Shown: in pieces, positions 1 through 64,000 of the stretch | Numbering within the stretch: the stretch's first letter is position 1 | Layout of the letters: each line of letters starts with the position of its first letter | Assembly: GCF_001293165.1 (NCBI RefSeq) | Contig: NZ_CP010552.1 | Span: forward strand, 496,001-560,000 | Source: Candidatus Thioglobus autotrophicus | Lineage (GTDB): Bacteria > Pseudomonadota > Gammaproteobacteria > PS1 > Pseudothioglobaceae | DNA length: 64,000 nucleotides | Direction: 5' to 3' | Program-made: the position numbers and the translations under genes | Notes under the pieces: model-generated | Seen by the model: only the letters and a program-made list of their open reading frames with translations | The model's database searches: none | Told to the model about the DNA's origin: nothing

Positions 1-224
1 TTTGTTTGGGCAATATCATGCGAATAGGTGCCACATACTCCCTCACCATCCATATGAATTTTAAGCATAATCGCATTGGCCGCCTCTTCATCTTTGGAGA
101 AAAATCGCATCAATACTACCACCACAAACTCCATGGCTGTATAGTCATCATTGAGTAGCAAAACTTGAAACCTTTTGGGTTTTTTTAGTTTTGGCTTGGC
201 AATTTGAGTTTTTAATTCTTCCAT
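1..224 (-). CDS. clpS: ATP-dependent Clp protease adaptor ClpS (3' end outside window)
   Basis: The reverse strand encodes a protein starting [19 protein letters not shown] and running off the window edge. The ClpS core is visible: the [13 protein letters not shown] segment (N-degron-binding Asn-Asp) followed by the helix with VVLMRFF and the [18 protein letters not shown] segment. ClpS is a cytoplasmic adaptor that delivers N-end-rule substrates to ClpAP. About 74 codons are present of the usual ~100, so the end is missing only because of the window boundary. The start ATG sits just 1 base from the stop of the lptG reading frame on the same strand, so the two may be co-transcribed. Confidence 0.93.
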
Positions 225-225
225 A

Positions 226-1314
226 TTATTGAGCTGATTTTCTTTTAAGCAAGATAAAGGCAAAGACCAAAACAATGAGCGTTGGTATCGATGCAACCAA
301 GAAATGATTGTAATCAAATCGAAGCGATAATACCCCGCCAATTCTTGAGAATAATTCAAAAAATAAACTCAGCATTAATCCCAGAAAAATCTTCTTACCA
401 AGTGAAGCGTCACGCAATGAGCCAAAAATAAACAACATTGAAAACACAATCATCGCCATCAAAGTAAAGGGCTTAACCAAACGTTGATACAGCTCAACTT
501 CAAATGCGTCTACCGCTAGGCCGTTTTTCGCTAAAAAACTAATTTGGTTAACCAAGTTCCAGCTGGATAAATCACGAGGCTCTTTACGCAAACTGCCAAC
601 AAACTCCTGATCAAATGCAACAGGAAGCTTGTATTGACTGAGCTTCTCAGCTTCAAATTGATAAAACTGATTTTTATTTTTACGATGAATTTTATAAAAA
701 TTAACACTATCTAGTGTTAAGTTCTGGCCATCAAATAGTGCATTATCAGCTTGGCCAACTGAGGCCAATGTTTTATTATTTTCAAGATTAACCAGCATAA
801 CATCAGCAAATGATCGCCCATCAAAGTTTTTACCAACATGAATAATTGAGTTTTTATCTTTCACCCAAAATCCTTGTTGATTTTTAGCTTGAATATTATG
901 TCCCAAGGCTTGCGCTCGAGAGTTTTTTGCAGTTTGACTGGCGATCGGCGCAATTAACTCGCCCACCAGTATTGCTATCACCACAAACACGAGCGCTGTT
1001 TTAAGGACAACTTTAGTGATATTCATAATTGAAACACCCGAACCTCTGACAATAATCAGTTGTGACGTTGCCGCTAAATGGCCCAATGCCAATAGCGATC
1101 CCAATAAAATAACCACAGAAGAATGTCCAGAAATAACCTCTGGCAATTTCAAAAAAATATAGATCATCGCCTCAGTAGAGCTGTAGTTTGCTTGGCCAAT
1201 CTCATTGACCTCGTTTAAAAAACCAAAGAATGAGTAAACACCTAGCCAAATCAGCATAACTGCCAGCGTGTAAAAAGCCATGGTTTTAATAATGTAGCGG
1301 TCTAAAATTTTCAT
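226..1314 (-). CDS. lptG: LPS export ABC transporter permease LptG
   Basis: A 362-residue integral membrane protein of the YjgP/YjgQ family. Hydrophobic segments near residues 12-32, 60-80 and 100-120 are followed by a soluble periplasmic beta-jellyroll region (about 135-260) and three further C-terminal membrane segments ending in a short basic tail (LLKRKSAQ). Length matches the family (~355-360). The start [12 protein letters not shown] is typical of LptG; with LptF and LptB2 it forms the inner-membrane transporter moving lipopolysaccharide onto the LptC-LptA bridge. lptF is not adjacent here. It is transcribed divergently from guaA with only 45 bp between the starts. Confidence 0.9.
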
Positions 1315-1359
1315 TAAAATACTAGGTTCTTCTAGGTTTAATTAAACAATGGCACTATT

Positions 1360-2934
1360 ATGACAAATATTCACAGCGATAGAATCCTTATTCTTGATTT
1401 TGGTTCTCAATATACGCAACTCATTGCCCGTCGCGTACGAGAAATTGGCGTGTATTGTGAATTATTCCCCTACGATGTAGATGTGGCTTTTATCAAGGAT
1501 TTCAATCCTAAGGGTATTATTTTATCCGGCGGTCCTGATACAGTAACCACCGACGACTCTGCTAGAGCACCACAAATCGTATTTGATTTAGATGTGCCTA
1601 TACTGGGTATTTGCTACGGTATGCAAACTATGGCCATGCAGCTCGGTGGTCAAGCTACATCAGCTAATAAACACGAATACGGTTTTGCCCAAATTCGTGC
1701 ACGCAACCATTCTCCACTATTAAGTGATATCACCGATGATGTGAATGACCAAGGCCACAGCTTACTTGACGTGTGGATGAGTCATGGTATCGAAGTAACA
1801 AAATTGCCAGAGGGCTTCGAGCGCATTGCTAATACCGATAATTGCGCCATTGCTGGCTTTGCCAATACGAGTAAAAATTATTACGGATTACAATTCCACC
1901 CAGAAGTGACTCATACCAAGCAAGGGAAGCGTATTTTAGAGCGCTTTGTGGCTGACATTTGCCAATGCGAAAAACAGTGGACCACTGAAAATATCATCAC
2001 CGATCTTGTTCAAAGTCTTAAAGATCAAATTGGCAATGGCAACGTCTTGCTAGGCTTGTCAGGCGGTGTTGATTCATCCGTTGTGGCTGCATTGCTACAT
2101 CAAGCCATTGGCGACCAACTCACCTGTGTTTTCGTGGATAACGGCCTCTTGCGCCTTAACGAAGGCGATGAAGTGATGAAAACCTTTGCGGATAACATGG
2201 GTGTTAAAGTGATTCGTGCTAATGCACAAAAGAAATTTTATGATGGTCTTGCCAATGAAGCAGACCCTGAGAAAAAACGCAAAATTATTGGTCATGCTTT
2301 TATTGAAGTCTTTGAAGATGAAGCTAATCACCTTGACGATATTAAATTTTTAGCGCAAGGCACTATCTATCCAGATGTGATTGAATCAGCTGGCGCTAAA
2401 TCTGGCAAGGCCAAAGTTATTAAATCACACCATAATGTTGGCGGTCTACCAGAAGATCTAAAGTTTGAATTAGTCGAGCCTTTAAAAGAATTATTTAAAG
2501 ATGAAGTACGCACTATTGGCGTTAAGCTGGGTATTCCGGCGCACATGCTTTACCGTCACCCTTTCCCCGGTCCTGGCTTAGGTGTAAGAATCTTAGGTCA
2601 AGTTAAAGAGGAATACGCTGAAATTTTGCGCGAAGCAGATGCAATTTTCATGGACGAATTATATAAAAATGACTTGTACGATAAAGTCAATCAAGCTTTT
2701 GCGGTTTTCTTACCGATTAAATCAGTCGGAGTCACGGGTGATGAACGTCGTTATGATTATGTTATCGCTCTGCGTGCCGTTGAAACTATTGATTTTATGA
2801 CCGCTCGTTGGGCGCGCCTACCGTATGATTTCTTAGATGTTGTCTCTAATAGAATCATGAATGAAATTTCTCGTGTTTCTCGCGTGGTGTACGACATATC
2901 AGGGAAGCCACCGGCCACTATCGAGTGGGAATAG
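1360..2934 (+). CDS. guaA: GMP synthase (glutamine-hydrolysing)
   Basis: A 524-residue enzyme converting XMP to GMP with glutamine and ATP in purine synthesis. The N-terminal class I glutamine amidotransferase has the nucleophile in GICYGMQ (C85) and the His-Glu pair in QFHPEVTH (H180, E182). The ATP pyrophosphatase P-loop is GLSGGVDSS (about 232-240), and the C-terminal dimerisation domain ends in the conserved KPPATIEWE. Length is the family norm (~525). It is followed by tadA after a short gap. Nothing unusual is seen. Confidence 0.97.
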
Positions 2935-2967
2935 TAAGTATTATAGGCCTTGCCTATAACCAAAATT

Positions 2968-3420
2968 ATGACTGATAAAGAGTGGATGGAGCTTGCAATT
3001 CAGCAAGCTAAGCTGGCTAAAAATATAGATGAAGTGCCAGTAGGCGCCGTACTAGTGCGCGATGAACAACTCATTGCCAGTGCACATAATCAACCTATTT
3101 CAACCAACGATCCAACCGCTCATGCTGAAATTCAAGTATTGCGTGCTGCAGGCAAAAAACTCAATAATTACCGCCTACCCAATACTACTCTATATGTAAC
3201 TCTAGAGCCCTGCACCATGTGTCTAGGAGCGATGATTCATGCACGTGTATCACGCGTGGTATTTGGTGCATATGATCCAAAAACAGGTGTGTGCGGCTCT
3301 TGTCAAGACCTTGCCACCAGCGCTTGTTTTAATCACTCAATTAAAACACAAGGTGGTATTCTTGCCGATGAATGCAAAGATTTATTGCAACGATTTTTTA
3401 AAAATAGGCGAAATAAGTAG
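2968..3420 (+). CDS. tadA: tRNA-specific adenosine deaminase TadA
   Basis: A 150-residue zinc deaminase that converts A34 to inosine in tRNA-Arg(ACG). The catalytic HAE (H52, E54) and the second zinc ligands in PCTMC (C82, C85) are intact, as is the downstream GAYDPKTGVCGS segment typical of TadA. I start at the ATG giving MTDKEWMELAIQQAKLA, the usual TadA beginning; an in-frame TTG 18 bases upstream would add six residues with no family support. It lies 33 bp after guaA and may be read from the same transcript. Confidence 0.93.
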   Translation: MTDKEWMELAIQQAKLAKNIDEVPVGAVLVRDEQLIASAHNQPISTNDPTAHAEIQVLRAAGKKLNNYRLPNTTLYVTLEPCTMCLGAMIHARVSRVVFGAYDPKTGVCGSCQDLATSACFNHSIKTQGGILADECKDLLQRFFKNRRNK

Positions 3421-3466
3421 ATAATAAAGAACTATACTAGCTCCCTTACATTCTTGGGGGAGAAGT

Positions 3467-4981
3467 ATGAAAATTGGTTTTTTATTGTTTTTGTTGTTGC
3501 CTATGCCACTCCTGGCAGACAATACATCTACCGGAACCAATGCGCTTTTAAACATCACCACAGGCACAAAAAACGTTGCTATTGGTGACTCTGCCATGAA
3601 AGAAAATACTAGTGGTCTTAATAATACATCGATCGGTTATTTTGGCCTGCGAAACAACACCTCAGGCAAACAAAATACCGGCATTGGCAGCTATTCTCTA
3701 CGCTATAACACCACGGGAGATGACAACACTGCAGTGGGTTTTGAGTCACTCAAATATAATACCACCGGTGATAAAAATACCGCGGTGGGCAACTACGCCT
3801 TGCAAGATAATATCACCGGAACAAACAACACCTCCATTGGTAATTACTCGCTCAGTGACAATACCTCAGGCGACAAAAACACGTCAATAGGTAGTTACTC
3901 GATGCGCTCAAACTCCTCAGGAAATGACAATACTTCAGTGGGCAACTACGCCATGCGCGCCAACACTTCTGGCTCTGATAACACCGCCAGTGGCAATTAT
4001 GCAATGCGCTATAATACGACCGGTTCAAACAATACAGCTTTCGGCAATCAAAGCATGAAAGCCAATACTACCGGTGGATTTAACACCGCAATTGGTGATG
4101 ATGCTCAACTGGCTAACACTACCGGCTCTTACAATGTATCAAATGGTAACGGCACCCTCAACAGTAGCAATGGCAGCAACAATACAGCCGTTGGCTATCG
4201 AGCAGGCTACGTTAATTCAACTGGATCGGGTAATGTGATGATCGGGCACAAAGCAGGCTACAATGAAACTGGATCTAATAAACTCTATATCTCTAATGGT
4301 GACACTTCATCGCCTTTAATTCAAGGTGACTTTTCCACACAAGAGGTAACGATTAACGGCAACTTAACTGTCAATACTTTAAAAGATGCATCTGGCAATA
4401 ATGTACTGCGTAAAGTGGGTGATGTTGTGCATATTGGTAAAAACTCTTTCACGATTGAAGATAGTTCAACCGCTAGCAGTGGCAAAGATGAAATTGCCTC
4501 TAGCATTAACGAATTGCAAATTGGCACTAGCAGCTCTCACAACACCACTGTGCTCGGAACACTTAGCGTACAAGCGCCAACTAGTGGTAATCATGCAACT
4601 ACCAAAACCTATGTTGATACCGCAACCAGCGCAAATAGCACTAATATTAACAACAATACGAGTGCCATCAACCTGCACACAACTGATATTTTAAATAACT
4701 CAAATAATATTCAAAACAACACAAGCCTAATAAACACAAATACGGCTAATATCAATTTAAATAAAAATGGTATATCGCAAATTGCCGCGATGAGCGGATT
4801 AACCAGTGCACAAAATGGAAAATCACACATAAGTGTCGCTTCTGGAAACTTTAATGGGCAATCAGCCATCGCACTTGGTATATCTCATCATGATGATAAA
4901 GCTGATATTATTTATCAGTTTAAAGGATCCTCATCTGGTAGCACTTCTAGCTCCGTATTTTCAATCGGCTGGGGATTTTGA
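3467..4981 (+). CDS. Trimeric autotransporter adhesin (YadA-like)
   Basis: A 504-residue surface protein. Residues 1-18 form a signal peptide (MKIGFLLFLLLPMPLLAD). Residues ~25-270 consist of tandem 14-16-residue repeats of the type NTSGxxNTxxGxxAxxxN, matching the YadA/Hia head beta-roll. A coiled-coil-like, Asn-rich stalk follows (NINNNTSAI, NNSNNIQNNTS). The last ~65 residues (AAMSGLTSAQNGKSHISVAS, then GQSAIALGISHHDDKA, ending in an aromatic Phe) fit the YadA membrane anchor, which forms a 12-stranded trimeric barrel. A strong GGGGGAG ribosome-binding site precedes the ATG. The likely role is attachment to a surface or host; the ligand cannot be told from sequence. Confidence 0.85.
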   Translation: MKIGFLLFLLLPMPLLADNTSTGTNALLNITTGTKNVAIGDSAMKENTSGLNNTSIGYFGLRNNTSGKQNTGIGSYSLRYNTTGDDNTAVGFESLKYNTTGDKNTAVGNYALQDNITGTNNTSIGNYSLSDNTSGDKNTSIGSYSMRSNSSGNDNTSVGNYAMRANTSGSDNTASGNYAMRYNTTGSNNTAFGNQSMKANTTGGFNTAIGDDAQLANTTGSYNVSNGNGTLNSSNGSNNTAVGYRAGYVNSTGSGNVMIGHKAGYNETGSNKLYISNGDTSSPLIQGDFSTQEVTINGNLTVNTLKDASGNNVLRKVGDVVHIGKNSFTIEDSSTASSGKDEIASSINELQIGTSSSHNTTVLGTLSVQAPTSGNHATTKTYVDTATSANSTNINNNTSAINLHTTDILNNSNNIQNNTSLINTNTANINLNKNGISQIAAMSGLTSAQNGKSHISVASGNFNGQSAIALGISHHDDKADIIYQFKGSSSGSTSSSVFSIGWGF

Positions 4982-5081
4982 AAATAATGAAAACAGTCTA
5001 TTTTTAGCCATAAATTGACAATTTTGGAAATTCTTGAAATAGGTTGTTTTTTTTACCTATTTAGCGAGTACTTTTAGTGAA

Positions 5082-5161
5082 TTTCTAGGCAAATATATTT
5101 TCTATCGCCGAGAGCATACATCTCGGTATGCGACCCAGTAGAAAATATATTTGCCTAGAAA
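5082..5161. repeat. 80-bp palindromic element with 23-bp perfect arms
   Basis: The arms 5082-5104 and 5139-5161 are exact reverse complements of 23 bases. The 34-bp loop holds two interleaved inverted repeats: CCGAGA (5108-5113) with TCTCGG, and GCATAC with GTATGC, in the order a-b-a'-b', which could form a pseudoknot in RNA. It lies between the convergent 3' ends of the adhesin gene and fabG, so it could act as a bidirectional terminator, but it lacks a plain T tract. A small non-autonomous mobile repeat is an alternative. Confidence 0.7.
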
Positions 5162-5178
5162 GTCGCAAAAAGATGAAA

Positions 5179-5925
5179 TTAAACGGTGTACATGCCGCCA
5201 TTGACGTGAAGCGTTTGTGCAGTCACGTACGCACCTGCATCACCAGCTAAAAACAACACCGAGCCTGCAATTTCTTCCACAGAGCCTAAACGCCCCATGG
5301 GGATTTGCTTAGCCAATGCTTCTTTTTGCTCTTCGGGTAGGGCGTCGGTCATGTCAGTTTTGATAAAACCTGGCGCCACACAATTAACCGTAATACCGCG
5401 CGGACCAACTTCACGCGCAAGTGACTTGGTAAAGCCCATAATGCCTGCTTTAGCAGCAGCGTAGTTGGTTTGTCCGGCATTACCCATCGCGCCCACAACT
5501 GAGGCAATAGAGATGATACGACCAGCGCGCTTTTTCATCATGCCGCGTAATACTGCTTTTGACATTTTATAAACTGATGCAAGGTTGGTATTCATAATAT
5601 CATCCCACTCATCTTCTTTCATACGCATGAGTAAATTATCACGAGTAATGCCTGCATTATTAATGAGAATATCAACTGCACCATAAGTATCGGTAATATT
5701 TTTCATTACCTCAGCGATTTGATCATTGTCAGTCACATTCAGCGCCATGCCAGCGCCAGAAACGCTGTTGTCTTTAAGGGTGGCACTAATAGCATCCGCG
5801 CCCTTTTCACTGGTTGCTGTACCGATAACTGTTGCACCCGCACCACCTAAAGATAGTGCAATGGCCTGGCCAATACCTCTAGAAGCACCTGTAACTAAGA
5901 CAATTTTTCCTGATAAATCTGACAT
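5179..5925 (-). CDS. fabG: 3-oxoacyl-[acyl-carrier-protein] reductase FabG
   Basis: A 248-residue short-chain dehydrogenase that reduces beta-ketoacyl-ACP with NADPH in type II fatty acid synthesis. Visible motifs: nucleotide-binding TGASRGIGQ (about 13-21), NNAG, the catalytic Ser in the IASVVGAMGNAGQ segment, YAAAKAG with the catalytic Tyr and Lys, and a C-terminal VNGGMYTV. Length is normal. It follows fabD by 9 bp on the same strand, an arrangement common in gammaproteobacteria (fabD-fabG, normally then acpP-fabF; those two are not next to it here). Confidence 0.95.
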   Translation of the reverse strand: MSDLSGKIVLVTGASRGIGQAIALSLGGAGATVIGTATSEKGADAISATLKDNSVSGAGMALNVTDNDQIAEVMKNITDTYGAVDILINNAGITRDNLLMRMKEDEWDDIMNTNLASVYKMSKAVLRGMMKKRAGRIISIASVVGAMGNAGQTNYAAAKAGIMGFTKSLAREVGPRGITVNCVAPGFIKTDMTDALPEEQKEALAKQIPMGRLGSVEEIAGSVLFLAGDAGAYVTAQTLHVNGGMYTV

Positions 5926-5934
5926 ATTATTCCC

Positions 5935-6864
5935 CTATTTAATTTCTTCTAAAGTGCTTGCAACGCTAGCCGAATCTAGCACGGCATTTGCTGTTAATGA
6001 TTTTTCAATTCTTCTAGTTAGTCCGGCCAATACTTTACCTGGTCCTGCTTCAATCAATTTTTCAACACCAGCATCATGCATGGCCCTGACACTGCCTGTC
6101 CAAAGCACTGGCTTGTGTAATTGTGCCACCAATTTAGCCTTCATGTCATCAACATTGCTAGCTTTTGCACCATCAACATTATGCAATACGTCGATACTCC
6201 CCATGTTAAATGCCACCGCATCTACGGCTATTTTAAATTCAGCTGCTGCGTCGTCCATCAAAGAGCAATGTGAAGGCACGCTCACTGGCAACACCACGGC
6301 GCGTTTGGCGCCTGCTGCTTTCATGGCTTCACACGTTGCGTCTACTGCGGCTTTATTGCCAGCAATAACGACTTGGCCGTTCGAGTTAAAATTCACCGCT
6401 TGAACGATGCCCTCTCCTGCATAATCGCTACAAACTTTAACCACCACTTCATCTTCCAAACCTAGAATAGCGGCCATTGCGCCCACACCTTCTGGCACGG
6501 CCGACTGCATAAGCTGTGCACGTGTACGAACCAGGCTAATACCATCACTAAAATTAAGCGCGCCTGCCGCTACTAAAGCACTATATTCGCCCAAGCTATG
6601 GCCCGCCATGCAGACTGGCGATAGATCGGTTTCACTCGTTAGTGCACGATAAGTAGCAACACCGGCCGCCAACATCGCAGGCTGGGTATTTTGCGTCTGG
6701 TTAAGCGCTTCTTGATCATTTTGTGTAAGCGTCCATAAATCAAAGCCTAAGACGTCTGATGCCTCAGTAAAAGTGTCTTTAACGATGGGAAAGTTATCAG
6801 CCAAGTCAGCTAGCATACCTAGAGATTGAGAGCCTTGACCTGGAAAAACAATTGCGTATTTCAT
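5935..6864 (-). CDS. fabD: Malonyl-CoA:ACP transacylase FabD
   Basis: A 309-residue acyltransferase that loads malonate onto acyl carrier protein. The start MKYAIVFPGQGSQSLGM contains the oxyanion GQGSQ motif, and the catalytic serine lies in AGHSLGEYSALVAAG (near residue 92). The conserved His is in PVSVPSHCSLM and the C-terminal GPGKVLAGL segment is present. It is the upstream gene of a fabD-fabG pair. The long open frame on the opposite strand (5726-6403) is a shadow of this gene. Confidence 0.95.
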   Translation of the reverse strand: MKYAIVFPGQGSQSLGMLADLADNFPIVKDTFTEASDVLGFDLWTLTQNDQEALNQTQNTQPAMLAAGVATYRALTSETDLSPVCMAGHSLGEYSALVAAGALNFSDGISLVRTRAQLMQSAVPEGVGAMAAILGLEDEVVVKVCSDYAGEGIVQAVNFNSNGQVVIAGNKAAVDATCEAMKAAGAKRAVVLPVSVPSHCSLMDDAAAEFKIAVDAVAFNMGSIDVLHNVDGAKASNVDDMKAKLVAQLHKPVLWTGSVRAMHDAGVEKLIEAGPGKVLAGLTRRIEKSLTANAVLDSASVASTLEEIK

Positions 6865-6904
6865 AATAATATTAATGACCGAAATAGCTTTATTTTAATT
6901 AATA

Positions 6905-6929
6905 AAAAAGCGCCCGGAAGGCGCTTTTT
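6905..6929 (-). terminator. Intrinsic terminator after rplU-rpmA
   Basis: A 10-bp stem (AAAAAGCGCC with GGCGCTTTTT) around a 5-base loop. Because it is flanked by A and T runs it can work on both strands. It follows the stop of rpmA and lies upstream of fabD, so it should end the ribosomal protein transcript. Confidence 0.85.
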
Positions 6930-6950
6930 AAGATAATTCTTAAACGAGAA

Positions 6951-7208
6951 CTAAACCGCTTCGATTGAAACCGTTTGACGCATGAATTTACCTTTTTTAG
7001 CAAAAACCACTTTACCGTCAGCTGTTGCAAATAATGTGTCGTCCTTACCTTTACGTACGTTAGTACCTGGGTGAACTTTAGTGCCTCTTTGACGTACTAG
7101 AATGTTGCCTGCTAATACCGCTTGACCACCAAATCTTTTAACGCCTAGACGTTTTGATTGGGAGTCGCGTCCGTTATTAGTACTACCACCTGCTTTTTTA
7201 TGTGCCAT
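6951..7208 (-). CDS. rpmA: 50S ribosomal protein L27
   Basis: An 85-residue basic protein beginning [20 protein letters not shown], the hallmark L27 start whose N-terminal tail reaches the peptidyl transferase centre. The [18 protein letters not shown] segment is typical. No extra N-terminal cleavage peptide is present, as expected outside Firmicutes. It is the second gene of the standard rplU-rpmA operon, 11 bp after rplU. Confidence 0.97.
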
Positions 7209-7219
7209 GGGTTATTCTC

Positions 7220-7531
7220 CTATGCCTTAATTTTTGTAATTTCAATTTCAGTGTAAAGCTGTCTGTGACCTTGGGTCTTCATAGAGTGCTTACGACGACG
7301 GAACTTTAAGATTGTAACTTTCTTTCCCTTGCCTTGTGAAATAACTTTTGCTTCAACTGTTGCCTTAGCAACTAAAGGTGCGCCAACTTGAACATTGTCA
7401 CCATCAGCAACCATTAGCACTTCTTTAAAAGTAACTTTTTTGCCCGGCTCAACTTCTAATTTCTCAACCTTAAGCGTTGTGCCTTCGGCTACTCTAAACT
7501 GCTGACCACCTGTTTTAAAAACTGCGTACAT
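7220..7531 (-). CDS. rplU: 50S ribosomal protein L21
   Basis: A 103-residue protein starting [17 protein letters not shown], matching the L21 start and usual length. The frame is open 12 codons further upstream, but the added residues do not fit the family, so the ATG ending at 7531 is chosen. The C-terminal [20 protein letters not shown] is the conserved 23S rRNA-binding region. It is first in the rplU-rpmA operon. Confidence 0.96.
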
Positions 7532-7644
7532 AATAAAACCTAAATATGAATTCGTAAAAAGACGCAATTATACGCCTTTGAGCCTATTTATGAAAGAGAG
7601 TTTTAAGTATAATTTGTATTTTTATTGATACGGATTAGAGAGTG

Positions 7645-8130
7645 ATGATTATTTTTGAAACAAACATGGGTGATATTCATATAACAGTAGATGCTGAGAA
7701 CGCACCAATCAGTGCTAAAAACTTCACTGACTACGTTGAGTCAGGTTTTTTTGATGGCACTATTTTTCACCGTGTGATTAAAAACTTTATGATTCAAGGT
7801 GGTGGCTTTAATGAAGATATGGCCCAAAAACCTACCAATGCTGAAATTGAAAATGAAGCTAAAAATGGCTTGAAGAATAACAAGTATTCTTTGTCAATGG
7901 CTCGTACTGCTGCGCCTCATTCTGCCAGTTCACAATTTTTTATTAATACCAAAGATAACGCATTTTTAGATTTTCCAGGCCAAGATGGTTGGGGCTACTG
8001 TGTATTTGGCGAGGTTACTGAAGGTTTTGATGTGGTTGATAAAATCAATGAAGTATCCACCGGTAACAAAGCAGGCCACGGCGACGTACCAAATGATGCA
8101 GTAATCGTTACCAAAGCCTACATTAAGTAA
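7645..8130 (+). CDS. ppiB: Peptidyl-prolyl cis-trans isomerase B (cyclophilin)
   Basis: A 161-residue cytoplasmic cyclophilin. Conserved active-site segments are FHRVIKNFMIQGGG (catalytic Arg, Phe, Met, Gln), MARTAAPHSASSQFFIN and the DGWGYCVFGEV segment containing the Trp position. There is no signal peptide, pointing to PpiB rather than periplasmic PpiA. ATG 7645 is preferred over the GTG one codon earlier because it gives MIIFETNMGDI, the usual beginning. lpxH follows after 4 bp, as in Escherichia coli. Confidence 0.94.
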   Translation: MIIFETNMGDIHITVDAENAPISAKNFTDYVESGFFDGTIFHRVIKNFMIQGGGFNEDMAQKPTNAEIENEAKNGLKNNKYSLSMARTAAPHSASSQFFINTKDNAFLDFPGQDGWGYCVFGEVTEGFDVVDKINEVSTGNKAGHGDVPNDAVIVTKAYIK

Positions 8131-8134
8131 TCAA

Positions 8135-8842
8135 ATGACTATCCGCACTTTATTAATTGCGGATTTACACCTGGTGAGTCACGAGGTGGAAAAAAATCAA
8201 CTATTTGAGAAATTCTGTCAGCAAGCAGAAAGCGCTGACCAGGTTTTTATTTTGGGTGATTTGTTCAACACCTGGCTGGGGGATGATTTATCTGCGCCAC
8301 ATTACGCACAAACCCTATTAACGCTTAAAGCCTTAAGTAGCAAAACCAAGGTTTTGATTATGACAGGTAATCGTGATTTTTTACTAGCGCATGAGTTTGC
8401 TCGTCAAACCAACTGTCAGTTGATTGATTCGCCTTATTTGCTAGAAACCAGTGGGCACCAATATGTGCTAACCCATGGTGATGAGTTGTGTACGGATGAT
8501 GAATCTTATCAGCAGATGAAGTCTATCTTGCAACATCCAATTACCAAGTTTATTTTTGTTCGATTGCCAAAAAAATGGCGCCTCAAGCTAAGTGGCCAGT
8601 TGCGCCAAAAGAGTATAAATGCTCAACAAAATAAGTCTAAGGAGATTATGGATGTTAATCCGAGTGCGGTTAATGAGTTGATGAAAAAATATCCTGGTGC
8701 AGATCTTATTCACGGGCATACGCACCGACTCAATACTCACGTGGAAAAAACTTTTACTCGCTATGTTTTAGGAGATTGGTCTGCCGCTCAAGGCAATGCG
8801 ATCGAAATAACTGATCAGTTAAACCGGCTTGAAATTCGCTGA
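8135..8842 (+). CDS. lpxH: UDP-2,3-diacylglucosamine diphosphatase LpxH
   Basis: A 235-residue calcineurin-like phosphoesterase producing lipid X in lipid A biosynthesis. Metal-binding motifs appear in order: ADLHL (near residue 10), GDLFNTWLGDD, GNRDF, THGDELCTDD and GHTHR. Length is within the family range (~240). It sits directly after ppiB. Its last 24 bases overlap the 3' end of the convergent RNase II-family gene. Confidence 0.94.
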   Translation: MTIRTLLIADLHLVSHEVEKNQLFEKFCQQAESADQVFILGDLFNTWLGDDLSAPHYAQTLLTLKALSSKTKVLIMTGNRDFLLAHEFARQTNCQLIDSPYLLETSGHQYVLTHGDELCTDDESYQQMKSILQHPITKFIFVRLPKKWRLKLSGQLRQKSINAQQNKSKEIMDVNPSAVNELMKKYPGADLIHGHTHRLNTHVEKTFTRYVLGDWSAAQGNAIEITDQLNRLEIR

Positions 8843-10630
8843 ACGCTCCATCATATCAATGCGAGCAACTTTCAGCATGATTCTGTCATCTGGCTTAGGA
8901 ATTTGATCTTCTTTAAATTTGATTTGATCCATCAGCCCCACTTCAGGAATCATAAATAAAGCTTTATCACCACGAATATCAACCACAACGCCTTCACCAG
9001 TCCAGCTAGGGTTTTGTTTTAAAAACAAACACTTGTAATGATCATTACTAAAACGCGTTACCCGGCCAACACTAGCCAAGGCGTTGTTATTAATACCAAT
9101 AATTTCTTTAACTCGAGTTTTATCCAACGTCGGCTTGCCGGCAATAAAATTCGATAATTGCTGGTGCGCCAATAAATCGTAATAACGTCTTAGTGGACTG
9201 GTAATTCTTAAGTAAGAATCCAAGCCCAAACCATAATGAGGTAATGGCTTAATGGAAGTAGCAGAGCGCTTGAAAAACTTAATTGCTTTAAATGATTCAG
9301 CTGTACTTAGATTTTCTTTTTTATCTAAGACTTCCTGCGGGAAATCACCTTCATCTTGCAGCGCATACGGCATCACAATGTCGTTTTCTTGAGCATATTG
9401 TGAAATGGTGCGCCCTGCAGTAATCATAATTTCTGCCACAAAGTCGCGACTAGGGCTAGTCTTTTGTGGCTCTATCTGCACTTTCTCATCAATATATCTA
9501 ACATCAACATTAGGCAGGTTAAGGCTAATCGAGCCACTTTTTTCACGGAAGGCTTTGTGCTGACTCACAAAGGTTTGAATCTGGATAAAATCTGGATTGA
9601 GCTCTAACTCTTGATCAACTGCCTCATACGTGGTGTTGCTCACTTTAATACGACTATGCACTACTTCAATATTACTAATAATGCCTTCACTCATATTAAG
9701 CCCAATAGATAAAGCCGGCGATGTTTCGTCTTCACCAAGCGCCAATGCCTTGGTAATAGAAGTTGGTAGCATGTGAATAATTTGCTCTGGCAAATATAAA
9801 TTAGAGCCACGTTCACGTGCATATTCGTCAAGCTCTGAGCCAGAATCAACAATCACAGACACATCAGCAATATGAATCCACAACTTATCGCCATCTACAC
9901 TGATCGCATCATCAGCATCATTAGAACCTTCATTATCAATCGCGTAACAGGTCATATGGGTTAAATCAACGCGCTCAATTTCTGGCAAACTGGTGGCAAT
10001 TTCCTCATCTTCTGGAATGCCAAATCGCGCTGGATATGGATTGAAGCTATCAGTGAAATATTTAATTTTTAGCAGGAATTTATACGCGGCTGCTTCGTTA
10101 TTTTCCACCCCAACATGGTCCAAAATTTTGGCGTGTTTAGATTGGTTAAATGCTACTTTAGCCACTTCTTGCAAGTAAGGAATATCTTGTTCGTCAAAGG
10201 TATTATTGTTTAGATTATCGATACAATGTTGTAGACTTTCAGCGGCTAATTTCTCTGCCATGCGCTTATCTAAAATACCTTGCACTTGGGTACTTGGGCG
10301 CACAAAAACACTATCCTTTTGCCAGTAAAAATACAAACCTTCTTCTACCAAAAGACACGTACACCAAGCACTTTGGGCAGTGTATTCATCGAACAACCAT
10401 TCGGTAATTTCTTGCAGGGTTAAGACTTCTTCTTGAAATTCTTCCAAGACACTAATATCTGCGTGCGCACAGGCTTCATTCACCTTGACAAATTCAGGGT
10501 GAATGAATCGAAAATCTTTTTCTCTGACCTTAAGGGTAGCGCCGTCTGCAAATTCTAAGTCGAACTTGTGTGTCGTAACACTAGCAATACGTGCAGGCTT
10601 GCCTTTATAGGCAACCAGTGAATTAATCAA
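8819..10630 (-). CDS. RNase II/RNase R-family 3'-5' exoribonuclease
   Basis: A 603-residue protein with an RNB catalytic domain. The conserved acidic cluster appears as DNEGSNDADDAISVD (about 230-245), where the Asp residues bind magnesium, followed by WIHIADVS and the SPLRRYYDLLAHQQL segment typical of RNB. A C-terminal S1-like beta-barrel (GEGVVVDIRGDKALFMIPE) follows. It is shorter than RNase R (~800) and closer to RNase II (~640), with a divergent N-terminal region, so I do not assign rnb. The expected role is degradation of mRNA fragments in the cytoplasm. It lies 12 bp downstream of gcvH. Confidence 0.85.
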   Translation of the reverse strand: MINSLVAYKGKPARIASVTTHKFDLEFADGATLKVREKDFRFIHPEFVKVNEACAHADISVLEEFQEEVLTLQEITEWLFDEYTAQSAWCTCLLVEEGLYFYWQKDSVFVRPSTQVQGILDKRMAEKLAAESLQHCIDNLNNNTFDEQDIPYLQEVAKVAFNQSKHAKILDHVGVENNEAAAYKFLLKIKYFTDSFNPYPARFGIPEDEEIATSLPEIERVDLTHMTCYAIDNEGSNDADDAISVDGDKLWIHIADVSVIVDSGSELDEYARERGSNLYLPEQIIHMLPTSITKALALGEDETSPALSIGLNMSEGIISNIEVVHSRIKVSNTTYEAVDQELELNPDFIQIQTFVSQHKAFREKSGSISLNLPNVDVRYIDEKVQIEPQKTSPSRDFVAEIMITAGRTISQYAQENDIVMPYALQDEGDFPQEVLDKKENLSTAESFKAIKFFKRSATSIKPLPHYGLGLDSYLRITSPLRRYYDLLAHQQLSNFIAGKPTLDKTRVKEIIGINNNALASVGRVTRFSNDHYKCLFLKQNPSWTGEGVVVDIRGDKALFMIPEVGLMDQIKFKEDQIPKPDDRIMLKVARIDMMERSANFKPV

Positions 10631-10642
10631 GACTAATAAAAA

Positions 10643-11017
10643 TTAATCGAGTGTATCTGCGTAATCTTCTGCAGACATTAAGCCTTCAATGCCGTCTGCT
10701 TTAAATTTAACTAACCAGCCATCATCATAACAACTTGAATTAACCAACTCAGGCTCGCCATCTAATTCTTCATTTGCTTCAACCACTTCAAGATCAGCAG
10801 GGGCATAAACACCGCTCGCCGCCTTAACAGATTCAACCACGCAAAACTCGTCTTCTTGAGAAGCCTCATCGCCTGCACCTGGTAATTCGACAAAAACCAT
10901 GTCGCCCAATAATGCTTGGGCATGATCAGTAACACCCATTGTATAAGTGCCATCGCCGTTATCTAAGATCCATTCGTGGGTCTCAGTGTATTGTCTATCA
11001 TCTCTTACTTCGCTCAT
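10643..11017 (-). CDS. gcvH: Glycine cleavage system H protein
   Basis: A 124-residue lipoyl carrier of the glycine cleavage complex. The lipoylated lysine is K65 in [10 protein letters not shown], and HEWI near the start plus GVTDHAQ are family hallmarks. Length is normal (~125-130). It lies downstream of gcvT on the same strand, separated by 147 bp that hold a hairpin; gcvP is not in the window. Confidence 0.96.
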
Positions 11018-11118
11018 ATTCTTCTCCTTACTTCGTCTTTTGTCATTCTGACTACGTTATATTTATAAAATATTTAGTCATTTAGATTAGCTAAATTCCT
11101 ATCATATTTTCTAAATCT

Positions 11119-11149
11119 GCCTTGCGGAATAATAAAATACTCGCAAGGC
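11119..11149 (-). terminator. Hairpin between gcvT and gcvH
   Basis: The arms GCCTTGCG (11119-11126) and CGCAAGGC (11142-11149) form an 8-bp GC-rich stem in the 147-bp gap between gcvT and gcvH. No strong T run follows on the reverse strand, so it may be an attenuator or RNA processing site rather than a full terminator. Confidence 0.45.
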
Positions 11150-11164
11150 TGTTTCATCTATTAT

Positions 11165-12241
11165 TTAAACTAATACTTTGCCATTTCTAACAAATGGTGG
11201 CTTGACTATTTTAGCCGAAACTAATTTATTTCGCATCTCAATTTCACACGATCCTGTTGCGCCCATTGGCACCCTTGCTAATGCAATTGCCTTGCCCATT
11301 GTCGGTGAAAAAGATCCTGAAGTTACTTCGCCATCGCCCACACTGGTTACCACTTTTTGATGATCACGAATAACACCCTTACCCTCTAGTATCAAGCCAA
11401 CAATGGTTTTTTTAACGCCTTCATCTCTAAGTGCTTCTAGGGCATTGCGGCCAACAAAATTTCTATCTTCATTGGTTAAATCAATGGTCCAAGTGAGTGC
11501 CGCTTCAAGTGGAGAGACTTCATCATTCATTTCTGAACCATACAAGCTCATACCCGCTTCTAAACGCAGAGTGTCGCGCGCACCGAGTCCACACGGCTTA
11601 ACACCTGCTTCGAGTAACATTTTCCAAGTAAATTCTGCTGATTTTTCAGGCAGCATAATCTCAAATCCATCTTCACCAGTATAGCCTGTACGAGCAATAA
11701 ATAAGCCGCCCAAACTAGCCGCATTAAAAGGCTTTAATTCTCCAGCCACTTCCTCAACTCCTGACATTGCTGCAAAGACTTTTTCACGTGCATTTGGCCC
11801 CTGAACAGCGATCATCGCCAAATCAAATTTAGGCTCAACACTGACATCAAAGCCATCAGCTTGAGCATTAATCCAGGCAATATCTTTTTCTGTGGTGCCC
11901 GCATTAATCACCATACGATAATCTTGTTCATTCAAATAGTAAACAATTAAATCATCAACCACGCCACCAGTCTCATTCAACATACAGCTATATAACGCCT
12001 TACCTTCTGTCTTTAGCTTGTCAACATCATTGGCAATAAGTGTTTGCAAAAAAGCTTTAGCTTCAATACCTTTAAAGTCTACCACTGTCATATGAGACAC
12101 ATCAAACATACCTACGTCTGTTCGAACTTGATGATGCTCTTCAATTTGAGAGCCATAATTAAGCGGCATTTCCCAGCCACCAAAATCAACCATTTTTCCG
12201 CCCGCATCAACGTGCGCTTGATATAAAGGAGTATGTTTCAT
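11165..12241 (-). CDS. gcvT: Glycine cleavage system aminomethyltransferase (T protein)
   Basis: A 358-residue tetrahydrofolate-dependent aminomethyltransferase releasing ammonia from the H-protein-bound intermediate. Family motifs include [21 protein letters not shown] at the start, [17 protein letters not shown] and [14 protein letters not shown]. Length matches the family (~360). I see no glycine riboswitch upstream: the gap to yciB is only 9 bp. It lies upstream of gcvH on the same strand. Confidence 0.95.
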
Positions 12242-12250
12242 GATATTTTC

Positions 12251-12898
12251 CTATTGTTCTTGTTTCGTATATTTACTAATCATCATAACCGTAATAATGA
12301 TCAAAATAAAGGTAAGACCCATGGTACCAAATAATTTGAAATTTACCCATGATTCTTCTGTGTATTGTGCCGCCAAACATAAATCTTGCGTGGTTGTTGT
12401 TGTGCAATCAAGCTCGGTTAGCTCGATTTTAGGATCCAAATCAGTGGATGAAAAAAGCAATTCTCTCGCACCCAAAGCAAGATTCACATAATAAGCATTA
12501 ACCAAAGCAATACCAACAAAACCCAAGCCCCAAATCCAGCTCATTTGCTGCCAAACAGCATTGGGCAAGTCTAGCTCCTTGCCAAGCATTCTTTCAAGTA
12601 GTGGTTTTTTTCCAACCCAAATGCTGACGATTAATACTGCGGCAAAAACCACGTACAACACACTCACTTTCCACATTAAAAAAGCTGGATCTCTAAGCGC
12701 CAAAGTAACACCACCTAGAGCTACCAGCAAGCCAAAAGTAATTAAATGAGTGTTTTCAAATTTGCCCGTTTGCCAGCGTGTAATCATCATTTGTAGCGCA
12801 GTTGCACCAATCATGGCGTAAATGGCCGCATACAAACCCAGGGTTTTGTAAACAATAAAAAACAGGACAATCGGGAAAAAATCAAGTAAAAATTTCAT
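12251..12898 (-). CDS. yciB: Inner-membrane protein YciB / intracellular septation protein A
   Basis: A 215-residue membrane protein starting MKFLLDFFPIVLFF, the signature YciB start; the open frame extends six codons further upstream but that start is less likely. About five to six hydrophobic segments are present, with KPLLERMLGKELDLP and WGLGFVGIALVNAYY matching the family. It is longer than most YciB proteins (~180) because of an inserted polar stretch around residues 150-185 (LDCTTTTTQDLC). YciB is implicated in envelope integrity and cell division. Its start overlaps the end of the next upstream gene by 4 bp. Confidence 0.87.
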   Translation of the reverse strand: MKFLLDFFPIVLFFIVYKTLGLYAAIYAMIGATALQMMITRWQTGKFENTHLITFGLLVALGGVTLALRDPAFLMWKVSVLYVVFAAVLIVSIWVGKKPLLERMLGKELDLPNAVWQQMSWIWGLGFVGIALVNAYYVNLALGARELLFSSTDLDPKIELTELDCTTTTTQDLCLAAQYTEESWVNFKLFGTMGLTFILIIITVMMISKYTKQEQ

Positions 12899-13101
12899 AA
12901 GCAACTCTTTGAACAATAAACTTTACCATCTTGCAAAATGGCTTCATTTTCAGGAATATGCGTCTTGCAAACGCTACAAGAAAGCATCTTACTAGTGGAA
13001 GGCTGAGAGAGGTTATTATCAGTTGTTTTTCTAAATTTTCGCCACACACTAATGCCTAGCCAAACAATCAAAACAATAATAATTAACTTGATAATCCCCA
13101 T
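12895..13101 (-). CDS. Small membrane-anchored protein with CxxC motifs (PP0621-like)
   Basis: A 68-residue protein with one N-terminal membrane segment (about residues 3-20), a short basic linker and a C-terminal metal-binding-like module with CSVCKTHIPENEA and YCSKSCL, four cysteines in two pairs. This resembles the PP0621 family of unknown function. It overlaps the yciB start by 4 bp, so the two are translationally coupled. The function is unknown; zinc binding is inferred only from cysteine spacing. Confidence 0.75.
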   Translation of the reverse strand: MGIIKLIIIVLIVWLGISVWRKFRKTTDNNLSQPSTSKMLSCSVCKTHIPENEAILQDGKVYCSKSCL

Positions 13102-13190
13102 AAAACCCCACCTTAAAAAAATAGAATTTTACCGATGCTTAGTATATAATTGCTTCTTTTTAATGTGTCTATAGTAATTACACAATTCAT

Positions 13191-13277
13191 GCCCGGGTGG
13201 TGAAATTGGTAGACACACAGGACTTAAAATCCTGCGCCTTCACGGGCGTGCCGGTTCGATTCCGGCCCCGGGCACCA
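13191..13277 (+). tRNA. tRNA-Leu (UAA)
   Basis: An 87-nt class II tRNA with a long variable arm and encoded CCA. The acceptor stem pairs GCCCGGG (13191-13197) with CCCGGGC (13267-13273). The anticodon loop CTTAAAA reads UAA, and the TPC arm has GGTTCGATTCC. It is intact. Its 3' end doubles as the integration site of the island that follows. Confidence 0.96.
13264..13277 (+). other. Left attachment core (attL)
   Basis: The 14 bases GGCCCCGGGCACCA at the tRNA-Leu 3' end are repeated in the same orientation at 52527-52540. A third copy, inverted, is at 14877-14890. A tyrosine integrase gene starts 66 bp downstream. This is the expected footprint of integrase-mediated insertion into a tRNA gene. 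Confidence 0.88.
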
Positions 13278-13300
13278 AAATTATCAAAGAAATACCTCTG

Positions 13301-13327
13301 AAACCCTTACTGTGTAAGGGTTTTTTT
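13301..13327 (+). terminator. Intrinsic terminator supplied by the island
   Basis: A 10-bp stem (AAACCCTTAC with GTAAGGGTTT) with a 3-base loop and a run of T lies 24 bp after tRNA-Leu. It replaces the native terminator now displaced to the far end of the island. An inverted copy is present in the 14546-14890 repeat. Confidence 0.85.
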
Positions 13328-13343
13328 ATATCTGAAATTTGAG

Positions 13344-14498
13344 GTGCAGACCATAGTGCAGACCACAGAGGTGTTATATCTATTCAAAAGATGTGGTATT
13401 TACTACTTCAGTAGACGTGTGCCGCTTGATATACAAGGCGAATATTCAACGAAGAGAATTTCATTTAGTTTACGTACCAGGAATAAGCGGACTGCATCGC
13501 TCGGCGCTGCGCACCTCGCATCTGAATTAGATAGTTATTGGTCAGGTATCCGTATTAAACGCATGGTGAAGAAACACATTCATCGTTACACTAAGAAGCC
13601 TGACGCAATACTAGTGGGAGTAAGTATCTCTGAGGCGCTAGAATATTACTTACGTATCAAAGGACAAACTAAACCCCAACTATTTCATCAGACTGCCACT
13701 CGAAACATCACATACATCATCAATGAACTTGGTGACCGTGATTTAGGAGAATACGCATCTTCAGATGCTGGCAAGTTCAGAGATGCATTATTGAAAAAAG
13801 GTCTAATAACGAGCAGTATCAAACGTGTATTTTCCTCAATCAAATCAGTGGTTAACTTTTCAATTAAGGAAAATGGATTAAATATCATCAATCCATTCCT
13901 TGGCGTATACGTACCTGACCTAGATGACACGATAGCACGTAAGCCAATTCCAATTCACACAATCCATAAGATACAAAAAATATGCGTATCAACTGATGAT
14001 GAACTGCGACACATGATTGCTTTAATTTCAGACACAGGAGTAAGAATGGCTGAAGCGGTGGGAATAATGGCTGAAGATATAGTACTAGACAATGTAACTC
14101 CTCATATAATCATTCGTCCCAATGCAAAGCGAAGATTAAAAACCAAACAAAGTGAAAGGACTATTCCACTAGTAGGCTCATCCCTGTGGGCTGCAACACG
14201 ACTGATGGAAAATCATACAGATGAGCAAGAATACATATTCAAAAGATATAATCGTACAGAAAAAAGTAATGCTGGCTCTGCTTCAGCAGCGCTAAACAAA
14301 TGGCTAAAACCTTACGTTGAAGATGACATGGTTATACACTCCTTTAGGCATGCCCTGCGCGACCGCCTAAGAAAAATTGAATGTCCTAGTGATGTAATTG
14401 ACAGTATAGGTGGCTGGAGCAAGGGTTCTATCGGTGAAAATTACGGTACAGGGTATACGCTAGACGTATTGTACAAGTGGATGCTTAAAATGGTTTAA
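13344..14498 (+). CDS. Tyrosine-type site-specific integrase
   Basis: A 384-residue tyrosine recombinase. The N-terminal region (about 10-50, YLFKRCGIYYFSRRVPLDI) matches the arm-binding domain of proteobacterial tRNA-targeting integrases, and a SAM-like core-binding domain spans about 95-190. Catalytic residues are visible: R234 in GVRMAEAVG, K266 or K268 in RRLKTKQSER, H332 and R335 in HSFRHALRDR, W358 at the His/Trp position and Y367 in ENYGTGY. Translation would begin at GTG 13344, within the GTGCAGACC repeat that may also be an integrase arm site. It should catalyse integration at the adjacent tRNA-Leu and excision. Confidence 0.92.
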   Translation: MQTIVQTTEVLYLFKRCGIYYFSRRVPLDIQGEYSTKRISFSLRTRNKRTASLGAAHLASELDSYWSGIRIKRMVKKHIHRYTKKPDAILVGVSISEALEYYLRIKGQTKPQLFHQTATRNITYIINELGDRDLGEYASSDAGKFRDALLKKGLITSSIKRVFSSIKSVVNFSIKENGLNIINPFLGVYVPDLDDTIARKPIPIHTIHKIQKICVSTDDELRHMIALISDTGVRMAEAVGIMAEDIVLDNVTPHIIIRPNAKRRLKTKQSERTIPLVGSSLWAATRLMENHTDEQEYIFKRYNRTEKSNAGSASAALNKWLKPYVEDDMVIHSFRHALRDRLRKIECPSDVIDSIGGWSKGSIGENYGTGYTLDVLYKWMLKMV

Positions 14499-14545
14499 GG
14501 CTAAATTTAAATATGTTAAAGCCTGAGCAATACAATCTGACAACG

Positions 14546-14810
14546 TTGCGTCAGGCTTCTTAGTGTAACGATGAATGTGTTTCTTCACCATGCGTTTAAT
14601 ACGGATACCTGACCAATAACTATCTAATTCAGATGCGAGGTGCGCAGCGCCGAGCGATGCAGTCCGCTTATTCCTGGTACGTAAACTAAATGAAATTCTC
14701 TTCGTTGAATATTCGCCTTGTATATCAAGCGGCACACGTCTACTGAAGTAGTAAATACCACATCTTTTGAATAGATATAACACCTCTGTGGTCTGCACTA
14801 TGGTCTGCAC
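14546..14810 (-). pseudogene. Integrase 5' fragment
   Basis: The first ~88 codons of the island integrase are repeated on the reverse strand, identical to the intact gene up to KKPDA. The frame then runs for a further ~28 unrelated codons, overlapping the end of the intact integrase, to a stop near 14460. It lacks the whole catalytic domain and cannot act as a recombinase, though an arm-binding fragment could in principle be made. Confidence 0.88.
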
Positions 14811-14890
14811 CTCAAATTTCAGATATAAAAAAACCCTTACACAGTAAGGGTTTCAGAGGTATTTCTTTGATAATTTTGGTGCCCGGGGCC
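14546..14890 (-). repeat. 345-bp repeat, copy 2 (inverted)
   Basis: Perfect reverse complement of 13264-13608, including the att core, the terminator and the integrase start. It abuts and shares the core with the 1102-bp repeat at 14877-15978. The breakpoint at 14546 lies next to AAGCCTGAGCAATAC (near 14519), almost the same as AAGCCTGACGCAATAC at the other end of the repeat (13596-13611), which could have guided a template switch. Confidence 0.93.
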
Positions 14891-15978
14891 ACCACTACCA
14901 AAAATATTCCCTTTGTAGGAATCAGAAACACCTTTTACGTGTGGAAATCATTGTAACAAAAGCAACCAGTTAAATCAATGAGGATTTCTGTGGTCTGCAG
15001 TATGGTCATCATTCAACGTGCAGTCAAACATTCCACGGTGGAAACCGTTGCCTTTTTTACGGTGTCAACCGTATCACCCACGTGTAGCCAGTAATAAATT
15101 ATCTTTGACTGAAGTAGTCATTTAGGCAAAACGTACCAAGAATTAATTATTCAAATCTGTATTATTCACATCTTTTGAAAATTATTAAAAGTTACATAAC
15201 TAAATAGTAATGATTTATATAAATAACTTATATAGATGATATGACTTCAAAGTTAACACTATGCGAGTTGCCTTGCAACTCGCGAATAGTACAAGTCTTT
15301 GCCCGAATATTTGAGTGAAACTTTGTTATGTATTTATTGAATCATCTGTTAACTGCAATGCTGTGGACACAATTGTATTTGTTATGTCTGTAGGTGCACG
15401 AAGTGCAGTTCCCGTATGCGGGAACTTCCTATGGACATACCTTGTCCATGGCATTGTTTGTTTATGATTACTAAGGAACTGATATGAAAACCAATTACGA
15501 ATTTAAGACCCAAGTACTAACTCATTGGGAGTTGTATGTGAAAGAAACAGCACGTCTACTTCATGTGAATACTGGGTACCCAATTAACAAATCACTTACC
15601 AAGGTTGCAAAGTTCTATGATGTCGTCATTAATGAATTTATCAAGCAAACCATATACAACAAAGATGCTCTGCTTAGCCTAGGTATTTACAACATCTACC
15701 TTACTGGATTTGCTAAAGAACTAGGCACCTTCAATGTTAACAAGACCCGACGTTGTGTTTATAAATCCATCCTTGCTGTTTGTCCTTTGTTCCGTGTTCT
15801 TGGTAAAGGCGATGGTTTATCTAAGAAATTATCATCAGTTGTTGTTATCCCTTCATTCAGGAAAGTTATTAATGAAGGTATGACTAATAGTTATCTTGTA
15901 TCTGATTGCATCTTCAGGGATTATCTTGATGAGATATCTGACCCATCAAGACATGAGAAGGTATATATCGATGCAGAT
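14877..15978 (-). repeat. 1102-bp repeat of the island right end (inverted copy)
   Basis: Reverse complement of 51439-52540, spanning the att core, a ~590-bp noncoding region rich in hairpins and the first 165 codons of the polymerase-like gene. No differences were seen where compared. Together with 14546-14890 it forms, read on the reverse strand, right end, core, left end, which is the order in an excised circle (attP). The noncoding part is 14891-15483. Confidence 0.92.
15035..15449 (+). promoter_or_regulatory. Hairpin cluster upstream of truncated polymerase gene (copy)
   Basis: Inverted copy of the right-end noncoding region. Perfect small palindromes lie at 15035-15048, 15059-15072, 15263-15283, 15395-15407, 15408-15425 and 15431-15449. 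See the entry for 51934-52526. The two copies place the same structured DNA at both ends of the island in opposite orientation. Confidence 0.7.
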
Positions 15979-16011
15979 GGCGTACAATTAACTTGCTTTA
16001 TAAGTCATTGA
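15484..16011 (+). pseudogene. Truncated 5' copy of the polymerase-like gene
   Basis: Residues 1-165 are identical to the 464-residue protein at 50539-51933. The identity stops at base 15978 and 10 unrelated codons follow before a stop (175 residues in all). Every palm motif of the full protein lies downstream of the break, so this copy cannot be a polymerase. It is a by-product of the inverted end duplication; whether the N-terminal piece is expressed is unknown. Confidence 0.88.
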
Positions 16012-16205
16012 TTACTCTATAAAAATAATATTATATAGTGCTACTCTGTACACTTTATGTACACTTCTGTTAATTATTTCATATAAAAAAATATGCTATT
16101 TCCTATTAATAATTACTGTATTTAGGATTATACATACCTTCCAATAAAGAATAACTACTTGCAAGTTTAATTACGAACGTCTCGTACGTTTCATAAATAG
16201 CAAGT

Positions 16206-16985
16206 ATGGAAGAAATAAAACAACTCAATAAGCATTGGTTCGATTCATTAACTGATAAGGACAGATTAACGTCTTTAGAGAATAAATACATTGAACTGTT
16301 AGATGGCATTAGTGGAACAGCCAAGAAAAACACACTAAGAAGAAAACTAATAAAAATCAATCGACTAATAAGAAGAAAAAAACCAACTAGGAGAAAAGCA
16401 TTAACCAAAAGAAACATACCAACTAAAAGAACGTTCAGACGGAAAAAAACTGATAGGGAAATACGTAGTATAAATATACTTTCAGATGAATTTGAACGTT
16501 TAATAAATCGAACTGTATACCACTGCGAAAGACTTAGGTCTGGCTATGTAAAGATGATAAAGAAGCACAAACCAGAATGGATTGTAACTTTAACGTTTGA
16601 AGACCCACTGACTAAAGAAGTGAATGCAATTCACAAATTAATAAAATTATTAAAAATGGTTAATAAAGGTATATATGGAAAAGGCTCTAAAAATAAAAAA
16701 AATCGATTAATGGTATTCCCATTCCTTGAAAAGCACGGCATTAATCTTGGCGTGCATTTTCATATGTTAATAAAAGTAAACGTGTTGCCCAAGAAGAACA
16801 GAGGCAACGTAAAAGAAATATTTAAAGAAAAGTGGCAAAAAATCTACGGTCATGGATTTGCTACATTGGGCAAAAATGATGATTGGTTTGAAAAGATAAA
16901 TAGTTTGCATGGTTCTGCGATATACGTAACCAAGCAAACTCGTAAAGATAATGACCCGTTAGTAGTGGAGTGTTTGAATTATTAG
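16206..16985 (+). CDS. HUH-type replication initiator / nicking protein
   Basis: A 259-residue protein with the three motifs of HUH endonucleases in order: motif 1 WIVTLTF (125-131), motif 2 HFHMLIKV with metal ligands H184 and H186, and motif 3 AIYVTK with the candidate nucleophile Y240 and K243 (YxxK). The N-terminal ~80 residues are highly basic (RRKKPTRRK, TKRTFRRKK), fitting DNA binding. Such proteins nick one strand at an origin and start rolling-circle replication in plasmids, filamentous phages and satellites. Neither a relaxase-type motif order nor a helicase domain is seen. The ~560-bp noncoding region just downstream is the candidate origin. The exact family was not identified. Confidence 0.78.
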   Translation: MEEIKQLNKHWFDSLTDKDRLTSLENKYIELLDGISGTAKKNTLRRKLIKINRLIRRKKPTRRKALTKRNIPTKRTFRRKKTDREIRSINILSDEFERLINRTVYHCERLRSGYVKMIKKHKPEWIVTLTFEDPLTKEVNAIHKLIKLLKMVNKGIYGKGSKNKKNRLMVFPFLEKHGINLGVHFHMLIKVNVLPKKNRGNVKEIFKEKWQKIYGHGFATLGKNDDWFEKINSLHGSAIYVTKQTRKDNDPLVVECLNY

Positions 16986-17546
16986 TTCCGTCCTATGCGA
17001 CCTCGGCCTTTATGGCGTTCTAGTATTCATATTTTGATTGTGCTCTACAAACTCTGAAAGGTATTGTAATTTTTAAAAAAATACGATGTCTAGACCCTCA
17101 GAGTGTCTGATTGTAAATTAGATGAGAATCATTATCAATTAGATAGAACAAGTAAGATAACCAAAGCATTCACAATATAAAGATACTTCACTTGATTGTA
17201 ATTGATACCACTTAAATGAACATTAATTGAATATCAACGAATCAAGGTTAATACCAAACACTTCAAGTACATAGATGTTATTGAATACACAGAGAAGCAC
17301 TTCAAGTACATATCGTTGAACTTCAAATGAATATCAGTTCAATACAATCAAGAAGTTGTTATCCACTGTTTGTACTATTGAGCACGTGTACTTGATAATC
17401 AGATTGTTAATAAGACAGAGTTAAATTGTTTAATTAAAGATACACTATCTAAGATAACGTCTACATGCACCTCAGATAGGATTGATTATTGAGTTGATAA
17501 AGTGTTCCGTGGGGAACAGTTATGGTTTTTTAGTTTTAAGAGGTTT
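16986..17546. other. AT-rich noncoding region with iteron-like repeats; candidate replication origin
   Basis: This 561-bp gap lies between the convergent ends of the HUH gene and a leftward operon, so it need not hold a promoter. It contains four related 15-bp direct repeats: CACTTAAATGAACAT at 17209, CACTTCAAGTACATA at 17259 and 17298, and AACTTCAAATGAATA at 17319. A DnaA-box-like TTATCCACT is at 17359-17367 and a GTTCC-GTGG-GGAAC hairpin is near 17504. This combination resembles a plasmid origin; function is inferred. Confidence 0.5.
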
Positions 17547-17894
17547 TTAATACCTGTGATAAGTCTGTTTACAGGCTTCCATTAGGTCTGAATCATTCAT
17601 CCACCAATCCTCGCCATCTTGGCTAATCAATTTTCGTTCAGGAAAAACATTCATGTCCACCCATATACGTGGTGAAATGATTATTCTCATCTGCATAAAT
17701 TGCTCCATCAGCAATCTTTCAGTTTCTTCAGGAGTTTCAAGTTTCTTGTTCTTTAAATAAACATGATAAGTCATCCATAGATTCATGTCTGGTTTGAATG
17801 CTAATTCTTGTGGCATTCCCATTTCTTCAACGAAGTCTTGGTCAGACATGTCGGTATAACCTTGAAGTGCCATAATATTGTAATTTTTACTCAT
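17547..17894 (-). CDS. Hypothetical protein (115 aa)
   Basis: An acidic, Met-rich cytoplasmic protein (MSKNYNIMALQGYTDMSD at the start) with no recognised family, signal peptide or membrane segment. It is the last gene of a ten-gene leftward operon running from 22299, 13 bp after the previous one. It ends beside the candidate replication origin. Confidence 0.65.
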   Translation of the reverse strand: MSKNYNIMALQGYTDMSDQDFVEEMGMPQELAFKPDMNLWMTYHVYLKNKKLETPEETERLLMEQFMQMRIIISPRIWVDMNVFPERKLISQDGEDWWMNDSDLMEACKQTYHRY

Positions 17895-17907
17895 GTTTTT
17901 TTCTTAA

Positions 17908-18240
17908 TCAACCACCTTTAGGTGGCAATACTGTTACAACTGTTTGGTTTTTTATTACCAACTGATAGTTATTCAGTTCAATGTACTTCTCATAGCCTTC
18001 TTTCCAATTACTTACTTCGTCTTCTTTTCCAGTAGGCACAATTCTTTCATGTCTGTAACGTTCAACTGGTTGGTTCATTACACGGTCTAAGTAGCGAACC
18101 ACTGCATGGTCTGTAATGTGATATCCAAATTTTCTTATATCTTTATCTTGCCTTGCTTCTTTGGAAAATTTGTCTTTATGTACGCTTTTGCTTCTATACT
18201 TTTGAGCGTTCCTTTTGTCTTTCTCATTCATAGCATCCAC
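17908..18240 (-). CDS. Small basic protein with DUF4258-like pattern (110 aa)
   Basis: The first 35 residues are strongly charged (KRNAQKYRSKSVHKDKFSK). The core has YHITDHAVVRYLDRV and later NYQLVIKNQTVVTVLPP, an H-x(3)-R-x(3)-R pattern followed by two beta strands as in DUF4258/RelE-fold phage and toxin-like proteins. The assignment is by pattern only. It starts directly at the stop of the upstream membrane gene in the same operon, and the 93-residue protein at 22018-22299 has a similar layout. Confidence 0.6.
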   Translation of the reverse strand: MDAMNEKDKRNAQKYRSKSVHKDKFSKEARQDKDIRKFGYHITDHAVVRYLDRVMNQPVERYRHERIVPTGKEDEVSNWKEGYEKYIELNNYQLVIKNQTVVTVLPPKGG

Positions 18241-18924
18241 CTAGTCATTAGATTTGTTATCGAATTCATTTTCCAATTCTTCAAGTTCTATTGCTTCAAG
18301 TTCTTCAAGTTCGTTAATCAGTTCCTTTTGTGCAATGATTGACCTTCTCATAAAACCACTAGCAAAAAACACTAGGAATAAAAATGATAAATGGGGAAAA
18401 CTACGCCACATTGCTGTTCGTGTAATAAATCGTTCAATTTCTTCATTAGATTTACCATCTTGAATTTTGTTTATAATTTCACTAGCAGAGAATGTTGCAC
18501 TTCTCCATACGCTGTACCAAATATTGGGTACAGAATTTCTAGTGATTTCTATAGAGGTGTTTAATGATGACAGGTGTCCACTTCTAACGATTGGCTCACG
18601 TTCGTCAGGGTATCGCCTGCTATCTGTTATTTCTTTACCGTCTATTAAGACTTTGTACCCATAATAATCCGAGGTATTTTTTGCAAATTCTTCTACCTCT
18701 TCAATGCATTTATTAGTGTTGCCTTTTGTCAGTTTTATACACAATGATGCGTATTTATTCGCTGACTCAATGTGGTTACCAATACTAGCCCATTCTTTTG
18801 CTCCTACACTTTGGTAGAAGAAGAAATTTCCAGCATAAGTTAGCAATATTACAAGTAAATATAGAAATGCGTAGTACCTAAGTGGTCTATCTAATTTGAG
18901 AGAATTTACAACCTTTTGTATCAT
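18241..18924 (-). CDS. Two-TM protein with extracytoplasmic domain (family with 24456-25097)
   Basis: A 227-residue protein with membrane segments at about 17-36 and 181-196 flanking a ~140-residue extracytoplasmic domain, and a cytoplasmic Glu-rich helical tail (ELEELEAIELEELENE). It is a clear paralogue of the protein at 24456-25097, sharing KLDRPL before TM1, VPxIWxSVxRSxTFS and a R-x-SIIAxxxL motif after TM2. The layout recalls sensor proteins with a periplasmic domain but no kinase or cyclase output follows. The function is unknown. Confidence 0.7.
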   Translation of the reverse strand: MIQKVVNSLKLDRPLRYYAFLYLLVILLTYAGNFFFYQSVGAKEWASIGNHIESANKYASLCIKLTKGNTNKCIEEVEEFAKNTSDYYGYKVLIDGKEITDSRRYPDEREPIVRSGHLSSLNTSIEITRNSVPNIWYSVWRSATFSASEIINKIQDGKSNEEIERFITRTAMWRSFPHLSFLFLVFFASGFMRRSIIAQKELINELEELEAIELEELENEFDNKSND

Positions 18925-18987
18925 AATTTTCTTGTGTTAATAATGCACATGCCTCGATTATATGCTTAATTCAATATTGAGAAAAGG

Positions 18988-19632
18988 TCAACCTATAATA
19001 CTATCAATTATCTTTTTATTCAAAAACCCTTTCTTGTCAGCAATAGAGCCGTCTTCATGATAGATAATCATGGTCTTAGGTGTGCCAAAGTTGTACTTAA
19101 CTTCTTCAAATATACCGCCATCCTCGTAGTAGTTTTTTAACGTTCCGTGAAGCATTCCATTTTTGTAGTTTTCCTCTAGCATTAGTACACCACTATCGTA
19201 CCAAGTCTTAGATACACCCTCTAGTTTATCATTAACAAAAAAACGTTCTAATTGTTTAACGCCATTGGGATAAAATCTAACACCTCGACCGTGCTTCTGA
19301 TGCTTTTTAAAGTCTACACTACCCATTAATGAACCATCTTCAAAGTAGATTTTTGTTGTGCCTTCTAACAATCCATTTTCAAAATAACCAATAGTTTTCA
19401 ACTTGCCTGATTTGTAAAAGACCTTATCGGCACCATGCATGGCACCATTTACGTACTCTTGAGAGAATTCAATAGAGTCTTTACCCCAATCATTATTAAT
19501 GGTCTCTAGGTTGCCTGTGTAGGGTTGGTTAGTGCTTGGATTTATTAGTAAACCGTTGCGATAGGTTGCTTGTACATTCGCTTGTGCGACGTTTAGAGTG
19601 AGTATAAAAAGTAGTAATACGTATTTAATCAT
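18988..19632 (-). CDS. Exported MORN-repeat protein
   Basis: A 214-residue protein with a signal peptide (about 1-18, MIKYVLLLFILTLNVAQA) and at least six MORN_2-type repeats of the form YxNGxLxGxxKxYYxDG (for example KSGKLKTIGYFENGLLEG and YKNGMLHGTLKNYYEDG). Such repeats form beta-hairpin sheets and occur in secreted or periplasmic proteins; some act as antitoxins (YwqK-like), but no partner toxin is recognised here. It lies 1 bp after the upstream Sel1-repeat gene in the same operon. Confidence 0.8.
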   Translation of the reverse strand: MIKYVLLLFILTLNVAQANVQATYRNGLLINPSTNQPYTGNLETINNDWGKDSIEFSQEYVNGAMHGADKVFYKSGKLKTIGYFENGLLEGTTKIYFEDGSLMGSVDFKKHQKHGRGVRFYPNGVKQLERFFVNDKLEGVSKTWYDSGVLMLEENYKNGMLHGTLKNYYEDGGIFEEVKYNFGTPKTMIIYHEDGSIADKKGFLNKKIIDSIIG

Positions 19633-19633
19633 T

Positions 19634-20236
19634 CTATTCCTTTAAATCAAGTGACTTGTTTGCCAATAAACGATATTTGTAATGAATATCCTTATAGTTA
19701 TCTAACAAAAAAGCAATTCTAAATGAGTCCCAAAGTCCGAGTACTTTCTTTTGAATACTGCCATGCTCATAAGTTTTTTTGAACCATTTAGCAGAATTTT
19801 TAACACTCTTATCTACGCCTTCACCTTTTTCATACATAAGACCGATAGTAAAAGTTGAATATGGAAATCCATTATCAGATGCTTTTTTATAATAGTACAT
19901 TGCTTTATTCAGGTCTTTAGTAACAGCACCTTTTTTACCTTCTCCATTTCTGTACAGATTGCCAAGTGTATGTTGTGCATCTTCATTGTCACCTTGATTT
20001 GCAGCCATTTCATACCATTTGATAGCAGTTTTATAATTTTGTTCAACTCCCAATCCTTTATGATGCATCCAACCTAGGTTCATCTGAGATGGAACATGAC
20101 CTTGCTCTGCCAATGGTTTGAATTCTTTAAGTGCTTTTATGTATTCTTTTTGCTTTAAATACCCGTATGCATCATCAAAGTCCGCATTAATTGCACCAGC
20201 AAAACTTATTAGTAAAAATATTGCTATTAATCTCAT
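19634..20236 (-). CDS. Exported Sel1-like repeat protein (200 aa)
   Basis: A signal peptide (about 1-18) is followed by three to four Sel1-like repeats (AEQGHVPSQMNLGWMHHKG, ANQGDNEDAQHTLGNLYRNG, SDNGFPYSTFTIGLMYEKG). These alpha-alpha repeats mediate protein-protein contacts. Its ATG overlaps the stop of the 44-residue gene upstream. The island encodes several other Sel1 proteins (31165, 32447, 36311), but this one is outside the duplicated block. Confidence 0.8.
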   Translation of the reverse strand: MRLIAIFLLISFAGAINADFDDAYGYLKQKEYIKALKEFKPLAEQGHVPSQMNLGWMHHKGLGVEQNYKTAIKWYEMAANQGDNEDAQHTLGNLYRNGEGKKGAVTKDLNKAMYYYKKASDNGFPYSTFTIGLMYEKGEGVDKSVKNSAKWFKKTYEHGSIQKKVLGLWDSFRIAFLLDNYKDIHYKYRLLANKSLDLKE

Positions 20237-20367
20237 AAGTGGTTTAATTCATGTTTCTTGTCACGCATTTTTCTGAAAACCCAACAGGCTACAACCCCTG
20301 ATAGTGGCAGTAAGATTACTAACCCAATTGCTACGTAAATGTGAAAAGTTATGTATGTATTATCCAT
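20233..20367 (-). CDS. Small single-TM protein (44 aa)
   Basis: An open frame of 45 codons, MDNTYITFHIYVAIGLVILL at the start, then one hydrophobic segment (about 9-30) and a charged tail (FRKMRDKKHELNHL). Its TGA overlaps the start of the Sel1 gene (ATGA), and it begins 6 bp after the preceding gene, so it fills an otherwise unexplained gap in a tight operon. Translational coupling and operon position are the main support; no family is known to me. Confidence 0.6.
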   Translation of the reverse strand: MDNTYITFHIYVAIGLVILLPLSGVVACWVFRKMRDKKHELNHL

Positions 20368-20373
20368 AATTTA

Positions 20374-20556
20374 TTATTTTCCTAGTTTTCCATGAAAGTT
20401 TGGCTTGCCATCATTGTCGTTAACAGTGACTTTATATCCCTTTGCTTCAAGTCTAGCAACTTTTCTACGCATCTGTCTGCCTTGGATTAATTTTTTTGCC
20501 TTTATATTAGATGTTGCTTTGCCTTGTCTTGATGCTTGCATTCTGCTTATACCCAT
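20374..20556 (-). CDS. Small basic protein (60 aa)
   Basis: A very basic protein (MGISRMQASRQGKATSNIKA at the start, then GRQMRRKVARLEAKGYKVTV) likely to bind nucleic acid or an acidic partner. It has no recognised domain. It sits between the 93-residue protein (14 bp upstream) and the 44-residue membrane protein in the leftward operon. Confidence 0.6.
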   Translation of the reverse strand: MGISRMQASRQGKATSNIKAKKLIQGRQMRRKVARLEAKGYKVTVNDNDGKPNFHGKLGK

Positions 20557-20570
20557 TTTTTACTCCGTGT

Positions 20571-20852
20571 TCATTCTTTACTAATCCAATAATAGTTTTT
20601 ACTTTGATTTATAGTTGCCTCAATAGTTCTTCCAACGACTGAAGGCCAATCAAATCCAGGTGTTAATGTTGGATTTCTAGGGTTGACAATGTTGTCAATA
20701 AAAATACCTTTATCAGTAAAAACTCTTTGCATATCACCTTGCCAATTGCTATTTAATTCACTTCCTGGTATTACTTCGATATCTTCAATATAGAATTTTC
20801 TTTGTGCCAAAAGATATGAAGGGTCACTTTTTATACTTAAATATTTACCCAT
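20571..20852 (-). CDS. Stand-alone copy of the C-terminal domain of the neighbouring protein (93 aa)
   Basis: About 80 residues align with the C-terminal end of the 379-residue protein just upstream: YIEDxxVxxGSExNSNWxG, KGIxIDNIxNPxNPxLTPGFDW and a terminal WIxK. One may be a partial duplicate of the other, or the two may assemble through this domain. The conserved Trp, Pro and aromatic residues suggest a compact all-beta fold, but no family is recognised. It is 9 bp from the upstream gene. Confidence 0.65.
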   Translation of the reverse strand: MGKYLSIKSDPSYLLAQRKFYIEDIEVIPGSELNSNWQGDMQRVFTDKGIFIDNIVNPRNPTLTPGFDWPSVVGRTIEATINQSKNYYWISKE

Positions 20853-20861
20853 GTCTCATCC

Positions 20862-22001
20862 TTAACGCTTGTTAATCCAATCGCAACCGCGACTATGTCT
20901 TATAACGGCGTCATAAACCGTATTATTAATAACTGAAGACCAGTCAAACCCAGGTGTTAGCATTGGATTTTCAGGGTTTGTAATGTTATCGATATAGATG
21001 CCTTTATTGGTGGTAACTTTTTGCATATTGCCACGCCAATTGCTATTGAATTCACTGCCAGATACTACTTGAACATCTTCAATGTAGTATCCAGGACTGT
21101 TTGTTTGAACTTGTCTCATAACTGTTTTTGGTCTATTTGATAAGTCACTTTCACTAATATCAGTACTGATATTCATAAACCAGTCTCGACCATAACTACC
21201 CAAGGTTGAGTACTTGATGGTTTCTCCTACTAATATCGTTGCTTGTCTAAATCTATCTTCAAGCCCACGTATCCAGTTATTAGCAACTTCGAATTCAACG
21301 CCATTTTTGTCTCGAAGTCTAACAAAAACCGCTCTCTGGTTATTTCTACCTTTGTTACCCCAATCTACGCTAATTACCGTGTAAACACCGGGATTCCATA
21401 CACCACCACTATTTCGATTATCGTAAGCATTGCTTGTTGCTGACTTAAGTTCTGCAATTATTTTTTTGTATTCATTAACTTCAGATTCTTTCTTGTCAAT
21501 ATCAGATTGTAGGGATTGCTTTTCTTGATGTAATTTACTCAATGCCTTACTTAAGTTCTCAACTTTCTTGTTTGCATCTTCAGTAATCAGTGCAACTTCT
21601 GTATTGCTGTACTTGTCCGCCAAGTAATCAATAAATTCATCTAGAGAACGTATTTTTTGACTGTGCATCATCATCATATCATTAGTGGTAATTTTTCCAC
21701 GAACTCGAGCCGAACGTAGTGTTTCAGATAAACGTGTCTCATCTTTGTTATCCATACCAAAACCCCAAACAGTTACTACTGTACTTTCGTTGTCGTTAAG
21801 CAGAACAAAGTGTCCTTTTTCAGTTTTATTGGTCTCAGGGTTTTTAAAACTAGCATCGACATGGTATCTGTTATCAACTACTTCACTTTTATTCTTAACG
21901 TTAGTTAGTTCTAATCTTTCAGTAGTACTATATGTAAATCCATATCGAAATGGAAATGAATCTAAGTTTGCGTGTCCGTTGCCTTGTACTTTTACTATCA
22001 T
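20862..22001 (-). CDS. Hypothetical coiled-coil protein (379 aa)
   Basis: Three parts can be seen: an N-terminal beta-rich domain (1-120), a coiled coil (about 140-195, with LSKALSKLHQEKQSLQSDID), and a C-terminal half with a GVYTVISVDWGNKGRNNQ module and the domain shared with the 93-residue neighbour. There is no signal peptide or membrane segment. I do not recognise the family. It is the second gene of the leftward operon, 16 bp after the DUF4258-like gene. Confidence 0.65.
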   Translation of the reverse strand: MIVKVQGNGHANLDSFPFRYGFTYSTTERLELTNVKNKSEVVDNRYHVDASFKNPETNKTEKGHFVLLNDNESTVVTVWGFGMDNKDETRLSETLRSARVRGKITTNDMMMMHSQKIRSLDEFIDYLADKYSNTEVALITEDANKKVENLSKALSKLHQEKQSLQSDIDKKESEVNEYKKIIAELKSATSNAYDNRNSGGVWNPGVYTVISVDWGNKGRNNQRAVFVRLRDKNGVEFEVANNWIRGLEDRFRQATILVGETIKYSTLGSYGRDWFMNISTDISESDLSNRPKTVMRQVQTNSPGYYIEDVQVVSGSEFNSNWRGNMQKVTTNKGIYIDNITNPENPMLTPGFDWSSVINNTVYDAVIRHSRGCDWINKR

Positions 22002-22017
22002 AATTATTGTTTTTTTA

Positions 22018-22299
22018 TTAGTGAGTTAATGATTTCTTGTATCTGTGACCAACTGTAATAATTCTATTTTCGTTAGTCGTTATAAGCGCATAAGCATTCC
22101 TAAGATTTTTAATACCTTTGTGTTCTTGCTCTAGTTTTTCCTGCACTTTCCTTGGAAAGGACAATATTGCCGTTCCATCATTCCTATATGTCTTTTTTCC
22201 ATACTGAAGTAGTAAATCAACTGTTTCATTTTTAATGCCTCGTTGCTGTTGTCTTGCTTCAGTATGTTTTGTTTTGTACATAAATATTTTCTTTTTCAT
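22018..22299 (-). CDS. DUF4258-like small protein (93 aa)
   Basis: A basic protein with KHTEARQQQRGIKNETVDLL, then a GKKTYRNDGTAIL strand region and a C-terminal NRIITVGHRYKK. The order (His, Arg-rich helix, strands, ending in a ITV-x-R strand) resembles DUF4258, a RelE/barnase-like fold found in toxins and mobile elements. There is no partner antitoxin with a recognisable fold beside it. It is probably the first gene of the ten-gene leftward operon. Confidence 0.6.
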   Translation of the reverse strand: MKKKIFMYKTKHTEARQQQRGIKNETVDLLLQYGKKTYRNDGTAILSFPRKVQEKLEQEHKGIKNLRNAYALITTNENRIITVGHRYKKSLTH

Positions 22300-22417
22300 T
22301 TTTATATCTCTGTTGTTTTTAATAAAGTGTTTGTTTTCGCAGCATAGGGACAGACAATCCTACTGAAAGATTACAGGCTGCCTACTCATCAGAGGGCGAG
22401 TATTTTATTTGTCATTG

Positions 22418-22513
22418 TTAGGGTGAAATCTTTGATGGAATAAAAATATCATGAGGGCTTGGGGAATTCATAACTGGCAAACTCAAAGCCAAATCAATAC
22501 TCTGTTCTTTCAT
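22418..22513 (-). CDS. Possible small ORF (31 aa)
   Basis: A short frame MKEQSIDLALSLPVMNSPSP and so on lies in the 266-bp gap between the IS3 element and the leftward operon. The frame stays open upstream to the edge of the IS and is in phase with the gene at 23870-24244 beyond that gene's stop codon. It may be a leftover rather than a gene. The rest of 22300-22565 probably holds the operon promoter; I see nothing else in it. Confidence 0.3.
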   Translation of the reverse strand: MKEQSIDLALSLPVMNSPSPHDIFIPSKISP

Positions 22514-22565
22514 ATTGTTATTCCATTTCTCATATATTTCACTTTGCAAACCTATCAAATTTTAT

Positions 22566-23869
22566 CACCCCAAAACCTCTGACAACTTTTTAAAATTTCT
22601 TATATAGAACATCCTAAGAGGCCTTCTTCTTATTCTGGTTTAATTTTATACTTTCTTGGTACACGTCCATTGGTTTTTTGTAGTCTAGCGTTTGATGGAA
22701 TCTTCGATGGTTGTAAAACTCAATATAGTCATCTACATCAGTGGTTAACTCATTGATATTTTGGTATTCGTTCAAATAGATTCTTTCGCATTTGGCGCTT
22801 CGCCAGAAGCGCTCAATGCAGATATTATCTGTGGCTCTACCCCTACCATCCATGGATATAGTAATACCTAGATTTTTAAGCCTTTGAGTGTGTATCTCAC
22901 TGGTGTACTGGCTACCTTGATCGGTGTTAAAGATCTCTGGATATGGATACTTAGCTAGTGCATCATTGAGCACACTCATCACTAACTGAACATCCATGGT
23001 GTTAGATATTCTGTGTGATAGCACAGCTTTGCTGTGCCAATCAATGATGGCTGCCATATAGACCATGCCACCGGCAATCTTGATGTAGGTGATGTCGGTA
23101 CTCCAGACATGATTAGCATGGCTAATATTAAGCCCTCTGAGCTTATAGGTGTATTTCTTATGCTCTTTGATTGGCATGGTTGTATTGACTTGTTTAACGG
23201 CCAATACAGCCTTTAAGCCCAACTCTTGACGGTAGCGAGCTACCGTATTTAAGCTGACCTTGATACCATCCTCAAGCAGTTGCTGATGCACCTTCTTCTC
23301 GCCGTAAATGGGTATCTGTTCAAACACCTTGGTGATATGACTCTTAATTGTTTGCTTGGCGTGGTTAACTCGTGGCTTGTAATACAAGCCACTTCTGTTA
23401 ATGCCAAGCAGCTGACATTGATGATTAATAGAGATAGATGCTGGTGATGGCTTGAGATCAACTAATTGTTTTAGTTTAGATGAGCCCAAGCTTTTTAGCT
23501 TTTTTGCTAACCATTCCTTCTCTACGGTTACTTTACCTACCAGCGCTGTTAAGCGCTCGTTCTTCTCTTGTGATTTAATAAGCTCCTCCTTGTACTCTTT
23601 AACTGCTTTAGAGGGCTCCATAGCAATCTCTGCGTTGGCAAGGAAGGTCTTCTTCCAGTTCACTAGGTTTTGTGGAAGAATGTTATGCTTGCTGGCAATC
23701 TCTGCCAGGGTATCTGCATTTTGTAATAGTTCAAGTACTAATTTTGTTTTAAATGCTGAGCTGTAGGTTGTACGTTTTTTACTCATAATTTTTTACTCCG
23801 AATTGTTGGGTTAAGTTTAACTCGTTCGAAATAAGAAATCTTAAATTGTTGTCTTAATTTATTGGGGTG
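22566..23869 (-). mobile_element. IS3-family insertion sequence
   Basis: A 1304-bp element. The terminal inverted repeats start CACCCCAA at both ends and match imperfectly over about 38 bp (both include GACAAC and end in ATTTCTTAT). It is flanked by a 4-bp direct repeat TTAT (22562-22565 and 23870-23873), a likely target-site duplication. It carries one transposase gene. The ends were set by eye and could shift by one or two bases. Confidence 0.82.
22614..23786 (-). CDS. IS3-family transposase, single open frame
   Basis: A 390-residue transposase. The N-terminal ~90 residues hold a helix-turn-helix (AEIASKHNILPQNLVNWKK) and leucine-zipper-like helix equivalent to OrfA; a HTH_21 region and an rve integrase core follow. 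The DDE residues are visible in WSTDITYI, NTDQGSQYTS and ERFWRSAKCE. In most IS3 elements OrfA and OrfB are joined by a -1 frameshift; here they are fused in one uninterrupted frame, as in some ISs of this family. It appears intact. Confidence 0.92.
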   Translation of the reverse strand: MSKKRTTYSSAFKTKLVLELLQNADTLAEIASKHNILPQNLVNWKKTFLANAEIAMEPSKAVKEYKEELIKSQEKNERLTALVGKVTVEKEWLAKKLKSLGSSKLKQLVDLKPSPASISINHQCQLLGINRSGLYYKPRVNHAKQTIKSHITKVFEQIPIYGEKKVHQQLLEDGIKVSLNTVARYRQELGLKAVLAVKQVNTTMPIKEHKKYTYKLRGLNISHANHVWSTDITYIKIAGGMVYMAAIIDWHSKAVLSHRISNTMDVQLVMSVLNDALAKYPYPEIFNTDQGSQYTSEIHTQRLKNLGITISMDGRGRATDNICIERFWRSAKCERIYLNEYQNINELTTDVDDYIEFYNHRRFHQTLDYKKPMDVYQESIKLNQNKKKAS

Positions 23870-24244
23870 TTATAAATTATCATTAAACAAGTCGTAATCT
23901 GTTTTTTGCCCCTCAACAACAGTATCTCTTTTAATTTTTTTAAGTTCATTGTCAAAATCAAAAAAAAGTGCAAGTCCATCATTTGAAAGTTCTGTTTGTA
24001 ATTGCTCCATTTCTCTTTTCCAGCCAACTAACTTATAGTAATCAATAAATGTTTTTTCACGAAGTTCAACCAGCGTGTCATTTAATGCTTTTTCAATAAT
24101 CTTAGATACTGTGAAAGAGTAGCCTGATATATCTGCATCTTTGGACGCATCACTTAATGCTGTCATAACAACCTCTGACACTCTTGCACTTGCAACTTTC
24201 TTTCCATCTGTTCTGTACGGCACACGTTTTTCTAAATAACTCAT
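23870..24244 (-). CDS. Probable ribbon-helix-helix DNA-binding protein (124 aa)
   Basis: The N-terminal part reads KKVASARVSEVVMTALSDAS and then SFTVSKIIEKALNDTLVEL, giving a strand-helix-helix pattern typical of ribbon-helix-helix regulators and relaxosome accessory proteins (MobC/CopG-like). A helical C-terminal region follows. Its stop codon falls within the 4-bp target duplication of the adjacent IS3 element, so the insertion hit the gene's last codons without changing the product. It may regulate the divergent gene at 24456 or replication. Confidence 0.6.
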   Translation of the reverse strand: MSYLEKRVPYRTDGKKVASARVSEVVMTALSDASKDADISGYSFTVSKIIEKALNDTLVELREKTFIDYYKLVGWKREMEQLQTELSNDGLALFFDFDNELKKIKRDTVVEGQKTDYDLFNDNL

Positions 24245-24455
24245 TTCTCTGTTTATTTTGTTAACTTGGAAACCATCATACCATGAAAATCATTTTTATA
24301 AAGTGTATATGTTGTAATACACAATAGCAATACAAGATAATCTTATCTAAAATACCGATAAAGTACCGTCAAATCAATATATTCCATTAAATATTAATTA
24401 ATGAAAAAAATATTTATATGGCCTATAATTTTATAAAACTAAAATGGAAATTAAT

Positions 24456-25097
24456 ATGATTGATAAATTTTTTGAAACAATTAAATTAGATAGGCCGTTG
24501 GTATTCTGGTCGATTGTCTTTGCTGCGTTCGTTGGTTCAGTCTATGTTAATAACAACTACTATTACAAAAGCATCGACTTTATAGAGTCAAATCGTTTAA
24601 AAAACCTTATAAGTGTAATTGATGAATCAACATCAGTTTGTATGGAACTAACCAATCAAGATGGAAAAAGTTGCCTGCATAGAGTCACTGATTTACTTAA
24701 AAACACAAGAACCCACTATGGCGCTAAAGTTACAATTAAAGGTAAATATGGAGTGCTAGAGAGTGACAATAGAGAGTACCAAGACCATGAGAGAGTGCCT
24801 ACATATTATTTGTCAAAACTAAATGCACTAGACTCAGACATAAGGGTTAGTACAAATGCCGTTCCTGAAATTTGGAGCAGTGTACGAAGGAGTATCACAT
24901 TCTCAATTGAAGACATTGTCAAAGAGGATGGTTGGAGTGGGGTTTCATCTTTAATCAAATATAAAGCATGGCCAAGAAGTGCGCCAGCAATTTCATATGC
25001 ATTTATTTTGTTATTTACAGTTTGGTTGTTACGTCAATCAATTATTGCAAAGATTAAGTTAGTTAGAAAATTTAGGGAGATGAAAGATGAAGATTAG
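24456..25097 (+). CDS. Two-TM protein with extracytoplasmic domain (paralogue of 18241-18924)
   Basis: A 213-residue protein: TM1 at about 18-35, a ~130-residue extracytoplasmic domain with two Cys, and TM2 near 180-198, then a short charged cytoplasmic tail. I start at ATG 24456 because MIDKFFETIKLDRPL then aligns residue for residue with the start of the paralogue (MIQKVVNSLKLDRPL); an ATG 12 bases upstream is possible. Shared VPEIWSSVRRSITFS and RQSIIAK motifs define the family. It overlaps the next gene by 11 bp, so they are probably partners. Confidence 0.68.
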   Translation: MIDKFFETIKLDRPLVFWSIVFAAFVGSVYVNNNYYYKSIDFIESNRLKNLISVIDESTSVCMELTNQDGKSCLHRVTDLLKNTRTHYGAKVTIKGKYGVLESDNREYQDHERVPTYYLSKLNALDSDIRVSTNAVPEIWSSVRRSITFSIEDIVKEDGWSGVSSLIKYKAWPRSAPAISYAFILLFTVWLLRQSIIAKIKLVRKFREMKDED

Positions 25098-25596
25098 TAG
25101 CCTTATTATGAGTGATGAGGACATTGCACAACACTATGAAGAGCAAGACAATGTTGTCAATTATTCTGTTGAATCACCATTTGAAAAAAAGAAATTTCTA
25201 TCGGAGTTATTGCTGAAAAAACCCGATATAGAAATTAAAACACCAAAAGTATTTGGAATTAAAAAAGGTACGCATGATAGTAAAGATTATATATCAGAAT
25301 TACAAAGTCGTATAAAGACACATGATGATATTGTTAAGTACGTTGCTCAAGTTCGTGGCTGTAGGTACAACCCTAGTAAGCGACAAGAGATAATCGTATC
25401 TAAGGCAAATGGTGTTTGCTGGCTCAATATTTATGAAGGTAGAAATAAAGATGCTGGATTTGGCACAGTTGTTGAACTGAAGTGTTCAGAAATACATGAA
25501 GCAGTTTCAATTACGAAATACATCGTTCATCGTATTAAATTTCTGAAAAAGTACAACATATCAGTTAAAGAGCATTATCGTGAGCAAGAACATTAG
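25087..25596 (+). CDS. Hypothetical cytoplasmic protein (169 aa)
   Basis: It starts at an ATG with a GGGAG ribosome-binding site inside the end of the two-TM gene. A lysine-rich N-terminal half is followed by a globular region with two Cys (RGCRYNPSK, ANGVCWLNIYEG) and a basic helical end. No signal peptide is seen and no family is recognised. It overlaps the next gene by 17 bp, making a three-gene rightward operon whose last gene encodes an exported nuclease-like protein. Confidence 0.62.
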   Translation: MKISSLIMSDEDIAQHYEEQDNVVNYSVESPFEKKKFLSELLLKKPDIEIKTPKVFGIKKGTHDSKDYISELQSRIKTHDDIVKYVAQVRGCRYNPSKRQEIIVSKANGVCWLNIYEGRNKDAGFGTVVELKCSEIHEAVSITKYIVHRIKFLKKYNISVKEHYREQEH

Positions 25597-25966
25597 ATAC
25601 CTAGCAGTACTATTACTTACTTTATTGTCAGGTAATGCGCTTGCCGTAGAAAATGAAGATTACTACAATAGATTGTTCTGCAAAGAGATGGGCGGTCAGG
25701 CAGAGTACGTTCTGCCTGACAGGTCGCGTGTTGATTGTTTAACGGGCACCCATGCTTTCGAAGCAGATTGGGCTCAAGGTTTGAAAGTGTACGAATCTAT
25801 CGGACAAGCACTGTACTATTCTGCTGAAACTGGAAAGCAACCAGGAATACTGTTGTTAATTAAGAAGAAAAACTCTGATAAATACATACGTAAGGTCAGA
25901 CGAGTCATTGAAACGTTTAATTTGCCAATAAAATTAGTAATTCGAGACGTTCGAAGTGTTAACTAG
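25580..25966 (+). CDS. Exported PD-(D/E)XK-like protein (128 aa)
   Basis: A signal peptide (about 1-22, MSKNIRYLAVLLLTLLSGNA) precedes a compact domain with RVDCLTGTHAFEADWAQGLK and YESIGQALYYSAETGKQPGI. D52, E61, D63 and the following E72/Q76 follow the pattern of a small secreted restriction-endonuclease-like family (usual form VDxLTxxxAxExDFAxKW), although the usual Lys pattern is altered, so activity is uncertain. C34 and C53 could form a disulfide. The left boundary of the tandem duplication (25716) falls inside this gene. Confidence 0.65.
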   Translation: MSKNIRYLAVLLLTLLSGNALAVENEDYYNRLFCKEMGGQAEYVLPDRSRVDCLTGTHAFEADWAQGLKVYESIGQALYYSAETGKQPGILLLIKKKNSDKYIRKVRRVIETFNLPIKLVIRDVRSVN

Positions 25967-26009
25967 ATTTAATTAACCTTAACAATCTAAAGACGCTGAT
26001 ATTTCCATA

Positions 26010-26366
26010 TCAATAAGGCTGCTTATTGATTCTCATTAAGTTATTGATTTCATAAACAATTAGTTTAACACTGTTACCTTTGACCTTAATCTCTGCCTTT
26101 ATATCGGCTTTACAGTTGGCACCTGAGAATATAGTGAATTTACAACCTGCTAGTGATTTACGCGCTTGTCTGCCTGCATCCAATAAAACATCAAACGTAC
26201 CATCTGCTGATTTAAAACTTAAATCAGTTTCAGACATAACGCCAATTCCAATTTCACCTGATGACGTGATTTCTGTACCACTGAATTTATTAACTGCTTG
26301 TGTCAATGTTTGTGCGTTGGCAAAGGTTGCTGATAATGCTAGTGCTAATATAATAATTTTCTTCAT
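26010..26366 (-). CDS. Small exported protein (118 aa)
   Basis: A signal peptide (about 1-18, MKKIIILALALSATFANA) precedes a ~100-residue domain with two Cys (LAGCKFTIFSGANCKADIKA). No family is recognised. It starts 1 bp after the stop of the 315-residue nuclease gene and may be the last gene of the DUF262 operon, although an exported product is unexpected next to cytoplasmic nucleases. Confidence 0.65.
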   Translation of the reverse strand: MKKIIILALALSATFANAQTLTQAVNKFSGTEITSSGEIGIGVMSETDLSFKSADGTFDVLLDAGRQARKSLAGCKFTIFSGANCKADIKAEIKVKGNSVKLIVYEINNLMRINKQPY

Positions 26367-26367
26367 G

Positions 26368-27315
26368 TTATTGCCTCTTGTTAATTTCGCTTGTTAGTCC
26401 ATCGTATTTTATCTGACTTGGATTCAACTTAAGCAAACTTGATAATGTTATTGTTTTCTGTTTTGGAACTTTGTCATTCAGCACTTTAGTGTCTAGTACA
26501 TAAAAATCCCATTGGGATAAGTCTAGTGGGTTTACAGTGCCTTTATCCTTATGTGCAAGTACACAGAACACGTACACGTCTGCTTGTCTTTTTGCCTCTT
26601 CACTGCGTTTATTGTTTTCATCCCAAAGAACTGTTGGCTGTATGCCGAATATGATTTTCGATAATTCTGTTTGATTCCAACTTTGCAGGTACGCAGATGA
26701 TTTAATTTCAATCTTGAGTCCTGACTTTGTTATTAAATCATACGCATCCCACTCTTCCCTTGGTTGTTCTAGTACATCTATTGTTGATGCAACGATAAAC
26801 TCTGCAAGTACGCCCCTAAGCGCATTCCCTAGTAACTCAGAACTAGACCATTGCCAAAATGAAAGTACATTTAGTGGCATTTCATTTCCATCGAATACAA
26901 ATGGCTCTTTGCCTGTTTTCTTTGCTGTTTTAACTGCTTGAAGTGGGTTTATTATGTATGATTTTTCTACTCTATCACTCTCGTCTTTTATGGCAACCTC
27001 TTCAGGGTTAATGACAGCATTGTATGGAATGCTTGACCATTCATAGTGAGATTCACCATCAGGTGTTTGCACTACATAAATCTGCTGCCTGATAGCAACA
27101 TAACTACCGTCCTTTTTATGACCTTCCATAAGATAGTTGTAAAACCAGTAGTTGTGGTCTTTGTACGATAGGCTTTTAATAAAGTCTAGTGTGTATGGAA
27201 ATTTATTCTTAATATGCCTGTTAGCAAGTTTTTTTATTTCCTTTCTACTAATTGGGCAATTTTTAACTACATCTGAGAATGCTTGATGTGAAGGCATGAC
27301 GTTACTAACTTTCAC
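26368..27315 (-). CDS. PD-(D/E)XK nuclease-like protein (315 aa)
   Basis: A cytoplasmic protein with a restriction-endonuclease-like core in its second half: LRGVLAEFIVAST (E172), then WDAYDLITKSGLKIEIKSSA with D193 and the E203-I-K205 signature. The following region (QADVYVFCVLAHKD, PLDLSQWDFYVLDTKVLN, KTITLSSLLKL) is typical of REase-like proteins of defence islands. The N-terminal ~140 residues are a separate domain of unknown fold. It overlaps the upstream 268-residue gene by 11 bp. Its role is probably DNA cleavage within the DUF262 operon. The second copy at 39205-40148 carries three frameshifts. Confidence 0.72.
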   Translation of the reverse strand: MKVSNVMPSHQAFSDVVKNCPISRKEIKKLANRHIKNKFPYTLDFIKSLSYKDHNYWFYNYLMEGHKKDGSYVAIRQQIYVVQTPDGESHYEWSSIPYNAVINPEEVAIKDESDRVEKSYIINPLQAVKTAKKTGKEPFVFDGNEMPLNVLSFWQWSSSELLGNALRGVLAEFIVASTIDVLEQPREEWDAYDLITKSGLKIEIKSSAYLQSWNQTELSKIIFGIQPTVLWDENNKRSEEAKRQADVYVFCVLAHKDKGTVNPLDLSQWDFYVLDTKVLNDKVPKQKTITLSSLLKLNPSQIKYDGLTSEINKRQ

Positions 27316-28111
27316 TCAGACCTCTCCTAGATAACTCAGACCACATACCATCAAATAAATTTCTTGTCATTTCTTTGCATTCGAGACTACTTGCCTCGCT
27401 TTGCATTCTTTGGCTCTGCACATTCAGCATGGTGCAGAATGTTGGATAACTACAATAACTAATAGTAGTTCTTTTTAAGATATCTTTAACCTCGCTCCAA
27501 TTAATTTGTATTGATTCAGTTTTTGATGCTCTGATTTTTAAGTTATCAATATCGAGTTCAAGCGCCGCTTGAATAGCCTCATATGGATTTGAAAATTTCT
27601 CAGACCATAAACTAGAGAACTCCTCCTTGACCCCCATGTACAACAACACCGACTCTTTCTTTATTACTGTGTGTTTTTCTTCTAACCAATGAAGTAGAGC
27701 ATATTTGTACACCTGCTCAAGTGAGGATTTGGCGCCAATTTTCATCTCAATACTAAAGTTGGTGATTTCAGATGTAAAGAGTAAATCAGGTTGAACTAAC
27801 TTGCTAAACTTCAATACATCGTATCTTCCTTGCATGTAGAAATTATCTTGTACATCAGTACGAATAATAGAGTCAGTATTGATATTGCACGTTTCATTGA
27901 GCAGTGTATTAATAAATTGAGATGGAACTATTCTAAAAAATACATTGAACATGTGATTCAATGAAACTTCCATATTTTGTATATGGTCTAGTACATCTTG
28001 TTGATTGTTGTATCTGCTCTTAGGGTTCTTGATTTTCCCTAAGTGCTGTGGCTCCCAATAATAGAACTCTGCAGTATCGTAATATTGTGATGTCCAATCT
28101 CTATCTTTCAT
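27305..28111 (-). CDS. PD-(D/E)XK nuclease-like protein (268 aa)
   Basis: The central segment QPDLLFTSEITNFSIEMKIG contains P108-D109, 12 residues, then E122-M-K124: the PD-(D/E)XK signature, followed by a helix with Q133 and KYALLHWLEEK. The flanking regions are not recognised. There is no signal peptide. It overlaps the upstream 92-residue gene (ATGA) and the downstream 315-residue gene, so expression is coupled. A second, unrelated-looking nuclease in the same operon suggests a multi-component restriction system. Confidence 0.7.
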   Translation of the reverse strand: MKDRDWTSQYYDTAEFYYWEPQHLGKIKNPKSRYNNQQDVLDHIQNMEVSLNHMFNVFFRIVPSQFINTLLNETCNINTDSIIRTDVQDNFYMQGRYDVLKFSKLVQPDLLFTSEITNFSIEMKIGAKSSLEQVYKYALLHWLEEKHTVIKKESVLLYMGVKEEFSSLWSEKFSNPYEAIQAALELDIDNLKIRASKTESIQINWSEVKDILKRTTISYCSYPTFCTMLNVQSQRMQSEASSLECKEMTRNLFDGMWSELSRRGLSES

Positions 28112-28386
28112 GTATTGTTTCTACTAAACCTTTTTATAATCTCATCTTCAACATCATCAATAAGTTCATTGGTAAATTGGTCAGAGTGTGATGGAAACGG
28201 ATTCTTGGGCTTATACAGGGTGTCAATCTCTTTAAAGAAACAACTGCCAATAGACTCAATTACTGTTCTTTTTCCATTTAGTTCAATGAACCATTTTTTG
28301 TCAAAGTCTCTGAACTCCATTCTACCGTTGTGCTTGCCAATGATAATTTCCTTTAGTTTTTTATATGGTGCGTTTATTTTATTCAT
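28108..28386 (-). CDS. Hypothetical small operon protein (92 aa)
   Basis: MNKINAPYKKLKEIIIGKHN at the start, then a WFIELNGKRTVIESIGSCFF strand region and an acidic helical C-terminal (NELIDDVEDEIIKRF). No family is recognised. It begins 3 bp after the 107-residue gene and overlaps the 268-residue nuclease gene by 4 bp. It is a candidate accessory or specificity subunit of the operon. The opposite-strand frame 28115-28537 is a shadow. Confidence 0.62.
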   Translation of the reverse strand: MNKINAPYKKLKEIIIGKHNGRMEFRDFDKKWFIELNGKRTVIESIGSCFFKEIDTLYKPKNPFPSHSDQFTNELIDDVEDEIIKRFSRNNT

Positions 28387-28389
28387 AAG

Positions 28390-28713
28390 TTATTTCGGTA
28401 AATCGTTGTGTGCCAATCGATATTCATACGATTGCTCCTTGGCACATCTGTTAATAATTGTAGTGTCGTCAATAGGTGCCCCCATAGTCCAGTACACCAT
28501 GCCATCTTCATCAAAATATGTAATATCCATTTTATAAAACTTTCCAACATAACCATTTGCTCTTATATGCTCAACCATTTTTATAAACAAGCCCTTATCA
28601 ACTTTGTCTCGAACAATGTATTCATGTGGCCACGTCTTGGCATAGGTCTTGGCAAAAATCCAATTGGATTCTTTGATGAAGTTTTTTAGTTGTTGTACAA
28701 ACTTGTTATCCAC
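28390..28713 (-). CDS. Conserved small protein of defence neighbourhoods (107 aa)
   Basis: Contains NWIFAKTYAKTWPHEYIVRD, GYVGKFYKMDITYFDEDGMV, YWTMGAPIDDTTIINRC and SYEYR. I recall this sequence pattern from conserved hypothetical proteins seen beside restriction or methylase genes, but I know of no assigned function. It lies 8 bp after the DUF262 gene and 3 bp before the 92-residue gene. The conserved Trp, His, Asp and Cys residues would be worth testing for an enzymatic site. Confidence 0.68.
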   Translation of the reverse strand: MDNKFVQQLKNFIKESNWIFAKTYAKTWPHEYIVRDKVDKGLFIKMVEHIRANGYVGKFYKMDITYFDEDGMVYWTMGAPIDDTTIINRCAKEQSYEYRLAHNDLPK

Positions 28714-28721
28714 GTTTACTG

Positions 28722-30803
28722 CTATGACAAGGCTTCTTCGTACGCAAGACGAATCAATTCTTTGAATTTATTTAAATCACTTTTTTGCTCTATTTCACAA
28801 TACACACCACTTAAATCAGCATAAACAATAAAAGACCATTCATGAGTATCTGAGCAAATTTCTTGCATCTCAGTAGGTATTTGGTCGTATTCAAGTGACA
28901 TAACAATAGCAAGTTTTCCACTTCTTGGTATTACTTGAAGAAATGGTTCCAATGTATAGAATGTGAGATTCTTTTTGCCAATAATTAATGATGAGTCGGA
29001 TGCTATGCTGTCAATATATGATTTTAATTGACTGAAGAGTTCAGTAGTATTTTCCTTAAATCCATCAACATCAGAGGTTGTTTTTCCATGACTTAGATGT
29101 TTGCGCTCATCTAGAGCATATTCTGATATTAATTTTGAGGAAATTTTCAATAAAGGCCATAATTGAATAGATTGATTTGCCAGTCTTTCCGCTCTAGCAA
29201 TCATTTCATTTTCTGTCCAAACTTCACTTTCTCGCATATCCCGATTAAGTCTAAGTGGACTCACATCAAACCCGCCATTAATGGTTTTTTTGGTTTGATA
29301 GTCTTTATCACTGTATTCAGAGTTATAACCTGTGAGCGTTAAGTTGCCAAGTCTGTGTAGCCATGTTTGATGCACTAATTGCCAATCATCTCCAAGCATA
29401 TCTTTCCACTCTTTACGCAAGTTCTCATTTTGAGGCATGATGTGCTCAATACTGAACTTAGTAGTATCAATCTTTTCTTTACTATCATTCTCAATTCGCT
29501 CTAATATGAGTCGACAGTTTGCCGACTCATATAAATCGTTATTCTTTAACGATTCAATAAATTCAACATCATTAGGGAATCTGCTATTTTTGCTGAAGCG
29601 TGCAATTGCAACAGATAGACTCTCTAATGGCTTTTCTTCGGTTATCTTTTGAGCAAGAGATGCAAATAGATTGCCATACGAGCGTGTCTGCATTCCACAA
29701 ACCGACCTTCTTAGGATGTAACTCTCTAACAATCTGACAGATTTAATGAAGTCATTTTTTGATAATTTGTCTGTTTCGTGTAATTGATACAGTCGAATAA
29801 TGACAGGTGTTGCAACGTCAATTAATCGTTTTAAGTCACTAAAGGCATTTTTAAGTTCATTGTCACTTTCTTGCAATAATGAATAGTTAGTATAGAAACG
29901 CACCTGATTATGAATATTGTTGAGTATTTCATCAATTGGTTTATCATTTATTTGCTCTGAAAACCATTGCTTGAACAGAACATAGACATCAACTGCCCTA
30001 ACAAGAATATTGGATTTGGTCGCAAGTGTTAAGAAGTCTTGTGCAAAACGGTCAAATTTCTTCTCATAAAACCCACCGAACAGTTGTTCCATAGGGAACC
30101 ATGTATTTTCATATAGTTCTGTTTGAATATCTTGTGGCTGGTTCATGAGTACGTAATTACGAATCAAGTCAGCCTGACTAAGGTCAACGCCAGTAGAGTT
30201 TAAACTTTCAAATATTGCTTGCGGGTCATCTTGGTTGATTTGCAAAAGAACCTCAACAACCTTAAGTGTTTGCAGTCCTTGATATGCAGTCTCAATGGAT
30301 TCCTTATCAATAAATTGGTCACAGAAGTAATCAAAATTACGTTTCATATTATCTGAAACATCTTCTGAATCATATTTTTTATCAACCAATGCACGAAGGG
30401 ATGATTTATCACGTTTGGTCAACAAAAGTTTGTAGTGCATATCTCCATCGCCAAATCTATTGGTGAGAAAATATTCTTCAATTGCATCCAATGATGTTGC
30501 AGAAACACTTTCCATTCCCAACTCACTTGCACATTTTAATAAAGCAATTATTAATAATGTAATCGTGGTTAGTCGTTGCTGACCGTCAATAACCTGCCAT
30601 TTAGGAATGCTTGCTGTTGTTTCTAAATTGGAAATCAATACAACTGAACCAATAAAATGACCAGCCTGTCTTGGACTTATAATGTCCTTATATAGCAGCG
30701 CACAATGAATTTCTTTCCAGTTGTAAGTACGCTGAAAGATTGGTATTAAAAACTGCTTTGGACCTTGTATTATTTCAACTAAAGACTTGTCACTTGCTTG
30801 CAT
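28722..30803 (-). CDS. GmrSD-like DUF262-DUF1524 protein with C-terminal DUF5655-like domain
   Basis: A 693-residue protein. The N-terminal DUF262 domain shows PIFQRTYNW (21-29) and DGQQRLTT (73-80), the ParB-like NTPase motifs, plus FESLNSTGVDLSQADLIRNY (198-217). The DUF1524 His-Me nuclease domain has IEHIMPQ (H454) and LHRLGNLTLTGYNSEYSDK (482-500). The last ~100 residues resemble DUF5655. GmrSD-type enzymes are NTP-dependent type IV restriction systems that cleave modified phage DNA. Here it heads a leftward operon of five or six genes, unlike stand-alone GmrSD, suggesting extra subunits. All key motifs are intact. Confidence 0.85.
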   Translation of the reverse strand: MQASDKSLVEIIQGPKQFLIPIFQRTYNWKEIHCALLYKDIISPRQAGHFIGSVVLISNLETTASIPKWQVIDGQQRLTTITLLIIALLKCASELGMESVSATSLDAIEEYFLTNRFGDGDMHYKLLLTKRDKSSLRALVDKKYDSEDVSDNMKRNFDYFCDQFIDKESIETAYQGLQTLKVVEVLLQINQDDPQAIFESLNSTGVDLSQADLIRNYVLMNQPQDIQTELYENTWFPMEQLFGGFYEKKFDRFAQDFLTLATKSNILVRAVDVYVLFKQWFSEQINDKPIDEILNNIHNQVRFYTNYSLLQESDNELKNAFSDLKRLIDVATPVIIRLYQLHETDKLSKNDFIKSVRLLESYILRRSVCGMQTRSYGNLFASLAQKITEEKPLESLSVAIARFSKNSRFPNDVEFIESLKNNDLYESANCRLILERIENDSKEKIDTTKFSIEHIMPQNENLRKEWKDMLGDDWQLVHQTWLHRLGNLTLTGYNSEYSDKDYQTKKTINGGFDVSPLRLNRDMRESEVWTENEMIARAERLANQSIQLWPLLKISSKLISEYALDERKHLSHGKTTSDVDGFKENTTELFSQLKSYIDSIASDSSLIIGKKNLTFYTLEPFLQVIPRSGKLAIVMSLEYDQIPTEMQEICSDTHEWSFIVYADLSGVYCEIEQKSDLNKFKELIRLAYEEALS

Positions 30804-30882
30804 AAGGACTCCGAATAATATTAATAATGTGACTCATATTAACTTGTATAAATTAGGTAATTAATTATGCGCTAAATGGAAT

Positions 30883-31074
30883 TCAGAATGCAACAAATCC
30901 AAGTCTGTTGGGTTTATCTGGTTTGTACCCTTGGATTAATAATTTCTCAACTAGTGGCACATCCCCCTTTCTTGCGGCATCATTAACTGTAACATCACTC
31001 TCAAATGCTACTGTATTAAATGGGATAAACAACAAAAGTGTTGGTACAAGTAAATTAATAGTTTTTTTGTACAT
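30883..31074 (-). CDS. Short exported protein with partial ankyrin repeat (63 aa)
   Basis: A signal peptide (about 1-23) is followed by one ankyrin-like unit, VNDAARKGDVPLVEKLLIQG then YKPDKPNRLGF, and stops where a second repeat would begin. It is probably the 5' remnant of a longer ankyrin-repeat gene. It is divergent from the Sel1 gene at 31165 and shares an intergenic region with it. Confidence 0.5.
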   Translation of the reverse strand: MYKKTINLLVPTLLLFIPFNTVAFESDVTVNDAARKGDVPLVEKLLIQGYKPDKPNRLGFVAF

Positions 31075-31164
31075 AGTTCCTATATGTTGAAGTGATAAAA
31101 TTAATATACCATTAAGATATCTAAGTTACTAATTTATGCCATTAAAAAAATACCTAACTAAGCA

Positions 31165-32472
31165 ATGAAGTCAATAATAATATCGCTATATTTACTGCTA
31201 TCTAGTTATGCAAACACTTCATTTGCAGATTTTACTAGTGCTGTAAGTAATTATAATAAAGGCAACTATAACACAGCATTTAAAGAATTTAAACATCTTG
31301 CAGAACAAGGGAATATTGGCGCTCAAACTAATTTGGGCATGATGTATGAACATGGTACAGGTACACCTAAAGATTATAAACAGGCGGCTTACTGGTATCG
31401 CATGTCTGCAAAACAAGGAGGTGCCGCTGCTCAATATAATTTAGGTGTGCTATATACAAATGGTCGGGGCGTTCCCAAGAATGATAAGCGAGCAGTTGAA
31501 TGGTATAAAAAGTCTGCTGAACAAGGGTTTGCCAATGCTCAGTCTAATTTAGGCTTCATGTATGCCGAGGGTAGAGGTGGGCTACCTAAAGACAGTAAAC
31601 GTGCGGTTGAGTTGTATAAACAAGCAGCGGCGCAAGGCTACTCTATAGCGCAATCTAATTTAGGCTTAATGCACGCCAAGGGTAGAGGTGGCCTACCTAA
31701 AGATGATAAGCGAGCAGTTGAATTATATAAAAAATCCGCAGAGCAAGGCTATTCCATAGCGCAATATAATTTAGGTTTAATGTATGAAAGCGGCAGAGGG
31801 GGGCTGCCTAAGGATGTTAATAAAGCAGTTTATTGGCATACAAAAGCCTCTAAACAGGGTTTTTCAGTTTCCCAATATAATTTAGGGGTGATATACTCTG
31901 AAGGTCGAAATATCCCTAAAAACTATAAGCGTGCAGTTGAATTTTATAAAAAATCCGCAGTACAAGGTTATAGTGATGCACAGTTTAACTTAGGCCTAAT
32001 GTATGAATCTGGAAAAGGTGTATCTAAGGACTACAAACAGGCGGCTTACTGGTATCGCATGTCTGCAAAACAAGGAGGTGCCGCTGCTCAAGATAGCCTA
32101 GGCGTAATGTATGCTAATGGTCAAGGTGTGCCTAAAAATGATAAGCAAGCAGTTGAATGGTTTAAAAAGTCTGCTGAACAAGGGTTTGCCAATGCTCAGC
32201 ATCATTTAGGTGTTATGTATGAAAGTGGCGGAGGCGGCTTACTTAAAGACGAAAAACAAGCGTCTGAATGGTACCGTAAGGCAAAAGAACAAGGTTATGT
32301 TAGCACTAAATATGATGATGCTTCAATTGCATATGAAGGCGCTAAAAAAGGTATGGCGGCAGCGGGTTGGGCTGTATTTGCTTTATTGGCACTATTACTA
32401 TATAAGATTATCAACGTATTATTAATTCGATATAAGAAAAGAAAGGATGCTGCAAAAAAAATTACACAATAA
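31165..32472 (+). CDS. Membrane-anchored Sel1-like repeat protein (435 aa)
   Basis: A signal peptide (about 1-21) is followed by about ten Sel1-like repeats of 36-37 residues with the pattern AxxGxxxAQxNLGxMYxxGxGxPKDxxxAxxWYxKSA. A C-terminal membrane helix (about 391-412) and a basic tail follow. Such proteins act as scaffolds, often at the envelope. Two perfect 57-bp internal repeats (31378-31434 and 32035-32091) lie 657 bp apart; in copy 2 everything between them has been lost. It overlaps the next Sel1 gene by 26 bp. Confidence 0.82.
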   Translation: MKSIIISLYLLLSSYANTSFADFTSAVSNYNKGNYNTAFKEFKHLAEQGNIGAQTNLGMMYEHGTGTPKDYKQAAYWYRMSAKQGGAAAQYNLGVLYTNGRGVPKNDKRAVEWYKKSAEQGFANAQSNLGFMYAEGRGGLPKDSKRAVELYKQAAAQGYSIAQSNLGLMHAKGRGGLPKDDKRAVELYKKSAEQGYSIAQYNLGLMYESGRGGLPKDVNKAVYWHTKASKQGFSVSQYNLGVIYSEGRNIPKNYKRAVEFYKKSAVQGYSDAQFNLGLMYESGKGVSKDYKQAAYWYRMSAKQGGAAAQDSLGVMYANGQGVPKNDKQAVEWFKKSAEQGFANAQHHLGVMYESGGGGLLKDEKQASEWYRKAKEQGYVSTKYDDASIAYEGAKKGMAAAGWAVFALLALLLYKIINVLLIRYKKRKDAAKKITQ

Positions 32473-33910
32473 AAGGAAACCCGTATGGCCATGGCTAGTT
32501 TTGTCTTTGATAGTATGTATTTGGTATTCATATAAAGTTACTGAAGGTGATGCTTCTTATGCCTTTATTTTAGGAGGGGTTTCATTCTTAATTGGAATTC
32601 CTTTATTTATAGTTATAGTTATAGATATTCTTTCAAGAATTTTCTCTAAAAAACCCTTAACAAGAGAGGTTTTTCTTGTGATTTTTATACCAATATTCGT
32701 TTATGTGTTGAATATGAGTTGGCAAGGCACACCAATGTACTGGAAGCAAAAGGCTGAGAATGGTAATAATATCGCTCCATTCATTCTTGGCGTTATGTAT
32801 GACAAAGGCAAAGGAAGCACCCCTAAGGATAATCAACAGGCAGTTTATTGGTATAAAAAATCTATTGCACAAGGAGACGATATCATTGCTAATAATGCAC
32901 AGCGTAATTTAGACCTTATGTATAAAAGATATCCAGGGTTAAAAGAGAAATATCAACCATACGTGTATAGCCCTGATAACTGTTTATTTGAAGTTACATT
33001 CCCAGAAAAGCCAGTAATAAATAAAGTTAGTAATGCCGTTACTGAATATGAGCAGGCTGAACTAGTAACAGAAGATTCTTTTTTTAGAACGGAATGCATT
33101 GGTTTGACGCTAGAAAACCCTATTACAGAAATAAGAGCCTCTCTTGAGGCTCTAGGAAGTGCTGATGGATTAAAAAATGTTTCTATTATTAATGACTTAA
33201 AAGACGCTCGTTACATATCTTCAAAAATGAGAGGGTATAAAAATATAGCAGAAACACCTACAACATTTAATGTTTATGCTTATTATAAAAAGAAATCATT
33301 ATTATTTCTTACGGTTGCAAGTAAAAGTGTAAATTATCCTACTAATTCTATGCGTAATTTCTTATCTAGCGTAAAAGTTAAAGAATTATTTGTACTTGAA
33401 CAAGATATTTATAACAATATCAAGAAAAACCTTACAACGGCAGGCATTGATAAAAATGTTTTGGACAAAATGTTGCAATCGTTTAATAGTTACGAAAAAT
33501 ATATACAACCTGCAAAGGAAGGGGATACTGATGCTCAATATTATTTGGGCCGTATGTATCATAAAGGCAAGGATGTTATTAAAAATGATGAAATGGCGTT
33601 TTTATGGTTTGAGAGGGCAGCAGAACAGGGGCACGCTCCTTCCCAATTCAATTTAGGGCTTATGTACGATAAAGGCGAGTCAACACCTGTGAACTATAAA
33701 CAGGCTTATTATTGGTATAAAAAAGCAGCAGAACAAGGCAATCCTAATGCACAACATAACTTAGGCTCTAAGTATATTTTCGGCCTTGGTGTTGAAAAGG
33801 ATTACAAAAAAGCCAAATTTTGGTATGAGAAAGCACGTGATAATTCCGATAAATATGTTACAAAGAAAGCAATTGAAAATATAGAGAAATACAAACTATC
33901 GGAATATTAA
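32447..33910 (+). CDS. Multi-TM protein with Sel1-like repeats (487 aa)
   Basis: Three hydrophobic segments near residues 13-30, 38-62 and 75-91 anchor the N terminus. Two Sel1-like repeats follow (about 98-150), then a unique ~150-residue domain (about 170-310) and a C-terminal set of about three Sel1 repeats (EGDTDAQYYLGRMYHKG, EQGHAPSQFNLGLMYDKG, EQGNPNAQHNLGSKYIFG). The ATG lies inside the previous gene in another frame. A role in envelope-associated complexes with the preceding Sel1 protein is plausible but unproven. Confidence 0.75.
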   Translation: MLQKKLHNKRKPVWPWLVLSLIVCIWYSYKVTEGDASYAFILGGVSFLIGIPLFIVIVIDILSRIFSKKPLTREVFLVIFIPIFVYVLNMSWQGTPMYWKQKAENGNNIAPFILGVMYDKGKGSTPKDNQQAVYWYKKSIAQGDDIIANNAQRNLDLMYKRYPGLKEKYQPYVYSPDNCLFEVTFPEKPVINKVSNAVTEYEQAELVTEDSFFRTECIGLTLENPITEIRASLEALGSADGLKNVSIINDLKDARYISSKMRGYKNIAETPTTFNVYAYYKKKSLLFLTVASKSVNYPTNSMRNFLSSVKVKELFVLEQDIYNNIKKNLTTAGIDKNVLDKMLQSFNSYEKYIQPAKEGDTDAQYYLGRMYHKGKDVIKNDEMAFLWFERAAEQGHAPSQFNLGLMYDKGESTPVNYKQAYYWYKKAAEQGNPNAQHNLGSKYIFGLGVEKDYKKAKFWYEKARDNSDKYVTKKAIENIEKYKLSEY

Positions 33911-34096
33911 CGCTTTTAATATTTTTTGAAAATTAGTTCTTCATGCATACAGTCTCTGCATAGCCCCCATCGCGAACCTCACTTCCTGGAATGTACATTT
34001 TTTAGAGAGGATATTGATGAGGTTAAGGATTACAAAGGCGATGGAAGTTCTTTTTTGGTAATTTACTTTCCAATATAATTATTAATAAAACTACTT
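33911..34096 (+). other. Intergenic region with a possible gene remnant
   Basis: A frame without its own start codon runs for about 45 codons (including HREPHFLECTFFRED and EVKDYKGDGSSFLVIYF) and ends about 20 bp before the next gene. It looks like the tail of a lost gene. I see no other structure here. Confidence 0.35.
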
Positions 34097-34627
34097 ATGA
34101 CCACTAAAATTGAAAAACCAATAATTTACTCTAAAGAGGCGCCTAGACAAATTATATTCGAGGATTACAAGTCACTTAATGGGGAGTTGCCCATATTAGG
34201 TGGTTGGGGATACACTAAAGAAGATGCTGTAATTATTGATAAAAATGACCCTACCGCTTCAAAAGGCTTGCCTTTTGATGGTGTAGATATTGAGTATACT
34301 TTTGTTGAAAAAAGAATTTACGAAGAGTTGATTGTATTTAGTCTACTTGGTGAGCCACATGCTGGCATAGGATGGAAGCAACTTAGTCAAAAGTTGGAGA
34401 CACACAACGAGCGTGATTACGATATATTGACATATGAAGTTACCGCACTCCCTAAGTCAGACTGGCATGAATTAAAAGAAGACTTAAAGAGTGGCGGCCC
34501 TTCAGGGGTGGATGCATATGAAGAGAAGAGAAGAGAAAAATTGATTAGTTATACAACCGAATATTGGTTTGATATTACAAGTTTTTTTGGCGCATCATCA
34601 AAGGTGGATGATAAAGAGCCATTTTAG
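34097..34627 (+). CDS. Hypothetical protein (176 aa)
   Basis: A soluble protein with MTTKIEKPIIYSKEAPRQII, GGWGYTKEDAVIIDKND and a C-terminal TTEYWFDITSFFG. It has no signal peptide or membrane segment and I recognise no family. It lies upstream of the MazG-like and phosphatase genes on the same strand (gap 59 bp to the MazG start), so it probably belongs to the same transcript. Confidence 0.62.
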   Translation: MTTKIEKPIIYSKEAPRQIIFEDYKSLNGELPILGGWGYTKEDAVIIDKNDPTASKGLPFDGVDIEYTFVEKRIYEELIVFSLLGEPHAGIGWKQLSQKLETHNERDYDILTYEVTALPKSDWHELKEDLKSGGPSGVDAYEEKRREKLISYTTEYWFDITSFFGASSKVDDKEPF

Positions 34628-34686
34628 TATAGATTTTAATGATGCCAAACAGCGCATTAAATCCATCCATACCTACCAAATTAATT

Positions 34687-35064
34687 ATGAACATCAAAAA
34701 AATACAAAAACAACTTTCAGATTTTGCCGATGAGCGTGATTGGAATCAGTTTCACAATCCAAAGAACTTAGCAATGGCACTGTCTGTTGAAGCGTCAGAA
34801 TTAGTTGAAATTTTTCAGTGGTTAACGCCTGAACAAGCCGAAGCAATCATGGGTACTGATGAAAACGAGCATGTCAAAGAAGAATTGGCAGACGTTATGA
34901 TTTACTTGATTCGTTTGGCAGATAAATTAAACGTAGACATTGAGGATGCAGTTACAGATAAGATTGTTAAGAATGGCGAAAAGTATCCTGTTGACACTTC
35001 AAAAGGAAGCACTACGAAGCGCACAACGTTAAAAGAAAAGATTAAAGATTTAATTGCACTTTGA
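34687..35064 (+). CDS. MazG-like nucleotide pyrophosphohydrolase (125 aa)
   Basis: All-alpha NTP pyrophosphatase fold: VEASELVEIFQW gives the first metal-binding Glu pair and EELADVMIYLIRLAD the second ExxD motif. Length and sequence fit the short MazG-like or dCTPase-type family that hydrolyses (d)NTPs to NMP and pyrophosphate. The ATG giving MNIKKIQKQLSDFADER is chosen; a 16-codon upstream extension is open but does not fit. Next to defence genes, such enzymes can alter nucleotide pools during infection; housecleaning is the alternative. Confidence 0.85.
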   Translation: MNIKKIQKQLSDFADERDWNQFHNPKNLAMALSVEASELVEIFQWLTPEQAEAIMGTDENEHVKEELADVMIYLIRLADKLNVDIEDAVTDKIVKNGEKYPVDTSKGSTTKRTTLKEKIKDLIAL

Positions 35065-35285
35065 TTATGTTTAACCTCTTCAAAACAAGACCTGTAAGGG
35101 CGATTAAGGTACCAAACGACTTCGAAAACTCCTCTTGCAAGTGCATCCAACAAGAGATGATAATGAGCACCGAATGGATGGATACGAGCCAATATAAAAA
35201 AGTCAAAGCGTTACTAAAGTGTCAAAATTCAAAAACAAGGCGAATAAATTTACTTAGAAATCCTCAGAGAGATTTATTCGAATAG
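35061..35285 (+). CDS. Hypothetical protein (74 aa)
   Basis: A basic, Cys-containing small protein overlapping the end of the MazG-like gene by 4 bp and ending 14 bp before the phosphatase gene. No family is recognised. Two internal ATGs (MFNLFK and MIMSTEWMDT) could be the true start. Support is positional, from the tight overlap. Confidence 0.5.
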   Translation: MIMFNLFKTRPVRAIKVPNDFENSSCKCIQQEMIMSTEWMDTSQYKKVKALLKCQNSKTRRINLLRNPQRDLFE

Positions 35286-35299
35286 CAATCAAATTCATT

Positions 35300-36221
35300 A
35301 TGAAAAAACAAAGTTATGACTTAGTGGGTGACATTCATGGCCAAGCACTTGAGTTGGAAAAACTATTAGAAAAACTGTCTTATACAAAGACTGATGGCGT
35401 GTGGAAGCACACTGAATGTAAGATGATATTTTTAGGTGATTTTGTTGACCGAGGCAAGTATCAAAAAGAAGTGATTAATATTGTACGCCCCATGATTGAA
35501 CAAGGCCATGCACTAAGTGTAATGGGTAATCACGAATACAATGCTATTGCTTACTACACTCAAGATAGTGATGGCAATCACTTACGCTCTCACAATAACA
35601 AACATACCAATCAACACAAGGCATTTTTAAGCGCTTATGACAACGATTCCAGTGAAAAGGAAGATGTTATTGAATGGTTTAAAACGTTGCCTCTATGGCT
35701 AGATTTAGACGGCATACGAGTTGTACATGCTTGTTGGGATTTTGACTTAATTAGCAAACTGGGCAGTTCAGAATTAACCGATGATTTACTTCACCAATCG
35801 GCAATTACAGGCACATGGCAGAATGATGCAATTGAAACCATTCTAAAGGGGCAAAGAAATCCCGTTACCAGGATGGATATGGCTTTAATGATAAGGATGG
35901 CAACCCAAGAACACACATACGTATTAAATACTGGCTAAAAGATGCAGTTACTTATCAAGATTACTTTATGGGCCCTAGTGATGTACTAAATGATATTCCT
36001 GATATCCCTGTTGTTGGTGACTATTTGCTTGAATATGACTCTCAGGATAAGCCAGTATTCTTTGGTCATTACTGGATGGAGGGTAAAATTAAACCTTTAA
36101 CCGATAACATTGCCTGCCTTGATTACAGTGTAGCAAAGCCAGGTGGAAAGTTAGTTTCTTATCGATGGGATGGCGAACAGAGAATTGATAAGGATAAGTT
36201 GTATTTGTTGATAGGGGTTAA
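35300..36221 (+). pseudogene. Calcineurin-like phosphatase, frameshifted copy 1
   Basis: Same gene as the intact 306-residue copy at 47476-48396. An extra G at 35848-35851 (GGGG instead of GGG) shifts the frame after about residue 183, a second extra G near 35871 follows, and a T is missing near 36200. The frame therefore breaks into 35300-35938 and 35968-36237. All three changes are homopolymer or near-homopolymer indels in a stretch rich in such differences, so sequence error is more likely than real loss. Confidence 0.8.
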
Positions 36222-36310
36222 TTACCAACACAAATAAAACATTCAACCTTCATCTTTACGATGAATTCAAAAATATATAATGGTATATTCAAATATCATC
36301 ATTTATACCA

Positions 36311-37513
36311 ATGAATTTAAAACACTTATTAGCACTAATCATCTTATCGACACTATCGCTCTCCCATGTTAATGCTGAGCCCAGTAGCACTGTACTAGAA
36401 TTGCTACAAAGTGGCGAATTCAAACAAGCAGAAAAACTATTAATACCAATAGCAGAATCTGGTGACCTACCAACACAAGCACTCCTAGGTCAATTGTACT
36501 TGTACCAACTTGAGGATTACGACAAGGCATTTAAGTGGACATCTGTAGCAGTTGAAAATGGGCACAAAGATGCAATCTTCGACCTGGCAAATATGTATAA
36601 AGCCGGTCACGGCGTGAAACAAGACAAGCAAAAGGCATTCAGTCTTCTACTAATCTCGGCCGAACAAGGAATGGACTTTGCACAACTAGCAGTTGCAATG
36701 GCATATCAATTTGGAAGAAACGTTGATATAGATTTGGAAAAGGCAGCATTTTGGCATCATAAGGCTGCAAAAAATGACATGCAGAAGTCACATTTAGTAC
36801 TCGGAACCCTGTATTACTCAGGCATTGGTCTTAAAAAAGACGTTATTGAAGCACGTTACTGGTTAAACAGAGCAGTCAAAGGCGGAGGTGGTTTTGCAGA
36901 TGATGCGAGTAATTTACTTGATTTAATGGACGAAGAAAATTATGCGAGAGACAAAGATGGCTTAATTAGAAAAAGTCTCGACAAAGCAAGTTCAGGTCAA
37001 TTCAATGAAGCAAGAGAATTAATCGAAGAACTGGCAACTAACGGCAATCCCAATGCACAGAATATCTTGTCATTATATTACACAGACTCTAACGGTTTAA
37101 ATCAACCTAAAATCGGTAAAGAATGGCTATTCAAAGCCGCACATAATAACAATGCGGATGCGCAATACAGTATCGCATGGGACTTGTCAGAAAACTGGAT
37201 AAAGATAGATATTGAAAAATTAGTTGAACTAATTTATTGGATGGAGCGTGCAGGCTATAACGGAAATGATAAAGCATATCCAAATTTAGCAATTTTGTAC
37301 GATAAAAAGCATAGAGATACAATGGGTGAGATGGAGCAGGCTGCTAATAACGGCAACGCCATGGCTGCCTATAACATGGGTTGGATAAACGCTCGCGGAT
37401 TGCTTACTGAAGATGGGCTGATGCAAGACGAGGACGTTGCTGAGCAGTGGTTCAAGAAGTCGGCAAAACTTGGATTCAATGATGCAGTATTAATGTTGAA
37501 ACGTGGGTATTAG
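36311..37513 (+). CDS. Exported Sel1-like repeat protein (400 aa)
   Basis: A signal peptide (about 1-22, MNLKHLLALIILSTLSLSHV) is followed by about eight degenerate Sel1 repeats (ENGHKDAIFDLANMYKAG, KNDMQKSHLVLGTLYYSG, NNGNAMAAYNMGWINARG). It is presumably periplasmic. It is convergent with the leftward gene at 37527, with 13 bp between. It is unrelated in detail to the other Sel1 proteins of the block. Confidence 0.78.
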   Translation: MNLKHLLALIILSTLSLSHVNAEPSSTVLELLQSGEFKQAEKLLIPIAESGDLPTQALLGQLYLYQLEDYDKAFKWTSVAVENGHKDAIFDLANMYKAGHGVKQDKQKAFSLLLISAEQGMDFAQLAVAMAYQFGRNVDIDLEKAAFWHHKAAKNDMQKSHLVLGTLYYSGIGLKKDVIEARYWLNRAVKGGGGFADDASNLLDLMDEENYARDKDGLIRKSLDKASSGQFNEARELIEELATNGNPNAQNILSLYYTDSNGLNQPKIGKEWLFKAAHNNNADAQYSIAWDLSENWIKIDIEKLVELIYWMERAGYNGNDKAYPNLAILYDKKHRDTMGEMEQAANNGNAMAAYNMGWINARGLLTEDGLMQDEDVAEQWFKKSAKLGFNDAVLMLKRGY

Positions 37514-37526
37514 TTTTTAAAAAAAA

Positions 37527-38036
37527 TTACCCCCACCAGGTGCTAGAAATATACCCGTACTTGTTAATCCCTTTATCCAGTAACCAAGCATATTCACTAT
37601 CAGAAACCCAGCATAGCCACTTATAGTTTCCATAAAGTCCAATATGGCGACCACATATACTGTTATTATATTTAACCTGCTTAAGAGTCAAGTGAAGAGT
37701 TTTATAATTGCTCTTCAAATGGTCAGACTTAGCATACAAATTATTAAGCATTCTCATGTCGTAAACATATTTGTATCTATCTTCATCGGTAAACCTTTCT
37801 TTAGCCCAAGCAATACGTTCTTCTTTTGAAAAATTATTTTCTGCCCATGCTATTCGCTCTTCTTTATGGTGTTCATTTTTAAATTGCGCCTTATGGTTTT
37901 CCAAAACTTTCTTCGCAAGCCATGCATCACGTTGTTTCTTTGTGAAATTCTTTTTAGCCCATGCTTTGCGATGTGACTTAGTAAAGTTCTTCTTAGCCCA
38001 CGCTCTACGCTCTTCAGGTGTATATTCTTTATACAT
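37527..38036 (-). CDS. AWAKKNF-repeat protein (169 aa), copy 1
   Basis: The N-terminal half consists of five to six 12-14-residue repeats of the form ERxAWAKKNFTKxxR, strongly basic and helical. The C-terminal half (YVYDMRMLNNLYAKSDHLKS onward, with LCWVSDSEYAWLLDKG) is related to the 116-residue protein encoded just upstream. It belongs to an operon with the polymerase-like gene in copy 2; here the polymerase is only a fragment. The function is unknown; the repeats may bind nucleic acid. Confidence 0.65.
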   Translation of the reverse strand: MYKEYTPEERRAWAKKNFTKSHRKAWAKKNFTKKQRDAWLAKKVLENHKAQFKNEHHKEERIAWAENNFSKEERIAWAKERFTDEDRYKYVYDMRMLNNLYAKSDHLKSNYKTLHLTLKQVKYNNSICGRHIGLYGNYKWLCWVSDSEYAWLLDKGINKYGYISSTWWG

Positions 38037-38379
38037 TATTCACCTTATCCATCTTAAACACAAATCCAACCTTGTGCTCATCATAACCTTCAACGTGTTC
38101 ACCACAATTGTACAACCAATCAACTTCTGCACCACTTAACCAACACAACGTCTCGTCTCCGCAATATAAGAATGCTTCAGTACGTATGTACGAGTCAGAT
38201 TCACTCAGAACGAACTTAACCGTGTATTTGCCATTACAAGAGTCATTCATAAAGACAGAGGACTTCATGCACAATGAATTGAGCATGGTTAAATCAAGCA
38301 TATATTCAACCTTCTCTGCCTTAGTAAAATTATCAGGGCACCTAGTACCGTATTCGTCTTCATCAAACGTTTGATGCAT
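38029..38379 (-). CDS. Hypothetical protein (116 aa), copy 1
   Basis: Identical to the copy at 50205-50555. Shares YMLDLTMLNSLCMKS, ETLCWLSGAEVDWLYNCG and VEGY with the C-terminal half of the adjacent 169-residue protein, so the two are paralogous. The ATG at 38379 is supported by an AAAGGAGG ribosome-binding site 6 bases upstream, rather than the TTG two codons before. It overlaps the next gene by 8 bp. Confidence 0.68.
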   Translation of the reverse strand: MHQTFDEDEYGTRCPDNFTKAEKVEYMLDLTMLNSLCMKSSVFMNDSCNGKYTVKFVLSESDSYIRTEAFLYCGDETLCWLSGAEVDWLYNCGEHVEGYDEHKVGFVFKMDKVNNV

Positions 38380-38513
38380 GTGCAACCTCCTTTAGGTTGT
38401 TATTAAATTCAACAGATACAGTCAATTTCATATCAGCAAAACGGCGCTTGACACGTTCAAATCATCAGCGCTCATGCCTTCAATATAACGCCCATCATGG
38501 ATTCTCAACTTAA
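38363..38513 (-). pseudogene. 3' fragment of the polymerase-like gene
   Basis: The last ~50 codons of the polymerase-like gene, ending at the same stop as the full gene (50539), with one base missing near 38451 (GACACG instead of GACCACG) and cut off at the tandem junction. It is a remnant created by the duplication boundary. Confidence 0.88.
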
Positions 38514-38802
38514 TAACACCAATACAACTGTTGGCGTTATTAGTGCTGTTTCTGACAGGTCGCGTGTTGATTGTTTAACGGGCACCCATGCTTTCGAAGC
38601 AGATTGGGCTCAAGGTTTGAAAGTGTACGAATCTATCGGACAAGCACTGTACTATTCTGCTGAAACTGGAAAGCAACCAGGAATACTGTTGTTAATTAAG
38701 AAGAAAAACTCTGATAAATACATACGTAAGGTCAGACGAGTCATTGAAACGTTTAATTTGCCAATAAAATTAGTAATTCGAGACGTTCGAAGTGTTAACT
38801 AG
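38497..38802 (+). pseudogene. 5'-truncated exported nuclease-like gene with a chimeric start
   Basis: From 38552 on it is identical to codons 46-128 of the gene at 25580-25966. The original signal peptide is missing. The frame stays open through the 38-bp filler into the antisense of the polymerase fragment, giving a 101-residue chimeric frame that begins MDSQLNNTNTTVGVISAVSD. Without a signal peptide it would stay in the cytoplasm; expression is doubtful. Confidence 0.75.
38514..38551. other. Tandem-duplication junction with 38-bp unmatched filler
   Basis: Bases between the end of copy 1 and the start of copy 2 match neither flank. With the last bases of copy 1 they form an imperfect palindrome: TAATAACACCAA (38511-38522) and TTGGCGTTATTA (38531-38542), one mismatch, 8-base loop. 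The origin of the filler is not visible in this window. Confidence 0.75.
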
Positions 38803-38845
38803 ATTTAATTAACCTTAACAATCTAAAGACGCTGATATTTCCATA

Positions 38846-39203
38846 TCAATAAGGCTGCTTATTGATTCTCATTAAGTTATTGATTTCATAAACAATTAGT
38901 TTAACACTGTTACCTTTGACCTTAATCTCTGCCTTTATATCGGCTTTACAGTTGGCACCTGAGAATATAGTGAATTTACAACCTGCTAGTGATTTACGCG
39001 CTTGTCTGCCTGCATCCAATAAAACATCAAACGTACCATCTGCTGATTTAAAACTTAAATCAGTTTCAGACATAACGCCAATTCCAATTTCACCTGATGA
39101 CGTGATTTCTGTACCACTGAATTTATTAACTGCTTGTGTCAATGTTTGTGCGTTGGCAAAGGTTGCTGATAATGCTAGTGCTAAATATAATAATTTTCTT
39201 CAT
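38846..39203 (-). pseudogene. Small exported protein, copy 2 (frameshifted)
   Basis: Copy of 26010-26366. One extra A near 39183 shifts the frame inside the signal peptide, leaving an open frame only from about residue 21. The change is a homopolymer indel near the junction and may be a sequence error. Confidence 0.75.
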
Positions 39204-39204
39204 G

Positions 39205-40148
39205 TTATTGCCTCTTGTTAATTCGCTTGTTAGTCCATCGTATTTTATCTGACTTGGATTCAACTTAAGCAAACTTGATAATGTTATTGTTTTCTGTTTT
39301 GGAACTTTGTCATTCAGCACTTTAGTGTCTAGTACATAAAATCCCATTGGGATAAGTCTAGTGGGTTTACAGTGCCTTTATCCTTATGTGCAAGTACACA
39401 GAACACGTACACGTCTGCTTGTCTTTTTGCCTCTTCACTGCGTTTATTGTTTTCATCCCAAAGAACTGTTGGCTGTATGCCGAATATGATTTTCGATAAT
39501 TCTGTTGATTCCAACTTTGCAGGTACGCAGATGATTTAATTTCAATCTTGAGTCCTGACTTTGTTATTAAATCATACGCATCCCACTCTTCCCTTGGTTG
39601 TTCTAGTACATCTATTGTTGATGCAACGATAAACTCTGCAAGTACGCCCCTAAGCGCATTCCCTAGTAACTCAGAACTAGACCATTGCCAAAATGAAAGT
39701 ACATTTAGTGGCATTTCATTCCATCGAATACAAATGGCTCTTTGCCTGTTTTCTTTGCTGTTTTAACTGCTTGAAGTGGGTTTATTATGTATGATTTTTC
39801 TACTCTATCACTCTCGTCTTTTATGGCAACCTCTTCAGGGTTAATGACAGCATTGTATGGAATGCTTGACCATTCATAGTGAGATTCACCATCAGGTGTT
39901 TGCACTACATAAATCTGCTGCCTGATAGCAACATAACTACCGTCCTTTTTATGACCTTCCATAAGATAGTTGTAAAACCAGTAGTTGTGGTCTTTGTACG
40001 ATAGGCTTTTAATAAAGTCTAGTGTGTATGGAAATTTATTCTTAATATGCCTGTTAGCAAGTTTTTTTATTTCCTTTCTACTAATTGGGCAATTTTTAAC
40101 TACATCTGAGAATGCTTGATGTGAAGGCATGACGTTACTAACTTTCAC
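39205..40148 (-). pseudogene. PD-(D/E)XK nuclease-like protein (315 aa), copy 2, frameshifted
   Basis: Copy of 26368-27315. Single-base deletions near 39720, 39506, 39340 and 39220, each shortening a run of identical bases, split the frame into several pieces (40148-39705, 39714-39367 and shorter). The active-site region is interrupted downstream of the ExK motif. The intact first copy and the clustering of errors suggest that these are sequence artefacts. Confidence 0.8.
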
Positions 40149-40944
40149 TCAGACCTCTCCTAGATAACTCAGACCACATACCATCAAATAAATTTCTTGT
40201 CATTTCTTTGCATTCGAGACTACTTGCCTCGCTTTGCATTCTTTGGCTCTGCACATTCAGCATGGTGCAGAATGTTGGATAACTACAATAACTAATAGTA
40301 GTTCTTTTTAAGATATCTTTAACCTCGCTCCAATTAATTTGTATTGATTCAGTTTTTGATGCTCTGATTTTTAAGTTATCAATATCGAGTTCAAGCGCCG
40401 CTTGAATAGCCTCATATGGATTTGAAAATTTCTCAGACCATAAACTAGAGAACTCCTCCTTGACCCCCATGTACAACAACACCGACTCTTTCTTTATTAC
40501 TGTGTGTTTTTCTTCTAACCAATGAAGTAGAGCATATTTGTACACCTGCTCAAGTGAGGATTTGGCGCCAATTTTCATCTCAATACTAAAGTTGGTGATT
40601 TCAGATGTAAAGAGTAAATCAGGTTGAACTAACTTGCTAAACTTCAATACATCGTATCTTCCTTGCATGTAGAAATTATCTTGTACATCAGTACGAATAA
40701 TAGAGTCAGTATTGATATTGCACGTTTCATTGAGCAGTGTATTAATAAATTGAGATGGAACTATTCTAAAAAATACATTGAACATGTGATTCAATGAAAC
40801 TTCCATATTTTGTATATGGTCTAGTACATCTTGTTGATTGTTGTATCTGCTCTTAGGGTTCTTGATTTTCCCTAAGTGCTGTGGCTCCCAATAATAGAAC
40901 TCTGCAGTATCGTAATATTGTGATGTCCAATCTCTATCTTTCAT
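40138..40944 (-). CDS. PD-(D/E)XK nuclease-like protein (268 aa), copy 2
   Basis: Identical protein to 27305-28111, with the P108-D109 and E122-M-K124 signature intact. Same coupling to its neighbours as in copy 1. Confidence 0.7.
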   Translation of the reverse strand: MKDRDWTSQYYDTAEFYYWEPQHLGKIKNPKSRYNNQQDVLDHIQNMEVSLNHMFNVFFRIVPSQFINTLLNETCNINTDSIIRTDVQDNFYMQGRYDVLKFSKLVQPDLLFTSEITNFSIEMKIGAKSSLEQVYKYALLHWLEEKHTVIKKESVLLYMGVKEEFSSLWSEKFSNPYEAIQAALELDIDNLKIRASKTESIQINWSEVKDILKRTTISYCSYPTFCTMLNVQSQRMQSEASSLECKEMTRNLFDGMWSELSRRGLSES

Positions 40945-41219
40945 GTATTGTTTCTACTAAACCTTTTTATAATCTCATCTTCAACATCATCAATAAGTTC
41001 ATTGGTAAATTGGTCAGAGTGTGATGGAAACGGATTCTTGGGCTTATACAGGGTGTCAATCTCTTTAAAGAAACAACTGCCAATAGACTCAATTACTGTT
41101 CTTTTTCCATTTAGTTCAATGAACCATTTTTTGTCAAAGTCTCTGAACTCCATTCTACCGTTGTGCTTGCCAATGATAATTTCCTTTAGTTTTTTATATG
41201 GTGCGTTTATTTTATTCAT
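40941..41219 (-). CDS. Hypothetical small operon protein (92 aa), copy 2
   Basis: Identical to 28108-28386, including the 4-bp overlap with the 268-residue nuclease gene and the 3-bp gap from the 107-residue gene. Confidence 0.62.
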   Translation of the reverse strand: MNKINAPYKKLKEIIIGKHNGRMEFRDFDKKWFIELNGKRTVIESIGSCFFKEIDTLYKPKNPFPSHSDQFTNELIDDVEDEIIKRFSRNNT

Positions 41220-41222
41220 AAG

Positions 41223-41546
41223 TTATTTCGGTAAATCGTTGTGTGCCAATCGATATTCATACGATTGCTCCTTGGCACATCTGTTAATAATTGTAGTGTC
41301 GTCAATAGGTGCCCCCATAGTCCAGTACACCATGCCATCTTCATCAAAATATGTAATATCCATTTTATAAAACTTTCCAACATAACCATTTGCTCTTATA
41401 TGCTCAACCATTTTTATAAACAAGCCCTTATCAACTTTGTCTCGAACAATGTATTCATGTGGCCACGTCTTGGCATAGGTCTTGGCAAAAATCCAATTGG
41501 ATTCTTTGATGAAGTTTTTTAGTTGTTGTACAAACTTGTTATCCAC
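41223..41546 (-). CDS. Conserved small protein of defence neighbourhoods (107 aa), copy 2
   Basis: Identical to 28390-28713; it lies 8 bp after the DUF262 gene. See that entry for motifs. Confidence 0.68.
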   Translation of the reverse strand: MDNKFVQQLKNFIKESNWIFAKTYAKTWPHEYIVRDKVDKGLFIKMVEHIRANGYVGKFYKMDITYFDEDGMVYWTMGAPIDDTTIINRCAKEQSYEYRLAHNDLPK

Positions 41547-41554
41547 GTTTACTG

Positions 41555-43636
41555 CTATGACAAGGCTTCTTCGTACGCAAGACGAATCAATTCTTTGAAT
41601 TTATTTAAATCACTTTTTTGCTCTATTTCACAATACACACCACTTAAATCAGCATAAACAATAAAAGACCATTCATGAGTATCTGAGCAAATTTCTTGCA
41701 TCTCAGTAGGTATTTGGTCGTATTCAAGTGACATAACAATAGCAAGTTTTCCACTTCTTGGTATTACTTGAAGAAATGGTTCCAATGTATAGAATGTGAG
41801 ATTCTTTTTGCCAATAATTAATGATGAGTCGGATGCTATGCTGTCAATATATGATTTTAATTGACTGAAGAGTTCAGTAGTATTTTCCTTAAATCCATCA
41901 ACATCAGAGGTTGTTTTTCCATGACTTAGATGTTTGCGCTCATCTAGAGCATATTCTGATATTAATTTTGAGGAAATTTTCAATAAAGGCCATAATTGAA
42001 TAGATTGATTTGCCAGTCTTTCCGCTCTAGCAATCATTTCATTTTCTGTCCAAACTTCACTTTCTCGCATATCCCGATTAAGTCTAAGTGGACTCACATC
42101 AAACCCGCCATTAATGGTTTTTTTGGTTTGATAGTCTTTATCACTGTATTCAGAGTTATAACCTGTGAGCGTTAAGTTGCCAAGTCTGTGTAGCCATGTT
42201 TGATGCACTAATTGCCAATCATCTCCAAGCATATCTTTCCACTCTTTACGCAAGTTCTCATTTTGAGGCATGATGTGCTCAATACTGAACTTAGTAGTAT
42301 CAATCTTTTCTTTACTATCATTCTCAATTCGCTCTAATATGAGTCGACAGTTTGCCGACTCATATAAATCGTTATTCTTTAACGATTCAATAAATTCAAC
42401 ATCATTAGGGAATCTGCTATTTTTGCTGAAGCGTGCAATTGCAACAGATAGACTCTCTAATGGCTTTTCTTCGGTTATCTTTTGAGCAAGAGATGCAAAT
42501 AGATTGCCATACGAGCGTGTCTGCATTCCACAAACCGACCTTCTTAGGATGTAACTCTCTAACAATCTGACAGATTTAATGAAGTCATTTTTTGATAATT
42601 TGTCTGTTTCGTGTAATTGATACAGTCGAATAATGACAGGTGTTGCAACGTCAATTAATCGTTTTAAGTCACTAAAGGCATTTTTAAGTTCATTGTCACT
42701 TTCTTGCAATAATGAATAGTTAGTATAGAAACGCACCTGATTATGAATATTGTTGAGTATTTCATCAATTGGTTTATCATTTATTTGCTCTGAAAACCAT
42801 TGCTTGAACAGAACATAGACATCAACTGCCCTAACAAGAATATTGGATTTGGTCGCAAGTGTTAAGAAGTCTTGTGCAAAACGGTCAAATTTCTTCTCAT
42901 AAAACCCACCGAACAGTTGTTCCATAGGGAACCATGTATTTTCATATAGTTCTGTTTGAATATCTTGTGGCTGGTTCATGAGTACGTAATTACGAATCAA
43001 GTCAGCCTGACTAAGGTCAACGCCAGTAGAGTTTAAACTTTCAAATATTGCTTGCGGGTCATCTTGGTTGATTTGCAAAAGAACCTCAACAACCTTAAGT
43101 GTTTGCAGTCCTTGATATGCAGTCTCAATGGATTCCTTATCAATAAATTGGTCACAGAAGTAATCAAAATTACGTTTCATATTATCTGAAACATCTTCTG
43201 AATCATATTTTTTATCAACCAATGCACGAAGGGATGATTTATCACGTTTGGTCAACAAAAGTTTGTAGTGCATATCTCCATCGCCAAATCTATTGGTGAG
43301 AAAATATTCTTCAATTGCATCCAATGATGTTGCAGAAACACTTTCCATTCCCAACTCACTTGCACATTTTAATAAAGCAATTATTAATAATGTAATCGTG
43401 GTTAGTCGTTGCTGACCGTCAATAACCTGCCATTTAGGAATGCTTGCTGTTGTTTCTAAATTGGAAATCAATACAACTGAACCAATAAAATGACCAGCCT
43501 GTCTTGGACTTATAATGTCCTTATATAGCAGCGCACAATGAATTTCTTTCCAGTTGTAAGTACGCTGAAAGATTGGTATTAAAAACTGCTTTGGACCTTG
43601 TATTATTTCAACTAAAGACTTGTCACTTGCTTGCAT
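41555..43636 (-). CDS. GmrSD-like DUF262-DUF1524 protein, copy 2
   Basis: The 693-residue product is identical to that of 28722-30803, with the NTPase motifs (21-29, 73-80) and nuclease motif (H454) intact. If the duplication is real, the cell has two full copies of the operon's main gene. Confidence 0.85.
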   Translation of the reverse strand: MQASDKSLVEIIQGPKQFLIPIFQRTYNWKEIHCALLYKDIISPRQAGHFIGSVVLISNLETTASIPKWQVIDGQQRLTTITLLIIALLKCASELGMESVSATSLDAIEEYFLTNRFGDGDMHYKLLLTKRDKSSLRALVDKKYDSEDVSDNMKRNFDYFCDQFIDKESIETAYQGLQTLKVVEVLLQINQDDPQAIFESLNSTGVDLSQADLIRNYVLMNQPQDIQTELYENTWFPMEQLFGGFYEKKFDRFAQDFLTLATKSNILVRAVDVYVLFKQWFSEQINDKPIDEILNNIHNQVRFYTNYSLLQESDNELKNAFSDLKRLIDVATPVIIRLYQLHETDKLSKNDFIKSVRLLESYILRRSVCGMQTRSYGNLFASLAQKITEEKPLESLSVAIARFSKNSRFPNDVEFIESLKNNDLYESANCRLILERIENDSKEKIDTTKFSIEHIMPQNENLRKEWKDMLGDDWQLVHQTWLHRLGNLTLTGYNSEYSDKDYQTKKTINGGFDVSPLRLNRDMRESEVWTENEMIARAERLANQSIQLWPLLKISSKLISEYALDERKHLSHGKTTSDVDGFKENTTELFSQLKSYIDSIASDSSLIIGKKNLTFYTLEPFLQVIPRSGKLAIVMSLEYDQIPTEMQEICSDTHEWSFIVYADLSGVYCEIEQKSDLNKFKELIRLAYEEALS

Positions 43637-43715
43637 AAGGACTCCGAATAATATTAATAATGTGACTCATATTAACTTGTATAAATTAGGTAATTAATTA
43701 TGCGCTAAATGGAAT

Positions 43716-43907
43716 TCAGAATGCAACAAATCCAAGTCTGTTGGGTTTATCTGGTTTGTACCCTTGGATTAATAATTTCTCAACTAGTGGCACATCCCCC
43801 TTTCTTGCGGCATCATTAACTGTAACATCACTCTCAAATGCTACTGTATTAAATGGGATAAACAACAAAAGTGTTGGTACAAGTAAATTAATAGTTTTTT
43901 TGTACAT
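43716..43907 (-). CDS. Short exported protein with partial ankyrin repeat, copy 2
   Basis: Identical to 30883-31074: a signal peptide and a single truncated ankyrin unit. It is probably a gene remnant. Confidence 0.5.
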   Translation of the reverse strand: MYKKTINLLVPTLLLFIPFNTVAFESDVTVNDAARKGDVPLVEKLLIQGYKPDKPNRLGFVAF

Positions 43908-43997
43908 AGTTCCTATATGTTGAAGTGATAAAATTAATATACCATTAAGATATCTAAGTTACTAATTTATGCCATTAAAAAAATACCTAACTAAGCA

Positions 43998-44648
43998 ATG
44001 AAGTCAATAATAATATCGCTATATTTACTGCTATCTAGTTATGCAAACACTTCATTTGCAGATTTTACTAGTGCTGTAAGTAATTATAATAAAGGCAACT
44101 ATAACACAGCATTTAAAGAATTTAAACATCTTGCAGAACAAGGGAATATTGGCGCTCAAACTAATTTGGGCATGATGTATGAACATGGTACAGGTACACC
44201 TAAAGATTATAAACAGGCGGCTTACTGGTATCGCATGTCTGCAAAACAAGGAGGTGCCGCTGCTCAAGATAGCCTAGGCGTAATGTATGCTAATGGTCAA
44301 GGTGTGCCTAAAAATGATAAGCAAGCAGTTGAATGGTTTAAAAAGTCTGCTGAACAAGGGTTTGCCAATGCTCAGCATCATTTAGGTGTTATGTATGAAA
44401 GTGGCGGAGGCGGCTTACTTAAAGACGAAAAACAAGCGTCTGAATGGTACCGTAAGGCAAAAGAACAAGGTTATGTTAGCACTAAATATGATGATGCTTC
44501 AATTGCATATGAAGGCGCTAAAAAAGGTATGGCGGCAGCGGGTTGGGCTGTATTTGCTTTATTGGCACTATTACTATATAAGATTATCAACGTATTATTA
44601 ATTCGATATAAGAAAAGAAAGGATGCTGCAAAAAAAATTACACAATAA
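43998..44648 (+). CDS. Membrane-anchored Sel1-like repeat protein, shortened copy (216 aa)
   Basis: Same signal peptide, first repeat, last repeats and C-terminal membrane helix as the 435-residue copy 1, but 219 residues (about six repeats) are missing. The loss is exactly 657 bp, in frame, and its ends coincide with the two perfect 57-bp repeats of copy 1 (31378-31434 and 32035-32091), leaving one of them at 44211-44267. It is still expected to make a functional, shorter solenoid. Confidence 0.82.
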   Translation: MKSIIISLYLLLSSYANTSFADFTSAVSNYNKGNYNTAFKEFKHLAEQGNIGAQTNLGMMYEHGTGTPKDYKQAAYWYRMSAKQGGAAAQDSLGVMYANGQGVPKNDKQAVEWFKKSAEQGFANAQHHLGVMYESGGGGLLKDEKQASEWYRKAKEQGYVSTKYDDASIAYEGAKKGMAAAGWAVFALLALLLYKIINVLLIRYKKRKDAAKKITQ

Positions 44649-46086
44649 AAGGAAACCCGTATGGCCATGGCTAGTTTTGTCTTTGATAGTATGTATTTGG
44701 TATTCATATAAAGTTACTGAAGGTGATGCTTCTTATGCCTTTATTTTAGGAGGGGTTTCATTCTTAATTGGAATTCCTTTATTTATAGTTATAGTTATAG
44801 ATATTCTTTCAAGAATTTTCTCTAAAAAACCCTTAACAAGAGAGGTTTTTCTTGTGATTTTTATACCAATATTCGTTTATGTGTTGAATATGAGTTGGCA
44901 AGGCACACCAATGTACTGGAAGCAAAAGGCTGAGAATGGTAATAATATCGCTCCATTCATTCTTGGCGTTATGTATGACAAAGGCAAAGGAAGCACCCCT
45001 AAGGATAATCAACAGGCAGTTTATTGGTATAAAAAATCTATTGCACAAGGAGACGATATCATTGCTAATAATGCACAGCGTAATTTAGACCTTATGTATA
45101 AAAGATATCCAGGGTTAAAAGAGAAATATCAACCATACGTGTATAGCCCTGATAACTGTTTATTTGAAGTTACATTCCCAGAAAAGCCAGTAATAAATAA
45201 AGTTAGTAATGCCGTTACTGAATATGAGCAGGCTGAACTAGTAACAGAAGATTCTTTTTTTAGAACGGAATGCATTGGTTTGACGCTAGAAAACCCTATT
45301 ACAGAAATAAGAGCCTCTCTTGAGGCTCTAGGAAGTGCTGATGGATTAAAAAATGTTTCTATTATTAATGACTTAAAAGACGCTCGTTACATATCTTCAA
45401 AAATGAGAGGGTATAAAAATATAGCAGAAACACCTACAACATTTAATGTTTATGCTTATTATAAAAAGAAATCATTATTATTTCTTACGGTTGCAAGTAA
45501 AAGTGTAAATTATCCTACTAATTCTATGCGTAATTTCTTATCTAGCGTAAAAGTTAAAGAATTATTTGTACTTGAACAAGATATTTATAACAATATCAAG
45601 AAAAACCTTACAACGGCAGGCATTGATAAAAATGTTTTGGACAAAATGTTGCAATCGTTTAATAGTTACGAAAAATATATACAACCTGCAAAGGAAGGGG
45701 ATACTGATGCTCAATATTATTTGGGCCGTATGTATCATAAAGGCAAGGATGTTATTAAAAATGATGAAATGGCGTTTTTATGGTTTGAGAGGGCAGCAGA
45801 ACAGGGGCACGCTCCTTCCCAATTCAATTTAGGGCTTATGTACGATAAAGGCGAGTCAACACCTGTGAACTATAAACAGGCTTATTATTGGTATAAAAAA
45901 GCAGCAGAACAAGGCAATCCTAATGCACAACATAACTTAGGCTCTAAGTATATTTTCGGCCTTGGTGTTGAAAAGGATTACAAAAAAGCCAAATTTTGGT
46001 ATGAGAAAGCACGTGATAATTCCGATAAATATGTTACAAAGAAAGCAATTGAAAATATAGAGAAATACAAACTATCGGAATATTAA
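44623..46086 (+). CDS. Multi-TM protein with Sel1-like repeats (487 aa), copy 2
   Basis: Identical to 32447-33910, overlapping the preceding Sel1 gene by 26 bp. The 186 bp that follow (46087-46272) repeat the gene remnant described at 33911-34096. Confidence 0.75.
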   Translation: MLQKKLHNKRKPVWPWLVLSLIVCIWYSYKVTEGDASYAFILGGVSFLIGIPLFIVIVIDILSRIFSKKPLTREVFLVIFIPIFVYVLNMSWQGTPMYWKQKAENGNNIAPFILGVMYDKGKGSTPKDNQQAVYWYKKSIAQGDDIIANNAQRNLDLMYKRYPGLKEKYQPYVYSPDNCLFEVTFPEKPVINKVSNAVTEYEQAELVTEDSFFRTECIGLTLENPITEIRASLEALGSADGLKNVSIINDLKDARYISSKMRGYKNIAETPTTFNVYAYYKKKSLLFLTVASKSVNYPTNSMRNFLSSVKVKELFVLEQDIYNNIKKNLTTAGIDKNVLDKMLQSFNSYEKYIQPAKEGDTDAQYYLGRMYHKGKDVIKNDEMAFLWFERAAEQGHAPSQFNLGLMYDKGESTPVNYKQAYYWYKKAAEQGNPNAQHNLGSKYIFGLGVEKDYKKAKFWYEKARDNSDKYVTKKAIENIEKYKLSEY

Positions 46087-46272
46087 CGCTTTTAATATTT
46101 TTTGAAAATTAGTTCTTCATGCATACAGTCTCTGCATAGCCCCCATCGCGAACCTCACTTCCTGGAATGTACATTTTTTAGAGAGGATATTGATGAGGTT
46201 AAGGATTACAAAGGCGATGGAAGTTCTTTTTTGGTAATTTACTTTCCAATATAATTATTAATAAAACTACTT

Positions 46273-46803
46273 ATGACCACTAAAATTGAAAAACCAATAA
46301 TTTACTCTAAAGAGGCGCCTAGACAAATTATATTCGAGGATTACAAGTCACTTAATGGGGAGTTGCCCATATTAGGTGGTTGGGGATACACTAAAGAAGA
46401 TGCTGTAATTATTGATAAAAATGACCCTACCGCTTCAAAAGGCTTGCCTTTTGATGGTGTAGATATTGAGTATACTTTTGTTGAAAAAAGAATTTACGAA
46501 GAGTTGATTGTATTTAGTCTACTTGGTGAGCCACATGCTGGCATAGGATGGAAGCAACTTAGTCAAAAGTTGGAGACACACAACGAGCGTGATTACGATA
46601 TATTGACATATGAAGTTACCGCACTCCCTAAGTCAGACTGGCATGAATTAAAAGAAGACTTAAAGAGTGGCGGCCCTTCAGGGGTGGATGCATATGAAGA
46701 GAAGAGAAGAGAAAAATTGATTAGTTATACAACCGAATATTGGTTTGATATTACAAGTTTTTTTGGCGCATCATCAAAGGTGGATGATAAAGAGCCATTT
46801 TAG
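46273..46803 (+). CDS. Hypothetical protein (176 aa), copy 2
   Basis: Identical to 34097-34627. No family is recognised. Confidence 0.62.
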   Translation: MTTKIEKPIIYSKEAPRQIIFEDYKSLNGELPILGGWGYTKEDAVIIDKNDPTASKGLPFDGVDIEYTFVEKRIYEELIVFSLLGEPHAGIGWKQLSQKLETHNERDYDILTYEVTALPKSDWHELKEDLKSGGPSGVDAYEEKRREKLISYTTEYWFDITSFFGASSKVDDKEPF

Positions 46804-46862
46804 TATAGATTTTAATGATGCCAAACAGCGCATTAAATCCATCCATACCTACCAAATTAATT

Positions 46863-47240
46863 ATGAACATCAAAAAAATACAAAAACAACTTTCAGATTT
46901 TGCCGATGAGCGTGATTGGAATCAGTTTCACAATCCAAAGAACTTAGCAATGGCACTGTCTGTTGAAGCGTCAGAATTAGTTGAAATTTTTCAGTGGTTA
47001 ACGCCTGAACAAGCCGAAGCAATCATGGGTACTGATGAAAACGAGCATGTCAAAGAAGAATTGGCAGACGTTATGATTTACTTGATTCGTTTGGCAGATA
47101 AATTAAACGTAGACATTGAGGATGCAGTTACAGATAAGATTGTTAAGAATGGCGAAAAGTATCCTGTTGACACTTCAAAAGGAAGCACTACGAAGCGCAC
47201 AACGTTAAAAGAAAAGATTAAAGATTTAATTGCACTTTGA
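46863..47240 (+). CDS. MazG-like nucleotide pyrophosphohydrolase, copy 2
   Basis: Identical to 34687-35064, with both Glu-rich metal-binding motifs. It is upstream of the intact phosphatase gene in this copy. Confidence 0.85.
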   Translation: MNIKKIQKQLSDFADERDWNQFHNPKNLAMALSVEASELVEIFQWLTPEQAEAIMGTDENEHVKEELADVMIYLIRLADKLNVDIEDAVTDKIVKNGEKYPVDTSKGSTTKRTTLKEKIKDLIAL

Positions 47241-47461
47241 TTATGTTTAACCTCTTCAAAACAAGACCTGTAAGGGCGATTAAGGTACCAAACGACTTCG
47301 AAAACTCCTCTTGCAAGTGCATCCAACAAGAGATGATAATGAGCACCGAATGGATGGATACGAGCCAATATAAAAAAGTCAAAGCGTTACTAAAGTGTCA
47401 AAATTCAAAAACAAGGCGAATAAATTTACTTAGAAATCCTCAGAGAGATTTATTCGAATAG
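47237..47461 (+). CDS. Hypothetical protein (74 aa), copy 2
   Basis: Identical to 35061-35285; it overlaps the MazG-like gene by 4 bp. Confidence 0.5.
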   Translation: MIMFNLFKTRPVRAIKVPNDFENSSCKCIQQEMIMSTEWMDTSQYKKVKALLKCQNSKTRRINLLRNPQRDLFE

Positions 47462-47475
47462 CAATCAAATTCATT

Positions 47476-48396
47476 ATGAAAAAACAAAGTTATGACTTAG
47501 TGGGTGACATTCATGGCCAAGCACTTGAGTTGGAAAAACTATTAGAAAAACTGTCTTATACAAAGACTGATGGCGTGTGGAAGCACACTGAATGTAAGAT
47601 GATATTTTTAGGTGATTTTGTTGACCGAGGCAAGTATCAAAAAGAAGTGATTAATATTGTACGCCCCATGATTGAACAAGGCCATGCACTAAGTGTAATG
47701 GGTAATCACGAATACAATGCTATTGCTTACTACACTCAAGATAGTGATGGCAATCACTTACGCTCTCACAATAACAAACATACCAATCAACACAAGGCAT
47801 TTTTAAGCGCTTATGACAACGATTCCAGTGAAAAGGAAGATGTTATTGAATGGTTTAAAACGTTGCCTCTATGGCTAGATTTAGACGGCATACGAGTTGT
47901 ACATGCTTGTTGGGATTTTGACTTAATTAGCAAACTGGGCAGTTCAGAATTAACCGATGATTTACTTCACCAATCGGCAATTACAGGCACATGGCAGAAT
48001 GATGCAATTGAAACCATTCTAAAGGGCAAAGAAATCCCGTTACCAGATGGATATGGCTTTAATGATAAGGATGGCAACCCAAGAACACACATACGTATTA
48101 AATACTGGCTAAAAGATGCAGTTACTTATCAAGATTACTTTATGGGCCCTAGTGATGTACTAAATGATATTCCTGATATCCCTGTTGTTGGTGACTATTT
48201 GCTTGAATATGACTCTCAGGATAAGCCAGTATTCTTTGGTCATTACTGGATGGAGGGTAAAATTAAACCTTTAACCGATAACATTGCCTGCCTTGATTAC
48301 AGTGTAGCAAAGCCAGGTGGAAAGTTAGTTTCTTATCGATGGGATGGCGAACAGAGAATTGATAAGGATAAGTTTGTATTTGTTGATAGGGGTTAA
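47476..48396 (+). CDS. Calcineurin-like metallophosphatase (306 aa)
   Basis: The intact copy of the gene broken at 35300-36221. Metal-binding motifs are GDIHG (10-14), GDFVDRG (46-52), GNHE (76-79), H143 in VVHACWD and FGHYW near residue 262. The order and spacing fit the PPP/PrpE/ApaH-like group that removes phosphate from proteins or dinucleotide polyphosphates. It follows the MazG-like gene and the 74-residue gene, which suggests a nucleotide-directed role, but the substrate cannot be deduced. Confidence 0.85.
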   Translation: MKKQSYDLVGDIHGQALELEKLLEKLSYTKTDGVWKHTECKMIFLGDFVDRGKYQKEVINIVRPMIEQGHALSVMGNHEYNAIAYYTQDSDGNHLRSHNNKHTNQHKAFLSAYDNDSSEKEDVIEWFKTLPLWLDLDGIRVVHACWDFDLISKLGSSELTDDLLHQSAITGTWQNDAIETILKGKEIPLPDGYGFNDKDGNPRTHIRIKYWLKDAVTYQDYFMGPSDVLNDIPDIPVVGDYLLEYDSQDKPVFFGHYWMEGKIKPLTDNIACLDYSVAKPGGKLVSYRWDGEQRIDKDKFVFVDRG

Positions 48397-48486
48397 TTAC
48401 CAACACAAATAAAACATTCAACCTTCATCTTTACGATGAATTCAAAAATATATAATTGGTATATTCAAATATCATCATTTATACCA

Positions 48487-49689
48487 ATGAATTTAAAACA
48501 CTTATTAGCACTAATCATCTTATCGACACTATCGCTCTCCCATGTTAATGCTGAGCCCAGTAGCACTGTACTAGAATTGCTACAAAGTGGCGAATTCAAA
48601 CAAGCAGAAAAACTATTAATACCAATAGCAGAATCTGGTGACCTACCAACACAAGCACTCCTAGGTCAATTGTACTTGTACCAACTTGAGGATTACGACA
48701 AGGCATTTAAGTGGACATCTGTAGCAGTTGAAAATGGGCACAAAGATGCAATCTTCGACCTGGCAAATATGTATAAAGCCGGTCACGGCGTGAAACAAGA
48801 CAAGCAAAAGGCATTCAGTCTTCTACTAATCTCGGCCGAACAAGGAATGGACTTTGCACAACTAGCAGTTGCAATGGCATATCAATTTGGAAGAAACGTT
48901 GATATAGATTTGGAAAAGGCAGCATTTTGGCATCATAAGGCTGCAAAAAATGACATGCAGAAGTCACATTTAGTACTCGGAACCCTGTATTACTCAGGCA
49001 TTGGTCTTAAAAAAGACGTTATTGAAGCACGTTACTGGTTAAACAGAGCAGTCAAAGGCGGAGGTGGTTTTGCAGATGATGCGAGTAATTTACTTGATTT
49101 AATGGACGAAGAAAATTATGCGAGAGACAAAGATGGCTTAATTAGAAAAAGTCTCGACAAAGCAAGTTCAGGTCAATTCAATGAAGCAAGAGAATTAATC
49201 GAAGAACTGGCAACTAACGGCAATCCCAATGCACAGAATATCTTGTCATTATATTACACAGACTCTAACGGTTTAAATCAACCTAAAATCGGTAAAGAAT
49301 GGCTATTCAAAGCCGCACATAATAACAATGCGGATGCGCAATACAGTATCGCATGGGACTTGTCAGAAAACTGGATAAAGATAGATATTGAAAAATTAGT
49401 TGAACTAATTTATTGGATGGAGCGTGCAGGCTATAACGGAAATGATAAAGCATATCCAAATTTAGCAATTTTGTACGATAAAAAGCATAGAGATACAATG
49501 GGTGAGATGGAGCAGGCTGCTAATAACGGCAACGCCATGGCTGCCTATAACATGGGTTGGATAAACGCTCGCGGATTGCTTACTGAAGATGGGCTGATGC
49601 AAGACGAGGACGTTGCTGAGCAGTGGTTCAAGAAGTCGGCAAAACTTGGATTCAATGATGCAGTATTAATGTTGAAACGTGGGTATTAG
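48487..49689 (+). CDS. Exported Sel1-like repeat protein (400 aa), copy 2
   Basis: Same product as 36311-37513. The frame is open 17 codons further upstream here because of a one-base difference near 48456 (TAATTGG rather than TAATGG), but ATG 48487 is kept because it begins the signal peptide. Confidence 0.78.
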   Translation: MNLKHLLALIILSTLSLSHVNAEPSSTVLELLQSGEFKQAEKLLIPIAESGDLPTQALLGQLYLYQLEDYDKAFKWTSVAVENGHKDAIFDLANMYKAGHGVKQDKQKAFSLLLISAEQGMDFAQLAVAMAYQFGRNVDIDLEKAAFWHHKAAKNDMQKSHLVLGTLYYSGIGLKKDVIEARYWLNRAVKGGGGFADDASNLLDLMDEENYARDKDGLIRKSLDKASSGQFNEARELIEELATNGNPNAQNILSLYYTDSNGLNQPKIGKEWLFKAAHNNNADAQYSIAWDLSENWIKIDIEKLVELIYWMERAGYNGNDKAYPNLAILYDKKHRDTMGEMEQAANNGNAMAAYNMGWINARGLLTEDGLMQDEDVAEQWFKKSAKLGFNDAVLMLKRGY

Positions 49690-49702
49690 TTTTTAAAAAA
49701 AA

Positions 49703-50212
49703 TTACCCCCACCAGGTGCTAGAAATATACCCGTACTTGTTAATCCCTTTATCCAGTAACCAAGCATATTCACTATCAGAAACCCAGCATAGCCACTTAT
49801 AGTTTCCATAAAGTCCAATATGGCGACCACATATACTGTTATTATATTTAACCTGCTTAAGAGTCAAGTGAAGAGTTTTATAATTGCTCTTCAAATGGTC
49901 AGACTTAGCATACAAATTATTAAGCATTCTCATGTCGTAAACATATTTGTATCTATCTTCATCGGTAAACCTTTCTTTAGCCCAAGCAATACGTTCTTCT
50001 TTTGAAAAATTATTTTCTGCCCATGCTATTCGCTCTTCTTTATGGTGTTCATTTTTAAATTGCGCCTTATGGTTTTCCAAAACTTTCTTCGCAAGCCATG
50101 CATCACGTTGTTTCTTTGTGAAATTCTTTTTAGCCCATGCTTTGCGATGTGACTTAGTAAAGTTCTTCTTAGCCCACGCTCTACGCTCTTCAGGTGTATA
50201 TTCTTTATACAT
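49703..50212 (-). CDS. AWAKKNF-repeat protein (169 aa), copy 2
   Basis: Identical to 37527-38036. Here it is the third gene of the leftward operon polymerase-like gene, 116-residue protein, 169-residue protein. It overlaps the 116-residue gene by 8 bp. Confidence 0.65.
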   Translation of the reverse strand: MYKEYTPEERRAWAKKNFTKSHRKAWAKKNFTKKQRDAWLAKKVLENHKAQFKNEHHKEERIAWAENNFSKEERIAWAKERFTDEDRYKYVYDMRMLNNLYAKSDHLKSNYKTLHLTLKQVKYNNSICGRHIGLYGNYKWLCWVSDSEYAWLLDKGINKYGYISSTWWG

Positions 50213-50555
50213 TATTCACCTTATCCATCTTAAACACAAATCCAACCTTGTGCTCATCATAACCTTCAACGTGTTCACCACAATTGTACAACCAATCAAC
50301 TTCTGCACCACTTAACCAACACAACGTCTCGTCTCCGCAATATAAGAATGCTTCAGTACGTATGTACGAGTCAGATTCACTCAGAACGAACTTAACCGTG
50401 TATTTGCCATTACAAGAGTCATTCATAAAGACAGAGGACTTCATGCACAATGAATTGAGCATGGTTAAATCAAGCATATATTCAACCTTCTCTGCCTTAG
50501 TAAAATTATCAGGGCACCTAGTACCGTATTCGTCTTCATCAAACGTTTGATGCAT
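50205..50555 (-). CDS. Hypothetical protein (116 aa), copy 2
   Basis: Its ATG (50555) overlaps the last 17 bases of the polymerase-like gene in another frame. The ribosome-binding site AAAGGAGG sits in the loop and 3' arm of a small inverted repeat (CAACCT/AGGTTG), so translation may depend on ribosomes finishing the polymerase gene. It is paralogous to the C-terminal half of the 169-residue protein. No family is known to me; the operon position suggests a replication or transcription partner of the polymerase. Confidence 0.68.
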   Translation of the reverse strand: MHQTFDEDEYGTRCPDNFTKAEKVEYMLDLTMLNSLCMKSSVFMNDSCNGKYTVKFVLSESDSYIRTEAFLYCGDETLCWLSGAEVDWLYNCGEHVEGYDEHKVGFVFKMDKVNNV

Positions 50556-51933
50556 GTGCAACCTCCTTTAGGTTGTTATTAAATTCAACAGATACAGTCA
50601 ATTTCATATCAGCAAAACGGCGCTTGACCACGTTCAAATCATCAGCGCTCATGCCTTCAATATAACGCCCATCATGGATTCTCAACTTAACGTACTCATC
50701 GAACCCAGAAAAAGCAGTATCCATGGCGTAACGTTCAAAATGTTGGAACTGATAAGCCATCAATTTAGAAGAACTTAACTTACCACTATTGCTATGAAGA
50801 TAAGGCAAATCATGAAGTTCAGGATGTGCCTTAACAACAGCAGTAGTAATTTTTTTCATATCAGATGAATACCCAGTGATGAATTCGTGATTCAAAAAGC
50901 GTGCTCGATGGATTTTGTTTTGTAATAAAGTGTTAATAGCATTATCTTTGTAATCAATAATACGGGCGCCAAAACCAATTGATGTAATACACTGTTTGAT
51001 GATTTTAAGATAAGAATCAGTAACGGGTTTACAATCACATTTGCTATCACATTCACATTCAGTACCAAAATCACAATAAAAGTTAGCATCGGACTCATCC
51101 ACGTTAAATACTTTCTTGGTGATTTCAACACGCATACTTGCCTTCTCATCACTGAATAACTTCAAGTAATTACAACCCACACCATGTTTATTTGCTTGTC
51201 GCATAAGGAACTCATTAGAGCAACTATCAATATCCACCTCAATTGCATTAGGCAGTGCTGCTTTACGTAGTTCCTTAGGAGCACCTTGTAAGTTAAGACA
51301 CCTGTAATACAAACGTCCAAAATTGCTTTCATTAGGGATATGCGGTAGATAACCAAACACCTTATGTACGTGCAATAGGTAATTAGCCACTCTAACAGTA
51401 TGCTTCTTCTTGAAGCCACTACGAGCACTACGTAATGAATCTGCATCGATATATACCTTCTCATGTCTTGATGGGTCAGATATCTCATCAAGATAATCCC
51501 TGAAGATGCAATCAGATACAAGATAACTATTAGTCATACCTTCATTAATAACTTTCCTGAATGAAGGGATAACAACAACTGATGATAATTTCTTAGATAA
51601 ACCATCGCCTTTACCAAGAACACGGAACAAAGGACAAACAGCAAGGATGGATTTATAAACACAACGTCGGGTCTTGTTAACATTGAAGGTGCCTAGTTCT
51701 TTAGCAAATCCAGTAAGGTAGATGTTGTAAATACCTAGGCTAAGCAGAGCATCTTTGTTGTATATGGTTTGCTTGATAAATTCATTAATGACGACATCAT
51801 AGAACTTTGCAACCTTGGTAAGTGATTTGTTAATTGGGTACCCAGTATTCACATGAAGTAGACGTGCTGTTTCTTTCACATACAACTCCCAATGAGTTAG
51901 TACTTGGGTCTTAAATTCGTAATTGGTTTTCAT
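50539..51933 (-). CDS. Putative family A / T7-like single-subunit polymerase (464 aa)
   Basis: I recognise no named family, but the palm motifs of the family A DNA polymerase / T7-type RNA polymerase superfamily appear in order. GRLYYRCLNLQGAPKELRKA (206-225) resembles the pre-motif A region. Motif A is EVDIDSCSNEF (D234 or D236; compare DGSCSG of T7 RNA polymerase). Motif B is K313-x7-F321-G322, the Lys-to-aromatic spacing seen in both groups. Motif C is RIHDGRYIE (D421). A Cys cluster (287-301, CDFGTECECDSKCDC) between A and B may bind zinc. At 464 residues it is much smaller than known members and lacks an exonuclease domain. It may be a primase-polymerase or RNA polymerase for the element. 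The assignment rests on motif order only. Confidence 0.55.
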   Translation of the reverse strand: MKTNYEFKTQVLTHWELYVKETARLLHVNTGYPINKSLTKVAKFYDVVINEFIKQTIYNKDALLSLGIYNIYLTGFAKELGTFNVNKTRRCVYKSILAVCPLFRVLGKGDGLSKKLSSVVVIPSFRKVINEGMTNSYLVSDCIFRDYLDEISDPSRHEKVYIDADSLRSARSGFKKKHTVRVANYLLHVHKVFGYLPHIPNESNFGRLYYRCLNLQGAPKELRKAALPNAIEVDIDSCSNEFLMRQANKHGVGCNYLKLFSDEKASMRVEITKKVFNVDESDANFYCDFGTECECDSKCDCKPVTDSYLKIIKQCITSIGFGARIIDYKDNAINTLLQNKIHRARFLNHEFITGYSSDMKKITTAVVKAHPELHDLPYLHSNSGKLSSSKLMAYQFQHFERYAMDTAFSGFDEYVKLRIHDGRYIEGMSADDLNVVKRRFADMKLTVSVEFNNNLKEVAHASNV

Positions 51934-52526
51934 ATCAGTTCCTTAGTAATCATAAACAAACAATGCCATGGACAAGGTATGTCCATAGGAAGTTCCCGCA
52001 TACGGGAACTGCACTTCGTGCACCTACAGACATAACAAATACAATTGTGTCCACAGCATTGCAGTTAACAGATGATTCAATAAATACATAACAAAGTTTC
52101 ACTCAAATATTCGGGCAAAGACTTGTACTATTCGCGAGTTGCAAGGCAACTCGCATAGTGTTAACTTTGAAGTCATATCATCTATATAAGTTATTTATAT
52201 AAATCATTACTATTTAGTTATGTAACTTTTAATAATTTTCAAAAGATGTGAATAATACAGATTTGAATAATTAATTCTTGGTACGTTTTGCCTAAATGAC
52301 TACTTCAGTCAAAGATAATTTATTACTGGCTACACGTGGGTGATACGGTTGACACCGTAAAAAAGGCAACGGTTTCCACCGTGGAATGTTTGACTGCACG
52401 TTGAATGATGACCATACTGCAGACCACAGAAATCCTCATTGATTTAACTGGTTGCTTTTGTTACAATGATTTCCACACGTAAAAGGTGTTTCTGATTCCT
52501 ACAAAGGGAATATTTTTGGTAGTGGT
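51934..52526 (-). promoter_or_regulatory. Structured noncoding right end with at least six hairpins
   Basis: The 593 bp between the polymerase-like gene and the att core hold perfect palindromes: 51968-51986 (7-bp arms, ATGGACA), 51992-52009 (GTTCCCG-CATA-CGGGAAC), 52010-52022 (TGCAC-TTC-GTGCA), 52134-52154 (GCGAGTTGC with 3-base loop), 52345-52358 (ACGGT-TGAC-ACCGT) and 52369-52382 (ACGGT-TTCC-ACCGT). The first three are nearly adjacent. Candidate roles are single-strand origin, operators or promoters for the polymerase gene, and integrase accessory sites. A possible integrase arm site lies at 52411-52430. Confidence 0.6.
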
Positions 52527-52540
52527 GGCCCCGGGCACCA
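52527..52540 (+). other. Right attachment core (attR)
   Basis: GGCCCCGGGCACCA, identical to the tRNA-Leu 3' end at 13264-13277 and in the same orientation. It marks the right end of the island; the native tRNA terminator follows at once. Confidence 0.88.
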
Positions 52541-52550
52541 TATTTATTAA

Positions 52551-52587
52551 AAACCCAATCAAATTTCTAGGTTTGATTGGGTTTTTT
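52551..52587 (+). terminator. Displaced native tRNA-Leu terminator
   Basis: A 13-bp perfect stem (AAACCCAATCAAA with TTTGATTGGGTTT), an 8-base loop and a T run, beginning 10 bp after the attR core. The spacing from the core is what is expected for the terminator of tRNA-Leu before the island entered. Confidence 0.85.
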
Positions 52588-52651
52588 TATTTGTGCATTT
52601 ATAAAATATTTCGTATAATCAACCTATGATTAACCCTCTAAATTAACCATT

Positions 52652-53059
52652 ATGAAAAAACACATCATTTCCACTAACAAAGCGCCACAAGCTATTGGTA
52701 CCTATTCTCAAGCAGTTTGTGTAACGGGTGGCTCAACAATTTATCTGTCAGGCCAAATTCCACTAATTCCTGAAACTATGGAAATGGTAGAAGGCGATAT
52801 TGGTGCACAAATTAACCAAGTATTTAAGAACTTAACCGCTGTTTGTGAAAAATCAGGTGGCAGTCTGAATGACCTTGTTAAACTTAATATTTTCTTAACA
52901 GATTTGAGCAATTTTCCAACAGTAAATGAAATTATGGCGCAATACTTTGACGAGCCTTATCCAGCTCGCGCCGCCGTTGGTATTAAAGAATTACCCAAAG
53001 GTTCACAAGTAGAAATGGACGGGGTTATGGTCATTGAACCATGCGACTACAGCTACTAA
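52652..53059 (+). CDS. ridA: 2-iminobutanoate/2-iminopropanoate deaminase RidA
   Basis: A 135-residue YjgF/YER057c/UK114-family protein that hydrolyses reactive enamine/imine intermediates released by PLP enzymes. Motifs: [11 protein letters not shown] at the start, [15 protein letters not shown] and the substrate-binding Arg in [15 protein letters not shown] (the conserved R-A-A-V), with Glu in VEMDGV. Length is a few residues above the norm. It is the first core gene after the island. Confidence 0.93.
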
Positions 53060-53133
53060 AATATATTTCTAGAATTAAATCTTTGCCCAATTGTATTGTT
53101 AGCTCTATACTCAAGCATTCATCTATTTAACCT

Positions 53134-55200
53134 ATGCATAGCCTAGATGATCCAATAATCAGTCTAAACGGATTAGGCCCTAAGGCACAGGAAAAGCTGA
53201 ATGCAATTGGTCTTTATAATTTGGGAGATTTTTTATTTCACCTGCCCAATCGTTATCAAGATAAAACCAAATTTACCCCACTCAACGAAGCGCAAGTTGG
53301 CTCAGATATATTAGTCGAGCTAACTATCGATCGTATCGAAGAGGTACCGACGCGTCAGCGTCAATTACTTTGTTATTTGTCAGATGATCATCAGCGTACT
53401 TTACTACTGAGATTTTTTCACTTCAATCAGCACCAAAAACAACAACTCACTCGAGGTGAGCTGATTCAGTGTTTTGGAGAATTAAAGATTGGGCGAGATG
53501 GCTTAGAAATTCACCATCCAGAATATCGACTTATCTCCAAAGGCCAGCCAACTCTTATCGAAAAAACCCTAACGCCAGTTTATCCTTTAACAGGCAGTAT
53601 TCATCAGCCACAAATTAAAAAATGGATTAATATTGCTTTAGAAACCTTGAAAAAAACAGATTTATTTGACCATTTTGAAAATTTGGCAAAAAATTCTATG
53701 CCGACTTTAAAGCAAGCGTTAAATACCCTACATCACCCACAAATTACCGATAATATTGACCAAATTGCTAATTTTAGGCACATTTCGCAACAAAGACTCA
53801 TTATTGAAGAGCTTTGCGCCCAACAATTGAGCTTACTAAAGCTGAAAAATGAGCGAAAACAAGCGATTTCCAATATTTTCAAAATTTCTGAATTTTTACC
53901 CACTCAATTATCCGCCAACCTGGGTTTTGATTTAACAACAGCTCAACAACGCTGCATTGATGAGATTAATACAGACTTAGGAACAAATCAACCAATGCTT
54001 AGGCTTTTACAAGGCGATGTTGGTTCTGGAAAAACCATTGTTGCAGTATTTGCCTGTTTGCAAGCCGTTGAAAATGGTTTTCAAACGGCCATTATGGCGC
54101 CAACAGAAATCTTAGCCAATCAGCATTTGCATGGATTTAGTGATTATTTAACGCCCCTCGGTATACAGATTGCTTTTTTAACAGGCTCGCAAAATAGCCA
54201 ACAAAGAAATGAGCAATTAGCGCTCGTTCGCTCTGGTGTGGCTCAAATTGTGATTGGCACACACGCGCTTTTTCAAGAAGCAGTGGCGTTTGATAATCTG
54301 GGCTTGGTTATCATTGATGAGCAACATAAATTTGGCGTGCATCAAAGATTATCGCTGGCGCAAAAAGCCCGCAATACGCCACATCAACTAGTGATGACGG
54401 CCACACCCATTCCCCGTTCACTAACCATGAGCGCCTATGCAGATCTAGATTCATCCATCATTGACGAACTGCCACCCGGCAGAAGCCCTATTCAAACTGT
54501 GGCACTAGCCAATGACAAAAAAGAAAAAGTATTGGATAAAATTAGACAAGTTTGCCATGAGGGCAATCAAGTTTATTGGGTTTGCACTTTGATTGAAGAG
54601 TCCGAAGTTTTGCGTGCCCAATCCGCCACTAACACACAGCTATATTTGACAGAAAATCTACCGGATCTTTGTGTTGTGCTCATTCACGGAAGAATGAACA
54701 AGCAAGAAAAAAACGATATTATGCTGCGTTTTAGCACGGGTGAGATTGATGTACTAGTAGCAACCACGGTCATTGAAGTCGGTGTTAATGTGCCAAATGC
54801 CTCACTCATGGTGATTGAAAATGCAGAAAGACTAGGCTTAGCGCAACTGCACCAACTCCGCGGTCGTGTTGGACGTGGATCTGATGCAAGTATTTGTATT
54901 CTTATGTATCAAGCACCGCTCAGCAGCAACGCGATTGAGCGCTTGGATATTCTACGACAAACCAATGATGGCTTTAAAATTGCCAATAAAGATTTAGAAT
55001 TACGCGGCCCAGGTGAGATATTAGGCACCCAGCAAACCGGTATTGCAGAGATGAAAATTGCCAATATTGTGCGTGACGGCTACTTACTCAAACAGGTCAA
55101 TTATTATGCAGCCGAGCTTTTGCGCCTTGATGAGGGAAAACAACAAGCGCTTATTCATCGCTGGATTACACACGACAAGTCACAATACGCCAATACTTAG
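53134..55200 (+). CDS. recG: ATP-dependent DNA helicase RecG
   Basis: A 688-residue helicase that remodels stalled replication forks and branched DNA. The N-terminal wedge/OB domain is followed by helicase motifs: Walker A GDVGSGKT (around 300), DEQHKFG for Walker B, MTATPIPRS, and motif VI HQLRGRVGRG. The C-terminal TRG region with the LRGPGEILGTQQTG segment is complete. Length matches the family (~690). ubiC follows after 14 bp. Confidence 0.95.
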   Translation: MHSLDDPIISLNGLGPKAQEKLNAIGLYNLGDFLFHLPNRYQDKTKFTPLNEAQVGSDILVELTIDRIEEVPTRQRQLLCYLSDDHQRTLLLRFFHFNQHQKQQLTRGELIQCFGELKIGRDGLEIHHPEYRLISKGQPTLIEKTLTPVYPLTGSIHQPQIKKWINIALETLKKTDLFDHFENLAKNSMPTLKQALNTLHHPQITDNIDQIANFRHISQQRLIIEELCAQQLSLLKLKNERKQAISNIFKISEFLPTQLSANLGFDLTTAQQRCIDEINTDLGTNQPMLRLLQGDVGSGKTIVAVFACLQAVENGFQTAIMAPTEILANQHLHGFSDYLTPLGIQIAFLTGSQNSQQRNEQLALVRSGVAQIVIGTHALFQEAVAFDNLGLVIIDEQHKFGVHQRLSLAQKARNTPHQLVMTATPIPRSLTMSAYADLDSSIIDELPPGRSPIQTVALANDKKEKVLDKIRQVCHEGNQVYWVCTLIEESEVLRAQSATNTQLYLTENLPDLCVVLIHGRMNKQEKNDIMLRFSTGEIDVLVATTVIEVGVNVPNASLMVIENAERLGLAQLHQLRGRVGRGSDASICILMYQAPLSSNAIERLDILRQTNDGFKIANKDLELRGPGEILGTQQTGIAEMKIANIVRDGYLLKQVNYYAAELLRLDEGKQQALIHRWITHDKSQYANT

Positions 55201-55214
55201 CTTAAAATATTAGT

Positions 55215-55685
55215 ATGATTGATACTCAAACACTCGTTTGGCAAGATTTAGCGCTGAGCAAAAAAGCGCCCGCTGCCGTACAACTTTGGCTAGATGACAA
55301 TACCTCGTTAACGGCCAAACTCAAGCAACAATTTTCAGATTTTTCGGTGCGCGTCCTGTCTCAACAACAAGCCACTCCGCATGCACATGAAGCCAGTATT
55401 ATTAACACTTCTAAAACTTGCACCATTCGAGAGGTGGAATTATTGGGCAATGGCGCGGTGGTGGTTTTTGCACGCTCCATCATTCCTTTGAGTGATGACA
55501 CTCAAGAGATTTTGGATATTGGCTCCAAACCGCTGGGCGAGATTTTGTTTAACAATCCAAATATCAAACGCGGCGCGATGCAAATTACCCAAATTGGTCA
55601 TATTTGGGGTAGGAGATCTACCTTTACCATTGGTCAAACCTCGTTATTAGTGAGTGAATTTTTTATGGAAAAATTATATGCGTGA
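55215..55685 (+). CDS. ubiC: Chorismate--pyruvate lyase UbiC
   Basis: A 156-residue enzyme making 4-hydroxybenzoate from chorismate for ubiquinone synthesis. Typical parts are REVELLGNGAVVVFARSIIP (substrate Arg), LGEILF, and IWGRRSTFTI, with the active-site Glu in SEFFMEKLY at the end. Length is close to E. coli UbiC (165). It overlaps the cmoA start by 8 bp. Confidence 0.88.
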   Translation: MIDTQTLVWQDLALSKKAPAAVQLWLDDNTSLTAKLKQQFSDFSVRVLSQQQATPHAHEASIINTSKTCTIREVELLGNGAVVVFARSIIPLSDDTQEILDIGSKPLGEILFNNPNIKRGAMQITQIGHIWGRRSTFTIGQTSLLVSEFFMEKLYA

Positions 55686-56391
55686 TCAAATTTTTAGCCA
55701 AGACAATGACTTGGTCGATTTCACCTTTGATACTAACGTAGCTAATGTCTTTGATGATATGGTGAGACGCAGCGTCCCTGGCTATCAATCAATGATTGAG
55801 ATGATTGGCTTATGCGTTAAAACATACGGCCAAGACCATACCAACTACTACGATTTAGGCACTTCAACGGGGGCTACTGCTGTTGCACTTGGTGTTAATA
55901 ATACCCATCAAAACACCCAAATTATTGCTGTAGACAATTCTCCAAGCATGGTGGATAAATGCGAAAAAACACTCAACAACAAAGTTGATCATGCGCAGGT
56001 AATTTGCGCTGATATTGAAACACTTGAGATTAAAAATGCCTCGCTTGTGGTGCTAAATTTAACCCTACAATTCATAGCGCCAGACAACAGACAAGCCTTG
56101 ATTGATAAAATTTACCAAGGCCTAAATAAAGGCGGTGCGCTCATTATTTCTGAAAAAATTCATTTCAATGATCCGCAAAAACAACAACAAATGACGGAAT
56201 TACACCTGGATTTCAAACGCGCTAATGGTTATAGCGAACTAGAAATTGCCGCCAAACGCCAATCAATTGAAAATGTATTAATTACTGATAGTCAAGAAAC
56301 ACACTTGGAGCGCCTTCAGCTTGCAGGATTTAGCACCCAAGCTTGTCATTTTCAGTGTCTTAACTTTGCCTGCTTTTTAGCGGTAAAATAG
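55678..56391 (+). CDS. cmoA: Carboxy-S-adenosyl-L-methionine synthase CmoA
   Basis: A 237-residue SAM-binding protein converting SAM and prephenate to carboxy-SAM for tRNA wobble uridine (cmo5U34) modification. The SAM site is [14 protein letters not shown], followed by [13 protein letters not shown] and [28 protein letters not shown] is a typical CmoA start, so I choose ATG 55678 over an in-frame start eight codons earlier. No cmoB is seen in the window. Confidence 0.92.
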
Positions 56392-56399
56392 GCCTCACT

Positions 56400-56987
56400 A
56401 TGTTACTCATGATTGACAATTACGACTCTTTTACCTACAACTTGGTGCAGTATTTTGGCGAGCTTGGACAAGAGGTTGAAGTGCACCGTAATGATGAAAT
56501 AACGCTAGATGAAATTGAAGCGCTTCAGCCTGAATTTTTGGTTATTTCGCCTGGCCCTTGTACGCCCAATGAAGCTGGAATTTCGATTGATGCCATTCAA
56601 CACTTTAGTGGGAAAATCCCAATAATGGGGGTTTGTCTTGGTTTTCAAGCTATGGTTCAGGCTTTTGGCGGCGATGTTATTGGTGCCAAGAAAATTATGC
56701 ACGGTAAAATCTCAAAGGTTCACCATACCAACAAAGGCATGTTTTCTGATCTTAAAAATCCACTCAATGCGACACGCTATCACTCTTTGGTCGCCGATCA
56801 AACCACCTTGCCAGATTGTTTTGAGATAACCGCCTGGACCGAAAATAACGAAAATACCCTAGATGAAATCATGGGTATTCGTCATAAAGAATTTGCACTA
56901 GAAGGTGTGCAGTTTCATCCCGAATCTATCTTGACCGAACAAGGTCATGAGATGTTAAATAACTTTTTACAAGGAAAAACACTATAA
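56400..56987 (+). CDS. trpG: Anthranilate/aminodeoxychorismate synthase glutamine amidotransferase
   Basis: A 195-residue class I glutamine amidotransferase, [20 protein letters not shown] at the start. Catalytic triad: Cys in [10 protein letters not shown], and His and Glu in VQFHPESIL. Sequence does not clearly separate TrpG from PabA, and many gammaproteobacteria use one for both. No trpE or pabB is beside it, so it may serve both tryptophan and folate pathways. The symbol trpG is the likelier of the two. Confidence 0.85.
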
Positions 56988-56989
56988 CT

Positions 56990-57409
56990 ATGGAAATTAT
57001 CGATTTTTTATTCGCTGAGGATCAGCTGTTTACAACCATCACTTTACTTGTTTTAATTGCTCTATTAGTCGGCAATATTGTCACTGATAAATTAAAAAAA
57101 TACGAAGATATTGACGCCAATGCTGCTACTTCTCTAATGGATGACGACAATCTCATTATTTTGGATGTAAGAGAGCAAAAAGAGCGAAAAGCAGGCTATA
57201 TTGATCACGATATTCACATTCCTTTAAGCAAAGTTAAGTCCCAATTAGACCAGCTTGATAAAAACAAAACTATTTTGGTTTATTGTCGTAGCGGATCTCG
57301 CTCAGCCCATATTGCTGGCTTATTAACCCGCAATGAATACGAAAATGTGTACAACCTAAAAGGCGGCATTCAAGCTTGGAAAAGAGCTAAACTACCTATA
57401 AAAACCTAA
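56990..57409 (+). CDS. Membrane-anchored rhodanese-like sulfurtransferase (YibN-like)
   Basis: A 139-residue protein with one N-terminal membrane helix (about 15-33) and a cytoplasmic rhodanese domain. The active-site loop is VYCRSGSRSAHIA with the persulfide-forming Cys, and DVREQKERKAGYI is the usual CH2A segment. It matches the YibN family, found with grxC in gammaproteobacteria as here (17 bp upstream of grxC). Likely role: sulfane-sulfur handling at the membrane. Confidence 0.85.
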   Translation: MEIIDFLFAEDQLFTTITLLVLIALLVGNIVTDKLKKYEDIDANAATSLMDDDNLIILDVREQKERKAGYIDHDIHIPLSKVKSQLDQLDKNKTILVYCRSGSRSAHIAGLLTRNEYENVYNLKGGIQAWKRAKLPIKT

Positions 57410-57426
57410 TCCTGAGGAAATAAAAA

Positions 57427-57678
57427 ATGAAGAAAAATAAAATTTATTGCTCTGATGCCTGCCCTTTTTGTCAGCGCGCTTATCAGCTATTAGAAAAACG
57501 CGGTATTCCCTTTACAAAACACCATGTCAAAAGCCCGAGTGACTGGGATGAAGTGATGGAATTAACAGGCAGAAGCACTGTGCCACAGGTGTTTATCAAT
57601 GGTGTGCATGTCGGTGGCTTTGACGATCTAAGCGCGGCTGACCAATCAGGCAAGCTAGATAAAATATTAGCTCAGTAA
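57427..57678 (+). CDS. grxC: Glutaredoxin 3
   Basis: An 83-residue glutaredoxin with the redox site CPFC near residue 13, the cis-Pro in STVPQVFINGVHVGG and a GGFDDL glutathione-binding end, all canonical. It reduces disulfides with glutathione. Its stop overlaps the gpsA start (TAATG). Confidence 0.93.
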   Translation: MKKNKIYCSDACPFCQRAYQLLEKRGIPFTKHHVKSPSDWDEVMELTGRSTVPQVFINGVHVGGFDDLSAADQSGKLDKILAQ

Positions 57679-58655
57679 TGAGTAACAATCTTAGTATTAT
57701 TGGTGCAGGTGCTTGGGGTAGTGCGTTAGCCATTGCTTTAAATGAAAAATTTGATAGCATTTATTTGCATGCACACACAGCGCTTGAATCGACCTCATTA
57801 AAACCTCAACACCCCGCCCTACCCCAACCTTATAGCAACAACATTCAAATTGTACATGGTTATCATGAAATTACCCAATGTCGCAATATTCTGATTGCCA
57901 CACCAAGCTATGCTTTTAGTGAAGTCTTACAAACTTTAAAACCTTTGCTCAATAATGAGCAGCAAATCGCTTGGGCAACCAAGGGTTTTGATACCGTTGC
58001 CCAGTGCTTTTTATATCAAAGCTTTGAACGCATATTGCCTAATCACCAAGGTTGTATTTTATCTGGGCCTAGCTTTGCATTTGAAGTTGCTAGTCAAAAA
58101 CCAACCGCCCTAGTTTCTGCCTCTAAAGACAAAAAAACTCGACAACATTGGGCTGATTTAATCAGCACCAAAACCTTGCGCGCCTATACCAATGACGACA
58201 TAATTGGCGTCGAAGTTGGCGGTAGTGTTAAAAACATCTTAGCTATTGCTGCTGGCATAGCCTCGGGTCTAGGCTACGGTATTAATACACAAGCAGCACT
58301 TATTACTCGAGGTTTAGCAGAAATGACACGTTTGGGCGTAAGCCTAGGCGCCAATGAATCCACATTTGTTGGGCTATCTGGTCTTGGCGATTTAGTACTC
58401 ACTTGTTCTGATGATCTTTCTAGAAATAGGCGCTTTGGTAAAGAGCTGGCCAAAGGTCATAATATAGAGCTCGCACTAAGTAATGTAGGCGCAACTGTTG
58501 AAGGGCTTAACACCTTAAATTTAATTCTTTCGATTGCCGCTAAACAGCAAATAGAGATGCCAATTTGTGAGCAAGTATCCTACGTGACTCAAGGAAAATC
58601 AAGCTCTACTGAGGCTGTTAACTACCTGATGTCACGAGAGCAAATTGATGAATGA
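57678..58655 (+). CDS. gpsA: Glycerol-3-phosphate dehydrogenase [NAD(P)+]
   Basis: A 325-residue enzyme that makes sn-glycerol-3-phosphate for phospholipids. The Rossmann motif is IIGAGAWGSALA at the start. ILSGPSFAFEVA, the catalytic Lys in GGSVKNILAIAAGI, and GLSGLGDLVLTC, plus SRNRRFG, are diagnostic. Order grxC-gpsA is commonly conserved. It overlaps the next gene by 4 bp. Confidence 0.95.
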   Translation: MSNNLSIIGAGAWGSALAIALNEKFDSIYLHAHTALESTSLKPQHPALPQPYSNNIQIVHGYHEITQCRNILIATPSYAFSEVLQTLKPLLNNEQQIAWATKGFDTVAQCFLYQSFERILPNHQGCILSGPSFAFEVASQKPTALVSASKDKKTRQHWADLISTKTLRAYTNDDIIGVEVGGSVKNILAIAAGIASGLGYGINTQAALITRGLAEMTRLGVSLGANESTFVGLSGLGDLVLTCSDDLSRNRRFGKELAKGHNIELALSNVGATVEGLNTLNLILSIAAKQQIEMPICEQVSYVTQGKSSSTEAVNYLMSREQIDE

Positions 58656-59176
58656 AGCTTAGTCTTCTACGTCATGGCGAGAGCATTGGCGGACGTATTT
58701 ATCGTGGCAATCAAGACGATCCACTCACTGAGAAAGGCTGGCAACAAATGCTTGATGCCACTCGACATCAGTCATGGGATTTAATCTTATCTTCGCCTCT
58801 AATACGCTGCCAAGCATTTGCTCAGCATCTACACGAACAACAAAAAATACCGCTCGAGATTATTAAGCATTTTTCAGAATTAGGCTTTGGTGATTGGCAA
58901 GGCTTAAGTTCAGCAGCCATTGGACAAAATCTGGTGGATAATTTCAAACAAGATCCTGTCAAAAACCCGCCGCCAAATGCGGAAGATCTCTATGATTTCC
59001 AGCATCGAGTCTTGACAGCCTTTAATACAATCATCGCCAAACAGTCTCAATCTATGCTTATTGTCGCCCACGCCGGCGTGATACGAGTGATTAAATCTCA
59101 TCTACTCAACTTACCGATCGAAAAAATGTTTACAATAGAAGTCCTTAGTGCTTCTTGTGAAAATTTTGAAATTTAA
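58652..59176 (+). CDS. Histidine phosphatase family protein
   Basis: A 174-residue phosphoglycerate mutase-like phosphatase. The phosphohistidine motif is LLRHGESIGGRIYRG (His about residue 8), followed by DPLTEKGWQQM, SSPLIRCQAFA with the second Arg, and VAHAGVIRVIK with the second His. The size fits alpha-ribazole phosphatase or similar small phosphatases (CobC-like), but no cobalamin genes are nearby, so the substrate is open. Confidence 0.82.
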   Translation: MKLSLLRHGESIGGRIYRGNQDDPLTEKGWQQMLDATRHQSWDLILSSPLIRCQAFAQHLHEQQKIPLEIIKHFSELGFGDWQGLSSAAIGQNLVDNFKQDPVKNPPPNAEDLYDFQHRVLTAFNTIIAKQSQSMLIVAHAGVIRVIKSHLLNLPIEKMFTIEVLSASCENFEI

Positions 59177-59879
59177 CTCTGCATTACTAACATTCTTATT
59201 ATTTACCTCGCCCATTCAAGCGAATGAATTCTGGGGGCTTGAGTCATGGATGAATTCTCTTAAAACCCCCGACTTTACAAAAATTAAAGATGTTAACCAG
59301 CGCAAACAAGCTTTTTTTGAATATTTATTGCCAGAGATTAACAAGCAAAATGAAAAAATAGTTCAACTCAGGCATGCTCTTAAAACGGACAATATAAATT
59401 CGTTTAAATTACAAAAAATTTACAACCGCTATCGCGTTAAAGAAGGGGATATTGATACACTTTTGATGCGTGTAGACATAATACCAGCCTCTCTCATATT
59501 GGCACAAGGTGCTTATGAGTCTAACTGGGGAAGATCACGCTTTGCGAAATACTATCATAATTTTTTTGGTCTTTGGTGCTTTGAAAAAGGCTGTGGTATT
59601 GTTCCTTTGAAACGCGACAAAGCGGCCACGCATGAAGTGGCCAAATTTTCATCCTTAGACAAAAGTGTCGAATATTACATGCGATCTATTAACCGTAACT
59701 CTGCCTATGCAACGCTAAGAAAAATTCGAAAAAATAAACGCGATAAGCAAGCTCACATTACAGGACTTGCGCTAGCTGAAGGATTGGAAAATTATGCTGA
59801 AATTGGTTACGAGTATGTTGAAACCGTGCAATCTATTATTCGCTACAATAAGTTATCCCAGTATGACTATAAATCCTAG
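59148..59879 (+). CDS. Bax-like exported glucosaminidase
   Basis: A 243-residue protein with a signal peptide (about 1-25, ending IQANEF). The domain contains RVDIIPASLILAQGAYESNWGRS, where the Glu is the probable catalytic acid, then NFFGLWCF and a C-terminal YAEIGYEYVETVQSIIRYN, matching the Bax/FlgJ-like glucosaminidase family that cuts peptidoglycan. Two GTG starts are possible (59148 or 59157), both overlapping the previous gene. Confidence 0.83.
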   Translation: MLLVKILKFNSALLTFLLFTSPIQANEFWGLESWMNSLKTPDFTKIKDVNQRKQAFFEYLLPEINKQNEKIVQLRHALKTDNINSFKLQKIYNRYRVKEGDIDTLLMRVDIIPASLILAQGAYESNWGRSRFAKYYHNFFGLWCFEKGCGIVPLKRDKAATHEVAKFSSLDKSVEYYMRSINRNSAYATLRKIRKNKRDKQAHITGLALAEGLENYAEIGYEYVETVQSIIRYNKLSQYDYKS

Positions 59880-59885
59880 GCAATA

Positions 59886-59911
59886 AAAAACCCGCTAAAT
59901 GCGGGTTTTTT
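59886..59911. terminator. Bidirectional intrinsic terminator
   Basis: AAAAACCCGC pairs with GCGGGTTTTT around a 5-base loop, with T runs on both strands. It lies between the convergent ends of the Bax-like gene and rpsI and can end both transcripts. Confidence 0.9.
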
Positions 59912-59930
59912 ATTGTTTGTCGAAAAAGGT

Positions 59931-60326
59931 TTAACGCTTTGAGAACTGCTCGCTCTTACGTGCCTTCTTACGGCCAACTTTCTTACGCTCTACAACTCTT
60001 GCATCACGTGTTACAAAACCTGCTTTACGTAAATCAGCTCTTAGATCGCCGTTGTACTCCATTAGTGCACGGGTAACGCCCAAACGAATTGCGCCCGCTT
60101 GACCTGTGTCACCACCGCCTGTCACAATAATGTTGAAATCAAACTTATCTCTCATTTCAACGGTATCTAATGGTTGGTTAATAATCATTGAAGAAGTTTC
60201 ACGACCAAAATATTCGTTCATTGGACGTTTATTTACTGTAAATACACCTTTACCTTTTGTCATGTAAACACGAGCTACTGATGTTTTTCTTCTGCCTGTT
60301 GCGTAAAATGTTTCTGTCTTTGCCAT
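59931..60326 (-). CDS. rpsI: 30S ribosomal protein S9
   Basis: A 131-residue protein starting [20 protein letters not shown] and ending in the conserved [12 protein letters not shown] tail that reaches the P-site tRNA. Normal length. It follows rplM by 13 bp, the universal rplM-rpsI operon. Confidence 0.97.
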
Positions 60327-60339
60327 AATAATTCTTACC

Positions 60340-60768
60340 TTAAATATCTAAAACTTGCGGCTGTTGTGCACCATGTGTGTGCTCAGTACCTGCAAATACT
60401 TTCATCTTTCTAAACATATCTCTGCCTAGAGGACCTTTTGGCAACATGCCTTTAACAGCCTTGTTGATAATTTCTTCTGGTTTTTTAGCTTGTAAATCTT
60501 TGAATGCAATTGACTTCAAGTTACCAACATAACCCGTATGGTGATGATACATCTTGTCATCAAATTTCTTGCCCGTTACTTTAACTTTTTCAGCGTTAAC
60601 AATAACAATGTAATCACCTGTGTCTGTATGTGGCGTGTACTCAGCCTTATGCTTGCCACGAAGGCGAGATGCAACTTCCGTTGCTAAACGACCTAACGTC
60701 TTACCATCGGCGTCTACTAAGAACCAATCTCTTTTTACTTCGTGTGCTTTAGCGCTAAATGTTTTCAT
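60340..60768 (-). CDS. rplM: 50S ribosomal protein L13
   Basis: A 142-residue protein with [20 protein letters not shown] at the start, [17 protein letters not shown] and the C-terminal [21 protein letters not shown], all canonical. It is first in the rplM-rpsI operon; the promoter must lie in 60769-60927, shared with the divergent TatD gene. Confidence 0.97.
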
Positions 60769-60927
60769 AATAATGCGTGTCTATCTTCAATCAGAATAAT
60801 CGGACTATTATAATCACTTTTAAGTTGTGATGTTAGCTTATCGATGAATATTCTTGTTAAAAACTTAGTACCAAAGTTAATGATTGGAGATTATGATATC
60901 ACTTACAAACTTCTTAAAAAAACAATA

Positions 60928-61599
60928 ATGATTAATTCTCACGCACATTTAGATTTTGACAGCATGAACATCATTGCAGAAAATGCCGTTGCTATTGTGC
61001 CTAGTATTGGCAAACAAAACTGGATTGATGTGCAGATGTATCCGTATTTTGCGCTTGGCGTTCACCCCTGGGAAGTCGAATCACATTCACAGCAAGATCT
61101 TGACTATTTAGAATATTTAATTAAATGCAACAACCCGATTGCTATTGGTGAATGTGGACTAGATTATCTTAAAGATATTGATAAGGAAACACAATTGTAT
61201 TTTTTCAACTTTCAATTGGAACTTGCTGAAAAATATGATTTACCCCTTGTTATTCATAGCGTCAAAGCAACTGAAGATATTATTTTTTTACTTAAAAAAT
61301 ATCCCAAATTAAAAGGCGAGATTCATGGCTTTTCTGGCAGTGAAGTTCAGGCGCAACAGCTTACAAAAATGGGTTTTTATCTAGGATTTGGCTTACAAAT
61401 AACTAATCAAAAATCAGCCAAAATTCGACAAATTATTGCTAATTGTCCACTCGAATTTATACTGATTGAAACCGATGATCAAAATCCAAACGACTTGCAA
61501 TTAGTTGCAGCAGAAATTGCCCTGCTTAAACAAATATCGATAGACACTATCATCACTCAATGTGATAATAATGCCATTTTATTGTTCAACTTAAAATAA
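60928..61599 (+). CDS. TatD-family metal-dependent hydrolase
   Basis: A 223-residue protein when started at ATG 60928 (MINSHAHLDF), the normal TatD start; a longer frame begins at 60844 but its extra 28 residues do not fit. Metal ligands appear in SHAHLD, GECGLDYL, VIHSVKAT, IHGFSGS and IETDDQNP, the TIM-barrel amidohydrolase set. Such enzymes act as DNases or general phosphoesterases. Its stop overlaps the tcdA start (TAATG). Confidence 0.86.
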   Translation: MINSHAHLDFDSMNIIAENAVAIVPSIGKQNWIDVQMYPYFALGVHPWEVESHSQQDLDYLEYLIKCNNPIAIGECGLDYLKDIDKETQLYFFNFQLELAEKYDLPLVIHSVKATEDIIFLLKKYPKLKGEIHGFSGSEVQAQQLTKMGFYLGFGLQITNQKSAKIRQIIANCPLEFILIETDDQNPNDLQLVAAEIALLKQISIDTIITQCDNNAILLFNLK

Positions 61600-62339
61600 T
61601 GGCTGGAAGCTGTGCTCGTACTGAAATTTTATTAGGTCAACAAGGTTTGGCTCGATTAGCCGAATCTCATGTTGTGATTGTCGGCTTGGGCGGCGTCGGT
61701 GGCGCTTGCGCTGAAAGCTTATGCCGTGCAGGTGTTGGCACACTGACCTTAATAGACTTTGATATTATTGAAAAAACCGATTTAAATCGCCAGGTCATCG
61801 CCCTTAACTCAACCTTAGGGCTTAAAAAAGTAGATGCATTGGCAGCTAGGCTTCATGATATTAACTCCGATACCGTTCTTATTAAACGCGATGAATTTAT
61901 CGATCTGGAAAAAGCGGAAGCGATTGCCATTGAAAATGAATTTGATTTTGTCGCAGATTGTATTGATGCTATTGCTTACAAAACTGTGCTCATTGATAGT
62001 TGCACAAAAGCAGAAAAGGCGATTATATCCAGCATGGGTGCAGGCGGGCGGCTTGATCCCACCCAAGTGCAAATCTCACGCATGGATAAAACGCAAAACT
62101 GCGCCTTAGCAAGAGAAATGCGTAAACAGCTTAGAAACATCAGGGCTTCAATGAAGTTTCCTGTGGTGCACTCCACAGAGCTACCAATCAAAGCCCTGCC
62201 CCACAAAGCAGTCGCTGTTACAGATACCGCGCCTGCTGGCAGACCCAGAGCCGTAAATGGCGCTATTTCTTATATGCCTAATATTTTTGGACTGATGATG
62301 GCAGGACATATTATTCAAACCCTATTAAAATCTAAATAA
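61599..62339 (+). CDS. tcdA: tRNA threonylcarbamoyladenosine dehydratase TcdA
   Basis: A 246-residue E1-like (ThiF/MoeB) ATP-binding protein that cyclises t6A37 to ct6A in tRNA. It has the Rossmann motif VGLGGVGGACAESLCRAGVG, then DFDIIEKTDLNRQ and DCIDAIAYKT, and the C-terminal NGAISYMPNIFGLMMAG typical of TcdA/CsdL. Length is near the family norm (~260). Confidence 0.9.
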   Translation: MAGSCARTEILLGQQGLARLAESHVVIVGLGGVGGACAESLCRAGVGTLTLIDFDIIEKTDLNRQVIALNSTLGLKKVDALAARLHDINSDTVLIKRDEFIDLEKAEAIAIENEFDFVADCIDAIAYKTVLIDSCTKAEKAIISSMGAGGRLDPTQVQISRMDKTQNCALAREMRKQLRNIRASMKFPVVHSTELPIKALPHKAVAVTDTAPAGRPRAVNGAISYMPNIFGLMMAGHIIQTLLKSK

Positions 62340-62383
62340 AGGAAAGCTTTGTTTGCCGCTTAAGTGAATAACAAGGAGAAAAA

Positions 62384-62935
62384 ATGGTTAGTACCGAAAC
62401 CCCAGTTTGCAATTTCAACACGCCAGCAATTAACTTTGTATTAAAAGGCACTGACAATCAATGGCATAGCTTAGAAAGTTGCAAGGGTAAAAAAGGCTTG
62501 CTTATTATGTTTATTTGCAATCATTGCCCTTACGTTAAAGCCATTATTGATCGCATTATTCGCGATACTCAGGCGCTTAAAAAAACAGGGATAAATACCG
62601 TCGCCATCATGTCTAACAACCCCGATGAGTATGAGGCAGATTCTTTTGAAAATATGCAAAAAATTTCTGCAGAAATGCACTTCCCTTTCCCCTATTTAAT
62701 AGATGAAACACAAGCGGTTGCCAAGGCTTACGGTGCGGTCTGTACGCCAGATTTCTTTGGCTATAATGCCAATTTAGAATTGCAATATCGGGGTCGATTA
62801 GATGCCTCTCGCAAAGAAAGTGCTGCTATCGATGTAAAACGTGATCTATTTGACGCCATGACTCAAATAGCCAAAACAAGCAAAGGCCCTCTAGTGCAAA
62901 TCCCATCAATGGGCTGTTCAATTAAGTGGCATTAA
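62384..62935 (+). CDS. Thioredoxin-fold peroxiredoxin-like protein
   Basis: A 183-residue thioredoxin-fold protein of the AhpC/TSA-like thioredoxin family group with CNHCPYVKAI (CxxC redox motif near residue 43), a VAIMSNNPDEYEADSFE segment and a C-terminal PSMGCSIKWH with a conserved Cys. These proteins are widespread but have no agreed substrate. A good AAGGAG site precedes the ATG. Confidence 0.85.
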   Translation: MVSTETPVCNFNTPAINFVLKGTDNQWHSLESCKGKKGLLIMFICNHCPYVKAIIDRIIRDTQALKKTGINTVAIMSNNPDEYEADSFENMQKISAEMHFPFPYLIDETQAVAKAYGAVCTPDFFGYNANLELQYRGRLDASRKESAAIDVKRDLFDAMTQIAKTSKGPLVQIPSMGCSIKWH

Positions 62936-63042
62936 ATTGACACAACTCAATACCTTAAACATAATAAATAGCTAATATATATTAGGAACCTAAAGCTCTT
63001 AATAGGTATAATTGCGATCTTTGCTTGTCTTATAATTTCCCC

Positions 63043-64000
63043 ATGTCTGAACAAAACACCAACACCGCGTCACCCAAAAAATTTAGTGACCTAGGCCTTT
63101 CTGATTCAATTCTAGGTGTACTAGAATCAATTGGTTACGAAACGCCATCCCCCATTCAAGAGCAGTGTATTACGCACTTATTAAATGGCGAAGATATTAT
63201 CGGACAAGCGCAAACAGGCACAGGAAAAACGGCCGCTTTTGCACTGCCATTATTAGACAACATTGATCTAAGTCTTAATGCGCCTCAGCTGTTAATTTTG
63301 GCGCCGACGCGCGAGCTAGCTATCCAGGTTTCAGAAGCAGTTCAGACTTATGCACGCGGCATGAAAGGTTTTCACGTATTGCCAATTTATGGCGGTCAAT
63401 CATACGACATTCAATTACGCCCCCTAAAGCGTGGTGTGCATTGTGTGGTGGGCACGCCAGGTCGTGTTATGGATCATATTAAAAAAGGCACACTTAAATT
63501 AGACAAACTCAAGTCTTTTGTACTTGATGAAGCTGATGAAATGCTGAAAATGGGCTTTATTGATGATATTAAATGGGTCATGGAGCGCATTCCAGAGCAG
63601 CGTCAAATTGCACTTTTCTCAGCCACCATGCCATCGGTTATCAAGCGTGTTGCTGAAGAATTTTTAAACAAGCCTAAAGTTGTTAAAGTTAAAACCAAAA
63701 CAGAAACTGCAACGAACATCGAGCAAAAATATTGCTTGGTGGGTGGCCTCAGTCAAAAATTAGATGCACTAACTCGAATTCTAGAAGTAATAGAATTTGA
63801 CGCAATGATTATTTTCGCTAGAACTAAAACTTTAACGGTTGAATTAGCGGAAAAATTAGCTGCAAGAGGGTTTACTGCAGAAGCTATCAATGGCGATATT
63901 CAGCAAAGCCAGCGAGAGAAAATCATTAACAAATTTAAAAAAGGTAGTATTGATATTTTAGTTGCGACTGATGTTGCAGCACGTGGATTAGATGTACCGC
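63043..64000 (+). CDS. deaD: DEAD-box RNA helicase (3' end outside window)
   Basis: About 319 codons of a DEAD-box helicase. Motifs in order: Q motif FSDLGLSDSILGVLESIGYE, then PSPIQEQ, AQTGTGKT, PTRELA, GG, TPGRVMDH, DEAD, SAT, then IIFARTKT, and ATDVAARGLDVP at the window edge. It resembles DeaD/CsdA, which unwinds RNA in ribosome assembly and cold adaptation. The C-terminal extension that separates DeaD from RhlE/SrmB is outside the window, so the symbol is tentative. Confidence 0.8.
   Translation, partial: MSEQNTNTASPKKFSDLGLSDSILGVLESIGYETPSPIQEQCITHLLNGEDIIGQAQTGTGKTAAFALPLLDNIDLSLNAPQLLILAPTRELAIQVSEAVQTYARGMKGFHVLPIYGGQSYDIQLRPLKRGVHCVVGTPGRVMDHIKKGTLKLDKLKSFVLDEADEMLKMGFIDDIKWVMERIPEQRQIALFSATMPSVIKRVAEEFLNKPKVVKVKTKTETATNIEQKYCLVGGLSQKLDALTRILEVIEFDAMIIFARTKTLTVELAEKLAARGFTAEAINGDIQQSQREKIINKFKKGSIDILVATDVAARGLDVP

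Follow-up and report, generated by a model that had tools for sequence, protein, structure and literature searches.

A probable, very divergent TV-Pol-type family A polymerase of a 39-kb tRNA-Leu element in Candidatus Thioglobus autotrophicus

In the stretch of DNA analysed here (64,000 nucleotides of the Candidatus Thioglobus autotrophicus genome, hereafter the window), a gene at the right end of an integrated element encodes a 464-residue protein that, to judge from its sequence, is probably a new and very divergent member of the TV-Pol kind of polymerase first described in 2008. We consider it likely that this protein is the TV-Pol-type family A polymerase of the 39-kb tRNA-Leu element and that it starts or extends strands during replication of the element. 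This assignment places a family that is called hypothetical by Pfam, PHROGs, and automatic annotation on the family A polymerase map, and it brings together copies that occur on Polaromonas plasmids, in jumbo phages, and in gammaproteobacterial integrative elements. The gene and its motifs are the following:

50539–51933, minus: TV-Pol-type family A polymerase-like protein (P0001), 464 aa
51283–51318, minus: beta-hairpin motif GRLYYRCLNLQG; R207 and Q216 invariant; aligns with TGRLSSxxPNLQN of Pol I
51217–51234, minus: motif A, DIDSCS; D234 invariant (predicted metal ligand); S239 at the position of the Pol I steric gate E710
51031–51075, minus: five-Cys cluster, C287–C301; private insertion with TGTGAN-like repeats
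50968–50997, minus: motif B, KQCITSIGFG; K313 invariant
50734–50745, minus: QHFE, in the helix that precedes motif C; contains the invariant E400; lines up with the QG helix of Pol I
50668–50679, minus: motif C, IHDG; H420, D421, and G422 invariant

Homology to family A polymerases

The original prediction described an open reading frame at 50539–51933 whose product has the palm motifs of family A DNA polymerases or T7-like RNA polymerases. The coordinates and the length of 464 residues were confirmed, and the gene was assigned to the minus strand. The frame is intact over its 464 codons (51933–50539, minus), has a Shine-Dalgarno-like AAGGA, and contains all eight residues that are invariant in the family. 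The named motifs occur as claimed and in the order given (GRLY at 206, NLQG at 214, LRKA at 222, DIDSCS at 234, K313-x7-F321-G322, and IHDG at 419–422), and when the protein was shuffled 200,000 times, the ordered motif string was found 0 times. No Pfam model matches the protein, and it has no PHROG or PDB sequence match of note.

The searches reached 20 relatives of the window protein, which are located in the same genome, on Polaromonas plasmids, in phages (jumbo phages included), and in integrase- or resolvase-associated elements. A full-length paralogue with 46% identity is encoded in the same genome (G000:C1:918116-919396), which also contains fragments of the window gene. Two small Polaromonas plasmids were identified by tblastn (E 2e-8 and 3e-5), and the search chained onward from these plasmids to a Desulfovibrio phage and to Microcystis phages, including Ma-LMM01; further members of the chain were the Vibrio phages GR11A and GR7B and jumbo phages of Erwinia and Dickeya. 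Codon-degenerate searches with the conserved motifs added IMG/VR contigs (one other such pattern search was empty), and five gammaproteobacterial genomes came from a profile search. Scans of viral sequences and genomes with alignments that were mixed or built from single proteins yielded no matches. Because no convincing case of the polymerase gene was found in the other genomes of the host family that were searched (83 in all), the gene looks acquired. Integrases, resolvases, or recombinases adjoin relatives, and on small plasmids relatives are repeatedly found next to RepA. Two Vibrio coralliilyticus phages (L020:4951-7720 and L026:2483-5188) have a ribonuclease HI gene immediately after the relative. 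The homologue on the Polaromonas plasmid pH8NP1 (L009:6095-7600) carries the annotation "Clp protease N-terminal domain-containing protein", which seems to derive from a Pfam match below the threshold. We regard the weak Clp_N, methyltransferase, and RE_Eco47II matches of the relatives as chance matches, because they do not reach the cut-off, differ from member to member, and contradict the polymerase alignment.

Eight residues (R207, Q216, D234, K313, E400, H420, D421, and G422) are identical in 21 of the 21 core proteins. The invariance that had been expected of K313 and D421 was thus observed, and the proposed conserved pair D234/D236 was upheld for D234 only; the position of D236 is occupied elsewhere by N, E, S, K, R, C, V, or A. 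In the core tree, the window protein pairs with its paralogue, and the nearest neighbour is the Desulfovibrio phage protein (96/92 support); the deeper branches are long and unsure. A cluster of five cysteines between motifs A and B is present as described (residues 287, 293, 295, 299, and 301); however, it is private to the window copy and not a feature of the family, as none of the 20 relatives has it, not even the paralogue with 46% identity. The DNA of the cluster is a run of TGTGAN-like units. Given this restriction to one copy and the likeness of the DNA to a repeat expansion, there is no support for zinc binding by the cluster.

When the 21-sequence core alignment was compared by hhalign with a reference profile of 29 family A polymerases (25 bacterial and 4 phage), all of the motifs were collinear over 192 columns (P 1.2e-8, probability 95.6%, score 72.7), and the controls fell far below this score: the highest of 160 column shuffles reached 21, and reversed Pol A reached 14.8. 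A first 15-member alignment of the family had given P 4.3e-5, and the match persisted without the two proteins of this genome (P 1.5e-7). Those two proteins alone had no profile match to Pol A (P 0.57), and an hmmsearch of the family profile against PDB sequences yielded no matches. In the profile pairing, the GR...LQ hairpin corresponds to TGRLSS..NLQN, D234 to the Asp of motif A, K313 to the Lys of the O helix, the QG/E400 helix to the QG helix of Pol I, and HDG to HDE.

The same superfamily motifs, a GR hairpin, D, K-x7-YG, and HDS, are present in T7 RNA polymerase; however, that enzyme has 883 residues, and it has no significant profile match to the family. The comparison with a PF00940-type RNA polymerase profile gave P 0.023, and the positive control, Pol A versus RNA polymerase, was likewise negative. 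Homology to Pol I is supported, whereas the proposed kinship with T7 RNA polymerase could not be shown with the profiles used. The A-to-B spacing is 79 in the window protein with its insert, 55 in the paralogue without it, 47 in T7 DNA polymerase, and 94 in T7 RNA polymerase; by this measure, the motif spacing of the window protein resembles that of a DNA polymerase and not that of T7 RNA polymerase.

The AlphaFold2 model of the window protein itself, which was built from a nine-row alignment, had a pLDDT of 34.6 and was not used. Because of this value, and because the two sequences of this genome alone have no profile match, the fold of the window protein rests on its relatives. In the AlphaFold2 model of the relative L033, core residues 180–540 mostly have a pLDDT of 70–94, and VIA aligned about 280 residues of the model with Pol theta (Z 16.2, 281 residues), Klenow (15.9), and T7 DNA polymerase (14.8). 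The top 50 aligned PDB entries are all family A DNA polymerases, and Foldseek agrees. No T7-like RNA polymerase is among these best 50 rows, an absence that does not count against kinship with T7 RNA polymerase. The alignment of L033 with Pol A structures begins at about residue 195 and includes the helices before the hairpin; the region of the window protein ahead of the hairpin comprises only about 200 residues. In a viral library, the matches include the DNA replication protein of the Zamilon virophage, which is related to the Sputnik protein that served to define the TV-Pol domain. The window protein is predicted to combine the thumb, fingers, and palm of DNA polymerase I, but no nuclease, with an N-terminal region of its own. 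Three lines of evidence support a family A palm that carries motifs A, B, and C but no nuclease, namely the invariant residues of the homologues, the controlled profile comparison, and the confidently predicted fold of a relative, and there is a strong case from sequence that the window protein is a divergent family A polymerase, with the homology running through its family.

The tRNA-Leu element

The last 14 bases of tRNA-Leu recur at 52527–52540, and the two copies bound a 39-kb element with the following features:

13191–13277, plus: tRNA-Leu(TAA), the integration site; left att core GGCCCCGGGCACCA at 13264–13277
13344–14498, plus: tyrosine integrase (DUF6538 and Phage_integrase) at the left end of the element
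15484–16011, plus: N-terminal polymerase-gene fragment, 98% identical, in the inverted copy of the right end
16206–16985, plus: HUH-type replication protein (REP_ORF2-G2P, just under the curated cut-off), beside the truncated polymerase copy
38366–38517, minus: C-terminal polymerase-gene fragments, where the first copy of the internal duplication ends
49703–50212, minus: 169-aa ORF that overlaps the 118-aa ORF and is 29% identical to it over 95 residues
50205–50561, minus: 118-aa ORF, overlapping the polymerase gene at its end; may encode an accessory protein; no known family
52527–52540: right att core, the same 14 bp as on the left; marks the right end of the element

The polymerase gene is the last gene at the right end, and in the circular form of the element it and the integrase gene point away from each other on either side of the joined att site. 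Next to the integrase, at 14546–15978, the element has an attP-like junction, an inverted copy of its joined ends, which shows that a circular junction once existed; this copy is a trace of a circular or a second copy of the element. A 12-kb direct duplication inside the element (25716–38513 and 38552–50690) has 99.5–99.7% identity and one unequal stretch. It holds a GmrSD-type restriction gene, Sel1-like repeat genes, and MazG, and some genes are truncated in one of the copies. In addition to GmrSD and MazG, the element has MORN and an IS3-type transposase. The HUH-type protein makes rolling-circle replication of the element possible, and the rearranged element may no longer be mobile.

Such rearrangement raises the question of whether the polymerase is a decaying or inactive remnant that has kept its fold and has no polymerase role. 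The truncated copies of the gene in the same element and the internal duplication and inversion of the element are consistent with this explanation. However, the full copy retains its 464 codons, the AAGGA sequence, and the eight invariant residues, and the paralogue, although diverged to 46% identity, keeps the same eight residues. We therefore consider a remnant to be very improbable.

Comparison with known polymerases

According to Iyer, Abhiman & Aravind (2008; PMC2579912), TV-Pols are nuclease-free family A polymerases of 400–600 residues that occur in mobile elements and viruses, often adjoin integrases, resolvases, or D5 helicases, and are predicted to have primase-polymerase activity. 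Minimal nuclease-free polymerases of mobile elements had thus already been described, and the proposal that the window protein represents a new branch does not stand. It had also been noted that the protein is roughly half the usual size and has no exonuclease; the second point is correct, and the size is ordinary for a TV-Pol. The window family shares with TV-Pols the nuclease-free core, the N-terminal region, and a mobile-element or phage setting next to an integrase, resolvase, or transposase. The absolutely conserved Arg of the hairpin is R207 (21/21), the two conserved aspartates of the palm are D234 and D421 (21/21), and the 464 residues have no Pfam match to a nuclease or any other domain. 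The neighbourhood is formed by the integrase, the att sites, and tRNA-Leu, and relatives are found beside integrases or recombinases. The fingers of TV-Pols were described with RxxxK and a conserved Asp, and the thumb with two helices. In P0001, the residue four positions before K313 is L, the other members have an alignment gap there, and the 21-protein core alignment shows no conserved Asp in the fingers. The window protein differs from TV-Pols in its private Cys insert and in that no D5-like helicase was found in its element. The Microcystis phage Ma-LMM01 was named as the carrier of a TV-Pol element (PMC2579912), and the relative in this phage, gp030, adjoins two transposases and is not among the PF00476 matches of that genome. 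Because its core, its size, the absence of a nuclease, and its neighbourhood agree with the published description, we consider the window protein to be most probably a TV-Pol.

For one TV-Pol member, primase activity was shown: the CCPol of SCCmec primes DNA on single-stranded DNA together with its partner MP (Bebel, 2020; PMC7581432), and priming was later extended to PolA-SSB pairs in Bacillota (Rice, 2023; PMC10061031). As in the CCPol-MP system, the window element encodes a Pol A without nucleases, and the polymerase gene is followed by a gene for a small protein. However, the CCPol gene is followed by the Cch2 helicase gene, whereas no helicase, D5-like or other, was found among the scanned ORFs of the window element, which is unlike both the TV-Pol/D5 and the CCPol/Cch2 modules. 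The partner of CCPol is an OB fold, whereas the small ORFs of the window are two overlapping downstream frames with no family match and are candidate partners only.

In phages, the divergent polymerases divPolA1 and divPolA2 have been described, the latter in barbaviruses and Vibrio phages (Yutin, 2024; PMC11348598). Like the window protein, divPolA2 is a divergent Pol A with no exonuclease and an unrelated N-terminal domain, and GGRMY...NLP...YDF of AUR84708 resembles the hairpin and motif A of the window family (local P 1.3e-4). However, divPolA2 has FDE instead of HDG, has no K-x7-[FY]G match, and is missed by the family profile. As has been suggested for divPolA2, the window protein could be an active family A polymerase that serves the element or phage mainly in gap filling, repair, or translesion synthesis, and not in element replication. 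Three of the four tested phages that have a relative also carry a canonical Pol A, so that the polymerase-like protein is additional to the replicative enzyme; a repair role was proposed for another divergent phage PolA (PMC11348598), and the lack of a helicase among the scanned element ORFs would also agree with this explanation. Nevertheless, relatives recur beside RepA on small plasmids and beside integrases and resolvases, and the CCPol that was tested is a primase when paired with MP (PMC7581432). We consider a main role other than element replication to be unlikely.

The likeness to DNA polymerase I (PF00476) comprises the collinear motifs and the predicted palm, fingers, and thumb. The window family differs from it in that the 5′ and 3′ nucleases are absent, HDG replaces HDE, the equivalents of E710 and F762 are absent, and the proteins are below Pfam detection.

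Probable function and sugar selection

By analogy with CCPol-MP of SCCmec, we infer that the most likely function of the window protein is that of a primase-polymerase of the 39-kb element. D234 and D421 would bind two metal ions, and K313 and R207 would hold the phosphates of the incoming nucleotide and the template. The enzyme would start and/or extend strands on the single-stranded DNA of the excised element; the 118- and 169-aa proteins may provide a grip on the single strand, as MP does for CCPol in SCCmec, and the HUH protein of the element may make the initiating nick. If TV-Pols are primase-polymerases, this compact enzyme could be used to examine how a DNA polymerase fold gains priming.

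CCPol keeps the equivalents of E710 and F762 and makes DNA primers (PMC7581432). In P0001, these positions are S239 and T317; across the family, the E710 position of E. coli Pol I is H, Q, S, N, or V, and the F762 position is L, Y, T, I, H, or F. Because the ribonucleotide-rejecting residues of Pol I are absent, the enzyme might prime with RNA, and their absence makes the choice between DNA and RNA directly testable. An RNA-making enzyme, either a small single-subunit RNA polymerase or an RNA primase derived from Pol A, would explain why both equivalents were lost across the family whereas CCPol keeps them (PMC7581432), and RNase HI as the next annotated gene in the Vibrio phages would fit such an enzyme. 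However, the nearest folds of the predicted structure of the relative are DNA polymerases, the motif spacing is DNA-polymerase-like, and the invariant E400 or other residues could act as the gate. An enzyme devoted to RNA synthesis therefore appears quite unlikely. It is also rather doubtful, although conceivable, that HDG, the invariant E400, and the missing sugar gate together mark a distinct Pol A clade of elements and phages that primes with ribonucleotides or with both sugars, in which the small proteins of the overlapping genes would be a new template-gripping subunit. If this were true, such a clade would be a third independent type of enzyme with the Pol A fold that needs no primer, in addition to CCPol-MP and the T7-like RNA polymerases.

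The element of the polymerase also contains a gene for a calcineurin-like phosphatase (window 47476–48396). A homologue with 42% identity (L087:7465-8406) directly adjoins a polymerase relative in another gammaproteobacterium, and in Ma-LMM01 a more distant homologue (L019:8428-9648) is a few genes away from the polymerase relative. The phosphatase is possibly a recurring companion of the polymerase.
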